In this document: one piece after another, positions 1 to 64,000 of the stretch
Layout: the number at the start of each line of letters is the position of its first letter
Numbering within the stretch: the stretch's first letter is position 1
Virus record (IMG/VR): IMGVR_UViG_3300023296_000332
Span: 1 to 64,000 of that record
Source: a virus
DNA: 64,000 nucleotides
Strand: one strand, 5' to 3'
Notes under the pieces: generated by a model
The model's database searches: none
What the model saw: the letters and a program-made list of their open reading frames with translations, nothing else
What the model was told of the DNA's origin: nothing
Program-made: the position numbers and the translations under genes

Positions 1-127
1 CTGAGAGCAAGCCAAGGCTGAGAGCAAGCCAAGGCTGAGAGCAAGCCAAGGCTGAGAGCAAGCCAAGGCTGAGAGCAAGCCAAGGCTGAGAGCAAGCCAA
101 GGCTGAGAGCAAGCCAAGGCTGAGAGC
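1..127. repeat. 17-bp tandem repeat array (truncated by window start)
   Basis: The unit CTGAGAGCAAGCCAAGG occurs seven times without a mismatch (positions 1-119), followed by the first eight bases of an eighth copy. The array probably continues beyond the left edge. Two + strand frames meet TGA in every 51-nt super-period, so it is not a + strand coding repeat. The minus strand has no stop within the repeat. Iteron-like DNA at a replication origin, a packaging or recombination site, or a simple slippage array are all possible; nothing seen decides between them. Confidence 0.95.
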
Positions 128-528
128 GTCAAGAGCAAATTTTCCAATGTCGCAATTCTCACCATTGTCGCCGTAGTGCAACTATCGTGCCAAATGTTTT
201 GGCATGGTATTTGCTCAGGTGGGTTTGTGGTGTGAATTTTAACATTAGTTATACCCCCCGGTGGGGTTTTATCTTCCCCCCAAAGTAGGTACTTACCCCC
301 CATTTGGGGCCGGGGTGGTTTAGACTCCGCTCCGCAAAAATATCTCACGGTCTTTCCCAATCCACACAGGTAAGACCCCATTCGCCACAAAATCGCCCTC
401 ATTAGACTCTCTAAGAGCCAAATTTAGACACATGTAAGTTATATAGGTATAGGTAGAGCTAAAATGTATATTTTCTTGTTGTTAAAGTGCCCTAAACTAG
501 CTATAATAACACTATACCGCACACTTTA
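128..528. other. Non-coding stretch with C6 tracts and small hairpins
   Basis: About 400 bases with no convincing gene on either strand. It holds a perfect hairpin with 7-bp arms at 188-204 (TGCCAAA, loop TGT, TTTGGCA). Three runs of six C lie at 254-259, 276-281 and 296-301, with starts 22 and 20 bp apart. G4 runs follow two of them, so C4/G4 hairpins can form; the first (about 255-270, followed by TTTT) resembles a weak intrinsic terminator. The right half is AT-rich and leads into the promoter-like element at 529. The stretch may be a regulatory or replication region between the repeat array and the late gene block. Confidence 0.6.
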
Positions 529-537
529 GTGTATAAT
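529..537 (+). promoter_or_regulatory. GTGTATAAT promoter-like element before the first gene
   Basis: GTGTATAAT with TATAAT at 532-537, ending 36 nt before the ATG at 574. No recognisable -35 hexamer lies at 16-18 bp spacing. The same nonamer recurs in intergenic gaps across the window, which supports a promoter role. Here it would start the late block. Confidence 0.6.
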
Positions 538-573
538 GTATTACCCTAATCACTTAACTCATAAGGAATTACT

Positions 574-744
574 ATGAAAGAGCAAGTAGAATGCAGACTA
601 CACACAAAGGCAAGCGAAGAGCTACAGGTAGCAGTAGCCAAGGAAATTAACACACCGGACAGGCCATTAAGCGAGCTTTTGCATGATAAAGAACCATCAA
701 ACGACGATAGGGATTCTGGAAAAGGGAGTTCAGGAGCGGAATAG
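574..744 (+). CDS. Small hypothetical protein, 56 aa
   Basis: Short ORF with an AAGGA Shine-Dalgarno about 6 nt before its ATG and a GTGTATAAT element 36 nt upstream, so it looks expressed as the first gene of the block. The product begins MKEQVECRLHTKASEELQVA and ends in an acidic, Ser/Gly-rich tail. The first 40 residues could form a short strand plus helices, as in small ribbon-helix-helix proteins, but this is weak. It overlaps the next ORF by 62 nt in another frame. An AGGAG at 732-736, just before its stop, has no canonical start codon after it, so a frameshift joining it to the next ORF is conceivable. Confidence 0.55.
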   Translation: MKEQVECRLHTKASEELQVAVAKEINTPDRPLSELLHDKEPSNDDRDSGKGSSGAE

Positions 745-1357
745 CACACGCATCCAGTTACTTGGCCCCGAAGCACTCCTAGAAGAAACAAAATTCAAGA
801 GACTCAACACTGATGATGCGAATACTATCGCGGAAACTCATGAAGTTGAGTCATATTTGTTCTATACAGTTGAAAGACACACGGAAACGGAAATTGTTTC
901 GGTAGAAAGAGGGGTGGGCAAACTAGAAAAAGAAGGAAAAGCCCACTTTATCAATAGATTACTACCGATATCAAGAGGAAAGACAGCGGAAAACCTGTTA
1001 CCCTCTGCACAAATATCAGATTTCGAGGAAACTCGTGATACATTTCTTGTAATAGGGACATCTGCCCCTTCTAATATCAATGAATTGCTCTTCCTGCCCC
1101 ATAGCGTAGCCAGTACGAATGCTGAGGGAGTACAGACGACGCCCATTCCAGAGAACTGCTTACTTGGAAGGCGAGAGGGCGATATTGAGGCTCTTGATAA
1201 TACCGAGGTGGGAGAGGTATTGGGCAACGTCTCACTCAAACGTATCACATTGGCCCCTTCTCCTGTACCCAAAGATCCAGCAAATGGGATGATGTTCTTT
1301 AACGAGAACATAAGAGAGATTCAGGTATACATTGACGGCGAATGGAGATCACTATAA
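683..1357 (+). CDS. Putative small virion appendage protein, 224 aa
   Basis: Unrecognised protein whose C-terminus (NGMMFFNENIREIQVYIDGEWRSL region, last 25 residues) has the pattern of short phage fibre or collar domains, in which a hydrophobic strand leads to an aromatic-rich IDGxW ending. No transmembrane segment or catalytic motif is evident. The ATG at 683 lies inside the preceding small gene and has no good Shine-Dalgarno, so the true start is uncertain; it may be further downstream or reached by coupling. The stop overlaps the sigma factor start as TAATG. Assignment to the virion rests only on the C-terminal pattern and on its place in the structural block. Confidence 0.5.
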   Translation: MIKNHQTTIGILEKGVQERNSTRIQLLGPEALLEETKFKRLNTDDANTIAETHEVESYLFYTVERHTETEIVSVERGVGKLEKEGKAHFINRLLPISRGKTAENLLPSAQISDFEETRDTFLVIGTSAPSNINELLFLPHSVASTNAEGVQTTPIPENCLLGRREGDIEALDNTEVGEVLGNVSLKRITLAPSPVPKDPANGMMFFNENIREIQVYIDGEWRSL

Positions 1358-1866
1358 TGAGAGAAATCAAAGGAATGACAGAGGCAGATGTCGTAGCTAC
1401 TATGATGAAGGTCTGTAACAGAATCGCCCCTAAGTATACGTTCTACGGCTATGGTCCAGACGACATGAAGCAAGAAGCTTATATTATCTGCATGGAAGCC
1501 ATGGATAAGTATGATGAAAGTCGCCCTCTTGAGAACTTCTTGTCTTTTATATTGCCTGGGAGACTGATTAACGTCATTAGAAACAACCATTTCCTTAAAA
1601 ACTCCAAGGACGACAAAAAGCGAGTGGCAATGCCGGGCCAACTCTCTAATGAAGAATCAACTCACTACTATGAGACGTTCATGCTAGATGATCTTGACAT
1701 TTACGAGCTATTTAATATTGTAGACGATCAGATCCCATACGAACACAGGGAAAACTACCTGAAACTGTTAAACGGCGTACACATAGACAAAAAATCAAGA
1801 GAGCAAATAAATGACATCATCAGAGATATTGCAATTGAAGCAGGTTACGACCCACTGGACGCTTAG
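1357..1866 (+). CDS. RNA polymerase sigma factor, gp55-like late sigma
   Basis: 169-aa protein with a sigma-70 region 2-like core: residues about 20-75 contain DDMKQEAYIICMEAMDKYDESRPLE, matching the D-L-x-Q-E-G...A-x-D-K-F-D pattern that contacts core RNA polymerase and the -10 element, followed by an IRNN helix. It lacks full regions 3 and 4, as does the T4 late sigma factor gp55, which recognises only a -10-type late promoter. This fits the GTGTATAAT elements in this phage, which have no -35 box. Start: ATG 1357 has GGAG at 1344-1347 and forms a TAATG junction with the upstream gene; an in-frame ATG at 1342 is less well placed. Expected to act in the cytoplasm by redirecting host polymerase to late genes (inference). 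Confidence 0.72.
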   Translation: MREIKGMTEADVVATMMKVCNRIAPKYTFYGYGPDDMKQEAYIICMEAMDKYDESRPLENFLSFILPGRLINVIRNNHFLKNSKDDKKRVAMPGQLSNEESTHYYETFMLDDLDIYELFNIVDDQIPYEHRENYLKLLNGVHIDKKSREQINDIIRDIAIEAGYDPLDA

Positions 1867-2059
1867 AACAGAAGACCTAAACCCAATAGGGGAATCACCT
1901 CTAGCAAACATGATAAAGACACTAGACCTAAAGGACAAGCTAGATGAAAGACTCAAGGAACAATACATACAACAGCTAACAGAACTTACACTCGATCCAC
2001 CACCTCAATGGAGTAGATCGGGTAATACAACCCCTCCAGAGGAACAAGATGTTAAATAG
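1811..2059 (+). CDS. Small hypothetical protein, up to 82 aa
   Basis: Charged, helix-rich protein; the segment from about residue 34 (MIKTLDLKDKLDERLKEQYI) looks like a helical or coiled-coil region, with a Pro/acidic tail. Not recognised. The ATG at 1811 implies a 56-nt overlap with the sigma factor gene and has only a weak GAGAG upstream. The first 17 residues read like a shadow of that gene, so an internal start (ATG 1910, 49 aa) is possible. It may be a partner of the sigma factor because the genes are adjacent, as small co-activators sit near gp55 in some phages, but nothing in the sequence shows this. Confidence 0.45.
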   Translation: MTSSEILQLKQVTTHWTLRTEDLNPIGESPLANMIKTLDLKDKLDERLKEQYIQQLTELTLDPPPQWSRSGNTTPPEEQDVK

Positions 2060-2133
2060 ATATCCTTTTCTTTTAATGAGCCTTACATCACAGTCCGAAA
2101 TTATCGCCCTAGTATTATTGGGGGTGTTATAAC

Positions 2134-2949
2134 ATGAGCGGACTAAAGAAAGGGCGTATTAGTAATAAAGAAGATGAGTTCATCCAAGAGAACTTAGAAG
2201 TTTTGACGCCAGAAGAGATTGGGGCCAGCCTTAACAGGAATCCGGCCAGTGTTGAAGACTACATCAAGAAGAAATACAATGTAGGAGTCACTGTACACGA
2301 GCAAGCGGAGTATCAGCTTAGGGATAGGCCTTACTATTACGAATTGAAGGCTCAATTTGACGACGAAGAGCTAGAACTGTTCGGGTATCACTGGTCTAGG
2401 ATTGTAGCCCAGTTCAATAACGACGTTTTGCCTACTGAGGAAATTCAGATCGTAGACGTCATCAAGATTGAGCTTCTGATGAACAGATGTTTGAAGTCCA
2501 ATAAGGATAACATTAGGGCGATTAACAGAGTCGAGCTAGAAGTAGAAAACGAATACAACCTAAGTGATGAAACTAGGGACTTTGACCGTATTCTAAACAT
2601 GGAAAGACAGATTGGGGCACTCAGGGCTTCACAAGAGGCACTAAATAAGGACTACAGAGACCTCCAAACAAAAAAGTCTTCCATGCTGAAAGAAATGAAG
2701 GGCACTAGAGAGCAAAGAATCAAAAGATTAGAGGACTCAAGAGAGTCATTCGGCTCCTGGGTTGCCCACCTACTGCAAAACCCTGACAAGTTGAAGGCTT
2801 TTGGTGTAGAAATGGAGAAAATGAGGCTAGCCATGGAGGGAGAGAAGGCTAGACTTTCCAAATACCACAAATATGAGGATGGTATGGTAGATCAGCCATT
2901 TTTAAACCATGAATCAGTCTTTGAAGACAAGAACGAAGGAGATAAATAA
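2134..2949 (+). CDS. Probable terminase small subunit, 271 aa
   Basis: Residues 10-46 read as a helix-turn-helix (KEDEFIQENLEVLTPEEIGASLNRNPASVEDYI region), the DNA-recognition fold expected at the N-terminus of small terminases. A central helical segment (about 85-130) is followed by a strongly charged coiled coil (about 150-250), which would suit oligomerisation. It lies about 3.3 kb upstream of the large terminase in the same block, consistent with recognising viral DNA for packaging. No direct family signature can be quoted, so a different DNA-binding structural protein remains possible. A GGGGGTG stretch about 10 nt before the ATG is an imperfect ribosome binding site. Confidence 0.5.
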   Translation: MSGLKKGRISNKEDEFIQENLEVLTPEEIGASLNRNPASVEDYIKKKYNVGVTVHEQAEYQLRDRPYYYELKAQFDDEELELFGYHWSRIVAQFNNDVLPTEEIQIVDVIKIELLMNRCLKSNKDNIRAINRVELEVENEYNLSDETRDFDRILNMERQIGALRASQEALNKDYRDLQTKKSSMLKEMKGTREQRIKRLEDSRESFGSWVAHLLQNPDKLKAFGVEMEKMRLAMEGEKARLSKYHKYEDGMVDQPFLNHESVFEDKNEGDK

Positions 2950-3146
2950 TGGGAGACCTAGTAACATTCCCAGTTGAGGTTCCAGACGGCACATATACTG
3001 GCAAATGGTTTAGATATGACATCACAATTGAGCTAGGCGGCGAAGAAGTTGTGGGCAAGTGTGTGGCGGGCACTACTAAGGAGTATTTTGACTTCTGTGT
3101 AGTCAGAGTGGTCAATGGCCAAGCAACTGTCAAGCAAGCTACTTAA
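2949..3146 (+). CDS. Small hypothetical protein, 65 aa
   Basis: Short beta-rich protein beginning MGDLVTFPVEVPDGTYTGKW, with repeated V/I-x-V/I alternation suggesting a small barrel or sandwich. Not recognised. Translation is probably coupled to the upstream gene through TAATG. Immediately after its stop another frame carries a coding-looking stretch without a start codon (see 3149-3280), so the gene may once have been longer or may be extended by frameshifting. Confidence 0.55.
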   Translation: MGDLVTFPVEVPDGTYTGKWFRYDITIELGGEEVVGKCVAGTTKEYFDFCVVRVVNGQATVKQAT

Positions 3147-3148
3147 TT

Positions 3149-3280
3149 TACTACGGAGTAAAAGGTGACGTTTATACAACAGAGCCTCAAATAATCACTG
3201 GTACGCTTTGTGCCAACCTGAAACACGACAAGAACAACATTTTGGACAAGATTAGAGGAATTTATGACAAACAAAATTAG
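3149..3280 (+). pseudogene. Orphan coding-like fragment without a start codon
   Basis: The frame one base behind the 2949 gene is open from 3092 to a TAG at 3278-3280 but has no ATG, GTG or TTG. From 3149 it reads YYGVKGDVYTTEPQIITGTL and on to LDKIRGIYDKQN, with codon choice like the neighbouring genes. It could be the tail of the 65-aa gene separated by a one-base indel, a frameshifted extension, or chance. No classic slippery heptamer was seen. Confidence 0.3.
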
Positions 3281-4622
3281 ACTTTGGACACTAGGCAACC
3301 TGGAACACAAGATTCTGCCAACCAAAGAGGGCCTTGAGGCCTTCAAGAAAGAGCTTGAGAGAGTGGAAAAGTCAGAAAAAGACATAGAGAACATTGTGTG
3401 GGGTCCAGAAGTAACACTGACCACTACAGACAATTCATCCTACGAATCTTTAGGCTCTATCAGTGTTTTAGAAGAGCACTTCCCTCTGTTAGAATCGAGA
3501 AAGAAGGTAGCTTTGATTTTCGGCGTTACTGGTATGGACGGTTCACATCTTGCGGATCTACTACTAGAGAAGGGGTACAAAGTAGTCGGAGTAAAAAGGC
3601 GAAGCTCGACTAATAACGAGTGGCGAGTGAAACACCTCTCGGATGAGGCCAACTTCTCGATGGTGGGCGGAGACTTGACGGACTATGCCAGCTTGGTTCG
3701 CATTTTTAGAGATATCGGAAATGTAGATGAAGTCTATAACCTTGCCGCCCAGTCCCATGTGGGGGAATCGTTTAAGCAACCAGGAGTCACATGGGATATT
3801 ACTGGCAAAGGCTGTATGAACATCCTCCAGTGCCTTGTTGACTTGAAGATGACACACGTCAAGTTCTATCAAGCGTCTAGTAGTGAGATGTTTGGGGCGA
3901 ATTATGACTACGAAACAGAAGCATACGACGGAATAGACTCCAATGGACAACCTTACGGCGGAACCAGGATGTTTAAGAAGTACCAAGACGAAAACACGAA
4001 ACACTTGCCACAAAGCCCTTACGCTATCGCCAAGTGTGCCGCCCACATGTCTGTGAGGCTCTATAGAGAGGCCTACGGCATTCATGCGAGTGCTGGCATC
4101 CTATTCAACCACGAAGGCCCTAGAAGGGGCGAGAACTTCGTTACAAAGAAGATTACGAAGTGGGTTGCAGAGTTTGATAGATGGTTTGAAGACCAAGACG
4201 CAGACGAAGTTGAACTTACATTCTCAGAAGACCACATTATTGCACCTAATTGCAGACGAATCTCCAAGCTGAGGTTGGGCAACTTAGAAGCAAAGAGAGA
4301 TTGGGGCCACGCCAAGGACTATGTTAAGGCCATGCACCTGATGCTACAACAAGACGACCCTGATGACTATGTCATCTGTACAGAAGAGACGAGGTCCGTT
4401 GGGGACTTCCTAGATGTGGCCTTTGGCTGCATCAATATCCCAGACTGGAATAACTACGTGGTTATTGACCCAGCATTTTATAGACCCGCCGAAGTTGACT
4501 TTCTATTAGGTAAATGTTCAAAAGCAAGGGAAAAACTAAACTGGAAAAGAGAATACAGCTTCGACGACTTAGTCAAGGAGATGGTTAATTATGACATCGA
4601 CCAAGCAAATGAAAAAGTATAA
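3264..4622 (+). CDS. gmd: GDP-mannose 4,6-dehydratase with portal-like N-terminal extension
   Basis: Residues 81-452 form a GDP-mannose 4,6-dehydratase, the NADP-dependent enzyme making GDP-4-keto-6-deoxymannose, precursor of fucose, rhamnose and related sugars. Visible signatures are the Rossmann motif GVTGMDGSH (about 87-95), SSSEMFG with E208, the YxxxK pair Y253/K257 in SPYAIAK, ILFNHEGPRRGE, and LRLGNLEAKRDWGHAKDY. An extra loop of about 20 residues lies between E208 and Y253 compared with usual family members. Residues 3-65 instead match part of this phage's own portal protein (residues 304-363), for example IRLWTLG, EHKILPTKEG and VWGPE. AGAGGA 5 nt before ATG 3264 supports this start, so the chimera looks translated. 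It would act in the cytoplasm on virion- or host-surface glycan precursors. Confidence 0.92.
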   Translation: MTNKIRLWTLGNLEHKILPTKEGLEAFKKELERVEKSEKDIENIVWGPEVTLTTTDNSSYESLGSISVLEEHFPLLESRKKVALIFGVTGMDGSHLADLLLEKGYKVVGVKRRSSTNNEWRVKHLSDEANFSMVGGDLTDYASLVRIFRDIGNVDEVYNLAAQSHVGESFKQPGVTWDITGKGCMNILQCLVDLKMTHVKFYQASSSEMFGANYDYETEAYDGIDSNGQPYGGTRMFKKYQDENTKHLPQSPYAIAKCAAHMSVRLYREAYGIHASAGILFNHEGPRRGENFVTKKITKWVAEFDRWFEDQDADEVELTFSEDHIIAPNCRRISKLRLGNLEAKRDWGHAKDYVKAMHLMLQQDDPDDYVICTEETRSVGDFLDVAFGCINIPDWNNYVVIDPAFYRPAEVDFLLGKCSKAREKLNWKREYSFDDLVKEMVNYDIDQANEKV

Positions 4623-4887
4623 CGTGACCATGAATTTCACGAAATTGTATCAGGCACTAAAGCCCTACATGCTTCGTGAATACAAGCCCATTCCTTCAAT
4701 CGACAAGGACAAGAAGAAAATTTACGTGTGTCAGTTTAGTATGACCGCCAAGAGCCCTGACGACGCCTGTTTCTTGTCTATGAAAAATCTAATTTCACTA
4801 CTTAGAGACCAAGATGTTCCAGAGCCCATTGTTCGAGACGTAAAGAACATAGTTTCCATCAAAAACCTAGAGGAAGCAAATGACTAA
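4591..4887 (+). CDS. Hypothetical protein, 98 aa
   Basis: Small mixed-charge protein containing KKIYVCQFSMTAKSPDDACF and a C-terminal helix (LRDQDVPEPIVRDVKNIV). Not recognised. AAGGAG lies 10 nt before ATG 4591; an in-frame ATG at 4609 is an alternative. It overlaps the end of the dehydratase gene by 32 nt and the start of the HNH gene by 8 nt, so it belongs to the same tightly coupled run leading to the terminase. Confidence 0.6.
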   Translation: MTSTKQMKKYNVTMNFTKLYQALKPYMLREYKPIPSIDKDKKKIYVCQFSMTAKSPDDACFLSMKNLISLLRDQDVPEPIVRDVKNIVSIKNLEEAND

Positions 4888-5158
4888 AAGAGACTGGGAC
4901 GATCCTCAATACAAAGCTTGGAGGATGGCAGTCAAGAAGAGAGACGGCTGGGTATGCCAAATGCCCGGCTGTAACTCGAAGAAAGCTTTGAAGGCTCACC
5001 ATATCATAACGTGGGCAAGAGCCCCATCCATGAGGTTCGACCCTGGAAATGGTCTTACTCTCTGTAGGAAGTGTCATGACTCAATTTCAAAAAAAGAGAC
5101 TCATTATCAGCGAGTCTTCCTAGCAATTGCGAGAAAGAACAATGGCAAAAGCAAGTAA
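4880..5158 (+). CDS. HNH endonuclease next to the terminase genes, 92 aa
   Basis: Compact HNH nuclease. C27 and C32 in VCQMPGC and a second pair in LCRKC supply zinc-binding cysteines. The catalytic histidine pair is in LKAHHIITW, with the N in DPGNGLTLC and the final H in CRKCHD, matching the H-N-H order. Small HNH proteins beside terminases in HK97-type phages assist DNA cleavage during packaging (established for that group); a similar role is inferred here. A free-standing homing endonuclease is the alternative, but the gene is integrated in the operon with short overlaps on both sides. Confidence 0.85.
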   Translation: MTKRDWDDPQYKAWRMAVKKRDGWVCQMPGCNSKKALKAHHIITWARAPSMRFDPGNGLTLCRKCHDSISKKETHYQRVFLAIARKNNGKSK

Positions 5159-5642
5159 GCCAAAATACACAATTATTCAAGACACTAGAGAGCAACAAGG
5201 TTTGTTCTTCGGCCCCTACGACCAGTGCGAGGGAATGATTACTGAGAAGCTAGACACAGGCGACTATACCATTGAAGGCCTTGAAGACAAGATCTGCATT
5301 GAGAGAAAAGCGTCTGTTGAAGAGATCGCCATTAACCTGGGACAGAAGAAACACGCCTTCATGGCAGAAGTCAAGAGAATGGAGCCATTTGAACATAAGT
5401 TCCTAGTATGCGAATTTACGCTAGACGATGTTCTCAAATTCCCAGAGGGCACCAGGATTCCAGAAGCTAAAAAGAAGACCCTAAAGATCACTGGAAAGTA
5501 TCTTATGAAGTCTCTCAATGAGCTTGCGATCTACAATGACATTCACGTTGTGTTCTGTGAAAACAAACATAACACCTTTATGTTCTTGAGCGGCCTATTC
5601 AAGAGGCTGCATGAGAAGTACACAGTAGGAAAAGTAAAATAA
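5142..5642 (+). CDS. ERCC4-type nuclease, 166 aa
   Basis: XPF/MUS81-family nuclease core: TIIQDTREQQG (N-terminal D of the domain), then GDYTIEGLEDKICIERKASVEE, the GDx(n)ERKxxxD-type signature that binds the catalytic metal, then alternating strands and helices typical of the restriction-endonuclease fold. It lacks the helix-hairpin-helix domain of the eukaryotic enzymes, as is usual for phage members, which probably cut branched or flap DNA. ATG 5142 is chosen over an upstream TTG at 5127; it overlaps the HNH gene by 17 nt. Position before the large terminase suggests processing of branched replication intermediates before packaging (inference). Confidence 0.85.
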   Translation: MAKASKPKYTIIQDTREQQGLFFGPYDQCEGMITEKLDTGDYTIEGLEDKICIERKASVEEIAINLGQKKHAFMAEVKRMEPFEHKFLVCEFTLDDVLKFPEGTRIPEAKKKTLKITGKYLMKSLNELAIYNDIHVVFCENKHNTFMFLSGLFKRLHEKYTVGKVK

Positions 5643-6295
5643 TGAGAGAACTGCTAGAAGATCTTAATAATTTTTCCGTGGACTACAAGAATAGGGAGAT
5701 TTTCGTTCACAGGTATTACAACAACAGTGAAGACGACGACATTGAGAACAAGATTAGTTCCATGTTCATCAAAAACCTACGTGCCCTAGAGCACAAGCCT
5801 GGACCTATCCTTATTCATCTAAATGCTGGTGGTGGTGGAGAGTGGGAAGAGGGGATGGCGATGTACGACGCGATGACTTTCGCAGAATCCTACATTACCG
5901 TTTTGATCTACGGATATGCCTGCTCTATGAGTAGTATTATCCCTCAAGCAGCAGATTTCAGGGTTATGATGCCCAACTCTTATATGATGTGCCACTACGG
6001 CTCAGAGGCCTTTGTAGGCAATCACGTCAACAATAAGAGATATTTTCGCTTCGCTGGCAAGCTAACAAAGAACATGATAGAGATCTACGCATCCAAGATG
6101 CAGTACGGCCCCTATTTCACAGAAAGATACGAGTCAGACATCGCCCATAAGTATGCAACAACATATGTTCAAAAGAAAATGGAAGAGGGCGACTGGTATC
6201 TTAACGCAGAGGAAGCTGTTCATTATGGACTAGCAGACGAAATCCTAGGATCAACAGACTACCCTAATATCGCAGCACTAAAAGACAATGGCTAA
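5642..6295 (+). CDS. ClpP-like serine protease, 217 aa
   Basis: ClpP/crotonase-fold peptidase. The putative triad is S95 in YGYACSMSS, H118 in MMCHYGS and D184 in EGDWYLNAEEAVHYGLADEI, aligning with Ser-His-Asp of bacterial ClpP; the GGGGEWEEG loop takes the place of the oxyanion glycine stretch. ClpP-like proteins near terminase and portal genes often act as head maturation proteases. Here a separate protease-scaffold fusion sits at 11027, so this one may have another job, such as processing a different virion protein or acting on host proteins. Coupled to the nuclease gene by TAATG and overlapping the terminase start by 8 nt. Confidence 0.85.
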   Translation: MRELLEDLNNFSVDYKNREIFVHRYYNNSEDDDIENKISSMFIKNLRALEHKPGPILIHLNAGGGGEWEEGMAMYDAMTFAESYITVLIYGYACSMSSIIPQAADFRVMMPNSYMMCHYGSEAFVGNHVNNKRYFRFAGKLTKNMIEIYASKMQYGPYFTERYESDIAHKYATTYVQKKMEEGDWYLNAEEAVHYGLADEILGSTDYPNIAALKDNG

Positions 6296-8336
6296 AAAGA
6301 AAAAACAACTAAAGAAAAGCGAAGAGAAACAACTAGAGATTCAGCTAAAGAAGATTGAAGAAGCTTGGCTAGGGCTAGGTGAGATCAACGACGACGAACT
6401 CTTTAATCCTACTGACTTTATTAAGCCAAACAGGGACGACTTTCACCTTAGGCTGAGCTATCTAATGTCTCGCCCTGAGTATTTCTCGTTCATGTGTAAG
6501 GAGCTACTGAATATCCAACTGCTGCCCATGCAGTGTTTGTTCCTTGACGAACTATGGAAACGTAAATTTCCCATGCTTATCGCTAGTCGTGGTTTTGGTA
6601 AGTCTTTTGGTCTTTCTTTATATGCCATTATCCGAGCACTACTGCTAAATGGTCGTAAGATCGTGATTGTAGGTTCGGCTTTCCGTCAGTCTAAGGTTCT
6701 GTTTGAATACATGGAGACGATCTGGCGTAATTCGCCGCTCCTTAGAGATCTATGTAGTGAGGGCTCAGGGCCTAAGAGAGAAGTTGACCGTTGCGTCATG
6801 AAGATTAACGATAGCGTTATCACCTGTTTACCCCTTGGAGATGGCCAAAAGATTAGAGGCCAAAGAGCTAATGATATTGTTGCTGACGAATTTGCTTCAA
6901 TTCCTAGGGACATTTTTGAAAACGTTGTTGCTGGCTTTGCGGCTGTTAGCTCTAGTCCTATTGAGAACGTTAGACGGCTGGCTGCTGAGGTTATGGCTAA
7001 AGATCTTGGTATCGAACTTGAAGAAGAACAGATTATCGAAGGCAAGCAGGCTGTTGCTAACCAAATCATTCTGTCTGGAACGGCGTATTACGAATTTAAT
7101 CATTTCGCTGAATACTGGAAGAAATGGAGACAAACAATCAAGTCAAAAGGACACCCCAATAGACTAAGCGACATTTTTAATGGAGAAGAAGTGCCAGAGA
7201 CTTTTGATTGGACTCAATATTCTATTATTAGAGTGCCCTACGAGCTTTTGCCTAAGGGCTTCATGGATGCTGACCAAGTTGCTAGATCTAAGGCCACTGT
7301 CCACAAGGGTATTTACTCTATGGAATTTGGAGCCGTGTTTACTAGAGACTCACAGGGGTTCTTCAAGAGAAGCCTTATCGAGTCCTGCGTACCCTCTCCA
7401 GAAAACGTAATCAAGGACCATGCAAATGAAGGCAAAGAGATTTCTTTTGAGCCTATGCTTATGGGCGACCCTAAAAAGCGTTATGTTATGGGCGTTGACC
7501 CTGCGTCTGAGAATGACAACTTTAGCATTGTAATCTTAGAAAGGAACCTTGGCCATAGGAAGATTGTGCATTGCTGGACAACAAATAGGTCTCAACACAA
7601 AGAGTTTAAGAAGTCTGGCTGGTCTACAGAAACCGATTATTACGCATTCTGTGCTAGAAAGATCAGGGACTTGATGAAGCGATTTAACACCGAGCACATC
7701 GCCTTGGACGCCCAAGGTGGTGGTATCGCCATTATGGAGGCTCTGCACGACGAGGACAAGCTTGAACCGGGTGAGCAGCCCATCTGGCCTACTATCGACG
7801 AAGACGACGAGAAGGACACTGACGACGAGCAGGGGCTACATATCCTTGAGATGTGCCAGTTTGCCAAGTACGACTGGTATGCAGAAGCTAATCACGGCCT
7901 AAAGAAAGACTTTGAAGACAAGATGCTTATCTTCCCTAAGTATGATGGTGCGAGCCTAGCATTGTCCTTAACAGACGACGAACTTACAGGTAGAACCTAT
8001 GATACCATGGAAGACGTAGTCTTAGACATTGAAGACTTGAAAGATGAACTGTCCATTATTGAGATAACCGCTACGCCTAGTGGTAGAGATAAGTGGGACA
8101 CGCCGGAAGTCATCATCGGCGTTGGCAAGAAGAGCAGAATTAGGAAGGACAGGTATTCCGCCCTCCTAATGGCCAATATGGCTTGTAGAACGCTAGATAG
8201 GGCACCAGCCCCATTGGTCTACGCCTCCTATGGAGGATTTGCTAATACCAGAGCTTACTCCAAGAAAGAGAAGAAGGGGCAGCTTATGAGTGGGCCTAAT
8301 TGGTACACCCAGGGCATGAAAGACGTTTACGGTTAG
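6288..8336 (+). CDS. terL: Terminase large subunit (packaging ATPase and nuclease), 682 aa
   Basis: Motor that cuts concatemeric DNA and pumps it through the portal. The Walker A motif is SRGFGKS with K105, and Walker B is NDIVADEF with D200/E201. The C-terminal RNase H-like nuclease domain opens with YVMGVDPASENDN (D404) and continues with HIALDAQGGG. The lysine-rich N-terminus (KKKKQLKKSEEKQ) is a likely DNA- or partner-binding tail. Length is at the upper end for the family. The start overlaps the protease gene by 8 nt, and the stop overlaps the stop of the convergent antisense gene by 3 nt. Confidence 0.95.
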   Translation: MAKKKKQLKKSEEKQLEIQLKKIEEAWLGLGEINDDELFNPTDFIKPNRDDFHLRLSYLMSRPEYFSFMCKELLNIQLLPMQCLFLDELWKRKFPMLIASRGFGKSFGLSLYAIIRALLLNGRKIVIVGSAFRQSKVLFEYMETIWRNSPLLRDLCSEGSGPKREVDRCVMKINDSVITCLPLGDGQKIRGQRANDIVADEFASIPRDIFENVVAGFAAVSSSPIENVRRLAAEVMAKDLGIELEEEQIIEGKQAVANQIILSGTAYYEFNHFAEYWKKWRQTIKSKGHPNRLSDIFNGEEVPETFDWTQYSIIRVPYELLPKGFMDADQVARSKATVHKGIYSMEFGAVFTRDSQGFFKRSLIESCVPSPENVIKDHANEGKEISFEPMLMGDPKKRYVMGVDPASENDNFSIVILERNLGHRKIVHCWTTNRSQHKEFKKSGWSTETDYYAFCARKIRDLMKRFNTEHIALDAQGGGIAIMEALHDEDKLEPGEQPIWPTIDEDDEKDTDDEQGLHILEMCQFAKYDWYAEANHGLKKDFEDKMLIFPKYDGASLALSLTDDELTGRTYDTMEDVVLDIEDLKDELSIIEITATPSGRDKWDTPEVIIGVGKKSRIRKDRYSALLMANMACRTLDRAPAPLVYASYGGFANTRAYSKKEKKGQLMSGPNWYTQGMKDVYG

Positions 8337-8686
8337 TCGCCATTGTAGTTTTGAGGCACCACTTTCATTCCGCCGTTTACGTCTGGTCTGAGTTTAGTGC
8401 CTGGGAGAAACGAGGAAGTCTCTGCAACAGAGTATGTTCCGTCGATGTTTCTTTGTTGAGTGGTAAATTGCACGAGACATCCAACACTCTTAATTTCCAT
8501 AGCCTTGGCGGATTTCATCCAGCCCTGCTCTTCGCTACTTGCTTTGCAAAGTATCTGCATAGTGTCGCCATTGCCAACTACGACAATGTCGCTGACCTTC
8601 TTCTTCGCGTCTTCTACGCTAACTACACTAAGGTTTTTTTCTTGTGGATCTGCTGCTTTTCTGATTGCGGTCTTCTTCTTAGCCAT
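8333..8686 (-). CDS. Antisense conserved-type small phage protein, 117 aa
   Basis: The only convincing minus-strand gene. ATG at 8686 (product starts MAKKKTAIRKAADPQEKN) has AGGAG five nucleotides upstream, preferred over an in-frame ATG at 8731. The C-terminal half (GWMKSAKAMEIKSVGCLVQFTTQQ, then SSFLPGTKLRPDVNGG) resembles small conserved proteins of large marine-type phages as I remember them; no function is known to me. The basic N-terminus could bind nucleic acid. Its stop overlaps the terminase stop by 3 nt. A canonical sigma70-type promoter lies upstream, unlike the late genes, suggesting early or constitutive expression. Confidence 0.78.
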   Translation of the reverse strand: MAKKKTAIRKAADPQEKNLSVVSVEDAKKKVSDIVVVGNGDTMQILCKASSEEQGWMKSAKAMEIKSVGCLVQFTTQQRNIDGTYSVAETSSFLPGTKLRPDVNGGMKVVPQNYNGD

Positions 8687-8736
8687 TGTGACTCCTATCT
8701 GATTGTTTGTGTTCTGAGGAAGTTCCCTCATACTCT

Positions 8737-8765
8737 ATTATAGCTGAAAACACGTAGAAAGACAA
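8737..8765 (-). promoter_or_regulatory. Sigma70-type promoter of the antisense gene
   Basis: On the minus strand TTGTCT (8765-8760) and TATAAT (8742-8737) are separated by exactly 17 bp, the consensus spacing for bacterial sigma70 promoters. They lie about 50 nt before the ATG at 8686. It is back to back with the + strand element at 8780-8788. Confidence 0.65.
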
Positions 8766-8779
8766 CTTTTTTCTTAAAT

Positions 8780-8788
8780 GTGTATAAT
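8780..8788 (+). promoter_or_regulatory. GTGTATAAT promoter-like element before portal gene
   Basis: Exact nonamer with TATAAT at 8783-8788, ending 44 nt before the portal ATG and following a T-rich run. No good -35 hexamer at normal spacing. Confidence 0.65.
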
Positions 8789-8832
8789 CTAACTGTAATC
8801 CGAATACTTAAACACGCAGAATTGGTGGCAAC

Positions 8833-10968
8833 ATGACAGAAAACGAAACTACTTGGAGTGAAAACTATGGCTCCACTGCGAAGGCTATGGCTATTCACGA
8901 AGAGAACAATGGTTCCTACACTGGAGTCTACAAAGGCTCAAGTGCTGCGTCACACAGGAGTTACGCTGCTCCACAACAACAGAATATAAGCACGAAGCCA
9001 TCTTACGGAAGGTCGGATTACGAAACCTTTCGCCCAGACTCGGCTGTCTCTCAAGATAAGAGACGCATGATTAGAGATTGTGTGAACGCATACAAGAACG
9101 TCGGATTGATTCGGAATGTAATTGATTTGATGGGCGATTTCGCTTGTCAGGGTGTCTCTTTGGTACACCGAGACAAAAGTGCCGAAAGCTTCTTCCAGCA
9201 ATGGTTCAAGCAAGTAAATGGAAAAGAGAGATCAGAACGTTTTCTTAATAACCTCTACAGATCGGGCCAAGTCGTAGTTTACGAATCTTATGCAGACGTA
9301 GACGAGGGGCTTAGGAAGTACATGAAGGCCCTAGCTGGGGACATCAAGGTCAAGAACCCAACAAAAGAAGACAGAATTCCTTTTGCTTATACGTTTTTTA
9401 ACCCTCTAAGTTTGGATGTCAAGGCTGACGGCGATCTATATCTGAACGTTAGTGGCAAGGCTAAGATTGGTGGGCACTTCGGAACCTTTGACTCTCAGAG
9501 CCAGAGAACGGCCAACATGCCCAAGTCTGTATTCGACAAGCTGCCCAAAGGTATGCGAGATCAGATCAATAAGAACAAGGGCCAAGTCAGATTAGAAAAT
9601 GGCAGGCTAAGCGTATTCCACTACAAGAAAGACGACTGGGAACAATGGGCTGACCCAATGATCCACGCTATCATTGATGATGTTGGTATGCTAGAGAAGA
9701 TGAAACTGGCAGACATGTCGGCCCTTGATGGTGCTATTTCTAACATTAGACTGTGGACACTTGGAGACTTTGAGCACAAAATCCTTCCTACTAAGGAGGG
9801 TATTGATAGACTGCGTAACATCCTGGCAAATAACCAGGGCGGAGGCACTATGGAGCTTGTGTGGGGTCCAGAGTTAAAGTTTACCGAATCTAATACAGAA
9901 GTCCACAAGTTCTTGGGCTCAGAGAAGTACAATTCAGTATGGAACTCTATCTATGCTGGACTAGGAGTGCCCCCTACTCTTACTGGTATGTCTGGCAATG
10001 GTGGAGGCTTTACTAACAACTTTATTTCTCTTAAAACGCTAGTAGAACGACTACAATATGGGCGAGACTTGTTAATCAAGTTCTGGCAAGCACAAGTAGA
10101 GAAAGTTCGTAAGGCGATGGGCTTTAGATATGCCCCAGAGGTTGTATTTGACCAAATGAGCCTTTCTGACGAGGCTGCTGAGAAGAATCTTCTTATTCAA
10201 TTAGCTGACCGCAATATCATCAGTGACGAAACTCTATTAGAAAGATTCAAAGAGACCCCTACTGTTGAAAGAGTACGTCTAAAGAGGGAAATTGCAGCAA
10301 GAGAGGGTGACGGTATGCCTGATAAGGCTGGTCCATTCCACAATGCTCGACATGTTCAAGAGCTTGAAAAGATGGGTAAACAGAAGGAATTCGACGATGA
10401 CACCATGAAGAAAACAACCAAGGAAGAAAAGGAGAAGCTCAAGTTTCAGTATGAGAATGAGCCCAAGCCTCCTGCTCCTGCGGCTGGTCCTGGTGGAAGC
10501 AAAAAGCCCGGTGGTGCTAAGAAACCAACACCCAAGGGCAATGGAAAGCCAAACGGCAGACCTAAGAATTCTAAGGATAGTGCCCCTAGGAAACAAAGAC
10601 AGGCTAAGCCTAAGTCTAAGCCGGGTGTGGCAGAGCTAATCCGTTGGTCAGAAGAGGCTTGGGACAATAGTTCCGAAGTTTTGACTAAAGCATTCTTGGG
10701 TGCAAACGAAAAGAAAACAGTACGACAATTAACCAAGGCTCAAGTTAAGCAACTTGAGAACCTAAAGGTTGAAGTATTCACAAATCTGGAGCCTATGGAG
10801 CCAGTAGGAAAGAAAGAGGTTTATGCCGTTATTTCTGGGGGTAAACGAGTTCCTCATGATCTAGCAGAGGCCTTTCAGGAGCACGAAATTTCAATAGACA
10901 CTATGCCCGTAGAAGCATTCCGTAGGAGTGTTATTGGTCACTATGTTGAATCATTTTGGCTCAGCTAA
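8833..10968 (+). CDS. Portal protein, 711 aa
   Basis: Dodecameric head-vertex channel through which DNA passes. Family features include the QDKRRMIRDCVNAYKNVGLIRNVIDLMGDFA segment (about 75-105), the LEKMKLADMSALDGAISNIRLWTLG helix-strand region (about 285-311), and a GLGVPPTLTGMSGNGG stretch that precedes the long tunnel helix in many portals. Residues 304-363 are the part duplicated at the front of the dehydratase at 3264. The C-terminus carries a Lys/Pro/Gly-rich, probably disordered extension (about 540-600) followed by a separate small domain (about 605-711), longer than usual. GGTGGC precedes ATG 8833. Confidence 0.87.
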   Translation: MTENETTWSENYGSTAKAMAIHEENNGSYTGVYKGSSAASHRSYAAPQQQNISTKPSYGRSDYETFRPDSAVSQDKRRMIRDCVNAYKNVGLIRNVIDLMGDFACQGVSLVHRDKSAESFFQQWFKQVNGKERSERFLNNLYRSGQVVVYESYADVDEGLRKYMKALAGDIKVKNPTKEDRIPFAYTFFNPLSLDVKADGDLYLNVSGKAKIGGHFGTFDSQSQRTANMPKSVFDKLPKGMRDQINKNKGQVRLENGRLSVFHYKKDDWEQWADPMIHAIIDDVGMLEKMKLADMSALDGAISNIRLWTLGDFEHKILPTKEGIDRLRNILANNQGGGTMELVWGPELKFTESNTEVHKFLGSEKYNSVWNSIYAGLGVPPTLTGMSGNGGGFTNNFISLKTLVERLQYGRDLLIKFWQAQVEKVRKAMGFRYAPEVVFDQMSLSDEAAEKNLLIQLADRNIISDETLLERFKETPTVERVRLKREIAAREGDGMPDKAGPFHNARHVQELEKMGKQKEFDDDTMKKTTKEEKEKLKFQYENEPKPPAPAAGPGGSKKPGGAKKPTPKGNGKPNGRPKNSKDSAPRKQRQAKPKSKPGVAELIRWSEEAWDNSSEVLTKAFLGANEKKTVRQLTKAQVKQLENLKVEVFTNLEPMEPVGKKEVYAVISGGKRVPHDLAEAFQEHEISIDTMPVEAFRRSVIGHYVESFWLS

Positions 10969-11000
10969 AAACCCATAAAACGAACAATTTTAACATTTTT

Positions 11001-11009
11001 GTGTATACT
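11001..11009 (+). promoter_or_regulatory. GTGTATACT promoter-like element before protease-scaffold gene
   Basis: One-base variant of the recurrent nonamer (TATACT at 11004-11009), in a T-rich gap and 17 nt before the ATG at 11027. The AGAGG ribosome binding site lies between them. Confidence 0.5.
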
Positions 11010-11026
11010 TTATTTAGAGGTAACTA

Positions 11027-12502
11027 ATGAAGATTTTTGATAGAGAGAAGCGAGACGGGATTGAAGAGATCGTTAGATCTCAAGCATCCATTCAATACCA
11101 GAGTGTTGCAAAGTTGGTTGAGAATCCATATTCAGAACTTAACTTAAAGAACATCTCTGCCGCTATTGCGTCGGCGAATCAAGGTCAGATTGACCTTTAC
11201 TACCTCAGTACCGTCCTAGTTTCGACTGGATGGAACAAAAACGATGACGTGTTTTTACCAGACCAAGTTTGGGCTGCTAGGAACACACCAGAAGACAAGC
11301 CATTCAATCACATGCACGATGAGACAGATATCATCGGGCACATTACGGGCTCACACGTTGTTGACCTTAAAGGTAACGCTATTTCTAGCGAAACACAAGA
11401 GGCTCCTAGTGAGTTTGAGATTATTACCGAGTCTGTTCTTTATAAGCACTGGAACGATGCAGAGCTTCAAAAGAGAATGGACAGTATCATTGCCGAAATT
11501 GGTGAAGACGCTTGGTATGTCTCGATGGAGTGTTTATTCTCAGGATTCAACTATGCTTTGCTTTCTCCAGAGGGTGAACACATCCTACTACAGAGAAACG
11601 AATCGACTGCTTCTTTAACGAAGCACTTGAGAGCATACGGCGGAGTAGGAGAGTACCAAGGCTACAAGGTTGGTCGGGCACTTAGCGATATCGCTTTCTC
11701 AGGAAAGGGACTTGTTAGTCAGCCAGCTAATCCGCGTAGCGTTATTCTGAAATCAATAGCTTTCGAGCTAAGCGAAACAGATTTTACCGATGACGACATA
11801 TTCACTAAGGGAGAGAACCAAATGAGTGATGTTTTAGAAAAAACAGTTGCTAAACTTGAGAAGGAATTGGCTAGTGCCAATGAGAAGTTCGAGAAAGCAG
11901 CTAAGGACGCCGAAGCAGCAAAGGCGAAAGAAGTTGAGTCAATTATCAGTGATAAGGACGCAGCTATTGCCAACCTGAATGAGAAGTTTGAAACAGTTTC
12001 TAAGGAAATCGAGACTTTGAAGGCTGAATTAGCTAAGAAGACAGAAGAGCTTGCCGCTGCACAAGAGCAAGTACAAGCCGCTGAGAAGGCACAGAAGACT
12101 ACAGCACGAGTTGCTAAGTTGGTTTCTGCTGGTTTCACAGAAGAAGAGGCTAGTGCCGAAGTTGCTGACTACTCAGAAATGAGTGACGAAGGCTTCGACA
12201 AGATCGTTGCTAAGTTTGAGAAGTTCAAAAAGAAGGGCGACGAATACAAGGACGACGACAAGAAGAAGAAGGACGCAGAAGCGGCCAAAGACGACGAAGA
12301 TGCTAAGGCTAAGAAAGAAGCCGAAGCTAAGAAAGAAAAGGAAGGTAGCGAAGCTACTGCCGACACTTTTGACAGCACTAAGGCTGACGAAGACGTTGTC
12401 AATCCCGTCGAAGTTGACGAAATGGAAGCAACGAGAGCTAGTGTGTCCAACTGGATGACTAAGATGCTCGACGTTGAAGACAAAGACACAAACAGCAAGT
12501 AA
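11027..12502 (+). CDS. Prohead protease fused to scaffold, 491 aa
   Basis: Residues 1-260 look like a head maturation protease of the herpes-assemblin/HK97 type: H95/H97 in FNHMHDE, S166 in WYVSMECL, and the SGKGLVSQPANP ending. Residues 266-491 are a long Lys/Glu/Ala-rich coiled coil typical of scaffolding proteins, with a KKKGDEYKDDDKKKK stretch and an acidic tail. The scaffold would be cleaved and expelled during capsid expansion. An internal ATG at 11822 (codon 266) with AAGGGAG 8 nt upstream would yield the scaffold alone, the arrangement known for lambda C/Nu3. AGAGG precedes ATG 11027. Decoration and capsid genes follow directly. Confidence 0.85.
   Translation: MKIFDREKRDGIEEIVRSQASIQYQSVAKLVENPYSELNLKNISAAIASANQGQIDLYYLSTVLVSTGWNKNDDVFLPDQVWAARNTPEDKPFNHMHDETDIIGHITGSHVVDLKGNAISSETQEAPSEFEIITESVLYKHWNDAELQKRMDSIIAEIGEDAWYVSMECLFSGFNYALLSPEGEHILLQRNESTASLTKHLRAYGGVGEYQGYKVGRALSDIAFSGKGLVSQPANPRSVILKSIAFELSETDFTDDDIFTKGENQMSDVLEKTVAKLEKELASANEKFEKAAKDAEAAKAKEVESIISDKDAAIANLNEKFETVSKEIETLKAELAKKTEELAAAQEQVQAAEKAQKTTARVAKLVSAGFTEEEASAEVADYSEMSDEGFDKIVAKFEKFKKKGDEYKDDDKKKKDAEAAKDDEDAKAKKEAEAKKEKEGSEATADTFDSTKADEDVVNPVEVDEMEATRASVSNWMTKMLDVEDKDTNSK
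11807..11824 (+). promoter_or_regulatory. Internal ribosome binding site and start for free scaffold
   Basis: AAGGGAG at 11807-11813, 8 nt before an in-frame ATG (11822-11824) that sits exactly where the protease domain ends and the coiled coil begins. It predicts a separate 226-aa scaffold protein beginning MSDVLEKTVAKLEKELAS. Confidence 0.6.
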
Positions 12503-12519
12503 CCCACGGAGAAAAGACA

Positions 12520-12990
12520 ATGGCTCTAAAACCAGACAGATATGAAGCACGTACAGACATTAGTTTCTACTACAATGCTGGCGTTGCAGAAAGAGGCGGC
12601 ATCCTATGTTACGGACCAACTACAGGTTCAGGTGCGGCAATGGATCAAGGCGTAAACCTTGTTCAATACGAAGCGGCAGTTTCAACAAGTAGGCCAGTCG
12701 GCATCCTGTTGAATGATGTTGTTAACAAGAACTTAGTCAGAGAACACCTGAACGTCTACAGAGACGAAATTCAACTTGGTGGTAAGGTTACTGTCCTACG
12801 TGGCGGTTACATTGTTACCAATATGATTGACGCCGTTGAGGTTGCTGGCGGGGAATTAGCTTATGCTAGTACCGTGAACGCTGGTAACTTGACAAACTCT
12901 GGCGACCCTACTCACGCCGTTGGTGAGTTCATGACTGCCAAGGACGAAGACGGCTACGCTAAAGTAGAAGTCAACCTACCACGAAACTAA
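12520..12990 (+). CDS. Capsid decoration protein, 156 aa
   Basis: Between the scaffold and major capsid genes, the usual place for a head decoration protein that stabilises the expanded capsid. Beta-rich: RGGILCYGPTTGSGAAMDQG, RPVGILLNDVVNKN, and a central LGGKVTVLRGGYIVTNMI stretch, similar in pattern to phage decoration proteins with a short barrel. Codon use is smooth and C-ending, as in the next gene, suggesting high expression. GGAG 8-10 nt before the ATG. Confidence 0.72.
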   Translation: MALKPDRYEARTDISFYYNAGVAERGGILCYGPTTGSGAAMDQGVNLVQYEAAVSTSRPVGILLNDVVNKNLVREHLNVYRDEIQLGGKVTVLRGGYIVTNMIDAVEVAGGELAYASTVNAGNLTNSGDPTHAVGEFMTAKDEDGYAKVEVNLPRN

Positions 12991-13010
12991 CCAACAGGAG
13001 AACATGAGAA

Positions 13011-14018
13011 ATGGCTAAATTTGAAAAACCTGATGCAGCAACTATTAAGTTGCTTGCTGACACAGGTCACGAAGACTATAACGTTGCTGTTGCTGCTCAA
13101 AGAGAGTTCGCTAAGGCATTTGAAACCCCACTAAGAAAGGTTATCCTAAGTGGTGACATTCTTGATGGTATTTATTCACCTATTCCATTGGAGAAGGGAG
13201 ACGTTGCGGAATACCCAACTGACCTTATTGCTCCTGGCATGGAAGGCGAGCATGTGGCTTACACCAGTCCTGCTCACGGTAGAATTCCTGAGAAGACCCT
13301 GGAAAGTGATTACATCGCGATCCCAACCTATCACATTGCATCGTCAATTGACTGGTTGCTAAAGATCTCTCAAGAAGCTAAGTGGGACGTTACCCAACGT
13401 GCTATGGAAATCTTCAAGAACGGTTTCGTTAAGAAGATGAATGACGACGGTTGGCACACGTTGCTAGCTGCTGGCGTTGACCGTAACATTTTGGTTTACG
13501 ACGCTGACGCTACCGAAGGTATGTTCACCAAGAGATTAGTTTCTCTAATGCAAACCACAATGCGTAGAAACGCTGGTGGTAACAGTGCATCGGGTGGACG
13601 TGGTCGTTTGACCGACCTTTACGTTTCGCCAGAAGCTCTGGAAGACGTAAGAAACTGGGGAATGGACCAAGTTGACGAAGTAACACGTAGAGAAATCTAC
13701 ATTGCTTCTGAGAATGGTGCCCCTATCACTCGAATCTTCGGCGTGAACATTCACGACCTGGACGAGTTGGGCGAAGGTCAAGAGTACCAAGAGTACTACC
13801 ACAACCAGCTTGGTGGCAAGGTACAAGAGGATGACAGAGAGTTGGTTATTGGTCTTGACAGAAGCACCAACGACTCGTTTGTTATGCCTATGAAGGGCGA
13901 AGTACAAGTCTTTGAAGATCCTACGCTTCACAGATCGTACAGAGTCGGTTACTACGGTTGGGTTGACGCCGGTTTCGGGGTATTGGATAATCGCCGGATC
14001 ATTCTCGGCAGTTTCTAA
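13011..14018 (+). CDS. Major capsid protein (HK97-like), 335 aa
   Basis: Shell subunit. Size, position after the scaffold and decoration genes, and sequence pattern fit an HK97-fold capsid protein: an N-terminal arm, the spine helix region around KWDVTQRAMEIFKNGFVKKM, an RRNAGGNSASGGRGRLTDLYVSPEALEDVR stretch as in the A-domain, and a C-terminal VGYYGWVDAGFGVLDNRRI strand. AGGAG lies 10 nt before ATG 13011; an ATG at 13004 is followed by a stop after four codons. A strong terminator follows directly, as for a highly expressed gene. No long N-terminal delta domain is present, in line with the separate scaffold. Confidence 0.88.
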   Translation: MAKFEKPDAATIKLLADTGHEDYNVAVAAQREFAKAFETPLRKVILSGDILDGIYSPIPLEKGDVAEYPTDLIAPGMEGEHVAYTSPAHGRIPEKTLESDYIAIPTYHIASSIDWLLKISQEAKWDVTQRAMEIFKNGFVKKMNDDGWHTLLAAGVDRNILVYDADATEGMFTKRLVSLMQTTMRRNAGGNSASGGRGRLTDLYVSPEALEDVRNWGMDQVDEVTRREIYIASENGAPITRIFGVNIHDLDELGEGQEYQEYYHNQLGGKVQEDDRELVIGLDRSTNDSFVMPMKGEVQVFEDPTLHRSYRVGYYGWVDAGFGVLDNRRIILGSF

Positions 14019-14032
14019 CTCAATAAATTTTG

Positions 14033-14063
14033 AAAAAACGTCCACTTTTGGGCGTTTTTTTTT
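14033..14063 (+). terminator. Intrinsic terminator after the capsid gene
   Basis: Stem AAAAAACGTCC with GGGCGTTTTTT (one G-U pair) around a 6-nt loop ACTTTT, followed by a total of nine T. It lies 15 nt after the capsid stop codon. Confidence 0.88.
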
Positions 14064-14071
14064 AGACTTTG

Positions 14072-14080
14072 GTGTATAAT
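14072..14080 (+). promoter_or_regulatory. GTGTATAAT promoter-like element before homing endonuclease gene
   Basis: Exact nonamer, TATAAT at 14075-14080, 9 nt after the terminator and 41 nt before ATG 14122. Confidence 0.65.
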
Positions 14081-14115
14081 ATGGTTGGAGAGAGAATTTT
14101 TCACAAACCATAGGA
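14080..14115 (+). promoter_or_regulatory. Leader inverted repeat abutting the endonuclease ribosome binding site
   Basis: TATGGTT (14080-14086) and AACCATA (14106-14112) are perfect inverted repeats around a 19-nt loop. The last base of the right arm is the first of the AGGA ribosome binding site (14112-14115). In the mRNA this would place the binding site at the foot of a hairpin. The left arm begins at the last base of the -10 element, so it may be only partly transcribed. Confidence 0.35.
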
Positions 14116-14121
14116 TACAAA

Positions 14122-15636
14122 ATGTTATTAAAAGAAAAGACAAAAACTGAACTGGGAATAGATATTGACTCTCTTTCTCAAGGTTCCCACAAGAAGGTTT
14201 ACGCACAATGTGATTATTGTAAATCCGATTATCTTGTTCAATTTAAGAATAGAAACGGAAGTTACAAAAAATTCCCTAAAGATTGTTGTATAAAATGTAA
14301 GTTCAAAAAAAGAGAAGAAGTTTCATTAGCAACTCATGGTGTCAAGAACTCTGCACAAAGAGAGGATGTTAAAGAAAAACTTAGAACTTTCAATATCGAA
14401 GACTATATAGATCAAATAAGAGATTTAGCATCTAAAGGTTTCAGTTCTTATAAGATATCACAAAAGTTAAATATTCCTAGTACAAGTCTAGAAAGGTTTT
14501 TAGAATCTACAAAACTAGATTTTTCAGTAGTTAAAAACAATAGAGGTAGAACTACAAAAGCCGCTATGATAGATAAATATGGGTTAGAATATAAAAAAAT
14601 ACTTGCAGACAAGTTAAGAATAATGTCTAATAAGTTATATGCCGTTGATAATTACTTTCAATCTGAGGAAATTAAGGAAAAATCTAAACAAACACGAATA
14701 AATAACGGAAACGAATACAGTTTTGAAGGTATTAGTATAAAAGATATGTGTGACATTACTGGTTATTCTATAACTAGAATGAGAGATCTTATTAAAATGT
14801 ATGGACACGACGCTGCTATTAAAATGTCTCCGTTTCAAAGTTCTTTAGAGAGTGCGATTGAAGAGTTTATAATTAGCTTAGATCTTTCTTATGAGAAACA
14901 ATTTAAAGTAGAAAGTAAAAGTTGTGATTTTAAGGTTAACAATATACTCATAGAATGCGACGGGCTATATTGGCACACGGAAAAGAATCTAGAAATAAAT
15001 AGAAAAGTTGACGGACAAAGGTATCATTTTCAAAAAAGAGAACTTTATAAAAAACATGGATACCGGTCATATTTCTTTCGCTCAGACGAAATAGAAAACA
15101 AGCTCCCTATTGTTAAATCTATTATCATAAACGCCCTCAGCCTCAATTCCGTAAAGTTTTATGCTAGAAAGCTCACTTTTCAGGAACTCACCAATAAAGA
15201 AGGGTACGAATTCTGTCAAGAACATCATCTTATGGGCGGCCACAAGACTGTAAGTAAAACATTCGCCCTCATGAACGGTAATATCGCCCTAAGCGTCTTC
15301 CAGGTTAAAAGGCTTGGTAATGGAAAGGGTTACGACCTGTCCCGTTTCTGTACACTTCCAGAGACAACGATAGTGGGCGGATTTAGTAAGCTTCTATCTG
15401 GATTTGAAAAGATTTCCAAACCCAATCGTTTTCAGACCTTTATAGATCTTCGTTATGGTTCTGGAGACTATCTTGAAAAACTAGGGTTCTCCCAAGAGTC
15501 CTGCTCTCCCAGCTTTAACTGGACCAACGGCGTAGAAACCTTTCACAGGATGAAATTCCCTGCATCTACCGGTTATGATTACGATATGGTTAAGATATGG
15601 GACTGTGGACAACGCAAGATGGTTAAGAACTACTAG
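14122..15636 (+). CDS. Free-standing homing endonuclease, Vsr-like (EDxHD type), 504 aa
   Basis: N-terminal zinc-ribbon-like part (CDYCKSDY...CCIKCKF, about 32-67), then helix-turn-helix-like segments (ASKGFSSYKISQKLNIPSTS; ITGYSITRMRDLIKMYG). Residues 240-335 form a Vsr/PD-(D/E)xK-type nuclease core (SLESAIEEFI, CDFKVNNILIECDGLYWH, KRELYKKHGYRSYFFRSDEI), the pattern of I-Bth0305I-like enzymes. A C-terminal domain (about 345-504, RFQTFIDLRYGSGDYLEKLGF) is often found with phage homing nucleases. Such enzymes cut allelic DNA lacking the gene and spread it. The gene sits alone between two terminator-promoter pairs, directly after the capsid gene. Bases up to about 15100 are much more AT-rich than the last third. 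Confidence 0.82.
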   Translation: MLLKEKTKTELGIDIDSLSQGSHKKVYAQCDYCKSDYLVQFKNRNGSYKKFPKDCCIKCKFKKREEVSLATHGVKNSAQREDVKEKLRTFNIEDYIDQIRDLASKGFSSYKISQKLNIPSTSLERFLESTKLDFSVVKNNRGRTTKAAMIDKYGLEYKKILADKLRIMSNKLYAVDNYFQSEEIKEKSKQTRINNGNEYSFEGISIKDMCDITGYSITRMRDLIKMYGHDAAIKMSPFQSSLESAIEEFIISLDLSYEKQFKVESKSCDFKVNNILIECDGLYWHTEKNLEINRKVDGQRYHFQKRELYKKHGYRSYFFRSDEIENKLPIVKSIIINALSLNSVKFYARKLTFQELTNKEGYEFCQEHHLMGGHKTVSKTFALMNGNIALSVFQVKRLGNGKGYDLSRFCTLPETTIVGGFSKLLSGFEKISKPNRFQTFIDLRYGSGDYLEKLGFSQESCSPSFNWTNGVETFHRMKFPASTGYDYDMVKIWDCGQRKMVKNY

Positions 15637-15670
15637 TTCGCCCTACTCTTTATTTTTACAAAGCCATTAT

Positions 15671-15704
15671 GGGTCAAGATCTTTTTAGGTCTTGGCCCTT
15701 TTTT
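15671..15704 (+). terminator. Intrinsic terminator after homing endonuclease gene
   Basis: Stem GGGTCAAGA with TCTTGGCCC (one G-U pair), followed by TTTTTT that runs directly into the next GTGTATAAT element. It closes the endonuclease unit. Confidence 0.88.
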
Positions 15705-15713
15705 GTGTATAAT
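15705..15713 (+). promoter_or_regulatory. GTGTATAAT promoter-like element before fibre genes
   Basis: Exact nonamer with TATAAT at 15708-15713, fused to the T run of the preceding terminator and 41 nt before ATG 15755. Confidence 0.65.
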
Positions 15714-15754
15714 ACAATGTAAACAAATAGGATTTTCACAGAGGGAGACAATAT

Positions 15755-16237
15755 ATGACCGCTCTATCAGAGTATTTGCAATCAAGAGTACAAAAGGCCT
15801 TCTTTCATGGCCAAACCCTAGAATTGCCTTCTAACATTTCCATCGCCCTGACCACAGATCTTGCAGAAGACAGTCAGGATGGATCGAGTATCCCAGAAGT
15901 TCCAGAGTCAATCAGTAGATCCGGCGTCATTGATGGCGTGTCTGGAGTATATGACTACGAAACTGGATACTCAAGACTTGACATTTGCATCCCACAAATC
16001 AACGGGACTGACCACTGGGCTTATACCGAAGGTGGAAACATTAGCAATGTTAAACAACTAGTGTTTGACACATGTAGAGAAGCCTGGGGTACTGTTTCTG
16101 GTATTGCTGTACTTGACAGTGATGTACACGGATCAGGCAATCTACTTTTCCATGGCGAACTCGAAGAACCAAGAAGAGTCTTAAAAGGAGACGCACCTAA
16201 GTTTGATGCGACTGTCCTAGAAATCTGCCTAAGCTAA
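15755..16237 (+). CDS. Phage tail-fibre-like structural protein, 160 aa
   Basis: Matches a common small phage fibre/collar family as I know it. It starts LSEYLQSRVQKAFFHGQ followed by a strand phrased like 'xxIxIALTTDL'. The C-terminal half has the family's EAWGTVSGIAVLDSDVHGSGNLLFHGEL and a GDAPKFDATVLEI end, which corresponds to the usual 'WGTVTHFGIFDAxxGGNLLxxGxL' motif. Probably forms part of a trimeric appendage. GAGGGAG precedes the ATG, and the large spike gene follows after 12 nt. Confidence 0.75.
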   Translation: MTALSEYLQSRVQKAFFHGQTLELPSNISIALTTDLAEDSQDGSSIPEVPESISRSGVIDGVSGVYDYETGYSRLDICIPQINGTDHWAYTEGGNISNVKQLVFDTCREAWGTVSGIAVLDSDVHGSGNLLFHGELEEPRRVLKGDAPKFDATVLEICLS

Positions 16238-16249
16238 AAGAGGTCAGCC

Positions 16250-19200
16250 ATGCCGATCAAAGACAAGAACGTACTAAGGGCAGAAATAGAAGAAAAAATA
16301 GAGGATAATGAACAGGGCCGAGTGTCTCCAGAAGATATTAGATCGGCCCTTCTTGACATTATCGACTCCAATCATGTGCTATCAGTAGACAAGAACCTTG
16401 TTGCTGCTAATCTATCGTCTATTGACGTTGGAAACACATATCTAGGAGAAGAGTCTGCCACAAAAAGAGGCGTAGAATACAACACTTCCGTGGGTTATTT
16501 TGCCCTTCGTGCAAACGATGGGGATCAAAACACCGCTGTGGGTGCTTATGCGTCTGCATGTAATATCTTCGGAAGTGGGAATACTTCTTTAGGTTATTCA
16601 GCCCTTGGTAGCAACTTTGACGGCAAGAACAATGTGGCCCTTGGCAAACACTCCTTGGGTAGAAGTAAGAACGGCAGCTTTAACGTTGGTATTGGCCACG
16701 GTGCTGGTTACTACATTGACGACAATGATAGCTACAAGTTTTACCTTGGCTCTCACGACATTGATGAATCTGGAATGTGTAATCATCCAGATGGCATCGA
16801 CGGTATGGCTCCGCTTCTTTATGGAGACCTTCTAAACGGCACTCTAGTCGTTGGCTCTGACGATATGCACGATCAGGGTGCCCTACAGGTTAATGGAAAC
16901 ATTACTCCCGTTAGCGATAGTGGAACAGACAACCTTGGCTCCTACGACTACCCATGGAACAAGGCATACGTCAAAGGAATTGACTCTAACGAGACTTTTA
17001 TTGAGTCATGGAGAGACTTTAATCCTCGACAAGCTTCTACTTTTAATCTAGGCTCAGAAGATAAGCCCTGGAATCACTTACATGTAGACAACTTGCACGT
17101 CAATAGCCTAGCTGACTTGACAAACGTTAAGTATGTTCACATTGAAGACTCTACATTCTACGACAAGCAGATCCATCTTGCTAGTAGCGGCGTAGACTCA
17201 AACAACAACACAATGCCCTATCTTACCGACGAAGGCGTTGATGGTGCTGGACTTGTAGTAAGAGCTAGTGGAACAGACTACCTAAGATCTTATTCTTGGA
17301 CTTACAAAGCCCCAGACCTTGACTGGGAATGTCCAGAAACAGAAAACGCATACTCCAGATCTGCATGGTTATCAAACATTAGTGTTGAAATCATGGATGG
17401 CAACCAATTGAAAACCCAAAGAGTGATGAGTTCTGACTCATTAGCTTTAGTTGGTGGTGGTTGTTACGGATTCTTTATTGATGAAAAGGTTGTACTAGGC
17501 ACCCAGGGCGACAAGAACGCCTTTGATAACGAATACTACAAGCCAGACTACATTAGCTATGCTACCGGAGACTACGCTAACTTTACAGTAAGTCGAGAGT
17601 CTGGCATCTTCATGGAAGACAACCTGCTTAGCCAATACGACGGCTCCAGCAGCCTCACAGGCTTCAAGAGAAGATATTTCGACACAGATGACTCATTCTT
17701 TGTCCTGTCGTCTCACGCAGGCACTCAGACGCCCACAAGTGAATTTGTTTCGATGCGAGACAGATCGGCTTTTGGTTTTTCTGACCAACCGAATTTTAGA
17801 CCAGAGACCCTTGTTAACACGAAGAGTAGTGGCGATGCCATCTTTAGACATACTGGTGAGGTATCGTCTAGGATTCAACTTTCTAGTCCAGACAATTTGT
17901 TTACAAATGGTGCAGAGATGTACTATTCAAATGAAAATTCTAGGTTTGGAATTCTGACTAAGGAAGGTGATACGGTTCGCCATGCTCTGACTGTTAGCGG
18001 GGATCTCATTGGTATCAACCAAGACCCATTTGCTACACTTACGGTGGGCAAAGATAGAAATGCAAATGCAGCTATCTCGTTACAAGAGGGAAGTGGGCAA
18101 TTAGAAGATAAAGAAGGATGGGGCACTATCTATGTTAGGAAGATCTCTAACCCAGACACGCCAAACTCTGTCTTCTACAGAAATGAAAACGGCGACGAGT
18201 TTGACTTGCTTATGTCCTCTGGGGACAAAATGGCTCCAGACAGCGTCTACTACGATGATTACGGTAATACGTTTGTAGGTTATCAGTCTATTGAAGATAG
18301 ATTAAATCCTACGAGCCAGGGCTACCTTTCTAACAATACAACACTTGGGCACAGAGCCCTAGCAGACCTTTATTACGGCAGCAACAATATCGCTATCGGC
18401 CCCAAGGCTGGAGAGGGTATCGTTTACGGCCAGAACAACATCTTTATCGGCTCAGAAGCGGGCCTAGTTGAAGACGACCTTGGTCAAACGTTCTATAACC
18501 AATTTAGACTTGGACACAACGACGAAGACTTACTTATGTCTGGGCAGTTACCAACGCCTCAAGATAGGGGTTATGTTTATGTCCAAAGTGACCTTGGTAT
18601 TGTCAGTAAAGACAACTTAGATAGATTTAGAATGGGCCAGCTTGGTGGAGATACGATCTTCACAAAAGAAAGCTCTGGAAACATCTACTTTAGATACTTT
18701 GACGATTTCGCTAGCGACCCCTTGGTTATTAGCGAATCGGGCATCAAGACTCCAAGAATCGAATTTAACGACGGCACTTACTTCGACACCTCTTATGGTG
18801 TTAAGTTTGAAGCTGGCAATGCTATCTCTTTCACTCCAGAAAGCGGAACAGACCGTAGAATTATTGATGTAGACTTTGATAAACTAGATCCAAGCGACGA
18901 AATGTATCAAGATACATACGTTATGGTTCAGTCTTCTGGAGAAAACTACAAAAGTTCTATCCTTAACATTGCTAGGTTTGTCAATCCAGATAATCCTGAG
19001 ATGTTCTTTGACTGTGGTGGCGGATATAACATCGTCGTATCAAGAAACTCAGACGTAGATAACTCTAAGAACTGCAACAACCTCGTTGGCGGCTTTAAGG
19101 GCGGTCACAATATCGAAGGCTTTACAAACAGTTTGATTCTAGGTTCTAAGGCTGGCGAACAAGCCACCATGCAGAACCCAGACCTTTCTATCGACATCGC

Positions 19201-21259
19201 CGCAGTGTTCTTGGGATACAACGCAGGTAGACAATCACACAATGCTGATAATTCTATCTTTATTGGCCCTTCTGCTGGACAACATTCAGAGTATTGCGAC
19301 AACTCTATCTTCATTGGAAACTCTGCGGGACAATCTTCGTTCTCTTCTAAGTCTATTGCTATGGGTGACAACACCTTAGTAGACGTAGACGGAGAGAACA
19401 ACCTAGAGATTGTAGCAGACCACAGACCTAACAATAGGCTTATCAATGGAGAGATGAGCAATAAGTTTAACGTACAAGGGGTTATCGCTGGAGACCACTG
19501 CTCAGGCAGAGTTTCTGTTGGTGGTGGAGCTAGAGTATTCCCTAGTGCTGTATTAGAAGTTGCTGCTGGATTTGGAGATAACGAAACACCCCTACAACAA
19601 TGGTTTAATGGGCAGGGCAACCTTGTCGCATATATGGACCAACAAGGAAACTTGGTGTTGAAAGGCTCCGTCGCACAAAACAACTCTTACATGGGTGATA
19701 CCAACCTGTCACCAGCGGCACAGCTTAACCCAGACATCTGTGGAAATACCAACAGCACTGGCAACTCTTCGGACCCAGGAAACGGAGGCGGAACTGGAAA
19801 CAACGATAATCCTAGTACTGGATATTCAATTTCAGCTTCATCTTCAAGTGTTACTACTGGAGAGTCTGTAACGATGGTTGTTACTAGATTTGGAGGAACG
19901 CTAGGCCCTATGGTGTTAAGTCTTAGCTCTAGTGATACTTCTAAGGCAACAGTGCCCTCGTCTTTAACTATTCCAGACGGCGTTAGCAGTTCTGTGTTTA
20001 ATGTATTGACCAAGAACTCTGGAAATGTAAGCATTTCAACGATACACCAAACGCTTGGGTCAAAAGTTATTCCTATTGTGATTAGCAGTGTTGTTTCAAC
20101 ATCAAGCTTTACCTTTGTTCCAAACTCAAGCGTAATTTCTGTTGGAAGCTCAATGTATATCTATGGCTCAAGGAGCGGTGGAGACATTAGCCAACCAGAA
20201 ACGCTGTCTATTAGTTACTCAGGAAGATCTTCTGGACCTTCTACGGTAACCTTTGCTGCAAATCAATCTCAAACATCATTCTTGATAGAGGGAACGTCGG
20301 CTGGACTTGCGAACATAACGGTTGGAACAACACCAGTGCAGTTCACAGTTGAGTCAGTAAACAACGCACCATATTTTAGTGTTAATCCAAGCATGACACC
20401 TGGAGACGGCCCAACTGGAACTACGTTCACAGGAAATGACGGAAACATCGAAAACGGAGGCCTTCAATCTAGGTCTTGGTTATTAAATGGATCTTCTATT
20501 GGAACTGGTTTAAGCGTCACTGTAGGCCAACCTGGAACACTTGTGTACTCTGTTACTGCTGTAAATCCTAGTAGCGGACAAACCGTTACTGCGAACAGCA
20601 ATGGTTCTGTGGTATACGACATCGTTGACAACACTCCTTACTTCTTATCAAACCCAACAATATCCCCATCTAATGGCACAACAGCCACAAACTTTGAAGG
20701 ATCAGAAAGCGTTGGTAATGGATTTGTTCAGTCTCGATCTTGGAGATTGAATAGTTCAGAGATTGGAAGTGGTGTTAACGTAGTTTCAGCTAACCCTGGA
20801 AATCTAACGTATACAGTTACGATTGTAAACAACCAAGGAGAAACAGTTACGGCTACTAGTAGCGTAGCGACGGTTGTGGTACAGTTAGACCCAGTGACGT
20901 TAACAATTGAATCTACTAAGCCTGCATTTGACTACGAAGACGACAGAGATATCATAGTGACTAGATCTGGTGGAGATATTACCCAGCCTTTGTTTGTAAC
21001 ACTTACCGTTACAAGCAACGACGGACACGGAAACGTAGGGGTGATGATTCCTGCAAACCAAACACAGGTAATAGGAACTGTTCAAAAATTACCGACTTGG
21101 CATCAAGACAAAGACTATGGTGTAGTAACCCTTGTCGGAACGACCCCTGGTGGATCGGCAACGTCGAACAGTCTTGAAGTTAGATTTGAGCCAAAGTATT
21201 GGTCTATTGAAAACGGACAACCAGAAACGGAAAGAACCTACTTAAAGAGGGAATGGTAA
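16250..21259 (+). CDS. Large spike/fibre: beta-roll repeats plus Ig- and Calx-beta-like domains, 1669 aa
   Basis: Residues 1-45 contain a fibre N-terminal motif (PEDIRSALLDIIDS) also seen at 29612. Repeats of the YadA/Hep-Hag head type (NTSVGYFAL, NTAVGAYAS, NTSLGYSAL, NNVALGKHS) occur at about 75-160, again near 690-740 (NNTTLGHRA, NNIAIGPKA, NNIFIGSEA), and about 940-1055 (NSIFIGPSA, NSIFIGNSA), suggesting trimeric left-handed beta-rolls. A Ser/Gly/Asn linker (about 1155-1185) leads to Calx-beta-like modules (VTMVVTRFGG, DIIVTRSGGD) and two tandem Ig-like repeats (QSRSWLLNGSSIGTG and QSRSWRLNSSEIGSG). It is likely a receptor- or polysaccharide-binding appendage on the virion. AGAGGT precedes ATG 16250. 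Confidence 0.85.
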   Translation: MPIKDKNVLRAEIEEKIEDNEQGRVSPEDIRSALLDIIDSNHVLSVDKNLVAANLSSIDVGNTYLGEESATKRGVEYNTSVGYFALRANDGDQNTAVGAYASACNIFGSGNTSLGYSALGSNFDGKNNVALGKHSLGRSKNGSFNVGIGHGAGYYIDDNDSYKFYLGSHDIDESGMCNHPDGIDGMAPLLYGDLLNGTLVVGSDDMHDQGALQVNGNITPVSDSGTDNLGSYDYPWNKAYVKGIDSNETFIESWRDFNPRQASTFNLGSEDKPWNHLHVDNLHVNSLADLTNVKYVHIEDSTFYDKQIHLASSGVDSNNNTMPYLTDEGVDGAGLVVRASGTDYLRSYSWTYKAPDLDWECPETENAYSRSAWLSNISVEIMDGNQLKTQRVMSSDSLALVGGGCYGFFIDEKVVLGTQGDKNAFDNEYYKPDYISYATGDYANFTVSRESGIFMEDNLLSQYDGSSSLTGFKRRYFDTDDSFFVLSSHAGTQTPTSEFVSMRDRSAFGFSDQPNFRPETLVNTKSSGDAIFRHTGEVSSRIQLSSPDNLFTNGAEMYYSNENSRFGILTKEGDTVRHALTVSGDLIGINQDPFATLTVGKDRNANAAISLQEGSGQLEDKEGWGTIYVRKISNPDTPNSVFYRNENGDEFDLLMSSGDKMAPDSVYYDDYGNTFVGYQSIEDRLNPTSQGYLSNNTTLGHRALADLYYGSNNIAIGPKAGEGIVYGQNNIFIGSEAGLVEDDLGQTFYNQFRLGHNDEDLLMSGQLPTPQDRGYVYVQSDLGIVSKDNLDRFRMGQLGGDTIFTKESSGNIYFRYFDDFASDPLVISESGIKTPRIEFNDGTYFDTSYGVKFEAGNAISFTPESGTDRRIIDVDFDKLDPSDEMYQDTYVMVQSSGENYKSSILNIARFVNPDNPEMFFDCGGGYNIVVSRNSDVDNSKNCNNLVGGFKGGHNIEGFTNSLILGSKAGEQATMQNPDLSIDIAAVFLGYNAGRQSHNADNSIFIGPSAGQHSEYCDNSIFIGNSAGQSSFSSKSIAMGDNTLVDVDGENNLEIVADHRPNNRLINGEMSNKFNVQGVIAGDHCSGRVSVGGGARVFPSAVLEVAAGFGDNETPLQQWFNGQGNLVAYMDQQGNLVLKGSVAQNNSYMGDTNLSPAAQLNPDICGNTNSTGNSSDPGNGGGTGNNDNPSTGYSISASSSSVTTGESVTMVVTRFGGTLGPMVLSLSSSDTSKATVPSSLTIPDGVSSSVFNVLTKNSGNVSISTIHQTLGSKVIPIVISSVVSTSSFTFVPNSSVISVGSSMYIYGSRSGGDISQPETLSISYSGRSSGPSTVTFAANQSQTSFLIEGTSAGLANITVGTTPVQFTVESVNNAPYFSVNPSMTPGDGPTGTTFTGNDGNIENGGLQSRSWLLNGSSIGTGLSVTVGQPGTLVYSVTAVNPSSGQTVTANSNGSVVYDIVDNTPYFLSNPTISPSNGTTATNFEGSESVGNGFVQSRSWRLNSSEIGSGVNVVSANPGNLTYTVTIVNNQGETVTATSSVATVVVQLDPVTLTIESTKPAFDYEDDRDIIVTRSGGDITQPLFVTLTVTSNDGHGNVGVMIPANQTQVIGTVQKLPTWHQDKDYGVVTLVGTTPGGSATSNSLEVRFEPKYWSIENGQPETERTYLKREW

Positions 21260-22266
21260 TGTTAGATTACATACAAGGAAACCACGCAACAAATCAAAAT
21301 AGAACAGTTTATTTAGACACCTCTAATAGTAGTAAAAATTTGTTTAACTACAGAGGCACCAATCTAAAGCTAGGATTTGCTTGCAATACTCCTGAGTACA
21401 ATAACACCCCAGGTGGATGTACAATCACTGTTAGACAAGGAGCAGTAGACATAATAGAAATAGATGTTTCTTCTCCATCTTACAACGAAAGAGTTTTAAT
21501 CGACTTGCCAGATACGGATGTTGAATATACAGTTAACGCAAGTATCAACACCGACCCAGGAGACGACACTCCAGGTGCTACATATATTCCAGACAGAGAG
21601 CTTGTATTTATCGAGATCTTGACAGAAAGAAATACTAACTTCTCAACTAATACCAAGTATTCTGGAGACGATCCTTCTGCGAGTTTTGTTTTCTCTGAAA
21701 CAGAGAAGATCTTATTTGAAGATGTGAAGTCCAACGGATATACAACAAACTCTTACCTAGAAGGCGACTTGATCTCAAACGATTTGTCTTTGAACTATGC
21801 GGACATCAAGAAGTCCTCAACGTGTAAGGCACTCTACTGTTTTTACAAATATCCAAACATCAATCCGTCTTACTTAAAAGAGATGTCTATTATTATTAAC
21901 ACTAATAGCAATAGAGAACTTGACGCTTCTAATTATTCCACAATGTCTTCTTCTTACCAACAGAAAGAGCTTACGGTGTGTAAGCCTTACTATGGTGTAA
22001 GTTCAGACCACCTGGGCTTCATGGAAAATATGTGGAGACATGGAAATTCCAATGGCCCCAAGCTAAGCAGCTTTGAAAACAACAATCAGGTAGAAGTGAA
22101 CGACGGCCTACAAGTTATCAATCTAGGTCTCACTAACCCCTCAAACTCTGAACAGAACGATTGGTTCTGCATTATGTTTTTGTATTCAGTTGACGAGCCC
22201 AATGGGTTTAGGCTGTCCACAGATACAGACACCAAGCCAGTAGTGAGGTGGAAATATGAACTATAA
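21259..22266 (+). CDS. Hypothetical appendage-associated protein, 335 aa
   Basis: Beta-rich, Asn/Ser/Thr-rich protein with no recognised family. Features are RTVYLDTSNSSKNLFNY near the N-terminus, a CTITVRQGAVDIIEIDV strand pair, and several Cys. GAGGG 7 nt upstream supports ATG 21259 (TAATG with the spike gene) over ATG 21253. It lies between the spike and two sugar-related genes, so a partner or cap of the spike, or a substrate for glycosylation, are reasonable guesses; neither is shown by the sequence. Confidence 0.55.
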   Translation: MLDYIQGNHATNQNRTVYLDTSNSSKNLFNYRGTNLKLGFACNTPEYNNTPGGCTITVRQGAVDIIEIDVSSPSYNERVLIDLPDTDVEYTVNASINTDPGDDTPGATYIPDRELVFIEILTERNTNFSTNTKYSGDDPSASFVFSETEKILFEDVKSNGYTTNSYLEGDLISNDLSLNYADIKKSSTCKALYCFYKYPNINPSYLKEMSIIINTNSNRELDASNYSTMSSSYQQKELTVCKPYYGVSSDHLGFMENMWRHGNSNGPKLSSFENNNQVEVNDGLQVINLGLTNPSNSEQNDWFCIMFLYSVDEPNGFRLSTDTDTKPVVRWKYEL

Positions 22267-22951
22267 GAAAGAGCTTATTGTCTCTAGGTACTCAGAAAAT
22301 GTTGAGTGGCTTTATGAAGTAGACTCTTCTGTTAATTCGATAGTTCTATACAACAAGGGCGAAGAGTTAAAACCATTTGATGACAAAAGGGTCAAAATCG
22401 TAAAGCTAGAAAACGTAGGAAGAGAAGCACACACCTACATACACCACTTTCTAAAACACAGAGAGAATCTGGCAGACACAACGATTGTTTGCCAAGGAGA
22501 CCCATTCGATCATTCTCTTGACTTCTTAGATAGGTTAAAAGTAGATTACGATCAACTTACATCTCTAACACATAGATACAAGTCAGACTGGCCACTCCCA
22601 CATGTGGTTGCTAAAGACAAGATCTCAACCTATAAGGGCTTTGAGATTAGAATGGGAAACATGGATTACTTTGGACATAGAGACCAAAAGACAACCAGAA
22701 AATGGTTTGAACAGACTTGGAAGAAAATATTTGAAAACCCGTGCCCCGTTGGTTACTTCTACGGATACGCAGCTACATGGGCGATCCCAAGGGATTTAAT
22801 TAGATTCAGAACAGAAAAGTTCTGGTCGCACTACTACGGATTGCTCTCTAAACAGTTTGCCATGGAGGCCTACATACTTTCAACAGACGCCTGGGCATTT
22901 GAAGCTCTTTGGAAAGCAATCTTTACACCTTCCTACAGGACAATACTCTAA
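22256..22951 (+). CDS. DUF3431-type protein, glycosyltransferase-like, 231 aa
   Basis: Resembles the DUF3431 family: ELIVSRYSENVEWLYEV at the N-terminus, IVLYNKGEE, ENVGREAHTYIHHFL, and the characteristic TIVCQGDPFDHSLDFL. Members are thought to be glycosyltransferase-like, though activity is not established. It overlaps the upstream gene by 11 nt, has GAGGTG 5 nt before the ATG, and is joined by TAATG to UDP-galactopyranose mutase, which fits a shared role in sugar transfer. Other possibility: an uncharacterised enzyme of capsule or lipopolysaccharide modification. Confidence 0.65.
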   Translation: MNYKKELIVSRYSENVEWLYEVDSSVNSIVLYNKGEELKPFDDKRVKIVKLENVGREAHTYIHHFLKHRENLADTTIVCQGDPFDHSLDFLDRLKVDYDQLTSLTHRYKSDWPLPHVVAKDKISTYKGFEIRMGNMDYFGHRDQKTTRKWFEQTWKKIFENPCPVGYFYGYAATWAIPRDLIRFRTEKFWSHYYGLLSKQFAMEAYILSTDAWAFEALWKAIFTPSYRTIL

Positions 22952-24027
22952 TGTACGACTATTTAATCGTCGGGGCCGGACTATTTGGGGCAACTTTTGC
23001 ACAGATAAAGGCAGAAGAAGGGAAAAAGATATTACTCGTAGACAAGCGTGAGCATATTGCGGGCAACTGCCATACGCCAGAAGTAAGTGGGATTAGGGTT
23101 CATCAGTACGGCCCTCATATCTTTAACACAAATTCCGACAAGATTTGGAGCTATGTCAACAGATTCACAAAGTTCAACAACTACGTGAATAGGACTAAGG
23201 CCAGTTACGGAGGTGTTTTATACTCTCTGCCAATCAATCTGATGACAATGCAACAAGTCTGGGGCGTCACAACCCCAAGAGAAGCACAGATGAAGCTGAA
23301 AGATGTGGTCATCCCCAACGAGAACCCTAGAAACTTTGAAGAAGCGGCACTCGCAACGGTTGGGAAAGAGCTTTATGAAATGTTCTTTTATGGCTATACA
23401 GCCAAACAGTGGGGCGTAGAACCCAGGGAGGTTCCTGCCAATATCTTTGGTAGACTTCCAGTGAGGTTGACATACGATGATAATTACTTCGTAAAAACTC
23501 ACCAAGGTATCCCAACAAGGGGGTATACTAATATGGTGGCTAATATGATTGACCACCCTAACATTGAGATCAAGCTAAATTGCGAGTTCTCAAAAGGCAT
23601 GATGCGGATGGCAAAGCAAACTCTCTATACTGGTTCTTTAGATAGCTACTTTGATTACAAGTTTGGCCCCCTGGACTACAGATCTTTAAGATTTGAGTGG
23701 ATCTACGGCAAAGGAGACATCCAAGGCAACGCCATAGTAAACTACACAGAAAAACACGTACATCACACAAGACAGATGGAGCACAAACATTTTTACATGC
23801 AAGAAAGCCCACTCACTGTTCTTAGTAGAGAGTTTTCTCAGAAATGGGAACCTGGGAAAGAAAGATACTACCCCATCAACACCCAGAAAAACAACAAGAC
23901 GCATAGGCAGTATAAAAACTTAGCGGACCAAGAAGAGGGTCTAATATACGGGGGCAGGCTTGCCTCCTATAAATACTGGAATATGGATCAAACAATAGGG
24001 GCCGCAATGTCTCTATCTAAAAAATAA
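22951..24027 (+). CDS. glf: UDP-galactopyranose mutase, 358 aa
   Basis: FAD enzyme converting UDP-galactopyranose to UDP-galactofuranose. The N-terminus YLIVGAGLFGATFAQ is the dinucleotide-binding GxGxxG motif, followed by VDKREHIAGNCH. Family signatures are HQYGPHIFNTNS, the KQWGVEPREVPANIFGRLPVR block, DDNYFVKTHQGIPTRGYT and a C-terminal GRLASYKYWNMDQ FAD-contact region. Length is normal for the family. ATG 22951 is chosen because the protein begins at the nucleotide-binding strand there and it forms TAATG with the upstream gene; an earlier ATG at 22909 would add 14 residues. It supplies UDP-Galf, probably to the neighbouring transferase-like protein (inference). Confidence 0.95.
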   Translation: MYDYLIVGAGLFGATFAQIKAEEGKKILLVDKREHIAGNCHTPEVSGIRVHQYGPHIFNTNSDKIWSYVNRFTKFNNYVNRTKASYGGVLYSLPINLMTMQQVWGVTTPREAQMKLKDVVIPNENPRNFEEAALATVGKELYEMFFYGYTAKQWGVEPREVPANIFGRLPVRLTYDDNYFVKTHQGIPTRGYTNMVANMIDHPNIEIKLNCEFSKGMMRMAKQTLYTGSLDSYFDYKFGPLDYRSLRFEWIYGKGDIQGNAIVNYTEKHVHHTRQMEHKHFYMQESPLTVLSREFSQKWEPGKERYYPINTQKNNKTHRQYKNLADQEEGLIYGGRLASYKYWNMDQTIGAAMSLSKK

Positions 24028-24045
24028 GTAAAAGAATATCATAAG

Positions 24046-24054
24046 GTGTATAAT
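24046..24054 (+). promoter_or_regulatory. GTGTATAAT promoter-like element at 24.05 kb
   Basis: Exact nonamer with TATAAT at 24049-24054. It ends only 3 nt before the ATG at 24058, so transcription from it would start at or inside that codon. Confidence 0.55.
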
Positions 24055-24057
24055 ATA

Positions 24058-24225
24058 ATGCCAATCGTTAAAACAATAACTAGAGAACTCACAAAAAACA
24101 TCGTCAACTATTTATCTCCAATAGATCAAGACAATACTCCACATAATTTTAGATTTCTAGTAGACAATTCTGGAATATTCGTAGTAGACAGAAATGGCAA
24201 CAAGATCAGTATGAGAGAACAATAG
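24058..24225 (+). CDS. Small fibre-type hypothetical protein, 55 aa
   Basis: Product begins MPIVKTITRELTKNIVNYLS and ends in a FRFLVDNSGIFVVDRNGNKI strand pattern like short phage adhesin pieces. The ATG follows the promoter-like hexamer by 3 nt, so the mRNA may be leaderless; no other in-frame ATG exists before codon 52. Its stop is one base before the next ATG. Real expression is unproven. Confidence 0.5.
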   Translation: MPIVKTITRELTKNIVNYLSPIDQDNTPHNFRFLVDNSGIFVVDRNGNKISMREQ

Positions 24226-24226
24226 A

Positions 24227-24511
24227 ATGAAAAAAATAAAAATAGAACAGTCTGGTCCTTCTCTCCCTGTCTTGGTTGGAAACGGAGGAAGTTCAGAATG
24301 GGTTTTAGCTGTTACCGGAGGCGTCGAACAGTCAACTAATCTTAAATTAGAAGCTTCTGTAAATAATGAAGACTGGTTTTCAGCAACTAGCGACAGCGGT
24401 GACGTAATTTTCACTAAGCCTAGTGCGGTCTTGGTTTCTTCTGGCTTGTACTACAGAGTCAACGTGGGGGCCTATAGCTCGCCAATTTCTCTACAAATCA
24501 AACCAAACTAA
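24227..24511 (+). CDS. Small Ig-like appendage protein, 94 aa
   Basis: Beta-sandwich-like pattern: SEWVLAVTGGVEQSTNLKLE, ASVNNEDWFSATSDSGDVIF, LVSSGLYYRVNVGAYSSPI, ending in a strand that closes the domain. No named family recognised. Located in the fibre locus, two bases after the preceding stop, with only a weak AGAGAA upstream. Likely a small virion appendage or host-binding protein. Confidence 0.6.
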   Translation: MKKIKIEQSGPSLPVLVGNGGSSEWVLAVTGGVEQSTNLKLEASVNNEDWFSATSDSGDVIFTKPSAVLVSSGLYYRVNVGAYSSPISLQIKPN

Positions 24512-24521
24512 GGAGACATAA

Positions 24522-24656
24522 ATGACAAACGTATATCTCAACAACATGGATGACACTTGGAACGATTCCAATGTAAATTATGTTAGCGTTAAAATGGATA
24601 TTGATGATCAAAATTCAGGCCCTTCTAGTAAAATATTGGATTGCAAAGCATTTTAG
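24522..24656 (+). pseudogene. Truncated fibre-base gene (N-terminal remnant), 44 aa
   Basis: AAGGAG 6 nt upstream, then a product matching the N-terminus of the gene at 28226: TWNDSNVNYVSVKMDIDDQN against LWDDIEKPYDAIKMDVDDQN. This is the widespread phage motif 'W-N-D...A-I-K-x-x-V-x-D-x-x-S'. It stops after 44 residues, where the paralogue continues for 133. It may still be translated, but looks like a remnant left by recombination. Confidence 0.6.
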
Positions 24657-24886
24657 ACGAAGAAGTAATACCACAAGAGACATGGGAAACTTGGGGAACA
24701 CATGGAGAATCTCACAAACCTCAAAAGGTTGGAGACAAGTGGTATCTTTCTAGCAACGTTGGAATATCTGGCACACCTCTGAAAGCTAGTCAGTGGGCAC
24801 CACTTATGTTAACTGGACAAGTCAAGCCAATTTCTGTAAAAGGCTACAAAACTATTGTCTTAGAAAATTCTATTGAAGAAGTTTAA
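24641..24886 (+). pseudogene. Remnant of 27149-type gene (C-terminal part)
   Basis: A frame open from 24632, with TTG 24641 as the only nearby start. It reads IPQETWETWG, GESHKP, DKWYLSSNVG and PLKASQWA, matching the C-terminal 80 residues of the protein at 27149 (IPQETWETWG, GESHKP, GKWYRSNNVG, PLDASKWA). The N-terminal half is missing. At the DNA level CAAGAGACATGGGAAAC is identical at 24674-24690 and 27458-27474. Confidence 0.6.
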
Positions 24887-24966
24887 TGAAGGACAGCCCG
24901 TCTGCAATTACACTAGACAAATTAAAATTAGTAAAAATAAGGAAATCATTTCTGAAAACTGATTAG
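24886..24966 (+). pseudogene. Remnant of 28827-type gene, 26 aa
   Basis: ATG in a TAATG junction. The product MKDSPSAITLDKLKLVKI resembles an internal segment of the protein at 28827 (MKDGPSSITVDKSDLIKT). It ends after 26 codons. Too short to function like the full gene. Confidence 0.5.
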
Positions 24967-24970
24967 AATG

Positions 24971-24979
24971 GTGTATAAT
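24971..24979 (+). promoter_or_regulatory. GTGTATAAT promoter-like element before LamG gene
   Basis: Exact nonamer with TATAAT at 24974-24979, 73 nt before ATG 25053, a longer leader than at the other sites. Confidence 0.55.
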
Positions 24980-25052
24980 AAAATAGAAGAAAATTTCAAA
25001 CTAGCCTCCTAGCCTACTCCGACTCTCAAATCCGCCTAATCCGGTTTCCAAC

Positions 25053-27152
25053 ATGCCAGCCAACCCTTACCCGAAATTCAGAGTCGCAGATCCAGTTCGA
25101 TTGGGTAGTGAAGTTTCGATTGAAGATAGTGATGATGCCGAAGCAGTTCGGAGCAAGCTCGGGACAAATAGCTCAGCTGAAACGCAAGCACTCATTGACA
25201 ACCTTGATGGTGCCACGCAAACCTTCCAAGAACTAGCGGCAACACTACCTACCGTCAAACCCACATCACCCTACACATTTTGGCGTGACTCGCCTTACAT
25301 TTTAGAGACACTGCCAGAATTAGATGCTATTGAGTTGAATCAATACGCACTTGACGGTGGCTTGGCGTACCAGCCCGGTACGACCTACCTACGAAGCCTC
25401 GAATCGCACGGGGATTGGCGTGAGCCCAGACAAGGACGAGGTTACCTATTCGATGGAACGGACGACAAGCTAGTTGGTGGGTCGGTCACGGGCACTACGA
25501 TCATCACGAAAATCGGGACATCATCGCTCACAGTAGACACAGGCGAAATCACGGCAACGGCAGGAACGCTCAATTATCTGGCACTGAGCAATGGAAGTAT
25601 CTATAGGTGCAACGAAGAATCGGGCACAATTGCTTATGATTCCAGCGGCAACGGAAATGATCTGACGCTGACGAACATCACGCAATCAACATTCCATGCG
25701 ACTGATACAAGCCTTGTGAACCCTGCCAATGAAGTTGGGTACAGTTATTTCAACAAACTGCTTTCTGATCAAGACGTTTGGGTTTTTGGGCCAAACATCG
25801 GAATATCACAAACGACAATTGAATTTGACGGAAGCCCCGCTTACGAAGCTGCTAGGTATGATTTCTCATCAATTGCAGAAATCGGAGTTTCGTACTCGAT
25901 TAGTTTTGATATAGATTCATTGTCAAGCGAGATTCAGGTTTTCCTAGGGGTTAACTCGTTAACCTCATCACAGATTGGAACCTTCACTGAGCCGGGGGCA
26001 TACTCATTTGTTAAAGAATTAACAGAAGGGAACAACCTCCTATTCAGGATGCTTGGGGCTAGCAATACAGCGTCTATCCAAAACATTCGCTTAGCTAAGA
26101 TTGACTCTCCACCCATCATCCCTCGCGATGAATCAGACCCATCAAACGACGTACTCGGCAACGATCTTCAGTACACAAGCAAAGCCCCAAGGCCGATTCA
26201 ATCGAGTGTGCCTTGCTTGACTCTGGACGGGGTGGATGACTATGTCACCCACGGAAAACTTGGAAAAACATCAGGCACCTACTCAAAGGTAAAACAAGAA
26301 ATTCGATTCTTTGCGAATTCCCTTGCCACGTACTTTCTTTCATCAAAATCGTTGGGAAACTCAAACTCGGAAAGCCTGGAAATTCACATCAAAGCGGATG
26401 GTGCTATTAGGTTCATTCCAAAAGCGGGGGTGTTTTTTGACTCACCCACCGGAACGGTCTTAGCGTCCACATGGCATTTGGCAGTTTTTGAGTGGGACGC
26501 TTCAATAGGCACAGCAACGCTTGCGTTTAATGGAAATGCAGTTTCTTTATCACAATCTGGTGATGGTGACGCATCTACAGCTGGCGATTTCGTTGATGTT
26601 GATTATCGGATTGGAGCGAGAGGTGAGGACTTACATTTCATTCCAGGCCGATTCGCCTATGCAATCTTGACGGTAGATGATGAAGTTCTAGTGAACTCAA
26701 CATTCCAAGAAGGTTCCGGCCCAATAGTCTACGACACCAGCGGCAACGGTAACCACGGCACACTGATCAACGCCAACCTGGCCAACGCATGGGCGAACAC
26801 GACTGATGTGGTTGAGGATCATTGCATCAATCACGGTGGTCGCATGGATGGCACTGCATTCGTCCCCGGCATCCCAGGCAACGACAACGCAGCCAACGGA
26901 CTGACAAAGACACTCGCAGCAGGCAAGTTCGGCAACCCGCATAGCCGCCTAAACTTCAATCCGTTCACCTTGCCAGAATTGACGGCGATCAATACTGAGA
27001 CGGCTTACGAAGTAACAGACGCACGTCAGACTGTCGCCCCTGCTGATACCAAGTTTGTTCAATCAAAATCAGATGGTGATGACAAATTCTTTTCTTCGGA
27101 CTCACCGTTAACCGGTGACGACTTACTACACGCAAACGGGTACACAACATGA
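25053..27152 (+). CDS. LamG/concanavalin-like adhesin, 699 aa
   Basis: Two lectin-like jelly-roll regions can be seen. The first is around residues 128-232 (GYLFDGTDDKLVGG...IAYDSSGNGNDLTL). The second is around 385-600 (LTLDGVDDYVTHG, a WHLAVFEWDAS strand, GPIVYDTSGNGNHGTLIN). The phrases 'DGxDDYV' and 'YDxSGNGNxGTL' mark LamG-like sugar-binding domains. N-terminal residues 1-60 may anchor it to the virion (AEAVRSKLGTNSSAETQALIDNL). The ATG has no Shine-Dalgarno, which is unusual here. The protein reminds me of adhesins or prophage proteins of Verrucomicrobia/Planctomycetes, a recollection that would need a search. Likely carbohydrate-binding fibre. Confidence 0.7.
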   Translation: MPANPYPKFRVADPVRLGSEVSIEDSDDAEAVRSKLGTNSSAETQALIDNLDGATQTFQELAATLPTVKPTSPYTFWRDSPYILETLPELDAIELNQYALDGGLAYQPGTTYLRSLESHGDWREPRQGRGYLFDGTDDKLVGGSVTGTTIITKIGTSSLTVDTGEITATAGTLNYLALSNGSIYRCNEESGTIAYDSSGNGNDLTLTNITQSTFHATDTSLVNPANEVGYSYFNKLLSDQDVWVFGPNIGISQTTIEFDGSPAYEAARYDFSSIAEIGVSYSISFDIDSLSSEIQVFLGVNSLTSSQIGTFTEPGAYSFVKELTEGNNLLFRMLGASNTASIQNIRLAKIDSPPIIPRDESDPSNDVLGNDLQYTSKAPRPIQSSVPCLTLDGVDDYVTHGKLGKTSGTYSKVKQEIRFFANSLATYFLSSKSLGNSNSESLEIHIKADGAIRFIPKAGVFFDSPTGTVLASTWHLAVFEWDASIGTATLAFNGNAVSLSQSGDGDASTAGDFVDVDYRIGARGEDLHFIPGRFAYAILTVDDEVLVNSTFQEGSGPIVYDTSGNGNHGTLINANLANAWANTTDVVEDHCINHGGRMDGTAFVPGIPGNDNAANGLTKTLAAGKFGNPHSRLNFNPFTLPELTAINTETAYEVTDARQTVAPADTKFVQSKSDGDDKFFSSDSPLTGDDLLHANGYTT

Positions 27153-27676
27153 TCACTATTTTCGGACCTAAATCACTTACCCTGCCGTCTGCACTTGGCG
27201 GTGACGATGCAATCTACGGACTGGTTGTTGTGTGTGCTACACGAGGCTTGACTGTTAATGAGAAGCAAGGATCGGACACGGTTTCCGTCCACGGAATCAA
27301 AGACACTGGCTTGGTGACCCTCCAAATTGTGCAATTACTACTGAGCAAGGGAGCCGATGTTCTTGGCTACCCCGTGTTCTTTGAAATCGACGATGTGACG
27401 GCGTTGTGCCCGTTCTCGCCTGATGATGCAGTCGATGCAGAGGGTGATCCCATTCCCCAAGAGACATGGGAAACATGGGGTGTGGTCGGTGAATCCCACA
27501 AGCCAAGACTGATCGACGGCAAGTGGTACCGATCCAACAACGTCGGTGCTTCAGGTGAACCTCTGGACGCAAGCAAGTGGGCAAGCTGGATCGGCAGCCC
27601 ACCTGCTGGGATCACTGTGCTGTCGGTTGACGACTACAAAGCACTGGCGGATTCTCAAGAACTGGAAACAGCATGA
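27149..27676 (+). CDS. Hypothetical fibre-locus protein, 175 aa
   Basis: N-terminal half with alternating hydrophobic strands (AIYGLVVVCATRGLTVNEKQG, DVLGYPVFFEIDDVTALCP), C-terminal half with PIPQETWETWG and a KWYRSNNVGASGEPLDASKWA segment that also survives as a remnant at 24641. No family recognised. ATGA overlap with the LamG gene and the next gene suggests a coupled trio, perhaps a fibre, its connector and its tip or chaperone. Confidence 0.6.
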   Translation: MITIFGPKSLTLPSALGGDDAIYGLVVVCATRGLTVNEKQGSDTVSVHGIKDTGLVTLQIVQLLLSKGADVLGYPVFFEIDDVTALCPFSPDDAVDAEGDPIPQETWETWGVVGESHKPRLIDGKWYRSNNVGASGEPLDASKWASWIGSPPAGITVLSVDDYKALADSQELETA

Positions 27677-28224
27677 CAACTTACACCGACTACTACAGGC
27701 ACACCAACAGCACCGACACGCTTTACGCAGTGCCTCTTACAGTAGATGCTTGGTCGATTACTGGGTTGGTCGATGGCGACGATTCACAGGTTGCTGGCTT
27801 GTTTGTGTTCGAGGGGCTGGACGATGAAACAGCTTATGAGATCCGTATTAGAGCGGGAGCGGGCCCGCTAGAGACTGACGTGTCAATTGCTGCGTTTTCC
27901 GCATTAGCCAATGTGCCTACCGCAGCTGAAATCAGTTTCAGTATCGCGAACGATGTTGTCAATGACGACAACGACTGGGATATTGCAAAGCAATCTTTAG
28001 TGGGCCAGATATGGGAGAACACTGACCGAACACTTACCTCAATTGCCGACAGTACTGGCATGACGACGCTGTTGACGCGGATCACCGGTCTGTTGCAGAC
28101 CAAGGCTCAGGCCGATACAGACCAAGCAGAGGTCATTTCCGCGGTAGACAATGTGCCTACTACGGAACAAGTTGAAGAAATCGCAACATATTCAAAAATA
28201 GCCGCTAAAAATACCCAGGAATAA
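27673..28224 (+). CDS. Hypothetical fibre-associated protein, 183 aa
   Basis: N-terminal beta-rich half (LYAVPLTVDAWSITGLVDGDD, AYEIRIRAGAG) followed by a helical C-terminal half with coiled-coil character (LLTRITGLLQTKAQADTDQAEVISAVDNV). This could be a trimerising stalk. Not recognised. It ends 1 nt before the start of the next gene; its codon use still matches the cassette rather than the following genes. Confidence 0.55.
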   Translation: MTTYTDYYRHTNSTDTLYAVPLTVDAWSITGLVDGDDSQVAGLFVFEGLDDETAYEIRIRAGAGPLETDVSIAAFSALANVPTAAEISFSIANDVVNDDNDWDIAKQSLVGQIWENTDRTLTSIADSTGMTTLLTRITGLLQTKAQADTDQAEVISAVDNVPTTEQVEEIATYSKIAAKNTQE

Positions 28225-28225
28225 A

Positions 28226-28627
28226 ATGGCCTATATATATAATATGACTGATCTTTGGGACGATATTGAAAAACCTTATGACGCTATAAAGATGGACGTA
28301 GACGATCAAAACTCTTCAATTGATAGCAACCTCATAGATTTAAAAATCAACAGCTCTACAAAGTTTTCAATTGACAAAACAGGGGCTCTTCTAGTGGGCA
28401 ATGTTGAAAAAACATTAGAAAATCTAAATATATCGACCTATGTCTTTCTGGAAGATTTAAAAACTGAAGACTATGTTTATTATGGTGGAGAGACCTCTTC
28501 TGGGAAATGGAAAGTGAATAGGTTTGACGCAAGCGTAAACAAAACTGTAGCTAATAAAGACAATAATCCCACCTATGAAACGTTAACCCTAGCTTGGATA
28601 GACCTTGAAACTCTTGTGTATTCATGA
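28226..28627 (+). CDS. Fibre-base protein, 133 aa
   Basis: N-terminal 50 residues carry the common phage appendage motif: LWDDIEKPYDAIKMDVDDQN, then SNLIDLKINSSTKFSIDKTG, which matches 'W-N-D...A-I-K-x-x-V-x-D...S-x-L-L-D-L-x-x-x-x-x-x-x-F-x-V-x-K-x-G' in many marine phages. The remainder has a strand-rich YVYYGGETSSGKWKVNRFD domain. Intact paralogue of the remnant at 24522. AGGA precedes the ATG. Probably a short virion fibre or adaptor. Confidence 0.7.
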   Translation: MAYIYNMTDLWDDIEKPYDAIKMDVDDQNSSIDSNLIDLKINSSTKFSIDKTGALLVGNVEKTLENLNISTYVFLEDLKTEDYVYYGGETSSGKWKVNRFDASVNKTVANKDNNPTYETLTLAWIDLETLVYS

Positions 28628-28827
28628 CGCCAACAGCTCCAATTATAAAGAGAAGAATCGCCCAATTTGGAGACTGGGATAGCGTTCCAGTAGGAACGTT
28701 TGTAAAAAAGATGGAAGATGGCTCCGTAGGGTATGAAGAAGTGTATACTAAGCTAGAGGTAGATCAGAAAATTTTAGATGCTATCCAGAGTTTTATAGAC
28801 GAAGGCGATATTATTAGGCTTAGATAA
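28624..28827 (+). CDS. Small fibre-type protein, 67 aa
   Basis: Short acidic protein with AQFGDWDSVPVGTFVKKMEDG and a C-terminal helix (KLEVDQKILDAIQSFIDEGD). Resembles oligomerisation ends of phage fibre subunits, but no family is recognised. ATGA overlap upstream and TAATG downstream, so it is translated as part of a coupled series. Confidence 0.6.
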   Translation: MTPTAPIIKRRIAQFGDWDSVPVGTFVKKMEDGSVGYEEVYTKLEVDQKILDAIQSFIDEGDIIRLR

Positions 28828-29606
28828 TGAACATAAATTTACCGTTAGCTACAGGTTTTCAACCTGACCTCTTAGGTGTAATAGGTTACACCATTCTCAA
28901 TACTAATGGTACTACTTATCTAGCTAGGACAACAAGCGGTATAACAGAGCAAAATGAAACCTATGCCGCTTCTGTAGACATAGATGCGAAGGATTTGCCC
29001 CTAATAGTAAAATGGGACGACTCTAGCTCTCAAGACGTGTCTTACGCAGGAATAGAAGGGGACGAGGCAATAGTCGGGTCTAGCTACCCAGTAATTCCGT
29101 CCTCTTCTGCAAATCTTTCAGGTTGGAAACAAATGGTTGTTTTAACCTTGAGGCACCTAACTGGAGACATTGATCCGTCTGAGTATGAATATTCAGATGA
29201 GAGGTTTTTACAGTTATTCTTAGTAGCCTCCAGTCTAGTCTCTTTTGACATAGATTTCTCTGAAGATTATGAGATACAGATATCAGCACAAGAAATTATC
29301 CCAGACCCAGAAAAAGATAAGGATTTTATAACACTAGGCTGCTTGAAGGCTGCGTGTATATTGCTTACAAGTGAGGGCAAGTCTGCTTCTGGTTGTAAAA
29401 TCTCAATGAAGGACGGCCCATCCAGCATTACAGTGGATAAATCTGATCTTATAAAGACTTTAAAAGACATGAGCAAAAGCCTGTGTGACAAATACGAAGA
29501 AGCTGCCTTTCTTTTTAAGCAAGAGGGCACTTTAGGAGTAGCTATCTTTGGCCCTCATGGAATTGGCATTGTCGACCAACACGATACACGAAGAAACTTT
29601 AGGTAA
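28827..29606 (+). CDS. Putative neck/connector protein with fibre-like N-terminus, 259 aa
   Basis: The N-terminal domain (VIGYTILNTNGTTYLARTTSGITEQN; then LPLIVKWDD) is a small beta domain frequent in phage neck and fibre proteins. The following helical part, DERFLQLFLVASSLVSFDIDFSEDYEIQIS with PDPEKDKDFITLGCLKAACILL, has the layout of head-tail adaptor proteins. A C-terminal segment (residues about 190-259) includes the MKDGPSSITVDKSDLIKT stretch duplicated in the remnant at 24886. Role as connector is inferred from pattern and location, between fibre and neck genes. Confidence 0.55.
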   Translation: MNINLPLATGFQPDLLGVIGYTILNTNGTTYLARTTSGITEQNETYAASVDIDAKDLPLIVKWDDSSSQDVSYAGIEGDEAIVGSSYPVIPSSSANLSGWKQMVVLTLRHLTGDIDPSEYEYSDERFLQLFLVASSLVSFDIDFSEDYEIQISAQEIIPDPEKDKDFITLGCLKAACILLTSEGKSASGCKISMKDGPSSITVDKSDLIKTLKDMSKSLCDKYEEAAFLFKQEGTLGVAIFGPHGIGIVDQHDTRRNFR

Positions 29607-29611
29607 ATCAA

Positions 29612-30541
29612 ATGCAAAAAACAAAACAACAACTGCTAGATGAGGTTTTAGCCTTATTTGCCGACAACAACTCGGCCAATATTAGTGCTCAAGATCTAAG
29701 AGAGAACACATACGACATCGTAGACTCTGTTAATAGTATAGTTTCCAGTGGGGATCACGACGCAGAGTTTCCATTCTATAATGACGTTAGGGCCTCTCTA
29801 GCAGAGGGCGGGGGATTCTTTGTCGCTGAATCAGGTATGAAATTTCCTAACTCAGAAAATAGTCAAGTTCAATACGACGCTTATCCTGGCCCTGGTGGAA
29901 TTGAGCATGACGAGCTAGCTAGTAGGCACGGTGACATTGGGGCACACAATCAATATTTAGCTGTTAACGGCCAAAGGCTAATGGAAGAGAACCTTCCTAT
30001 GGGTCCACACTGGATCAACGCTTCTGGTGCTGGCTCTGATGACAGAGGGTTGAAGTTTGTACCTAACGGTGAAGCTGACGACATTCATGTTGGCACATCT
30101 GGAACATTCGTGTTCGCAGACGACTCGAAGATTCAAAGTGGCCGTGGCGTCGCTAAGGCTTGGATCAACTTCGATGGAAGTGGTCAGGGCACCTATGGTG
30201 TTCCCGTAGTAAGATCTTCCCATAACATTGCCGCTATCCAATATCTGGATGAGGGCAAATACAAAATTACTATTCCTAGTGGGGTACTCAAAGGTGCAAA
30301 TTTCACCGCCATTGGCTCAAGCAATTCAAGAACTACTGGATCGAGTAATACAGATTTTGATAGAAACACTGTTGGTTTGGTGTCTAGAGAAATTGATGTC
30401 GAAGGTAAAACAAGTGTCACCTTCCTTGTACTCAATGATGCAGGACGATACGTTGACGCCGAAATTAACGACCTAGTCTTATACGGCTATGACGAGAACG
30501 AAGCAGATCAACCTACACCACTGGTAATTCCAAAGCTGTAA
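29612..30541 (+). CDS. Fibre protein with phage-specific N-terminal motif, 309 aa
   Basis: Begins with a helical motif (ISAQDLRENTYDIVDSVNSI) shared with the spike at 16250 (VSPEDIRSALLDIIDS), which probably docks fibres to the particle. A central IEHDELASRHGDIGAHNQYLAVNG stretch is typical of fibre shafts, and the C-terminal part is beta-rich. Three of the locus proteins use related anchoring ideas, suggesting a family of appendages. No catalytic motif seen. Confidence 0.68.
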   Translation: MQKTKQQLLDEVLALFADNNSANISAQDLRENTYDIVDSVNSIVSSGDHDAEFPFYNDVRASLAEGGGFFVAESGMKFPNSENSQVQYDAYPGPGGIEHDELASRHGDIGAHNQYLAVNGQRLMEENLPMGPHWINASGAGSDDRGLKFVPNGEADDIHVGTSGTFVFADDSKIQSGRGVAKAWINFDGSGQGTYGVPVVRSSHNIAAIQYLDEGKYKITIPSGVLKGANFTAIGSSNSRTTGSSNTDFDRNTVGLVSREIDVEGKTSVTFLVLNDAGRYVDAEINDLVLYGYDENEADQPTPLVIPKL

Positions 30542-30549
30542 GGTAACAA

Positions 30550-32394
30550 ATGTTTAAGCTACACGACAGAGTAAAAGAGACATCTTACACTCAGGGTACG
30601 GGAAACCTTATCTTGAGAGAGGCTGTCGCTGGCTTTAGGACGTTTTCTTCTGTTTACGCAGATCAAGACAGTTTCTTCTACTGCATTACCAACAACTCCA
30701 ATTACGAGATTGGTATTGGCAAGTATGTATCTACTAATAATGAACTTGAAAGAGTAGAAGTATTAGACTCAACAACTGGAATCGCGATTAGCTGGGGACA
30801 AGGAATTAAAGAGATCTATGTTACTTATACTGCCACTAGGTCTATTCATTCAGATGGAAGCTTATCAGGAGATATGGTTGCACTAGTGGCAGACAAAAGT
30901 TCTATCTCTGGAGACCCTGGTTTTAGATATGCCGATGACAAGCTTTTAACTTCCACTATCGAGCTTGACGAAAAAATTACCGCCCCCCAAGTTTATGTGG
31001 GCGGGATTGTACTAGACTCTAGCACAACAGAACAAACAGAGCCTTTCCTTAGGACAGAACTAGAAGCTTTAACCAAAATAGACGAAGTAGTCTATGTCTC
31101 TGGTGAAGTAGATCAAATTTTAGCCTTTAAGAAACAGGCCCCAAGCACAGTACTAGCTGGCCCAATGGCCGATTGCGATGGACAGCCCTGTGAAGATGAC
31201 TATCCATACTTTCGCCCCATCTCTTCTGACGACCTCCCAACATTAGACGCTAGTAAGATTGATTACAATCCTAGTAACTCTGGAGACTGGTCTTCTATCC
31301 CTACAAACGCTAGGCAAGCACTTGACAAATTAGCTTCGGAAGAGAATCTATACCTTGTTAAAGATAACAATCTTTCAGACTTAACAAACCCCTCCCTTGC
31401 TAGATTCAATCTAGGAGTAGGAGCCTCAGGGCAAGATAACTCAGTAAATGTAACTCTTACTGGATCTGAACAGTACTTAACAATCAATGGTCAAGAAATT
31501 ACTAGGGGCAAGATTGATCTTTCTTCTAGCGTCTCTGGAGATCTGCCCGTAGAGAATCTAAATGGTGGATCTAATGCAGATAGCACCACATTCTGGAGGG
31601 GCGATGGCTCTTGGTCCACAGTAAACCCAGACCTATCTGGATATGTCAGCGATAGTGATTCAAGACTATCAGATGACAGAAACCCAAACGCACACACCCA
31701 CGAATTCTCAGAGATCAGTGGCAACCTACCAGTAACCAAGCTTAACGGGGGTGCTGACGCAAGTGTCCTCACATTCTGGCGTGGAGACGGATCTTGGTCT
31801 ACAATTTCAGAGGAAGACACAATAGAAAGAGGCACTTATGCACAAGGTATAGACTCTGCCGGTGCCGTCTTTTGTTCTGGTGGTTCAAACAGGGTCGTTC
31901 AACACTCAAAAATAAGGGCTATTGGATATAATAGTTCCGGTGTATACACAGACATACCAGCGGTGGGAACTGGATCTAATGTTTCAGACTACCCATCTTT
32001 ATTGCACGTAGAGTCTAAGCCAAACAATTTACAGCAAAGGGTTGTGTTTCAGTTTGCCGGAAGTAGCACCACAGGAGTTGGGACTACGCTAAAACTAAGA
32101 GTAGGCAATTTAAGCACAACAGACACAGACGTAGTTGGAACTATTAAAGCTTGGTGGGAAAATAACGCACCAGCAAATGCGTATCAGTTAGGATTAAAAG
32201 ACAACGTACTTGGATTTAATGAATATAAATTTAACCTTAGTGATGGAGAAGTCATTTTAGACTATACTAAGTTTTTACAACAAAATCCTATGTTCGGAAC
32301 AAATGTCGCCTTCTTTTCAATAGAGCCTGTAAGGGGAGTGTCTTTTGATGTGAAGTGCTTGTATACTCAATCCGCTTACTGTGTGTCAGCATAG
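30550..32394 (+). CDS. Tail/neck fibre with repeated LNGG...TFWRGDGSW modules, 614 aa
   Basis: Contains the fibre signature twice: LPVENLNGGSNADSTTFWRGDGSWS from about residue 332 and LPVTKLNGGADASVLTFWRGDGSWS from about 392, followed by a different C-terminal domain (about 420-614) with strand-rich, adhesin-like content. NAHTHEFSEISGN lies between the copies, a motif of many phage fibres. Likely trimeric receptor-binding or side fibre. AAGGT precedes ATG 30550. Confidence 0.8.
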   Translation: MFKLHDRVKETSYTQGTGNLILREAVAGFRTFSSVYADQDSFFYCITNNSNYEIGIGKYVSTNNELERVEVLDSTTGIAISWGQGIKEIYVTYTATRSIHSDGSLSGDMVALVADKSSISGDPGFRYADDKLLTSTIELDEKITAPQVYVGGIVLDSSTTEQTEPFLRTELEALTKIDEVVYVSGEVDQILAFKKQAPSTVLAGPMADCDGQPCEDDYPYFRPISSDDLPTLDASKIDYNPSNSGDWSSIPTNARQALDKLASEENLYLVKDNNLSDLTNPSLARFNLGVGASGQDNSVNVTLTGSEQYLTINGQEITRGKIDLSSSVSGDLPVENLNGGSNADSTTFWRGDGSWSTVNPDLSGYVSDSDSRLSDDRNPNAHTHEFSEISGNLPVTKLNGGADASVLTFWRGDGSWSTISEEDTIERGTYAQGIDSAGAVFCSGGSNRVVQHSKIRAIGYNSSGVYTDIPAVGTGSNVSDYPSLLHVESKPNNLQQRVVFQFAGSSTTGVGTTLKLRVGNLSTTDTDVVGTIKAWWENNAPANAYQLGLKDNVLGFNEYKFNLSDGEVILDYTKFLQQNPMFGTNVAFFSIEPVRGVSFDVKCLYTQSAYCVSA

Positions 32395-32424
32395 TTCAAA
32401 TAAAAAACAAGATAGGTTAAGAAA

Positions 32425-32619
32425 ATGTCATTCGTAAACGCAAAAGATGAAAACAAACACGACGAAGCTACTGCCACAAATAATGGCGGAAGTGTTGTCG
32501 TTGTTGCCAGAGGGTCAACCCCTGAACAAGCGGTGGGGGACAAGTCAACAGAAGGCCCAGAGGAACAGGGTGGTCACAATAGGGCAATTAAAGAGAGCAA
32601 TTATGTAGGTGGTTGGTAA
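32425..32619 (+). CDS. Small hypothetical protein, 64 aa
   Basis: Low-complexity, highly polar product (NKHDEATATNNGG, QGGHNRAIKESNYVGGW) with a VVVVARG strand in the middle. Not recognised. Upstream AGG gives only weak ribosome-binding support, but the codon use resembles the neighbours. It is followed by a non-coding gap with repeats. Confidence 0.45.
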   Translation: MSFVNAKDENKHDEATATNNGGSVVVVARGSTPEQAVGDKSTEGPEEQGGHNRAIKESNYVGGW

Positions 32620-32625
32620 GCCCTT

Positions 32626-32700
32626 GAATCTATTTGATTCTTGAGACTCAAACGGTGCTTTCTTCTTGCACCGCTTTCAGTTCTGTGAATCTCTTGATTC
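32626..32700. repeat. Paired GAATC/GATTC palindromes flanking a GC hairpin
   Basis: TTGAATC-N5-GATTCTTG near 32624-32642 and GTGAATC-N4-GATTCTTA near 32685-32702 are near-identical, each with GAATC/GATTC dyad symmetry, and about 60 bp apart. Between them CGGTGC (32653-32658) and GCACCG (32668-32673) form a perfect 6-bp hairpin with a 9-nt loop followed by CTTTC, not a real T run. Operator-like sites or an RNA processing or attenuation element are possible. The rest of the 195-bp gap before 32815 holds only a 21-codon ORF at 32738. Confidence 0.45.
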
Positions 32701-32814
32701 TTATCCAGTATGGAAGGAATAAGGAACTAGAACTTTTATGTCTAAAGACATTATAGCTAGCAAAGACCAAACCGACAACCACAAAATGTTTATTTTCTTT
32801 TAAAGAGCCCAAAT

Positions 32815-33315
32815 ATGAGTAATCCCTGCAAAATTCCACAAAAGGTAATCGACGAAGCGATGGCTCAATGGGTCTGCTTGGTTGAACAGGCCTACGAGAC
32901 ATTCGGCGTAGATTGCGATGTGGTCTACTCAGGGCCTTCACAATCGACTCCAGCGGTGATTACGAACAATATACCACAAACCAATTCAATCAACTCTAGG
33001 AGGCGTCTGAGCGACCTAGAATACGACTTCCAAGATGAGACCATTTCTCAGACGGAGACTTCCGAGAAGGTCAAAATCAGAATTTACTGGGATGCCAAAG
33101 AATGGTACACTGTCTACGGTCTAACAAAGGTGCCTGAAAACCAAGTTATGATGTTAACACACCTTGAACATGCAGAAAAGCTTTCTCAAGCGATCAAAAT
33201 TAAGTTCACGGATAAGTTTCAAAAGGTGTACATATTTACTAGAGTAAGTAAGCCTGTTCCCTATGGATTTGCTAAAGACAAGTACTCCTCTTCTATCTGG
33301 GAACAAGTGCAGTAA
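32815..33315 (+). CDS. Putative head-tail joining protein, 166 aa
   Basis: Lies at the start of the neck-to-tail gene run. Contains a variable Ser/Thr/Asn-rich loop (about 42-62) and a beta-rich core (KVKIRIYWDAKEWYTVYGLTKVPENQVMML; KVYIFTRVSKPVPYGFAKDKYSS). Pattern, size and position would suit a head-closure (stopper) or connector protein, but no family can be named. Coupled to the next gene through TAATG. Confidence 0.5.
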   Translation: MSNPCKIPQKVIDEAMAQWVCLVEQAYETFGVDCDVVYSGPSQSTPAVITNNIPQTNSINSRRRLSDLEYDFQDETISQTETSEKVKIRIYWDAKEWYTVYGLTKVPENQVMMLTHLEHAEKLSQAIKIKFTDKFQKVYIFTRVSKPVPYGFAKDKYSSSIWEQVQ

Positions 33316-33959
33316 TGATTAACGTAGTCTTTAAAGAAACAGAGAAAGAGCTAAAGTCCAAAGTATTTGGGGCTGTCGCTGGCTACATAAACAAGTTGTT
33401 GTTCAGAAAGAAGGGCTCTATAATAAGAGATATAAGAGCATTGATTCCTGGGTGGATTCAATCTCAACCAGAAATGCAGGAACTTATGTACAATGATGGA
33501 GGTATTGGCTCTCTAGGTGCCCAATTAGGTCTCCCGGTTGGAACTGGACCTGCCGCCGTTAACGCAATTACTGTAGCAATGGTTAACTCTATCTCTTTGG
33601 ATATTAGCAAAATAAACAAGAGAACACTAGCTGGTGGTATTACTGCCAAATTCATGCCTGCTACTTTTGTGGACCTACTTTCTTTACCAGAGGGTACTAT
33701 AAGAACAGAACTTGGCACAGAATTGCCGTGGTTAAATTGGCTACTAACAGAAGGCTTTAGCGTCATTGTTGTTGGTTACAAGTTCAACTTTAGAAGAGGT
33801 GGTCGCTCACAAGGTGGTTACATGACAGAGGGTGGCATCTGGAGGGTTCCTCCAAAATACGCAGGAACCAAGGATGACAACTTTATCACCAGGGCTTTAA
33901 CTGGCAAAAAGAACGAACAGCAGATTTCAGAAGTTTTCAAACGTCATATTAAGTCATAA
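33315..33959 (+). CDS. Putative neck/tail-completion protein, 214 aa
   Basis: Starts with a helical stretch and continues with ILSIP-like helices; the C-terminal part FSVIVVGYKFNFRRGGRSQGGYMTEGGIWRVPPKYAGTKDDNFITRAL has the look of neck or tail-completion proteins of the HK97 gp10 type, in which a conserved 'G-x-W-R-V-P' loop and a C-terminal helix are seen. Size fits. Inferred from location, between a joining protein and the tube region. Confidence 0.5.
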   Translation: MINVVFKETEKELKSKVFGAVAGYINKLLFRKKGSIIRDIRALIPGWIQSQPEMQELMYNDGGIGSLGAQLGLPVGTGPAAVNAITVAMVNSISLDISKINKRTLAGGITAKFMPATFVDLLSLPEGTIRTELGTELPWLNWLLTEGFSVIVVGYKFNFRRGGRSQGGYMTEGGIWRVPPKYAGTKDDNFITRALTGKKNEQQISEVFKRHIKS

Positions 33960-33961
33960 CA

Positions 33962-34870
33962 ATGAATCAAGATATTTTTAACCTTAAAGGCTTCAACAGC
34001 GTACATGATCCAACTATTAGTAATGAAATACTAGATGGCGTTGTTGAGTTCTTCGACTGGGGATTGCTTCAAAAGGGCAACTTCTTCAACGTGACACTTG
34101 GAGAGCTAGACAGAGAGGGTAAAGACCTTAGCTTGTTGAATCATTCTGAGTCTAAAGGCATCCCTATAGGTAGAGCCTGGGAAGGAAATTGCCCTAACTG
34201 GGTATGGCAGTCTGGCATTGGATATACTCCTGCACCAATTGTTGCAGATGGCATATATCTAAATGACACATTCTTGCCACTAAACAATACAACAAACCCT
34301 TATCACATTGACTATTACAATGGTAGGGTGATTTTTGATATGGCACAAGATCCAATCAGCAAAGTTCAGGTAGAACACGCACACAAGTGGATTAACGTCG
34401 AATACGCTAATTCTTTTGATGGTATGAAATCAGTACAAACAGAGGGAGATAAACTTCCCCCTGAACTAACGATAAAGCTGCCAGTATTGGCTGTGGAAGT
34501 CGTAAGTAGGAACAAAATGACCGGCTATGAACTGGGCGGTGGACAGTTAGTGGAGACTATGGTTCTTTTCCACTGTATCGCTAGAGACGAACCAACTCGT
34601 AATAGAATGGTAGACATAGTGTCATATCAGAACGAAAAGTCAATTTTCACCTTTGATAGTGTGAAGATCGCTAAAAACGGCGACTTCCCTATAGATCACA
34701 GAGGATTCCCAACTCCTGGGGCCTTAAACTTTAGAGATCTAGTGATTAAGTATCCTAGGTATAAGCTAAGATTTAGCAATCTCAAGACAAGTGACATGAA
34801 AATGGAGGCAAACACGTTGTTTGGAGCCACAGTGAAAATGGACGTAGAATTGATAAAGCACGACATCTAG
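33962..34870 (+). CDS. Putative tail terminator/neck protein, 302 aa
   Basis: Mixed beta-rich protein with GRAWEGNCPNWVWQSGIGYTPAPIVADGIYL, YHIDYYNGRVIFDMAQDP, and a C-terminal PRYKLRFSNLKTSDMKMEANTLFGATVKMDVELI strand set. It is the last gene before the tail tube gene and its own promoter-like element, the position of tail terminator genes. Family not recognised with certainty. Confidence 0.48.
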   Translation: MNQDIFNLKGFNSVHDPTISNEILDGVVEFFDWGLLQKGNFFNVTLGELDREGKDLSLLNHSESKGIPIGRAWEGNCPNWVWQSGIGYTPAPIVADGIYLNDTFLPLNNTTNPYHIDYYNGRVIFDMAQDPISKVQVEHAHKWINVEYANSFDGMKSVQTEGDKLPPELTIKLPVLAVEVVSRNKMTGYELGGGQLVETMVLFHCIARDEPTRNRMVDIVSYQNEKSIFTFDSVKIAKNGDFPIDHRGFPTPGALNFRDLVIKYPRYKLRFSNLKTSDMKMEANTLFGATVKMDVELIKHDI

Positions 34871-34878
34871 CGTTTTTT

Positions 34879-34887
34879 GTGTATAAT
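34879..34887 (+). promoter_or_regulatory. GTGTATAAT promoter-like element before the tail tube gene
   Basis: Exact nonamer, TATAAT at 34882-34887, after TTTTTT, ending 34 nt before ATG 34922 with AAGGAG in between. It suggests strong separate transcription of the tube gene. Confidence 0.65.
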
Positions 34888-34921
34888 TAGATAACGAACA
34901 GAATCCAAAAGGAGAGTCCAA

Positions 34922-36178
34922 ATGTCCCAGAATAATAGAATTTTCTATGCCTGCCAAGCGGTTGGTATTAAACCATGCTTCACAAACGACCCAATAGAGG
35001 TTGTTCATGGTGCTCAGAGTGTTGGTATCAATACCACATTCAACCTAGAACAAGTTTTTGAGCTAGGTATGATTCAGATTTTCGAGAACATCGAAGGTTT
35101 GCCAGACGTAGAAGTTACTACTGAAAAGGTAATTGACGGCTACGCCCTAGTTTATCACCTAGCAACACCAAAGTCTAACGGTACTAACATTACTGCTAGA
35201 AGTAAGGATCGCTCATGCGTTTCGCTAGGTATTTACAGTGACGAACAAGACGTTGTTTCTGGTATTGCCCCAGTTGAAGTTTACACTTCGGGTATGTACG
35301 TCAGCAGCATCAGTTACACACTACCTGTTGACGGAAACTCCACAGAGTCCGTAACATTAGTTGGTAACAACAAAGAGTGGTACGCACAGGGCCACATGAT
35401 CGCTTATCACAATGACAACGCCACTAACTCGAACCCAGTTGGTTTTGGAGAAGGCGGAACAATGCCAGAAGATGAGTATCGTATCAATTACGACTCCTTC
35501 ACTGGAGAAGACGAGCCTCTTGCTCTTGACACTGATCCAACCAATCCTGCTGCTGGTCCAGCTACCAGATTCCTTGGTGGTGTTCAAAGACGTGAGAATG
35601 TTAGAATTGACCGTTCTATCTTCCCCAAGTCTGTGTACGGAGTTAGACCTAATGGTGAGCCTGGAAACGCTTTTGACTTTGTTACTAGCGGCAACTTGGT
35701 TCACTTCCAAAACTGCTCGATCTCAACCGATACTTCGAGAGAAGATATCAACGAATTGGGTAGAAAGGGTCCATACACTAGAGCACCTAACTTCCCAGTT
35801 GAAGTTACCTGTGACCTAGAAGCTATTGCGATCTCTGGTGACTTTGTTAACGCCTACGAGAATGGCGACCCTAGTCTTATCGGAACGAAGGGCGAAGGAA
35901 ACAACACGATAGAAGAGACAATCAAGATCCACCTTAACGATGGTACTTGTTTTGACCTTGGTAAGAAGAACAGACTGGAATCTGTATCTTACGGCGGCGG
36001 TGACGCTGGTGGTGGTAACGTTTCTCTGAACTACAGTTACAAGAACTTCAATGACTTGAGAGTTCTACACCCAGAAGATCCAATTGTCGGCAACTACTCT
36101 GTCAAGGAACAAGCAGACGTAGACACTTTTTACGATTTCAAATCTGACGCAGGCTACACTGGCGTCAACTGGGCTTAA
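34922..36178 (+). CDS. Major tail (tube) protein, 418 aa
   Basis: Best candidate for the tube subunit. It has its own promoter-like element, a strong AAGGAG, capsid-like codon use, and sits between neck and tape-measure genes. The first part (IFYACQAVGIKP, AQSVGINTTFNLEQVFELGMIQIFENI) fits the conserved start of tail tube proteins that pair strands around the lumen. A later region (about 150-260) with variable loops may be a surface domain. No sheath gene is next to it. Size is large for a tube protein, which is common when an extra surface domain is present. Confidence 0.75.
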   Translation: MSQNNRIFYACQAVGIKPCFTNDPIEVVHGAQSVGINTTFNLEQVFELGMIQIFENIEGLPDVEVTTEKVIDGYALVYHLATPKSNGTNITARSKDRSCVSLGIYSDEQDVVSGIAPVEVYTSGMYVSSISYTLPVDGNSTESVTLVGNNKEWYAQGHMIAYHNDNATNSNPVGFGEGGTMPEDEYRINYDSFTGEDEPLALDTDPTNPAAGPATRFLGGVQRRENVRIDRSIFPKSVYGVRPNGEPGNAFDFVTSGNLVHFQNCSISTDTSREDINELGRKGPYTRAPNFPVEVTCDLEAIAISGDFVNAYENGDPSLIGTKGEGNNTIEETIKIHLNDGTCFDLGKKNRLESVSYGGGDAGGGNVSLNYSYKNFNDLRVLHPEDPIVGNYSVKEQADVDTFYDFKSDAGYTGVNWA

Positions 36179-36249
36179 AACAAGCCGCAGGACTTAGGAC
36201 ACAGGATTCAAAATGATTAACGATAAAGCTCCCATCTTTAGGTTCCGCC

Positions 36250-37296
36250 ATGGAATATAACGATAGGGAGCTTTTAGTTTATCGTATACGCTCTGGTTCT
36301 ACAACAATTAAAGTTGAGGGAAAAACCCTGAGAGTCAATCCTCCCACTATTCAAGGACATTTGGACTGTTGCGAAGAATACTGGCGAGTATATGACGAAT
36401 GTATTGCTCAGGGGTTGAAAACTCAAGACGAAGTTCTTCAATGGATGATGGAAGTAGAACTATGGTCCTATTACGAAGAGGACCAGCTTCTAAAGATTAA
36501 AGAAAAGCTAGAAGATGGCAAGATGTCTGCTTATGATAATAGAAGAAACCAAATGGCCCTAAACTCTATCAAGAATCAAATAAGAGCACTAGAAAGAAGA
36601 TTTAAACAACTAAGCGAATTGAAGCACTTCTATTTCGCCACCACCTGTGATGGCATCGCCGCATCGGCCAAGTCCTTTTTCTTAGTAGAGAACAACACTT
36701 TTTGCGACGGCCAGAAATACAACTTTGCAGAAGTTTCTCTTGAGCAAGTTTCCGCAGAATTCTCTGCTTTTAATGACATAGAAGATTCTATGATTCGTTA
36801 TTTAGCAAGGTCAGAGCCCTGGAGAACAATATGGGCAACGAGAACAAATACTTCTAGCCCTCTTTTTCTTAATGAGCCCAACCTCGACTTGACCATAAAC
36901 CAAAAGTCACTATTGGCTTGGTCTCAGATGTACGATAATGTTTACGAGTCTATGGATTGTCCAGATAAGTATGTTATTGACGACGACGATTTACTAGATG
37001 GCTGGTTCATACAGCAATCAAGAAAGAGAGAGAAAGACAAAGCAAAACAAGATCTTGATGGATCTATTAAAAATGAGAAGATTAGAAATGCCCAAGAGGT
37101 ATATTCTGTAGTTAAGAGTGTTGATGAGTTTAGAAAAGTTGATAGCTTGAACAATACTCACAGCAAGGTTGTCAAAAAACAACGAGAAAACTTGATTAAG
37201 ACTAAGGGCGGCGTCGGACAAGGTGCCTTCCATGATGAAAAGTTGAAGTATGTTGCTCAACAGAACAAGCAATTCAAAGGAAAGTTTGGAGGTTAA
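36250..37296 (+). CDS. Putative tail assembly chaperone/accessory protein, 348 aa
   Basis: Helix-rich, charged protein (LLKIKEKLEDGKMSAYDNRRNQMALNSIKNQIRALERRFKQLSELKHF) with a basic C-terminus. Located between the tube and tape measure genes, where assembly chaperones lie. A 15-codon ORF at 36213-36260 overlaps its start and could couple translation; the gene's own start lacks a clear Shine-Dalgarno. No classic slippery frameshift sequence was identified, so the usual G/GT-type frameshift is not shown. Confidence 0.5.
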   Translation: MEYNDRELLVYRIRSGSTTIKVEGKTLRVNPPTIQGHLDCCEEYWRVYDECIAQGLKTQDEVLQWMMEVELWSYYEEDQLLKIKEKLEDGKMSAYDNRRNQMALNSIKNQIRALERRFKQLSELKHFYFATTCDGIAASAKSFFLVENNTFCDGQKYNFAEVSLEQVSAEFSAFNDIEDSMIRYLARSEPWRTIWATRTNTSSPLFLNEPNLDLTINQKSLLAWSQMYDNVYESMDCPDKYVIDDDDLLDGWFIQQSRKREKDKAKQDLDGSIKNEKIRNAQEVYSVVKSVDEFRKVDSLNNTHSKVVKKQRENLIKTKGGVGQGAFHDEKLKYVAQQNKQFKGKFGG

Positions 37297-37297
37297 G

Positions 37298-37684
37298 ATG
37301 GATGAAAAGACAGCGAAGATGGTCCGAGACCACGCTGACTATAAAAAGAAGAGAGAGGACCAATACAAGATCAGTTCTAGGGACAGGCTTGCTAAGATTC
37401 TCAAGAAGAAAATTGAAACCACTATGATTGGGGCACTTAGCTCAGTTGAAGATCACTTTGGATTTCTTTGGAAAGACGACGACTCAGAAGAGTTGTCTCA
37501 AGAAAGACAGGAAATGAAACGCCTGTTTCAGTTGATTAGGTCTGACATTCTGGATAAAGGAAACACTCAGGCTAGAAACATTGATGCCGAGTTGGCTCAA
37601 TATGACGTACATTGGAATCGTTACACAATGACGTTACCCGTTAAGCAAACACTAAGAAAAAAGGAACAACAAGATGACAGATAA
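37298..37684 (+). CDS. Small putative tail assembly protein, 128 aa
   Basis: Start ATG 37298 (MDEKTAKM...) has GGAGG 7 nt upstream, preferred over an earlier in-frame ATG at 37250. Charged, helical product with KKIETTMIGALSSVEDHFGFLW and SQERQEMKRLFQLIRSDILD. It is between two helical genes preceding the tape measure, so a chaperone or initiator role is inferred. Overlaps the next gene by 11 nt. Confidence 0.55.
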   Translation: MDEKTAKMVRDHADYKKKREDQYKISSRDRLAKILKKKIETTMIGALSSVEDHFGFLWKDDDSEELSQERQEMKRLFQLIRSDILDKGNTQARNIDAELAQYDVHWNRYTMTLPVKQTLRKKEQQDDR

Positions 37685-38594
37685 AAGAGAATTCGAGTTT
37701 GAAGGAAACAAATTTTTCGTTAAGAAGCCAGGATCAAAGGTGTCTCAGCACGCACAGAGAATCTACTCTGCTGAATTCATGAAGTGCCTAAATGAAGGCT
37801 TGATGGTGAGGGCAAAACTTAAAAAGTTCCTTCAAGAGCACGGAGTCTGGACAGAAGCCCAAGAGGAAGAAGAAAAGGACATTTCTAAGCAAATCAACGA
37901 TATTGAAGTTGAGATCTATCGAGGCGGCAAAGATCGCAAGACCATGACATTGTCTGAGGGCCGAGAAAAGGCCATTAAGATGAAAGAATTGCGAAATAGG
38001 TATTCGGCCCTTATCTCCGAAAGACAGTCATACGAGTCTAATACCGCAGAATCTATGGCCGACAACGCTAGATTTGATTTCTTGGTATCAGAATGCACGT
38101 TCAATGAAGATGGAACAAGGGTGTATAATTCTTATGAAGACTACCAATTAAAGAGTGGCGAAGAGTTTGCATATGAGTCCGCAGCTACTCTCGCACAGCT
38201 AATGTATTCCCTTGAGGAAGACTATGCTAAGAAACTGCCTGAAAACCAGTTCTTACTAAGATTTGGACTTGTAGATGACGAGTTGAGGCTTATTAACAAG
38301 TCTGGTCATCTAATTGACAGAGAAGGCAGACTAATCAACGAAGAAGGCTACTATGTAACCGAAGACGGCTCCAGAGTAGACAGAGATGGAAATAGTCTCA
38401 CAGAAGACGGCCTCTTAGATATGGAGGTTGTTTACACAGACGACGACGGACAAACTGTTCAACCGAAGGAATCAAAGGTTGAAGAAGAGCCCGTCGCAGA
38501 GGAGCCAGTAGAAGCCCCAGCGACAGAAGTTGCTGTTGAGCCTACTCCTGAGCTTCCAGAAGCAGAAGCTCCCCCAACAGTAGAAGCTGGATAG
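37674..38594 (+). CDS. Putative tail assembly chaperone with acidic tail, 306 aa
   Basis: Starts with FEFEGNKFFVKKPGSKVSQHAQRIYSAEFMKCLNEGLMVRAKLKKFL, a pattern I associate with tail assembly chaperones of large marine phages. Has a central helical part, then repeat-like 'RLINKSGHLIDREGRLINEEGYYVTEDGSRVDRDGN' units, and ends in a Pro/Glu/Val-rich low-complexity tail. Directly precedes the tape measure gene. Contains an exact GTGTATAAT at 38122. Confidence 0.6.
   Translation: MTDKREFEFEGNKFFVKKPGSKVSQHAQRIYSAEFMKCLNEGLMVRAKLKKFLQEHGVWTEAQEEEEKDISKQINDIEVEIYRGGKDRKTMTLSEGREKAIKMKELRNRYSALISERQSYESNTAESMADNARFDFLVSECTFNEDGTRVYNSYEDYQLKSGEEFAYESAATLAQLMYSLEEDYAKKLPENQFLLRFGLVDDELRLINKSGHLIDREGRLINEEGYYVTEDGSRVDRDGNSLTEDGLLDMEVVYTDDDGQTVQPKESKVEEEPVAEEPVEAPATEVAVEPTPELPEAEAPPTVEAG
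38122..38130 (+). promoter_or_regulatory. Intragenic GTGTATAAT candidate upstream of tape measure
   Basis: Exact nonamer inside the 37674 gene, 508 nt before the tape measure start, which has no element in its own gap. Could be chance. Confidence 0.3.
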
Positions 38595-38637
38595 TAGATG
38601 GATAGTATGCGGTTAATTACCTAGAGAGATAAAAAAC

Positions 38638-41600
38638 ATGTCAGATAAGTTCTTACTAATCGCAGAGTTGCAAATTCGAGGCCCGGCTAATATGGCTGAG
38701 GCTAGACGAAGAATTAAGGGTGGCCTCAGTGATATTAACCTAGATGTTAACATCAGGGGGGCCACTCGTGCAAAGTCAGACGTAGACAAAGTAACCAAGG
38801 CTACGCGAAAAGCCCAAAGGGCTTCCGCAGACCTAGGTAGAACCGTTGCGATTTCTTTGAAACGATTTGCTACATACTCTGTCGCTACTCGTCTTGTAGG
38901 TCTTTTGACTACAGGTCTGGCTAGTGCTGTGAGTGAAGCTATTAGCTTTGAAAGGGAGATGTTGAAGGTTTCTCAAGTTTCTGGGAAAACCTTACGACAG
39001 CTTTCTGGATTATCTGACGAAGTTACCAGACTAGCAACCGAGTTCGGCGTTGCTTCTGATTCTCTATTGGGTGTTACCCGAATTCTTACGCAGGCTGGTT
39101 TGTCTGCTGACGAGACCAAGACTGCCCTTGAAGCTTTAGCTAAGTCAGAGCTTGCCCCTACTTTTGAGAACATTACCCAGACCGCTGAGGGTGCTGTTGC
39201 TATCTTTAACCAGTTCAAAGAGGGTGCTGGTGCTCTTGAAGAGCAACTTGGTTCTATTAACGCCGTTTCTGGTAAGTTTGCCGTTGAGTCGGGAGACCTT
39301 ATCTCCGCTGTTCGTAGGGTTGGTGGTGTATTCAAAGCTTCTGGTGGTAGTTTAGAAGAGCTACTTGCTTTATTCACTTCGATTAGATCGACAACTAGAG
39401 AGTCTGGCGAGTCTATTGCTACCGGCTTGAGAACAATCTTCGTTAGGTTACAAAGACCTAGAACGCTAGACTTCTTAAAAGAGATGGGTGTAAATCTTAG
39501 AGATCTTGAGGGCAAGTTTGTAGGCCCTTACGAAGCCATTAGACGTATGAACAAAGAGTTCGGAAAGTTTGAAGGTGGAGATCCTAGGTTTATCAAGGTT
39601 GCCGAAGAGATCGCTGGTTTCCGTCAAATTGGTAGAGTTATTCCGTTGTTGCAACAGTTCAAGGTTGCCCAAGATGCCCTTGATGTCGCAAAGGGTGGTA
39701 AAGACAGCTTAACTAAGGATGCTCTTGCTGCCCAGGCTTCTCTAGCTGTTCGTATTGTAAAGGTTAAGCAAGAATTCTTAGCTCTTGTCAGAGAGATCTA
39801 TAATAGTCCTGTATTCCAGGCTATGGCTGACTCTACGATTAGACTTCTTTCTGCTCTGATTAAAGTCGGAGACGCACTTAAAAACATTATCCCACTGCTT
39901 GGCGTATTTGCTGGCATCAAGCTTGCTAAGACTGCTGTTGGATTCGTTGGCAACGTTGCTAAGAATCTTGCTAGTCCTAAGGGCTTCTCCGAAGGTGGAG
40001 GTATCGGTCAGAAGAGTGGCGTTCCATATGGTGTAGCTGGAAGTCCAGATGATACTCTTATTCATGCACAAACTGGAGAGTTTGTTGTCAAGAAATCTTC
40101 TGCCTCCAAGCTAGGCCTCGGTGCCCTAAACTATCTGAATAAGCATGGAGAAATTCCTCAATTTAACCAAGGCGGAAGCGTTGGTATGAAGAAGTCTGAG
40201 GTAATTCAAAAGAGCTTTGATAGAAATGAAGATTCTTCTGTCTTATCTAGCCTTGCCGAAGCTGATTCGGTGATGAAGGATTTCTTGGACAGTATGAAGA
40301 AGTGGGGTGCCATGTTCCAAGGCATTGCTAAGGAAGGTATTGCTGACATAAGTAAAAGCGATCCAGGCTTAGAGGGTGCTACATACCCAGATGGAGGAAT
40401 TGGGGTTGCTATTGGTAGAACCAACAAGTTTACAGTGCCTCATGAAACAGCACACCAAGTAGATAGAAGAATGGGGGAGAGATCCCCTGGTATTGATTTT
40501 GAGTCTAGTCAATACGCAAGCGGTCAAGGTGGCACTTTTCAAAACGCTATTACAGAGAAGCTAAAGCCCATCCTAAAGAAGCAACTTCAAAAAGAAAAAG
40601 CTTCTGCTGACGAAATATCGTACAGACTAGAAAACGAAGAGATTTTTGCCGACCTGATGGCTAAGACCGTCCCAGTCGCAAGGGCTATTCTTGTACACAC
40701 AACAAGTGCAGAAAAGGGCTTGGCTCAATTGGCTAAGCTTGTAGAGCGTGATGGAAATATCCCTGGACTTGCTGGGTTGAGTTCTGAGAAGATTGCTAAA
40801 GTCCCACGAAAGAAGTCTTTCAAAAAGCCTTCGTATTTTTATGCTGGCGGAAAGGTTGGCAATGAGAAGTACGATGGGTCTGATCCTATGTTCCCAGCAA
40901 GAGGGAGAGACACGCAGAGAGCTATGCTCGCTCCAGGTGAGTTCGTTGTTAACAATGTCGGCGTCGGTCTTCTTGGCCCAAACTTCTTATCTCAAGCGAA
41001 CAAGGGTAAAAAACCTACTGGTCCTTCTCCTTTATATGCCTTTAATGGTGGGTATGTTTCTAATGGGGTTAGTTATCTAGCCACTGGAAATGAGTCTGCT
41101 AAAAAAGATAGCTTTAACTTTAGAGGCAAGAGAGACAGAGTTGGAAACAGGAGAGATATCAAAGACGAGTTTGATTCTGTGATTAAGAGTTTTTCAGGTC
41201 TTAATCCTGTCCTTGCGGAACTTTCTAAGACTGTTCTTGTCTTCACTAGAGACTTACCTTCTCAGGGTTCTGGCTCTTCTGATCCTAATACTTCTGCTAT
41301 CTATCCAAGGATTCCCCTTGGTCCTAAGCCTACTCGTCCAGGTGGCCCTAAGGTTGTAGAGCCTGAGAGAGAAGAAGAAAAAGAACAAACATCTTCGTTT
41401 GGTGGAATCTTAGATGGTTTTAGCGGAAAGATGGTTGCTGCTGGTATTGGCTTTAGTGCTGTTACCTCTGTTATCAATGGTCTTGTTGAGTCTGGGTCAG
41501 AACTAGCAGACAAGTTTAACGCTATTCAAGAGGCTGTTCTCAAATTCGGCACGACGTTTGCTATCTACTATCAAATTCTAAAGAAAGCTAAAGAATATGA

Positions 41601-44600
41601 GGCTTCTCAAAAAGCAGATAAAGAACAAAAAGAAACAGAAGTTAAGCTTAAAATTGAACAAGAAGGATACGACAATAGGCAGATAGACCTAAAGTCGATC
41701 TTGGGCAATGCTATAATGGAGAGAGATGATCTAATAAACAAGGCGGCTCAACAAGATGAGCTTGCTAAGCAGGCTGTCGTCAAGAGAGATACGGCACAAG
41801 GTGTTAAGTCTGGTTTTGTTGCATCTCGTGATGTGTATCAAGCGAATGTTGACTCTAAGAAGTCTGAAATTTCCGACCAAGAAGACTCTATTAAAACAGT
41901 TCAAGATAGAATTGCTAGAAAAAGGGCAAAGATATCTAGTAATGAAGAGTTTTCTAAGAACTACAGTAGATCAAGACAAACCCAAGATAGAAGAACCCTT
42001 GCTAATTCAGGGGCGTCAAGAAGAGCCAAAGAAGAAGCTTCTAAAAGAATAGGGAGAGTCACAAAAGACAACCCTAAGCTTGAAAGAAGCATTAAGGCCG
42101 ATGAAAATATCATTAAGAGAAAGAACGCTCTTCTTGCCAAGGAAGAGAAGCTGTTAGCTCAAGAACAAGCCAATGTTCACGCCCAAGCTAGAAAGATTAC
42201 TGGTGTTGATAGGTCTATTGCTGGACACGAGTCTGAAAGAATCAGTAGGCAAACAAAGAGAAACGATTACGAAAGCCAAGCTAGAAAGGCGGACTACGAA
42301 GTACAAAGGGCAGAAAACGAAATTGACCCAGAGGATATCCAAGATTCTGCACAGTTTTCTAGTCGTAGAAGGGGCGACTCATTGTCTCGTTCAGAGAGAG
42401 CTAAAAGGGCTGGATCACGAACAGGATTTGGGGGCAAGTCTCGCTTTGGTAGACAGTTGTCACGTTCACCTATTCTTAATGGATTCAAAGGTCTTGGGGG
42501 TGCCGCCAAAGGTCTTGTCAGTAAGATGGGCGGATTGTCTGGAGTTATGGGCTTTGCTGGTGCTGGCATTGCAGCGTTGGCACAGGCTGTATCTGCTGTT
42601 GCTGATTATATGCAAACTAAGTTTCTTGCTAAGGCGGAAAAGAACTTAGAGTCTGGTGATTATGATTCGTTTAGATCGAACTCTACCAAGGCCGCACAAG
42701 CCGGAAGAGTTAGTGGAATTGCTCAGGGTGTTGGTAATGGTGCGTTAGGTGGTGCTGCTGCTGGTGCTGCTATTGGTAGTTTCACTCCTGTTGGTCTTGT
42801 TGGTGGTGCTGCCATTGGTGCTGTCGTTGGCGGTATTGGCGGTGGGTTGTACTCTGCCTCTGGAGACAATAGAGACTTTGCAGGTGAAGCTGGCGTTGAA
42901 ACCGCAATTATGGAAGACGCTTTGAAAAAAGCTAGTGAATCACTTGTTGATTTCTCTAAGGGCGTCATTGATATTAACGATCTACTTAGCCAACAAAACA
43001 AATCCGCCCTTGCTTCTGATAGTGCGTTCTTCAAGAAGTCAAAAATAGAAGCAGACGAAAGGGTTTCTAAGGTTGATGATGGAAGAAGTACTTTCCAAAA
43101 AGTAACAGATGCTATCGGAACCGCCGTTGCAAATGTTAGAGATGGATTCAAAGCTGTGTTTAGTGGGGACTTCTGGTCTGCCATTGGAGATAGCATTAAG
43201 AGTGGATTCAGAACTGTTTCTGATTATGTCTTAGATTCTCTTTATGAAGTTGGTCTTTACTTTGCTTCTTTTGTTAACGAAGATGCCGCAGAAGAACTAG
43301 AGAAAATTCAACAGGGTAGAGCCCTTGTTGCTAAACAGAAGAAGCAAATTGCAGCACAGGTCACAGATGAAGAAGAGAGGGGCTTCAAAACTAACTTAAT
43401 TACAGACCGTGGTTCTAAGATTCAAACCTTAGAGGCTATCGAGGATAACGACAAACTTACTGTCGCTGAAAAGGGAGACGCTAGAAATACGCTTCTACAA
43501 AATACCAAGTCAGAGTTTGAGGAGAGAAAAGCCAAAATAGCAGAAAGAGCAGATTTAGACGGAAAGGGCGGGGTAGATACAATAGCTGAAAAAGCAATCG
43601 AAAAGAAACTATTGGGAATTGCCAATGAGCAATATGAAGATACGATAAGTTCTTTACGAGCTTCTATCAATACTCAAGATGAACTTACCGCACTTCGCAA
43701 TCAGATTGTTCAAGCCGAGTCCGCTTCTCTAGCTGGTACTTCAAGGTTAAACGCCGCATCAGTCACATTGGAAAATTCAATGGGAATGGCTGACGGTACG
43801 CTTTCTAGTTTTGCTGCTAATCTTAATACAATTGAGGCTGCAAAGACAAACACTGGTCTTTCTGGTCAGGCTAACTCTGCTATTACTGAGAATGTTAACA
43901 GTGGTCTGAAAAGCTTTGGTATTAAGAAGTCAGATGACAGCCAACTAGCTAAGCAAGTAATTAAAGAAGCTAAATTCCAACAAGAGTCTAACACGCTCTT
44001 TGATAAGGTTAGTCAAGACTTTGCTAATCTTAAAGTTACAGGTCTAGACCCTAATACAAAGGCTAGTGATGCTGCTGGTAAGTTCTCGACTATCGTCAAC
44101 GCCGCTACAGGATTCGATCCAAAGAGTGGAAAAGAAGATTCGACTCTTGGTAAGCAGATGAAAGAGTTGTTCAGGTCTAACATCATTGCCGAAGCTGGTC
44201 GCGCTGGTGGGGTTGTCGATCCGGCTAAACTTGAAGAAGCTAGACGCAAGACCATGGAACAGCTTCAACCTCTATTGAAGGCTAGTACTAAAACTCTTGA
44301 AGCCTTTAGTGCCGCCCTTCAGAAGCTTGACGCATTCAAGCTTCAAAGATTGCAAAAGCAAATTGAACTTGAGAATGAACTAGTTAATGTTAGACTTTCT
44401 GGAATAGACTTAAATCAAGAGGCGGACAAGCTTATTGAGAGTGCTGGAGGTCCAAAGGCTAAGTCTGATACAGACGTTGCTATCCAAAGGCAGAACCTAT
44501 TAAACAAAGAGGCTGGTGTTGCAGAGATTTCTGGACCACAAGATTTCTCTAAGAATATCTCTGAGATTGAAAACGCTCTTAATAAGGCACAGTCTGACGT

Positions 44601-45624
44601 TAGTAGTGGTAAGTTTGACGGAGATCCATCAGGATTAGCAGAGCAGCAAGATACCATCAATGATCTTAACAAGGCTATGCAACAACAGACTTCTACTATT
44701 AGAGACACAGTGAAAGCCAAGCAAGACGAATTAGAACTTATCGGAAGAAAGAACAAGCTTGAAAAAGACTCTATCGACAGTTTAATTAAGGGCGACATTG
44801 CAGACTTCTTTAAGAAGCAATCTGCTGTGGGTGCTACCGCTGCGGCTGCTAGTGGAGACGACAGACTTATTGGACTCTTTGGTGCTAGTGCTATCGGAGA
44901 GGCCCTAGATGACGTACAGTCTCAAAAAGGGGCTGGCGTAACCAGTCTTTATGGGCAAGATATTGGTTCTCTTCAAGAAAACCTTAGAACTTTTGGACTA
45001 AAAATGAGAGGGTTTGACGCAGAGGAAGCTAGATCTGCTGCTAGGTCAGTAGGTGGAAATAGCCCACAAGAGCAAAGAATCAACGCAGAAACAAGAGGAC
45101 TTGGTGGAAACTTAAAGCAATTATCTGGAGCACAAAATAGAGTATCTCGAACTGCTGTTAGAGGTGGAGAAGAGGTAACTAGAAGAATTGGAGAAAGGTT
45201 CCAAGATGACGTTAGAAAAACTCTAACTACTCCTGAAACCCCAGTTCCAGTCGCCCCAACCCCTGTTGCCGCCGCTTCCGCTGCTGCTGCTACCGCAACT
45301 ACTGCAACCACTGGAGAAGCTGGAGCGGCTAGTCCTTCTGGAGTACCGACTGGGGCAACCCCTACTGGATCTGATGGCCCAACGCCTTCTTACTTCTCAG
45401 ACAATGATGTGAAAAACTTTAAGATCTTCTTAGAGGCTACTCAAAAGTTATCTGCTGCTGTAGAGAAGCTTGCTAATTCAAAGATTCATGTTCAGGTTGA
45501 TCCTATGACTGTCACATTAAATGTTACTGGTCCAGATTTATTAGATTATGTTTCCAAGGCCGCTAGAAATGCAGTTGCCGACGAAGTTAGAAACCAGATT
45601 AGAACCATGAAGGAAGGAATATAG
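38638..45624 (+). CDS. Tail tape measure protein with embedded metallopeptidase-like segment, 2328 aa
   Basis: Residues about 95-260 hold the TP901-type tape measure core (AISFEREMLKVSQVSGKTLRQL, LSDEVTRLATEFGVASDSLLGVTRILTQAG, LEELLALFTSIRSTTRESGE), followed by hydrophobic and coiled-coil regions and Ala/Gly-rich membrane-active helices (about 1360-1410). Two 'GEFVV' modules (GSPDDTLIHAQTGEFVVKK; MLAPGEFVVNN) flank a segment with H602-E-T-A-H606 (VPHETAHQVDRRMG) and, about 60 residues on, an ENEEIFADLMA stretch, the layout of zincin metallopeptidases. The C-terminus has a Pro/Ala/Thr linker (about 2195-2245). At about 0.15 nm per residue, the rule for tape measures, the tail would be near 350 nm long. 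AGAGAG precedes the ATG. Confidence 0.92.
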   Translation: MSDKFLLIAELQIRGPANMAEARRRIKGGLSDINLDVNIRGATRAKSDVDKVTKATRKAQRASADLGRTVAISLKRFATYSVATRLVGLLTTGLASAVSEAISFEREMLKVSQVSGKTLRQLSGLSDEVTRLATEFGVASDSLLGVTRILTQAGLSADETKTALEALAKSELAPTFENITQTAEGAVAIFNQFKEGAGALEEQLGSINAVSGKFAVESGDLISAVRRVGGVFKASGGSLEELLALFTSIRSTTRESGESIATGLRTIFVRLQRPRTLDFLKEMGVNLRDLEGKFVGPYEAIRRMNKEFGKFEGGDPRFIKVAEEIAGFRQIGRVIPLLQQFKVAQDALDVAKGGKDSLTKDALAAQASLAVRIVKVKQEFLALVREIYNSPVFQAMADSTIRLLSALIKVGDALKNIIPLLGVFAGIKLAKTAVGFVGNVAKNLASPKGFSEGGGIGQKSGVPYGVAGSPDDTLIHAQTGEFVVKKSSASKLGLGALNYLNKHGEIPQFNQGGSVGMKKSEVIQKSFDRNEDSSVLSSLAEADSVMKDFLDSMKKWGAMFQGIAKEGIADISKSDPGLEGATYPDGGIGVAIGRTNKFTVPHETAHQVDRRMGERSPGIDFESSQYASGQGGTFQNAITEKLKPILKKQLQKEKASADEISYRLENEEIFADLMAKTVPVARAILVHTTSAEKGLAQLAKLVERDGNIPGLAGLSSEKIAKVPRKKSFKKPSYFYAGGKVGNEKYDGSDPMFPARGRDTQRAMLAPGEFVVNNVGVGLLGPNFLSQANKGKKPTGPSPLYAFNGGYVSNGVSYLATGNESAKKDSFNFRGKRDRVGNRRDIKDEFDSVIKSFSGLNPVLAELSKTVLVFTRDLPSQGSGSSDPNTSAIYPRIPLGPKPTRPGGPKVVEPEREEEKEQTSSFGGILDGFSGKMVAAGIGFSAVTSVINGLVESGSELADKFNAIQEAVLKFGTTFAIYYQILKKAKEYEASQKADKEQKETEVKLKIEQEGYDNRQIDLKSILGNAIMERDDLINKAAQQDELAKQAVVKRDTAQGVKSGFVASRDVYQANVDSKKSEISDQEDSIKTVQDRIARKRAKISSNEEFSKNYSRSRQTQDRRTLANSGASRRAKEEASKRIGRVTKDNPKLERSIKADENIIKRKNALLAKEEKLLAQEQANVHAQARKITGVDRSIAGHESERISRQTKRNDYESQARKADYEVQRAENEIDPEDIQDSAQFSSRRRGDSLSRSERAKRAGSRTGFGGKSRFGRQLSRSPILNGFKGLGGAAKGLVSKMGGLSGVMGFAGAGIAALAQAVSAVADYMQTKFLAKAEKNLESGDYDSFRSNSTKAAQAGRVSGIAQGVGNGALGGAAAGAAIGSFTPVGLVGGAAIGAVVGGIGGGLYSASGDNRDFAGEAGVETAIMEDALKKASESLVDFSKGVIDINDLLSQQNKSALASDSAFFKKSKIEADERVSKVDDGRSTFQKVTDAIGTAVANVRDGFKAVFSGDFWSAIGDSIKSGFRTVSDYVLDSLYEVGLYFASFVNEDAAEELEKIQQGRALVAKQKKQIAAQVTDEEERGFKTNLITDRGSKIQTLEAIEDNDKLTVAEKGDARNTLLQNTKSEFEERKAKIAERADLDGKGGVDTIAEKAIEKKLLGIANEQYEDTISSLRASINTQDELTALRNQIVQAESASLAGTSRLNAASVTLENSMGMADGTLSSFAANLNTIEAAKTNTGLSGQANSAITENVNSGLKSFGIKKSDDSQLAKQVIKEAKFQQESNTLFDKVSQDFANLKVTGLDPNTKASDAAGKFSTIVNAATGFDPKSGKEDSTLGKQMKELFRSNIIAEAGRAGGVVDPAKLEEARRKTMEQLQPLLKASTKTLEAFSAALQKLDAFKLQRLQKQIELENELVNVRLSGIDLNQEADKLIESAGGPKAKSDTDVAIQRQNLLNKEAGVAEISGPQDFSKNISEIENALNKAQSDVSSGKFDGDPSGLAEQQDTINDLNKAMQQQTSTIRDTVKAKQDELELIGRKNKLEKDSIDSLIKGDIADFFKKQSAVGATAAAASGDDRLIGLFGASAIGEALDDVQSQKGAGVTSLYGQDIGSLQENLRTFGLKMRGFDAEEARSAARSVGGNSPQEQRINAETRGLGGNLKQLSGAQNRVSRTAVRGGEEVTRRIGERFQDDVRKTLTTPETPVPVAPTPVAAASAAAATATTATTGEAGAASPSGVPTGATPTGSDGPTPSYFSDNDVKNFKIFLEATQKLSAAVEKLANSKIHVQVDPMTVTLNVTGPDLLDYVSKAARNAVADEVRNQIRTMKEGI

Positions 45625-45630
45625 TAAAAG

Positions 45631-45639
45631 GTGTATAAT
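45631..45639 (+). promoter_or_regulatory. GTGTATAAT promoter-like element before giant tail gene
   Basis: Exact nonamer, TATAAT at 45634-45639, 38 nt before ATG 45678 with AGAGGA between. Confidence 0.65.
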
Positions 45640-45677
45640 CTAGTGTCAAACGTTATTCAGGATTAGAGGAAATCGGT

Positions 45678-48600
45678 ATGAATTGCTGTCTACAGCCAAT
45701 CAAGACTAAAAAGTCTCCTGGGTCTAAGGTTAAGGCCCATCTAAGTATAAGGTCAAAGAATAAAGCTACACTCAAAGCTGTAGCTACTATCAAACCTACA
45801 AACACCAACCTACCTAGCTTAATCCCTACCATTAAGGGTTCTGCTAAGGTTGATGCTGTATTGTCGATTAGGCTTGCGGCCAAGTCTGCTCTCACCAGCA
45901 AGGCTAAGCTAAGACCTCACCTAAGTCAAATCTTCAATCTGAGCAAAGAACTAGTCGCCCAAGCTGAAATAAAGGCCAAGGCTGCTAAGTTTGCTGGCGA
46001 TTTCAGACCTAACGACTGCTATGACAAGCTATACCCCACTCAAGATTTAGAGAAGGTAAACTGGGAAGGGTATCAAATTAGCCCTCTAGTATCAAGGGAT
46101 GGTTATAGGATAATAAGTAGGACTGAAGAGAACATTTATTTAAAAAAATTAAGTCTTGATCTCTACTCTTTAATAGACGAAGGTGTGTATGCGGGTGACT
46201 ACCATTTGCACGAAAAACAGTCCGATTCTCTCTTTTCTTACCAGGGCTTCATTAAGTCTTCTGATGACTCAGACCATACAAAATACACGACTAGTATGAG
46301 TCTACCGTCTGTGTCATTCACAGAGAGTTACGTCGTATTTAACGCACAGGCTTTTAACTCTAAGCAAAAGATCTATGAGATTGAATTTAGAGATGAAGAA
46401 GACAATCTAATCTGCGAGTATGAAGATATCGAGTTTGTTGGTGACAACTACCCAACTATGTACTCTTCCAAACCTAGAATTAACAATGGTGCCCAGTATA
46501 CATGGTCTGCTGAGTACCCAAAAATCCCATCATCTGGCTGCACCCTTAGTTTCAAGACGCAAGCTTCTTGCATTGAGGACGCTGACGGCTTTGACGATGG
46601 ATTCGATCAGGGATTTGAGCGATGCTCTACCCTTTACAGTCCTGAAATTAGAATCTCTGCCGTTGAAATTTGCAACAGTGGTGACTTTGGATTCAGACAT
46701 GAGAACTTCTTGCCAGTTTCCGTTGGTGTTAGAGAAAAAGGAGACAGACTAACTAGGAAAATTGAACCTAGTAAAGTTTTGCCCCACAACTTCTCTACCG
46801 ACGTTTGGCCAGAGGTTCAGACCATTTGGGAAAACACATACGGATATTCTAATCTTACTGAGCCCCAAGGTAGGGTTTTGGCTAATGATTTAAGTAAGCC
46901 GTATGACTATTCTAACATAACCCTTACAAGCTCTAGTGTACAAGACTCTGGAAAGCTAAACCTATTATTTGAACACAAGCCTCAAGAATTTGTATTTGGA
47001 TTCAATGGTGGTGCTTTTGGATTAGGTTTTGATCATAAAGAGTTTGAAGTCGGTAGGGCATTTAAGGAAAAAGCTAGCGATGATTTCTTTGTAGTAGACG
47101 AGATCTACTTAAAGATTAGAGCTAAGAAAGAAGTTGGATCAAGAGACTATGCCCTTGACGTAGTCGGGTGGAGCGATGACAACCTATTGAACGTAACTTC
47201 TCAGGTTGGTGGATTCTTACAAAACACAACTGGAACCGGAGTTGTACCAGTTGAGTCGGGATGGAACAATTTAGACAACGAAGGAATCTCATCAGAATCA
47301 CTCTCCGAGCAGGATGAATACTATGAACATGAAACGGTTCAGGGTCATGGTTCGGATCACTATAAGCTATCTCCAACTATTGTTGACTCGACTGGCTATA
47401 GAGATTACGAAGTTCCACTGGTAATAGAAGTAGACGAGTTCAAGCTTGGGCTTCAAGATAGATCGAGTGCTTCGTTCTTCGAGAAGCTTTTCCTCGATAT
47501 TTATCCTCTACCTAGCGGTGCTAGTATTTCTAGTGCCGAACTATGTGTAAAATATACTCCTTCTAACGCTCTTCAATTTACAACCCTTGCTGGTGGTATT
47601 TCAAGAATTGAGCTAGATAGAAAAGAAGGAAAATTCTTCCCAACGACTAGAACTGTCAATGACTTGCCAGTGAACAGGGAGGCTACGTCCTTAATTGAAA
47701 GCGTTCCACACGGATATGAGAGTCCCGCCACCCTAAAGAGCAACTACGCTAGAAGATGGCGTGGTGTTGAGGGGATTACAAGCGGCCCATTCGATACGAA
47801 TGCTTTCGACTTTGGATTTGAGAGCCATCAATTAGACTCTCCGTTCTTACTGGGGCACTTTGACTTCACTAACATTAGTGGGGACTCTGTATTCTCAAGA
47901 CCAATGAACGACCTAAGTACGACTGTTGGTACTTCTGTTGGAATCTCAGCAGAGCAAAATGTAGGCTTTAGATTCAAGAGTCCTACTTTAGTAAATACAA
48001 GCAATACATATCAGTCTATTGATTGGAACGGCAAGACCGTAGACGCTTACGATAGCGTTACTAGACTTGCTAATAACATCTCATTTCCTGCACAGGACTT
48101 CTCAGAGGGCTTTGCCTTTTACTTGAGGTTCTCTCCAGATGAAAACGCAACCGGCACTCCTACCGTATTGCTCAAAGATGGAGTTTCTATTGCATTCAAT
48201 CATGACACTAATCAGTTCTCTGCTACCGTTTCTGGTGGCGGATCTGTAAGCTCTAGTGCCCAGCCCGATGCGGTCTTCCCCGCTTCTGTCGTGTTCACAT
48301 ATAACGACGCAGGTTCAGGAAAAGCTAAGCTCTATGTTAAGTATGAAAACAAGGATATCGAGAAGTCTCAAATTCCTAGTTTCTCAAGGGTTGATACTCC
48401 TGGTCAAATTCTTGTAGCTCCAGCTAATAATCTTTATCATGAAATTGGAATCTCTGCTGGTAATGGCTCTGGCGTAAACCTAGTCGATGGCGACGAAGTT
48501 TCGCCCAACCCTATTTACAAGCAGCAAACAGTACAGAGTTTCTTAAACGCACAATCAGTTCATTGGACTGACTCTAATGGCGTATGGAGTGACGACTCCT

Positions 48601-51600
48601 ACGTCTTGCCAAGCTATATCGACGGAGACACATTAGATTGGAACCTAGGGGCATTTAACTGGAAACAGTTCACCCCTCACGAATTCGAGATGTTCACGCA
48701 GCGTATCGGAAAAGACGCAATCAACTTTAGACTAGTTGGGGACGGAGTGCCCTATGTTAATAAGACAGACTTGCCCTTCCCGTCTACCATTGATTCTGCC
48801 GTCAGTTATCACACACAGATAGAGAATGACTTCCTTAGAATTAACCTGACAGATTCTTTTCCTAATTTTTACTCAGCCTCTCCGAGAATTGCCAAAGCTC
48901 TTCCTCGTGGCTATCACTTCGACGAGAAGTCTATTGTGGTTGACAGTATCATTAGCTACGCACAGTCTGGAGAGATTGTGTGGCCCGACGGAAACGTTGG
49001 CCCTAAGCTTATCGTATCTGTTTACACTAGAAACCAAGAAGACGAAGAGATCGGTACTCACAACTGGGGCTTGGTTAATAGAAAGTCTCACTACCTAAAT
49101 CCTAACAACAGGTGGTCTAAGTTAGAGACTACTTTTGACCTAGAATCTTTGCTTGACGAAAGTGAGAAGTGGTCCGTATTCCCCGAAGAGAAGAGGCTAA
49201 GCGAGTTCAATCATAGGTACTTTTCTAAAGATGCCGACGAGATGTTCTTGCAGTATGACCTCGTGACTCCATCTGGCGACGGGTTTGAGATTAACCTAAA
49301 TATCCACTCAGCTAATCTGAGAATGGAAAATGCTTTCGTTAAGCCTACACTGGTGGACCAAGCTTTGAATGTGTTTACTAGCGGAGAGTTCTACTCTTAT
49401 TCGCCAATGCCTCTGTATGTTGACCCAATTGGTCTCGAAATAGAAAGCATGAATCTATACATGTCTGGAGTTCCAACTCCAGTAGACCTTGGTGCTGTTA
49501 ATCTTTCTACTTCTGGTGCTTACTTTGAGACTTCTCAAATGTCAATGCACTTAGTAAACAAAGAGACAGTAGAAAACAGTGGACTACCTATTGCGACAAG
49601 TGGGAACTATCGCGTTGAAGCGGAAATGAACTTGGTTTCGTTTAATGACGACCCAGTTCTCCCTTCTGAGATGTTCCTGCCTCTCCACATGTTTGGTAGT
49701 GCCACTAATGCAGATCTTTCAAGAAGTATTTCTATGACTGCTTATAGCTCTTTATCTAGTAGCCAGGGTGCCCTAAGTGGCGTCTTGCCTATGAAGATGG
49801 TTGCTTCTCGTGGCTTCCAAGATGTATTTGCCGATAACGCTATGCCGCTATTCACAGACCCCCCTACGGAGTTTGGAGATAGTATGAACCTAGTGCTGTT
49901 TGGAAGAGAGAACGAAGGGTTGAAAACAGACTCATTCATGAACTTGTATAACAAGTGCTTCCCAGCGGTTTACTTGAATGGTAGCGGAGATTCTTATATC
50001 TCTTGGAACAACAGAAACGTTGGACGAAACACCGAAGAGATTGACGAGGGGCTATTGACTGTTCCTTCTATTGATCTTATTAGAGGTACGCAAACTATCT
50101 GTTGGGGTGATTGCTCTGCTGTAGATGACAACCCATGCGTCGAGCAAGACATCATTACTCACGATACAAATTGGGCCAACAAAGAGTGCGTTGACGGAGG
50201 CATCCTTAGACCTAGTACAACATACTCTAATTCTGAGACGCTGGCTTTTGGTGGCGTTGGTGTTAATCGTTACTTATTAGATGCTTTTGATAACTATATA
50301 TTAGACTCTGCTGGAAACAAAATTATTTGTGGTCGTATAAGTGGCTATGGCGATTCTTACAAGGGTCACTTCTACGGCTCCAGAAAGTATCAGGGATTAT
50401 TCCCCAACACTCCTTACACAATCACCGTCGTTGGAAAGACCGGAGACAAGAAATCTATCGCCCTTCCTCCTAAGTTTGAAGAGTGGGAATACGGTACGCT
50501 TGGAGATATTGACTTTGAAGGATTCAAGCACGTTGCAGAAGAAAGACACGATGGCGATCTTTACGGGAAGTGCGTGAAGGTTAAGGGTGAGATCATGGGA
50601 GTTGGTGCTCCAGGTCATGACTTGGGCATCTACAAAGAAGCTGGTGCCATTTTCCTTTACAGAAGACAAGAAGAGGAAGGTGGAGAAAAGAAGCCTTGGG
50701 ATCTTGAGACTAAGCTTACACTTCCTTCTGGGTTTATTGGTGACTGGTACTACGACAGGGGTGGAAAGATTTCGTTCCCAGGTATCGGTACGATCCCAGA
50801 GAAGCAGTGGAACATTGGACAAGAGGGCCGAGAACTTGGTCACTCGTTTGATATCGCTGTAACTAAAGATAGAGAAGTCATTGTGGCGGGTGGCCCTGGT
50901 GCTAAGTGGGACACTAGAGGCTTTGAAGAGATTGAAACATCTGGCGTTAATGTTGCTATCATGGTGTTCAATAATGAGTTCTCATACGATCAAGACCAAA
51001 TTAAAGAGATAATGGACAATATTGACATCCACAATTTCCTTTACAAGCACTTTGCAGAGCCAGCGGTAAACATTAACTTAAAGATCATCAGTTGCATTCC
51101 AACAGGAATCTTTGACCAAAGTGTATACACCGAGCCTGGAATTGAAAATCTGATTGTAGGAACTATCCCTAGGGCAATCCCTAGCAAGCCAGAAGACCCA
51201 GCGGTAACCGCTGAGATGCTTAGTGGAATTAAGAGTAGCTTCTTTGAGGCTTTCCCTTATGATGAAACACAGGTCAACAATAATATTCCTCCTATTGTTG
51301 GCTTCTACGTTGACAATAGTAGGTCTCTTGGTAGACCGGTAGTTGAGCCAGCTATCGATCAGTTCGTCAACTTCTACAAAAACTACTCATTCCAAAGTGG
51401 AGTGAGAGATTTCTATGACAATCCTGCAAGCGGATACATTTATGAGTACACTCCAACAGACGAAGACCAGGGTGAAGACTGGTTCAAGATCTCCAACAAT
51501 CTTGTCAATAACTTACTCGACACTGGAAACCTATACGATGGTGGACATCACACCCTCATTACTTCTGGTATTGGCCTTGAGTTCGCTAATGAGCAAGCTA

Positions 51601-54600
51601 TTGACTTTAACCTAAGCCCAGAAAGTGGCGGTAGAGTTTATGTTTTTGAAAAAGAGTTTGGCGATTGGAGCTTAATGCAAGAGATCAAATCTCCCGTTTC
51701 TGCACCTGACAAACTACCAGCAAGATTTGGCCACGCCGTTTCTATCAGTGACGACGCCTCTGTTTTCTCTATAGGTTCTCCTTTTATTAGAGAGTCGTGC
51801 TCGATGTATCAATTTGCAGACGGAGAGAGAAACAGGCTATACGACAACATTGGAAGATGGTTAAAGTTCAGAAATGACGCAACTGTTACTCTTGGACAGT
51901 ACTACAATAGACTTGCCGAGTATCAGGAGCTTGAGGTTGCATCTGGAGTCAGAGAAGCTGGAATGTCTATCTATGCAGATCTAAGCAGAACAGATAAGTT
52001 CAAAGCTAGATCAGACTATGATTTCTGGAGAAATAACCACATTCAAGAATACAGAAAGGTTTTCAAGTATGGACTTGATGATATTGAGCGTGGACTAGAA
52101 GGCACATTCACAAAGACAATGCGTCAGAATGCCCCCAACCCTAGACTTGGTTACAGCACTGCTGTTAGCGAGGATGGTCAGACTGTGGCTTTTGGTGCCC
52201 CTACCGACAGCATTGGTCAATACGAAGATGCCGCATTCTACTTCTTACACAAGGATGGAGAGTATCTATCTGAAAGTGGAGATCCAGAGTTCCCTAGAAG
52301 CCTGTGGGCCTCTAATGTAAATGCTGGTGCCGTTAGAATGTTTGAGAAAGGTCAAGACTTTGAGCCCATCTCTGAGAGAAAGGCGCTTGAGTACAACAAA
52401 TTTGGAAACTTGAGTAATACCATAAACAACACAGAAGGATACGACGACGAAGGCAATGAGACAAATAGTACTGCCATTAGTCAAAACGAATACTACGACA
52501 AGACTGACTTTGGTGATGTTTCAATTCCTAAGGATGTTGGATCTATTTTCATTATCACGCCTGAAATTGACGCTGCAAACGACGAAGTCATTGAAGAGAT
52601 TAAGCAATGGATGAGTCTTGGCGATAGAAGGTTAGTATTGGTTGGAGACGACCCAGTATGGGAGAAGAATGGAGCATACGCAAAGTCTAACGAGATCATT
52701 AACAAGATTCTTGACAAGTTAGATTCTCGAATGAGACTACATCCAGCTAGAAACGAAAGAGAGGCCCTTATTGCTAATACCTCTTGTTCTGGTGAGATCG
52801 CCCCTAATGTTATCAAGTCTTACAAGCCTCAGGGTAGTAACAGTAGCAACATAGAAATTGAAAATCACTTGTTTGGATACGGCGTTGCCGACATTCGACT
52901 TCATGTTCCAGACGCACTCTTCAAAGGAGACAACTGGGGCAAGGATCATAGCGTTGTAAACAATAAGAGATATGGCAATTGCTCGTTTTATAGTCCTAAG
53001 TGTGGACCTCCTATCACCCACAACGGAGACTTGAGAGCTAGATGGATCGAAAGAGAGATTAAGTTCCCACCCGATCCAGAAGCCAAAGATCCATACACAT
53101 ACTGGGAGAGAAATCTTCCCTTTGAATTCTATAGTAATGGACTTCCACCAGTGAAGCCTAAAGATGCTGTTGACATCGCTAAAGACCTTAGTCTAGGCGG
53201 TCAGGGCGAGCAGCCTAGACCTCTTATGGTCGCTGCTGAGTTTACAGAGAATTACGCAATCATTCCAGCTAAGCCTGAGGTTGTTGCTAGAATTCCTATT
53301 ACTGAGACTACTTGCTTTGATTCTAACAGTTCTAACACCTACTACTTGTTTGACGACAACCACGTAGACGACTTGGCTTTCTACTGGATGCAGGGTAGCG
53401 GCAATCAAAACTCCCTAGACGCTAATGTTGGAAACAATCAAAGTGAAGGACGATTTTATGATCCTCAGTCGTTTAACGAAAGGGACGCATTGCTACAGGC
53501 AGACGGAACGCTAGACATTCAGGTTACAAGAGAAGAATTGACTGAAAGATTCCAAGTTGGAGATCCTGTCAATTATGTAGCTAAAGAATCAATTTCTGGT
53601 TCTGATGTTTACTTGATTGCTGGTACTGACACTGAAAATCAAGAAGCCTTGACTACTGGCAACGACGAAAATATTTCGTTCTATGACAACCTAGTTAGAA
53701 ACGCAAACTGCGACAACGCATTTATTATTCAGCTTGGAGGATGGACTGGTAGAGATTCGTTTGCTAGTGCTGGTGAAGGTTCGCTATTAGACAAGGTTTT
53801 TGAAGCGATGGGTCACAATTTGGTAGAGAATTGGGATGGTCCTATCGTTCCTGCTTCTAAGGATGTTCTTTGGATTGCTAATACAGATGGAGAGCCTACC
53901 TCTCAAGAGGTTTCCAAGATCAAAACTTGGTTAGCACTTGGCGGCAAGAAGCTTGTCATCACATATGACAAGAAAGAAGAGCAATCTTCTAAAGTTTATA
54001 GACTATGTGAAAGCCTGGGACTAGGTATGAAACCTTGGTATCTTTCAGGTGCTAATGTCTTCCCAACTACCGCAAACAGAGCTTATATCTCAAGAAAGAA
54101 ACTGGACGTTCTACTAGACGAAAAAGACCAGTCTATTATTAGCTGTGATGGAGAATTCTCTGTAGAGAACTTTACAATCAACTCAACTTACTGCCCTATC
54201 GATCTAAGATCTGGCGGAAAGGCTATTGTATGGCAAGATGGAATTGTTAAAGATGAAAGACTCCAAGTAACAGAAGAGTATGAGGACGTTTGGAGTATGA
54301 ACACTGGCGTTGCTAAGATTCAGTTCCCAGCCACTCCTGGTTCTGGATATAGAATCTTCTATAACTGGATTGCAGACAGGCCGGAAGAGAAGCAAAACAT
54401 CGACCTGTACGCTGGAGACGTGCTTCATAAAATCTCAGACAAGACAAGGGCTGGAAATCCAGACACACTGAGCATTGAAGGAAGAGTTCCAGTTAGAGAT
54501 TACGATGAAAACAGAGATCTAAAAATAGTAGATTACGCATCTACTAGAGCTATCAAGTTAGAATCGCCCTCTTTTGGTACTGCTGTATCACAGGGGTATT

Positions 54601-56795
54601 TGGACGTTCAAGTTCCTAGCGATAAAGACTACCTGAACTTGTTCTTCACTGGAAATAGAGATAAGATCAAGGTCAACGGCAATCAAGTGCCCACAACCTA
54701 TAAACTCCTTTCTGTTTCTGGAGCCCCACTTCCTATCAACGAAGTGACAGAATACTTTACTTCGGAAAGATGTGAAACAAGAGAAATTGGATTTACGGAA
54801 GAAGTCACTCAAGAGTATGTTCCTCCTAAGACCGTTCTGCTTCCTGCTACAATTAAGCCTATCATGAACGACAACACTAGATACTGCTTGACAGATATTT
54901 CTTGTGGTGGCAAGCTTGTGGCTGACGGTCCAGTTGTTATTGCAGAAGAGCCAGAGCACTTCTCAGACGGTGCTACTGGAAACTCAAGATCTAAAATTCT
55001 ACTTATCTCTGACTCGACAATCGTTAACGGTTGCTTAGAAGAGAACAGAACTGGAGAGCCTTCGCTTGTCAGTGGGGTTCCAACCGTTCCTAATAACACA
55101 ATGCTCGCCAGAGTTAACTCATTCCTGAATAGTTTGACGACAACTGAGACAACTCTGGTGGGCGACAAGACAGAGCTTAACCTTGGGTACAAGTATTCTG
55201 AAAAGATTGTTTCTCCAGAGAAGGGTAGTCCAGCTATCTATTCTCTTATTCAATCTAATATGGGTGCTAAGTTCGGAGGTTTCGCTGGTGGTTCGCTAGA
55301 AGAGTTTGGTCACGAAAAAAACTATGATCAAAGCAAGACGGTTCAGAACGTTCACGAGCAGATAGACAACTTCGAGAAAGCTGAAAAAGCTGTGCTAGAA
55401 GAGTTTGGTGCGACTGTTGGTGATTTCTGCAACCCTAGGTTTACGCATGGCGGTTACACAGATTCTCCTATGAGTGGCGACCCGTTTTCTACGTTGCTTA
55501 GAGATACAGGGAAAGACTTCTTAGACTACGACTCGCAGTCTGGCTCATACCCAGGAGATTTGTTCGGCCACAGTCTTGACATTCACAACGGCAAGCTTAT
55601 TGTTGGTTCTCCTTACTCGGCCTATACTGGTGAAGAGTTTTCTAGTATTAGTGGTATTTCCGGCACAGGAAAACAAGCAGAAACAGGAAACGAAGGTGGT
55701 GGCGGATCTTCTTATGTCTTTGAAAAGACAGTACAGTTTGGTTGGGAAGCCATTAAGAAGTTAAAGCCAGAAGAGGTTAGAAGCTTTGATAACTCAGATA
55801 GATTTGGGTGGAGCGTTTCTATGGATGGTGACTTTGCGGCTATTTCAGCCCCAGGCCACGACTTTGGAAACTCGGTTGAATATACCAAGGGGGCTTTCGT
55901 AAGAAAAGAATTTAGTGCTGCGTTTGACATTGGTACACGTTCTGTTTCAAGCCTAGGCCCTGGTGAGACTCCAGTTTCTAACAACATTGGTGCCATCTTT
56001 ACCTTTGAAAACAGGCTGTACGATTGGTCCAATAGGGCTAAGGATTGGACCTTCGCAGAGAAGCTCGTACCTTACGGGTATGCTTCTGGTGAAGATACTT
56101 CCAGCTTCGGAAACTCTGTATCAATTTCAAGGTTTGCTAGAAGAGATAGTGACTACGCAATGAGCGTAGGATCTCATAGGCACACAAGTGGATTGGATGG
56201 ATCTTACGACCAAGAGAGTGGTGCTGGTGCCTCTTACGCATACGACGCTATGCTTAGAAATCAGCCTCCAGCTACTTTTAGTGAAGAATCATGGCTCAAG
56301 GCCAGTATTTTTGGACTAAACAGAGAGCTAGACGAAGTAAACCTTGAATTAGATCAATTAGGAGCATTTAACACCAACGAAGAAGTGATTGCCAAGGGTT
56401 TGATTTATTCAGACGCTAAGGGGCAAATCTTCTTAGAAGCTTCTGGTCAAGATCCTAGAGAATTGAGCTTTATAGTACAAAGACCATACATTGAAAGGAT
56501 TGAAGGAGAAATTGTTCATGGTACTCCAGTCGAGGAGTTTATGCCTTTAACTTCTTACACCGACCCGTTTGACCTTAGCGGAAGCGTCAATTTGTTTATG
56601 CTTGGCCAAGAGTCTGACATAGTGTATAATAACCTAGACCTGTTCACTTATTCCGCCTACTCCGCCGAGTCTGGAGTCAGCCTGTTAGTCAAGGGTGATG
56701 CCCCAACTTTGACAGACAATTCATTGATTCTTTACGGAGGATCTGGATACGGAGTTCTTGATACTAATTTGGACCTTAGAGTTAGAGGAAAATAA
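45678..56795 (+). CDS. Giant distal-tail protein with FG-GAP blades and Rossmann-like repeats, 3705 aa
   Basis: One uninterrupted frame. Basic N-terminus (1-110) with two similar KVKAHLSIR/KVDAVLSIR segments. A jelly-roll-like region is near 800-900 (FAFYLRFSPDENATGTPTVLL). Short repeats of the 'MNLYMSG / MPLYVD / MNLVLFG' type occupy about 1230-1440 and recur at the C-terminus (VNLFMLGQ, LDLFTYS, LILYGG, LDLRVRG). Seven FG-GAP-like blades can be picked out near residues 1628, 1717, 2015, 2154, 3295, 3374 and 3475 (for example RFGHAVSISD, RLGYSTAVSE, RFGWSVSMDG). Between them are Rossmann-like, GATase-like segments near 2288, 2728 and 3105. Position after the tape measure implies a distal tail or tip protein. 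Confidence 0.82.
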   Translation: MNCCLQPIKTKKSPGSKVKAHLSIRSKNKATLKAVATIKPTNTNLPSLIPTIKGSAKVDAVLSIRLAAKSALTSKAKLRPHLSQIFNLSKELVAQAEIKAKAAKFAGDFRPNDCYDKLYPTQDLEKVNWEGYQISPLVSRDGYRIISRTEENIYLKKLSLDLYSLIDEGVYAGDYHLHEKQSDSLFSYQGFIKSSDDSDHTKYTTSMSLPSVSFTESYVVFNAQAFNSKQKIYEIEFRDEEDNLICEYEDIEFVGDNYPTMYSSKPRINNGAQYTWSAEYPKIPSSGCTLSFKTQASCIEDADGFDDGFDQGFERCSTLYSPEIRISAVEICNSGDFGFRHENFLPVSVGVREKGDRLTRKIEPSKVLPHNFSTDVWPEVQTIWENTYGYSNLTEPQGRVLANDLSKPYDYSNITLTSSSVQDSGKLNLLFEHKPQEFVFGFNGGAFGLGFDHKEFEVGRAFKEKASDDFFVVDEIYLKIRAKKEVGSRDYALDVVGWSDDNLLNVTSQVGGFLQNTTGTGVVPVESGWNNLDNEGISSESLSEQDEYYEHETVQGHGSDHYKLSPTIVDSTGYRDYEVPLVIEVDEFKLGLQDRSSASFFEKLFLDIYPLPSGASISSAELCVKYTPSNALQFTTLAGGISRIELDRKEGKFFPTTRTVNDLPVNREATSLIESVPHGYESPATLKSNYARRWRGVEGITSGPFDTNAFDFGFESHQLDSPFLLGHFDFTNISGDSVFSRPMNDLSTTVGTSVGISAEQNVGFRFKSPTLVNTSNTYQSIDWNGKTVDAYDSVTRLANNISFPAQDFSEGFAFYLRFSPDENATGTPTVLLKDGVSIAFNHDTNQFSATVSGGGSVSSSAQPDAVFPASVVFTYNDAGSGKAKLYVKYENKDIEKSQIPSFSRVDTPGQILVAPANNLYHEIGISAGNGSGVNLVDGDEVSPNPIYKQQTVQSFLNAQSVHWTDSNGVWSDDSYVLPSYIDGDTLDWNLGAFNWKQFTPHEFEMFTQRIGKDAINFRLVGDGVPYVNKTDLPFPSTIDSAVSYHTQIENDFLRINLTDSFPNFYSASPRIAKALPRGYHFDEKSIVVDSIISYAQSGEIVWPDGNVGPKLIVSVYTRNQEDEEIGTHNWGLVNRKSHYLNPNNRWSKLETTFDLESLLDESEKWSVFPEEKRLSEFNHRYFSKDADEMFLQYDLVTPSGDGFEINLNIHSANLRMENAFVKPTLVDQALNVFTSGEFYSYSPMPLYVDPIGLEIESMNLYMSGVPTPVDLGAVNLSTSGAYFETSQMSMHLVNKETVENSGLPIATSGNYRVEAEMNLVSFNDDPVLPSEMFLPLHMFGSATNADLSRSISMTAYSSLSSSQGALSGVLPMKMVASRGFQDVFADNAMPLFTDPPTEFGDSMNLVLFGRENEGLKTDSFMNLYNKCFPAVYLNGSGDSYISWNNRNVGRNTEEIDEGLLTVPSIDLIRGTQTICWGDCSAVDDNPCVEQDIITHDTNWANKECVDGGILRPSTTYSNSETLAFGGVGVNRYLLDAFDNYILDSAGNKIICGRISGYGDSYKGHFYGSRKYQGLFPNTPYTITVVGKTGDKKSIALPPKFEEWEYGTLGDIDFEGFKHVAEERHDGDLYGKCVKVKGEIMGVGAPGHDLGIYKEAGAIFLYRRQEEEGGEKKPWDLETKLTLPSGFIGDWYYDRGGKISFPGIGTIPEKQWNIGQEGRELGHSFDIAVTKDREVIVAGGPGAKWDTRGFEEIETSGVNVAIMVFNNEFSYDQDQIKEIMDNIDIHNFLYKHFAEPAVNINLKIISCIPTGIFDQSVYTEPGIENLIVGTIPRAIPSKPEDPAVTAEMLSGIKSSFFEAFPYDETQVNNNIPPIVGFYVDNSRSLGRPVVEPAIDQFVNFYKNYSFQSGVRDFYDNPASGYIYEYTPTDEDQGEDWFKISNNLVNNLLDTGNLYDGGHHTLITSGIGLEFANEQAIDFNLSPESGGRVYVFEKEFGDWSLMQEIKSPVSAPDKLPARFGHAVSISDDASVFSIGSPFIRESCSMYQFADGERNRLYDNIGRWLKFRNDATVTLGQYYNRLAEYQELEVASGVREAGMSIYADLSRTDKFKARSDYDFWRNNHIQEYRKVFKYGLDDIERGLEGTFTKTMRQNAPNPRLGYSTAVSEDGQTVAFGAPTDSIGQYEDAAFYFLHKDGEYLSESGDPEFPRSLWASNVNAGAVRMFEKGQDFEPISERKALEYNKFGNLSNTINNTEGYDDEGNETNSTAISQNEYYDKTDFGDVSIPKDVGSIFIITPEIDAANDEVIEEIKQWMSLGDRRLVLVGDDPVWEKNGAYAKSNEIINKILDKLDSRMRLHPARNEREALIANTSCSGEIAPNVIKSYKPQGSNSSNIEIENHLFGYGVADIRLHVPDALFKGDNWGKDHSVVNNKRYGNCSFYSPKCGPPITHNGDLRARWIEREIKFPPDPEAKDPYTYWERNLPFEFYSNGLPPVKPKDAVDIAKDLSLGGQGEQPRPLMVAAEFTENYAIIPAKPEVVARIPITETTCFDSNSSNTYYLFDDNHVDDLAFYWMQGSGNQNSLDANVGNNQSEGRFYDPQSFNERDALLQADGTLDIQVTREELTERFQVGDPVNYVAKESISGSDVYLIAGTDTENQEALTTGNDENISFYDNLVRNANCDNAFIIQLGGWTGRDSFASAGEGSLLDKVFEAMGHNLVENWDGPIVPASKDVLWIANTDGEPTSQEVSKIKTWLALGGKKLVITYDKKEEQSSKVYRLCESLGLGMKPWYLSGANVFPTTANRAYISRKKLDVLLDEKDQSIISCDGEFSVENFTINSTYCPIDLRSGGKAIVWQDGIVKDERLQVTEEYEDVWSMNTGVAKIQFPATPGSGYRIFYNWIADRPEEKQNIDLYAGDVLHKISDKTRAGNPDTLSIEGRVPVRDYDENRDLKIVDYASTRAIKLESPSFGTAVSQGYLDVQVPSDKDYLNLFFTGNRDKIKVNGNQVPTTYKLLSVSGAPLPINEVTEYFTSERCETREIGFTEEVTQEYVPPKTVLLPATIKPIMNDNTRYCLTDISCGGKLVADGPVVIAEEPEHFSDGATGNSRSKILLISDSTIVNGCLEENRTGEPSLVSGVPTVPNNTMLARVNSFLNSLTTTETTLVGDKTELNLGYKYSEKIVSPEKGSPAIYSLIQSNMGAKFGGFAGGSLEEFGHEKNYDQSKTVQNVHEQIDNFEKAEKAVLEEFGATVGDFCNPRFTHGGYTDSPMSGDPFSTLLRDTGKDFLDYDSQSGSYPGDLFGHSLDIHNGKLIVGSPYSAYTGEEFSSISGISGTGKQAETGNEGGGGSSYVFEKTVQFGWEAIKKLKPEEVRSFDNSDRFGWSVSMDGDFAAISAPGHDFGNSVEYTKGAFVRKEFSAAFDIGTRSVSSLGPGETPVSNNIGAIFTFENRLYDWSNRAKDWTFAEKLVPYGYASGEDTSSFGNSVSISRFARRDSDYAMSVGSHRHTSGLDGSYDQESGAGASYAYDAMLRNQPPATFSEESWLKASIFGLNRELDEVNLELDQLGAFNTNEEVIAKGLIYSDAKGQIFLEASGQDPRELSFIVQRPYIERIEGEIVHGTPVEEFMPLTSYTDPFDLSGSVNLFMLGQESDIVYNNLDLFTYSAYSAESGVSLLVKGDAPTLTDNSLILYGGSGYGVLDTNLDLRVRGK
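56622..56630 (+). promoter_or_regulatory. Intragenic GTGTATAAT candidate upstream of 56795
   Basis: Exact nonamer near the 3' end of the giant gene, 164 nt before the next start codon, whose junction (TAATG) has no room for a promoter. Could be chance. Confidence 0.3.
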
Positions 56796-58588
56796 TGCCG
56801 ATTCTAGTAAGATATCTTAACGACCCCAATCAGAACTGCGTACTTAGGCCTGCACCTATTGTTTCAGTGTCTCCTAGTCCAAATAGGACAAAAGACGGAA
56901 CCAATAGTTCTACCTATCAGATCACTCTAAAAGGGCACATTCTTGCTGACCTTGGTTTCCCTCTAGCTAGGGACACTAGAAACAATGGGCTATTTGACTA
57001 CCATGACTCTGTAGGTGCTGGGCCTTATGTTCCTGCAACAGCCAATGCTGGCCCATACCTTTCTTTTGATACGGGGCAGAGTCATTCGTATTCTGTAGAC
57101 ACCGTTACGGGTGCGGTTACAGACAATAGGCCAGATAGACAGTACGTTCCGTATGAGTCTGCGGTTGATGCTATTCTGTTTAAGCAAAAAGTGATTAGGG
57201 CTCTTTTTTCTAAGGACGGCCAAAGGCTAGAAATTAGTGCTATTCACACTGATGAGCCTTCTATAATCTGTTATCCTAGATTTGTTAGTTGTGACTTTAC
57301 AGACGGAATTTATGTTGATCGATGTGAATACACGATCACACTAGAGACAGACGTTCTATATGACAAAGATCTCAAAGTTGACCTTGATGGCAACCCTTTG
57401 TATCTTGAAGGCGTGGTTGTAGCTTCTGGAGGCATGACCGATTCAGAGATCATGGAAGCTTCTGGTCGTTTTATTGACACATATTCAGACAACTGGTCCT
57501 TAGAAGCAGAAGATGGTCTTGGAGAGTCTGCCAATTTGACAAAGAGCTATAGAATTAGTAGAAGCATTTCTGCTACTGGTAAAGACTATTGGGCTCCTAC
57601 TTCTTTAGATAGAAATGGAACAGAGGGTGTAGAGAAAAGACACGCATGGGAACAAGCTAGAGACTATGTTCAGTTTAGACTTCAAGATGAGCCGTTAACC
57701 TCTGGCTATCCTAATGTTATGGGTAGGTTTGGTAGTGGTCTTATCAATTTAGTTGAAGCGTATGAAGGTTTTGACCACAAAAGAACAGAGAGTATCTCTA
57801 TTACCGATGGAACATACTCAGTAACAGAAGACTGGGTTCTTGCTAGTGGTAAGGCCTATGAGAACTACAACATGTCGGTCTCCACGTCGATTGACGACCC
57901 ATTTGTCAATGTCTCAATACAGGGCGAGATTAGGGGCCTAGGCTGCGTTACGCCTTCTGGGTCTCTCTATGGCGGAATGGACGACAGAGCCGCTCAGACG
58001 CCCTACCAGAGTGCCCTATCGAAGTATTACGACGTTAGTTCCAGCGGTAGGTTTGGAGTTGGCTCTGATATCTTCAAAAGGGCGAATAATTCAGTTGCCG
58101 TAGAGCTTAATGCACAGCCTCAAAGCGTTGCTTTAGCAACTAATGAGTTCGATGGTAGTATCACGTACTCCTTAGACTTCAACAATAGGCCAACAAACAT
58201 TATCTCTGGAGTACTCACTGAGACAATTAACATAAGTGATACATATCCTGGCGATATTTTTGCCGTAATCCCTGTAATTGGAAGGGCAACTGGTCCAGTA
58301 CTGCAAGCAATTGGCGGTAGAAGTGAATACACTAGGGATCTTAGTATTGATTTAATTATGGACTACACAGATATTCCATACGGATCAGGACGTAATTCCT
58401 TATTGCTTAAAAAGCCCAGCGTACTTGAGCCAACAAAAAGTCAGCTTAATCAGCTCGTTAAAGAGCTTAGTCCAGAGTTTGAACCTGGAGTTAGAAAGTG
58501 GTTCGTTTCTCCAATGACTGAAAGTTGGACTCCAAAAGAAGGAAGATATTCTTTTAGTATTAGCTGGACGTATGAATTATCGAAGTAA
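56795..58588 (+). CDS. Distal tail/baseplate protein, 597 aa
   Basis: Beta-rich protein joined by TAATG to the giant gene. Landmarks: TYQITLKGHILADLGFPLARD, SIICYPRFVSCDFTDGIYVDRCEYTITLETD, KSYRISRSISATGKDYW, and a C-terminal KWFVSPMTESWTPKEGRYSFSISWTYEL. The alternating pattern in several modules is like distal tail and hub proteins of siphophages that form rings at the tube end. No enzymatic motif seen. Placement after tape measure supports a tip role. Confidence 0.6.
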   Translation: MPILVRYLNDPNQNCVLRPAPIVSVSPSPNRTKDGTNSSTYQITLKGHILADLGFPLARDTRNNGLFDYHDSVGAGPYVPATANAGPYLSFDTGQSHSYSVDTVTGAVTDNRPDRQYVPYESAVDAILFKQKVIRALFSKDGQRLEISAIHTDEPSIICYPRFVSCDFTDGIYVDRCEYTITLETDVLYDKDLKVDLDGNPLYLEGVVVASGGMTDSEIMEASGRFIDTYSDNWSLEAEDGLGESANLTKSYRISRSISATGKDYWAPTSLDRNGTEGVEKRHAWEQARDYVQFRLQDEPLTSGYPNVMGRFGSGLINLVEAYEGFDHKRTESISITDGTYSVTEDWVLASGKAYENYNMSVSTSIDDPFVNVSIQGEIRGLGCVTPSGSLYGGMDDRAAQTPYQSALSKYYDVSSSGRFGVGSDIFKRANNSVAVELNAQPQSVALATNEFDGSITYSLDFNNRPTNIISGVLTETINISDTYPGDIFAVIPVIGRATGPVLQAIGGRSEYTRDLSIDLIMDYTDIPYGSGRNSLLLKKPSVLEPTKSQLNQLVKELSPEFEPGVRKWFVSPMTESWTPKEGRYSFSISWTYELSK

Positions 58589-58590
58589 TC

Positions 58591-59127
58591 ATGATTTGTA
58601 CTAAATGTAACACAGACAAACCAGCTACAGACGAATTTTTTCAAGTTCGAGCTGATACAAAGAAGTTTCGCAAACAGTGTCGTGACTGTAGAAGTCTGCA
58701 CACTAAAGAGTACCACGACCAAGATAGGAAACTTGTAAACAAGAGAAACAGAGATAGCTATACAAAAAATGCTAAAGCCAGGATATCCAAGACGGTTGAG
58801 TATAAAAGAAAAAAAAGGAAAGAATGTCCTCAGTTTAGAATAGAGGATAGCCTAAGAACTAGGGTTTATCGTGCTTTGAAAGGGCTACCCAAAGTAGACA
58901 ATACAAAGGTCTTAATAGGATGTTCTATGAAAGAGCTAAGACAGCACTTAGAATCACAATTTACAGAAGGTATGTCTTGGGGTAATTACGGAGATTGGCA
59001 CATGGGCCATATTAAGCCCTGCTGTCAGTTTGACTTGACAAAACCAGAGCAGCAAAGGAAGTGTTTCAGCTATAAGAACTTACAGCCATTATGGGCCGCA
59101 GATAATTTAAGAAAAGGTGGAAAATAA
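58591..59127 (+). CDS. HNH homing-type endonuclease, 178 aa
   Basis: N-terminal zinc-ribbon pairs (CTKCNTDKPATDEFF; KQCRDCRSLHTKEY), a basic middle, and an HNH core of the phage homing type at the C-terminus: YGDWHMGHIKPCCQFDL, then FSYKNLQPLWAADNLRKGGK (H, N and H/K positions in order). Likely a free-standing homing endonuclease dropped between two tail genes: it starts 3 nt after one stop and ends with TAATG into the next gene. Could alternatively be a packaging HNH, but the distance from the terminase speaks against it. Confidence 0.85.
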   Translation: MICTKCNTDKPATDEFFQVRADTKKFRKQCRDCRSLHTKEYHDQDRKLVNKRNRDSYTKNAKARISKTVEYKRKKRKECPQFRIEDSLRTRVYRALKGLPKVDNTKVLIGCSMKELRQHLESQFTEGMSWGNYGDWHMGHIKPCCQFDLTKPEQQRKCFSYKNLQPLWAADNLRKGGK

Positions 59128-59690
59128 TGACCATTCTTCAAGGCCCTATTGAAAGCGGATGGGTAGTCGCATCTGGTGAAGGTAATTTTTACGATCAAAA
59201 CATACAAGGTAGCGGCGGTCAAGATATAGATCTTCACGCCACTAGTGGTCAAGTGCCTAGGTTCTATTCTGGTATAAATAGACACTATCCTAGTCCAGAA
59301 ACCCACGAGTCGGGTGTTCTTCACACTTATCCTGAAAATTCTGGGTCTTATGAACAGATACTAGGCAATTCTGGAGAAGTCCAGGGTATTAAAGACTCTT
59401 TTCTTTCTCCACCTAGAGACATTTCCTACAGCGAAGAGCCTTACTATGCAAATCTTGGTGTATTCTTTCCTTACATACACCACTATCCAAGGTGGGTTCC
59501 GCCTGCGACCAGTCTCTTCTCGACGATAGAAGTGCCTGTGCCGTTTAAGGTGGATTATTCTCTTACCTTTTCGCCCACAAATAGCTATAATAGATATAGC
59601 GAGAGAGACGTAGACTACGATGCCGTAGATAGTAGCGGAGACCCGATTTTTACAGACGAAGCAGGAAAACCACCAACAAGGTTTGGATAA
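59127..59690 (+). CDS. Putative distal tail protein, 187 aa
   Basis: Gly/Ser/Tyr-rich, probably beta-rich product (GEGNFYDQNIQGSGGQDIDLHATSG; YYANLGVFFPYIHHYPRWVPP; PFKVDYSLTFSPTNSYNRYSERD). No family recognised. Located between an HNH gene and a very large tail gene; small tip or fibre attachment role inferred. The TAATG link means its translation may depend on the HNH gene. Confidence 0.5.
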   Translation: MTILQGPIESGWVVASGEGNFYDQNIQGSGGQDIDLHATSGQVPRFYSGINRHYPSPETHESGVLHTYPENSGSYEQILGNSGEVQGIKDSFLSPPRDISYSEEPYYANLGVFFPYIHHYPRWVPPATSLFSTIEVPVPFKVDYSLTFSPTNSYNRYSERDVDYDAVDSSGDPIFTDEAGKPPTRFG

Positions 59691-59704
59691 TACAGAGGTA
59701 AAAT

Positions 59705-62700
59705 ATGAGTTCAGATTTAGGATATAGCGTTAATCCAGCGTCAGGTGCTTATGGAAGTAGCTGGCCTGGGAGCGGTGCGGTTCCAGAGTCATACTCTGCC
59801 GCTGGATGGACATTGAACAACGAGGGGTTTACACAACAAACCTTCTTAGGTGGTTCTGTCAGGAATTTTTCTGCCCAGGGTGCTTTTGGGGACTCTAGTT
59901 CTATGTTAAGCGTCTCTCTTGTGGATGACGAGTTTAATACTTCTGATGGCTTCGGCCTTGGTATTGGTGACGACGTTTATCACAATGGCGTTGAAGATGA
60001 ATTCAATCCGCCTCCAGTTGGGTCTCCTGTGTTCTTTAAATTTGGAAAGGGTTTTGCAACCATAGAGCAGTCTTGGAGAAAGACCTTTGACGACATCTAT
60101 GACTACCACACTTTCAATCCTATTCTTGAGCTACCAACAAGAGAGGTCTCTGGCGTACTACAAGAGCTTAATCCTGGTGAATATGTAGATATAGAAAACT
60201 CGGATATCTCTGGATCTGGTGGTGATGGTCGAACTTATACGGTTGTCGACAAGTCTAGCATAACCTATGACAACCACAATGCGGTTGGTGGCGGCCACTT
60301 CGTCTTTGGCGGAATCCTGCAAAGATATAAAGAGAGTAACAACACAGACGGCAAGAATCTTTATGACACAACCGTCGTTGACCCAAGAGAAATCTTATCA
60401 AACACAACTTTGATTCTTAACAATTACTCTGATTCTACTCTTAATTGCCCAAACCTAATTAACATTTTTGGCTTTCTTGAGTACAACCCTACGACACAGC
60501 TTCGTAACAGGATGAATACGTTCTATGAGAATAGCGGAATTCTAACAAAGGAAGTTCAGTCTAATGGTACTGTTATCTATAGGGGTGGAGTTGATCCGTT
60601 TACCATGGGCTCTATTCCACAATACACAGATAGTTATGCTAGATCTGATTGGCTAGGAACTATCTTTGGTAGAATTGGACCTGGAGCCGTTAGAGATTCT
60701 ATCATTGACAGATTGTTTAATACAGACGGTGATGGAAATAGAAATCTTCCTAACGAATTTCCATTCACTGGAACGTCTTATTGTCGTAGATGTGAAAAGG
60801 GCGTGCCGTTCTACAGGATTGTTCAGGGTATCAACGCACTTATGGGATTTGCTGGACCTCTTCCAGAAGAGTATGAAGTTAAGAACTTCGGAGGTAGAAT
60901 TAACTTCCGAGGATTTAACTACGTTGTCGACTTTACTGGTCTGCCATCAGAGAAGATTCCTCCTATGTACTTCTTTGACTTTGACCAAATGACACTGATG
61001 GAGTTCTTGCAAGAGTTTTGTGAGACCATTAGTCATGACCTGTATGTGTCACTGCTTCCTGTTATTGACCACCCAGGCTGTGACTACTACTACAAGCAAA
61101 ACAAGAGAGCAATCGAAAACAATGAGCCAGAGAACCTAATCGCTGGAATTATTCGTATTGACACTATTGATAGAAGTGTTAAACCTGAGTATGGTGCTAT
61201 TGATAAGTTCATTAAGAACTTAGAAAAAGACAATATAAACGTAACGTCCAAAGAAGTTGGGTATGAATTATCCAACATCTCGACAGACAAGTTTATCGTA
61301 GGTGCTCAAGAAGTAGAAATGCACTACTTTACAACGAATGGAGATAGAGACCACCTAGAAGTCCGCAAGTCTCAAAATGGACTACCAAATAGACTACAGC
61401 AACAAATCAGTGAGCAGTGGCGCCTGTCGAATTCTTTGAAACAGCAAGTGCTGCCATTCTATGGATTTTTGGGCAAGGATGCAATCACTATTCCTCGTGG
61501 CTATGGTTCGTTTCAACAGATTATGCTCGACACAACTAGCTTGAATGCCAATGGCGTTGGGAATTACTATGTAGCTACAGAAATAGAACTACGTGCCGCG
61601 TCGGTCTCTTTTGAGGCTTGGAAAGAATTCTTGTTACAGTACAATGACCTTTATATGGAGTCTACAGAAGAAGACGACATCATCCAAGGAAGTTTACTTA
61701 GAACGTCTGATCCTAGCAATCCAGCTTTTGATATTTCTGTTCCTACTAATCTTTCTAATAACTATGCCGTCACTGTGCCTAGGTGTATTTTTAGATCAGA
61801 AAGAAACTACATGGGAGAAGATGGTCTCCCTGCTTCTCCTTGTAATCCCCCTTTCGGATACCCTTTGTATTACAAGAGGGGTTTAAAGATTGGACTACCT
61901 GAGGCTGGACTTGCTGCATTCTATAATTCTGGTAACAGGATTGTTACTAGCTTGCAGAAGTTTGAGTCCACAGGTAATAAAAACTGGAAGGAGCTTGTTA
62001 ACAGCACTCTTAAAGAGTCGCTAAATGATAAGCGTCCAGGTATCTCTCTAGAAGAGAAGGCTTTCATAAAAGAAATTAAGTCTATCCTGAATAACGCAGA
62101 CTCAAAAGCAGACGAGGTTATTGCCCTCATCCAAGAGAAGCTTACTAAGCACGAATCTGTATTTAAGTCTGTGCCAAGGTTGTCAGAAAAGCATACAGAC
62201 AACGCCCTAAAGATTTATAACTTTGTCAAAGAGGTGGCAGATCAAAACTTAGGAAGAAAGTTCTTAGTTAAGATTCCAAAGGAAACCAACTCTTTCTATT
62301 CAAATGTTATCGGCCTAAAGTCGACGAGCAGCTTGCCCATCCCTACCGTAGCTTCTATGGCAGACGATGAGCGTGTAAACGAATTGCAATGGGGTCCGTT
62401 TGGATTTATGCCTAGGAAGATCTCTGACAACATTGGCGTACTTTACGACAGTCAGTATAATTTCCAGCTTTATCAAATGAGACTCTTCACAGAGACCCTT
62501 AATGAGAATGTCCACAAGGCCTACTTGGACCTGGGCATTGAAAATGGCGTATCTTCTCTTGTTGGAAATTATTTAGATGGTGCTTCGTTTGTATTTGATA
62601 GACGGTACGGAGCCTTGCAGTCTGACTACAACGGAGTAAACGACAAACACGAGTTTAACTATAGACCTGAGCCACAAGGTGGTTTCTACGAATTCGGCTT

Positions 62701-64000
62701 GTTTAACAATCTACTAACAGATGAGCACCATAGGCTAATTCCAGACACGTCGAAGTTGCCCCTTGGCATTCAGCAGGCTCTTATGCCTAGAGACTTGACC
62801 AACTTCTTAACGGAGCAAAATAGAGTCACTTGTTACGCAAGGTTTGACAATAGTCAGTTCTTGAACTTTAGCAAGATGCCAGAAGGTTCAATAGCTCAAC
62901 AAGCAGTAACTAGAGAGGGGTATATTATCCCAGATGTTACCAATCAGCTTGAGAACATGGAAGAAGACCAAATGTCTGACTTTCCTAATGAAGAATATAC
63001 AGAAGAGGGCTCCCCAGATAGAACCAAATTTGTTGCTTTTGTTAAGTGTGAGCTTGATGAAAGATTCTACATGCCCCCAAGAGTCAATTACAACGTTAGA
63101 ACAGAAGTTTTTGCCAGAGAAGTAGATGACATTGGAAAGATTACTCCACCTAGTCAAATTTGGAGTGAATCAAAAGGCAAGTTCGTAGACTCATATCCAA
63201 TCTACAAGTCGCACTTTATCCCTTCTAGCGGAGATGGCACACCCGATAATCGAGGAGGGGTAGACGGAACAGACGTATTAGAAGAAGACTTCATGAGATA
63301 CTGGGACATCTTGCAAAGCGGAGAGTTGGTAAACACCGCCCCTGCTAACCAAGACTCTAACCACGTGTATGCCCTTATTACTTTACCTGCCCAAATCCAA
63401 AGTACAATTGATTCAAGAATGAAAGATGGCCCATTTCAAACTTATCAAGCTGGTGCCATTAAGCACTTCTTGGCTATGGATACAGTCAAGGGTGTAAATG
63501 GACTAGAGAAGCCAGCTATTAAAGGCAAGTCCCCAAATTTCCTTCCTGGTGATACAGACATAATTAACGTAGAAGGTGATTTCACTTCTAATACTGATCC
63601 TATGGCAAACGCATTCAACGCACATAGAGCGGCCCTGAAAAGTCTATCTGCTAATTCGTTGTCTGTTCTTAACATGACTAATCCATCTCCTGTTTATCCA
63701 GACTTAGTCGCTATTCCTTTGATGTCTCAAGAGAGGTGTTACGGCCCTTGGTTGTCTTCTCAAGTAGAGTCTGATAGTAGAACATACGCTGAGATCCCAG
63801 GTAAGGTGGACTTTATCAAGGATGAAAACTTAGCACCATGGAACTACGCTGGTTATCAACTGATGGACGAAGCTGGTAAGCTACAAGCGCAGTTCTCAAA
63901 TAGCCTACAGTTATTCACAGAGAATGGTAGTTTAAGTTATGAAGGATTACCATCTGGTAACACTCTTTGTAGTTCGCTTATTGAAGGTGGCCCATTGGTT
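59705..64000 (+). CDS. Large distal tail/hub protein, partial (continues past the window), at least 1432 aa
   Basis: An open frame from ATG 59705 (AGAGGT 6 nt upstream) to the last base without a stop. Product begins MSSDLGYSVNPASGAYGSSW. Early domain with strand-rich, hub-like content (FSAQGAFGDSSSMLSVSLVDDEFN; SPVFFKFGKGF); FDQMTLMEFLQEFCETISHDLYVSLLPVIDHPGCDYYY is a helical hub-like stretch. A helical interlude (about residues 755-850, LEEKAFIKEIKSILNNADSKADEVIALIQEKL) follows, then mixed beta content. Likely the tail hub or tip protein. Domain assignments are by pattern only, and the C-terminus is unseen. Confidence 0.7.
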   Translation, partial: MSSDLGYSVNPASGAYGSSWPGSGAVPESYSAAGWTLNNEGFTQQTFLGGSVRNFSAQGAFGDSSSMLSVSLVDDEFNTSDGFGLGIGDDVYHNGVEDEFNPPPVGSPVFFKFGKGFATIEQSWRKTFDDIYDYHTFNPILELPTREVSGVLQELNPGEYVDIENSDISGSGGDGRTYTVVDKSSITYDNHNAVGGGHFVFGGILQRYKESNNTDGKNLYDTTVVDPREILSNTTLILNNYSDSTLNCPNLINIFGFLEYNPTTQLRNRMNTFYENSGILTKEVQSNGTVIYRGGVDPFTMGSIPQYTDSYARSDWLGTIFGRIGPGAVRDSIIDRLFNTDGDGNRNLPNEFPFTGTSYCRRCEKGVPFYRIVQGINALMGFAGPLPEEYEVKNFGGRINFRGFNYVVDFTGLPSEKIPPMYFFDFDQMTLMEFLQEFCETISHDLYVSLLPVIDHPGCDYYYKQNKRAIENNEPENLIAGIIRIDTIDRSVKPEYGAIDKFIKNLEKDNINVTSKEVGYELSNISTDKFIVGAQEVEMHYFTTNGDRDHLEVRKSQNGLPNRLQQQISEQWRLSNSLKQQVLPFYGFLGKDAITIPRGYGSFQQIMLDTTSLNANGVGNYYVATEIELRAASVSFEAWKEFLLQYNDLYMESTEEDDIIQGSLLRTSDPSNPAFDISVPTNLSNNYAVTVPRCIFRSERNYMGEDGLPASPCNPPFGYPLYYKRGLKIGLPEAGLAAFYNSGNRIVTSLQKFESTGNKNWKELVNSTLKESLNDKRPGISLEEKAFIKEIKSILNNADSKADEVIALIQEKLTKHESVFKSVPRLSEKHTDNALKIYNFVKEVADQNLGRKFLVKIPKETNSFYSNVIGLKSTSSLPIPTVASMADDERVNELQWGPFGFMPRKISDNIGVLYDSQYNFQLYQMRLFTETLNENVHKAYLDLGIENGVSSLVGNYLDGASFVFDRRYGALQSDYNGVNDKHEFNYRPEPQGGFYEFGLFNNLLTDEHHRLIPDTSKLPLGIQQALMPRDLTNFLTEQNRVTCYARFDNSQFLNFSKMPEGSIAQQAVTREGYIIPDVTNQLENMEEDQMSDFPNEEYTEEGSPDRTKFVAFVKCELDERFYMPPRVNYNVRTEVFAREVDDIGKITPPSQIWSESKGKFVDSYPIYKSHFIPSSGDGTPDNRGGVDGTDVLEEDFMRYWDILQSGELVNTAPANQDSNHVYALITLPAQIQSTIDSRMKDGPFQTYQAGAIKHFLAMDTVKGVNGLEKPAIKGKSPNFLPGDTDIINVEGDFTSNTDPMANAFNAHRAALKSLSANSLSVLNMTNPSPVYPDLVAIPLMSQERCYGPWLSSQVESDSRTYAEIPGKVDFIKDENLAPWNYAGYQLMDEAGKLQAQFSNSLQLFTENGSLSYEGLPSGNTLCSSLIEGGPLV

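Follow-up and report, generated by a model that had tools for sequence, protein, structure and literature searches.

What is the 445-bp stretch at positions 24522-24966 of this phage genome, in which parts of three different genes appear to follow one another without any of them being complete? The window analysed comprises 64,000 nucleotides and is part of a 68,938-base virus record. A first-pass annotation of it had described this stretch as a compressed scar that suggested repeated unequal recombination, with a repeated 17-mer as a possible crossover site. We consider it highly probable that this stretch has no function and is what remains of a former occupant of a slot in which host-recognition genes are exchanged, left to decay at the slot's left edge. 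The slot is situated in the late structural region, between the gene for a large virion protein (16250-21259) and a connector-like gene (28827).

Three gene fragments, A, B and C, lie head to tail in the 445 bp (Table 1). As had been proposed, they correspond to the N-terminus of the 28226 gene, the C-terminal part of the 27149 gene and an internal piece of the 28827 gene, and all three matches exceeded those obtained with shuffled sequences. Fragment A shares 17 of 36 aligned residues with 28226-28627 (score 103; maximum of 1,000 shuffles, 54), fragment B shares 36 of 70 residues with 27149-27676 (score 186; shuffle maximum 53), and fragment C shares 13 of 25 with residues 194-218 of 28827-29606 (score 64; maximum of 5,000 shuffles, 47). 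A and B were also recovered by whole-genome searches (E 4.5e-9 and, for B against the 27149 gene, 9.6e-21), and both were among the strongest matches between separate genes in a translated self-comparison of the window. Each downstream gene was the clear best partner of its fragment, among the neighbouring ORFs tested for A and B and among all window ORFs for C, for which the next-best ORF scored 34. The reading frame of A departs from the homology at the A/B joint, giving an ORF of 44 aa; B has no ATG, and its ORF opens at a TTG on the joint; C begins at 24886 and overlaps the stop codon of B, its similarity tailing off by about 24945. The fragments are thus shortened homologues of genes that are intact downstream, as expected of a deletion scar or pseudogene, and the label of a compressed scar was well chosen for what we regard as the mark of deletions in a locus that has been rearranged repeatedly. 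The order A-B-C differs from the order of the downstream genes, and therefore one duplication followed by deletions does not explain the scar.

Table 1. Positions of the scar fragments, the cassette and neighbouring features in the window
Feature	Position	Strand	Remarks
Large virion structural gene	16250-21259	+	In relatives, core gene that bounds the variable interval on the left
Small ORF (MPIVKTITREL...)	24055-24225	+	Upstream neighbour; truncated near codon 22 in L003
94-aa ORF	24227-24511	+	Between upstream gene and scar; missing in L003
Fragment A	24522 to about 24644	+	N-terminal ~40 codons of 28226-type gene; start codon and Shine-Dalgarno-like AAGGAG
Fragment B	about 24641 to 24885	+	C-terminal ~80 codons of 27149-type gene; 81-aa ORF
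Fragment C	24886 to about 24966	+	Internal ~25 codons of 28827-type (connector) gene
Promoter-like motif GTGTATAATA	24971-24980	+	In both alleles; about 75 bp before cassette start
Leader	24981-25052	+	Left border; allele identity breaks at about 25015, after CTAGCCTCCTAGCC
Cassette gene 1	25053-27152	+	699 aa, without family match; L003 has an unrelated 320-aa gene instead
Cassette gene 2	27149-27676	+	Intact B-type gene, 175 aa
Cassette gene 3	27673-28224	+	Only last ~25 codons (NVPTTEQVEEIATYSKIAAKNTQE) common to L003
Right border	28144-28165	+	GTAGACAATGTGCCTACTACGG; NVPT motif; allele identity begins at GTAGRCAATGTGCCTAC (28144)
Intact A-type gene	28226-28627	+	
67-aa ORF	28624-28827	+	Between A-type gene and connector; overlap of a few bases with each
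Connector-like core structural gene (C-type)	28827-29606	+	Putative connector, by position; ends variable interval

Residue identity to the downstream genes is 47% for A, 51% for B and 52% for C, and DNA identity over the aligned codons is 56-57%. The differences at codon positions 1/2/3 number 17/10/20 in A, 24/23/44 in B and 10/7/15 in C, so that third positions account for 20/47, 44/91 and 15/32 of them, respectively. This excess indicates that the genes diverged as coding sequences, long before they were broken. By these identities and codon patterns, the fragments are remnants of old, diverged relatives, and none was copied recently from the downstream genes. The connector-like gene is only 36-44% identical between the window phage and other members of its group, which makes a relative within the group a plausible source of fragment C, although C scored better against the window's own connector-like gene (64) than against those of five relatives (31-34). 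An intact ancestral order upstream of the cassette was not found in any relative, and hence the order of the scar events is inferred.

A second allele is provided by a sister record of 175.8 kb (IMG/VR contig 3300023231_000004, here L003), which is 98.3% identical to the window up to 24120 and 98.8% identical from 28144 onward. Between these flanks, L003 shares only 24645-24783, the first 139 bp of fragment B (98.6%), and 24939-25043 (91%). The middle of the scar is thus common to both genomes, indicating that the scar predates their split. L003 lacks 24121-24644, and with it fragment A and the 94-aa ORF, as well as 24784-24938 (155 bp of the scar, including most of C), with 2 bp shared at the latter joint. 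Its small upstream gene is cut short and runs, out of frame, into a B-type remnant that is longer than that of the window (about 130 codons). Such different truncation and loss in a sister lineage is expected of a scar, and each lineage has deleted different parts of it since the split. L011, an independent assembly that comes from another sample, carries the L003 allele, with 8,830 bases identical to it. No second contig carrying fragment A up to the A/B joint was found in the collection, which may omit near-identical records, and the window allele with its A/B joint rests on one assembly. Relatives in which the small ORFs are intact, separate genes, which would have spoken against a scar, were sought and none was found.

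To the right of the scar, window positions 25044-28143 are fully replaced by 7739-9317 in L003, between flanks that are 98-99% identical; L011 shows this replacement up to the end of its contig. The L003 cassette encodes proteins of 320, 111 and 115 aa, which are unrelated in sequence to those of the window except for the last ~25 codons of the third. An 11-mer of the right border, AATGTGCCTAC, also occurs at 27910 inside cassette gene 3. Third-position GC is 0.47-0.53 in the window cassette and 0.44-0.60 in that of L003 versus 0.28-0.39 in the scar and its immediate neighbours, as expected for recent foreign imports. The motif GTGTATAATA that precedes the leader occurs 12 times in the window with at most one mismatch, always on the + strand, versus 3.3 copies expected, and as many were never seen in 100 shuffles. 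Most copies precede genes, and we therefore regard the motif as probably the phage's promoter; it lies just before genes at positions 529, 8780, 14072, 15705, 24046, 24971, 34879 and 45631. Elsewhere in the window, the ORF at 1342-1866 has a weak match to sigma factors.

None of the window's cassette genes matched a known family. Searches of 50,697 phage records returned nothing for the B-type gene, cassette gene 1 or the connector-like gene, and just one 27-residue match for gene 1 of L003. Two scans of bacterial and archaeal genomes gave no source of the B-type gene or of cassette gene 1. The B-type gene was not found in 45 relative records, a set without a positive control, and the A-type protein was not found in 17 relatives searched, while L003, searched alongside, did match. 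Structure models were too poor to use (mean pLDDT 41 for the B-type protein and 32 for part of cassette gene 1). A lectin-like reading of gene 1, prompted by the stretches LDGVDDYV and DTSGNGNHGTL, was confirmed neither by Pfam nor by comparison with the Laminin_G_3 protein of a relative. Receptor-binding or fibre-associated proteins are the probable products of the cassette, given its position and the lectin-like and BppU-like genes that relatives carry there.

The wider phage group shows the setting of this slot. The gene order in relatives is decoration-like, capsid, 15755-type, 16250-type, variable interval, connector-like (28827-type), 29612-type and 30550-type, and the connector-like gene was found in 17 of the 45 relatives searched. 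Capsid and connector genes are 3.9-8.8 kb apart in eight relatives versus 14.8 kb in the window. The variable interval is nearly empty in three relatives (L027, L040 and L041) and filled in three others (L026, L029 and L031) with fibre, lectin-like or other genes, among them a Laminin_G_3 protein in L029 (E 1.9e-10) and a BppU_N-like protein in L026 (a weak match, E 1.3e-4, just under the cut-off). The interval is thus a non-syntenic island between conserved structural genes, and its contents differ even between close relatives, as the replacement in L003 and L011 demonstrates; both are features of the host recognition clusters discussed below.

Several other observations concern the neighbourhood. 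The capsid-like gene at 13011-14018, which marks an abundant group of aquatic viruses, has at least 600 relatives in IMG/VR, with ~70% identity among those kept, and no PHROG family match. Between it and the 15755 gene lies a homing-endonuclease-like ORF (14122-15636; phrog_3339, E 3.7e-43), which no more than 2 of the loci compared from relatives were seen to contain. In relatives, as seen in L026 (17160-18272 and 20796-20969), N-terminal parts of the 30550 type flank the connector-like gene on both sides, which is another sign of duplicated fibre modules in the locus. The first ~60 residues (3264-3460) of a GDP-mannose dehydratase ORF at 3264-4622 are a diverged internal piece of the portal gene at 8833-10968 (44% identity, E 1e-12); this piece is common to the sister genomes and absent from the dehydratase of the six relatives inspected. 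This lineage may tend to keep pieces of core structural genes next to its sugar or recognition cargo. The window begins with a tandem array of a 17-bp unit (1-134).

Could the scar have been built from the genes that now lie downstream of it, duplicated upstream and then compressed by crossovers at the 17-mer or similar repeats? The homology of the fragments to these genes would fit such an origin, as would the 17-mer CAAGAGACATGGGAAAC, which is indeed present at both 24674 and 27458; exact repeats of at least 16 bases that are not in tandem number only three in the 64 kb, this one included. However, the low identities and the preponderance of third-position differences would make any duplication ancient, and the 17-mer is part of the coding sequence of a conserved motif, PQETWET, and is present once in L003. 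The joints fall at 24120, ~24645, ~24784/24938, ~25015 and 28144; none of them coincides with the 17-mer, no allele is joined at 24674/27458, and the borders of the swap are at about 25015 and 28144. We therefore consider this origin unlikely and do not retain the 17-mer as a crossover site. What stands of the proposed repeated unequal recombination is a rearranged locus, with other deletion joints and another cassette in L003, but not crossing-over between local copies, whose DNA is only ~57% identical.

It is still less probable that the small ORFs are functional genes, encoding for example short assembly or decoy proteins, that share no more than a likeness with portions of larger genes: the start signal of A is good and B and C are joined by an overlapping stop and start, but B has neither an ATG nor a clear ribosome site, and in L003 fragment A and most of C are lacking and B is truncated at another point and not in the reading frame of the upstream start. 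We attach equally little probability to a swap driven by a mobile or programmed switching system, whether an invertible segment, a retroelement, a homing element or a store of silent cassettes. The sharp borders, the constant leader and the constant C-terminal codons would suit such a system, and the homing-endonuclease ORF is present elsewhere in the window. However, no second cassette copy was found in the 175.8-kb sister record or in the window's own record, the inverted repeats near the cassette edges are only 71% complementary and form no strong pair at the borders, and none of the ORFs in the locus was recognised as a nuclease or integrase.

The reading of the 445 bp as leftovers of an earlier slot occupant builds on what the two alleles display directly at the sequence level, namely fragments that are diverged homologues of genes within the slot or directly behind it, a scar origin common to both, deletions peculiar to each lineage and cassettes that differ completely. 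We propose that diverged relatives would have brought old cassettes along with pieces of neighbouring genes, that recombination would have replaced the cassette by way of short stretches common to both partners, namely the leader at 25015 and the NVPT codons at 28144, and that illegitimate deletion at sites with a few shared bases would then have trimmed the leftovers; at the deletion joints, 2-7 bp are shared. The sister genome encodes a RecA-family recombinase, which makes homologous recombination at short, diverged stretches possible, and has no match to the RecT family. Because the promoter-like motif and the leader lie between the scar and the cassette, decay upstream need not prevent the expression of a new cassette. 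A more specific form of this proposal, which we hold to be rather improbable, is a dedicated cassette port, in which the constant promoter and leader on the left and the constant 24-codon C-terminal tail on the right would be fixed exchange sites at which three-gene recognition modules are repeatedly installed in this phage group, with the scar as a record of the waste. The locus captures, in two otherwise almost identical members of a widespread phage group, a swap of genes that probably serve host recognition, and it places the borders of this swap to within tens of bases. Old occupants of the slot leave readable fragments; from such scars one could infer which cassettes were present before and study whether exchanges always use the same borders.

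Phage mosaicism by relaxed or illegitimate recombination, in which small gene fragments are transferred more often than whole modules, has been described for temperate phages with Rad52-like recombinases (PMC3945230). The window resembles that case in the exchange between diverged phages and differs from it in the recombination genes of its sister genome. In the Alteromonas phages A5 and V22, a host-recognition module has been horizontally exchanged, and its fibre and chaperone were demonstrated experimentally (PMC10579305). Here, too, host-recognition genes appear to move between phages as a module, although that of the window has no recognisable family and a putative function. Of the systems described so far, the host recognition cluster (HRC) of marine myophages comes closest; it is a variable island in the structural region of pelagimyophages and cyanomyophages in which fibre genes stand with sugar or cell-wall genes (PMC7029224), and the present locus may be viewed as its analogue. 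Like the HRC, the island of the window lies between a large structural gene and a neck or connector gene and includes a sugar gene, a UDP-galactopyranose mutase (22909-24027). Unlike the phages with an HRC, the window phage belongs to a different group, with a capsid protein outside the PHROG families, and its island is much smaller. For the closest pair in the HRC study, gradual divergence was reported (PMC7029224); the borders of the window's island, unlike those of the HRC, are given by two alleles in near-identical genomes together with a scar of gene fragments.
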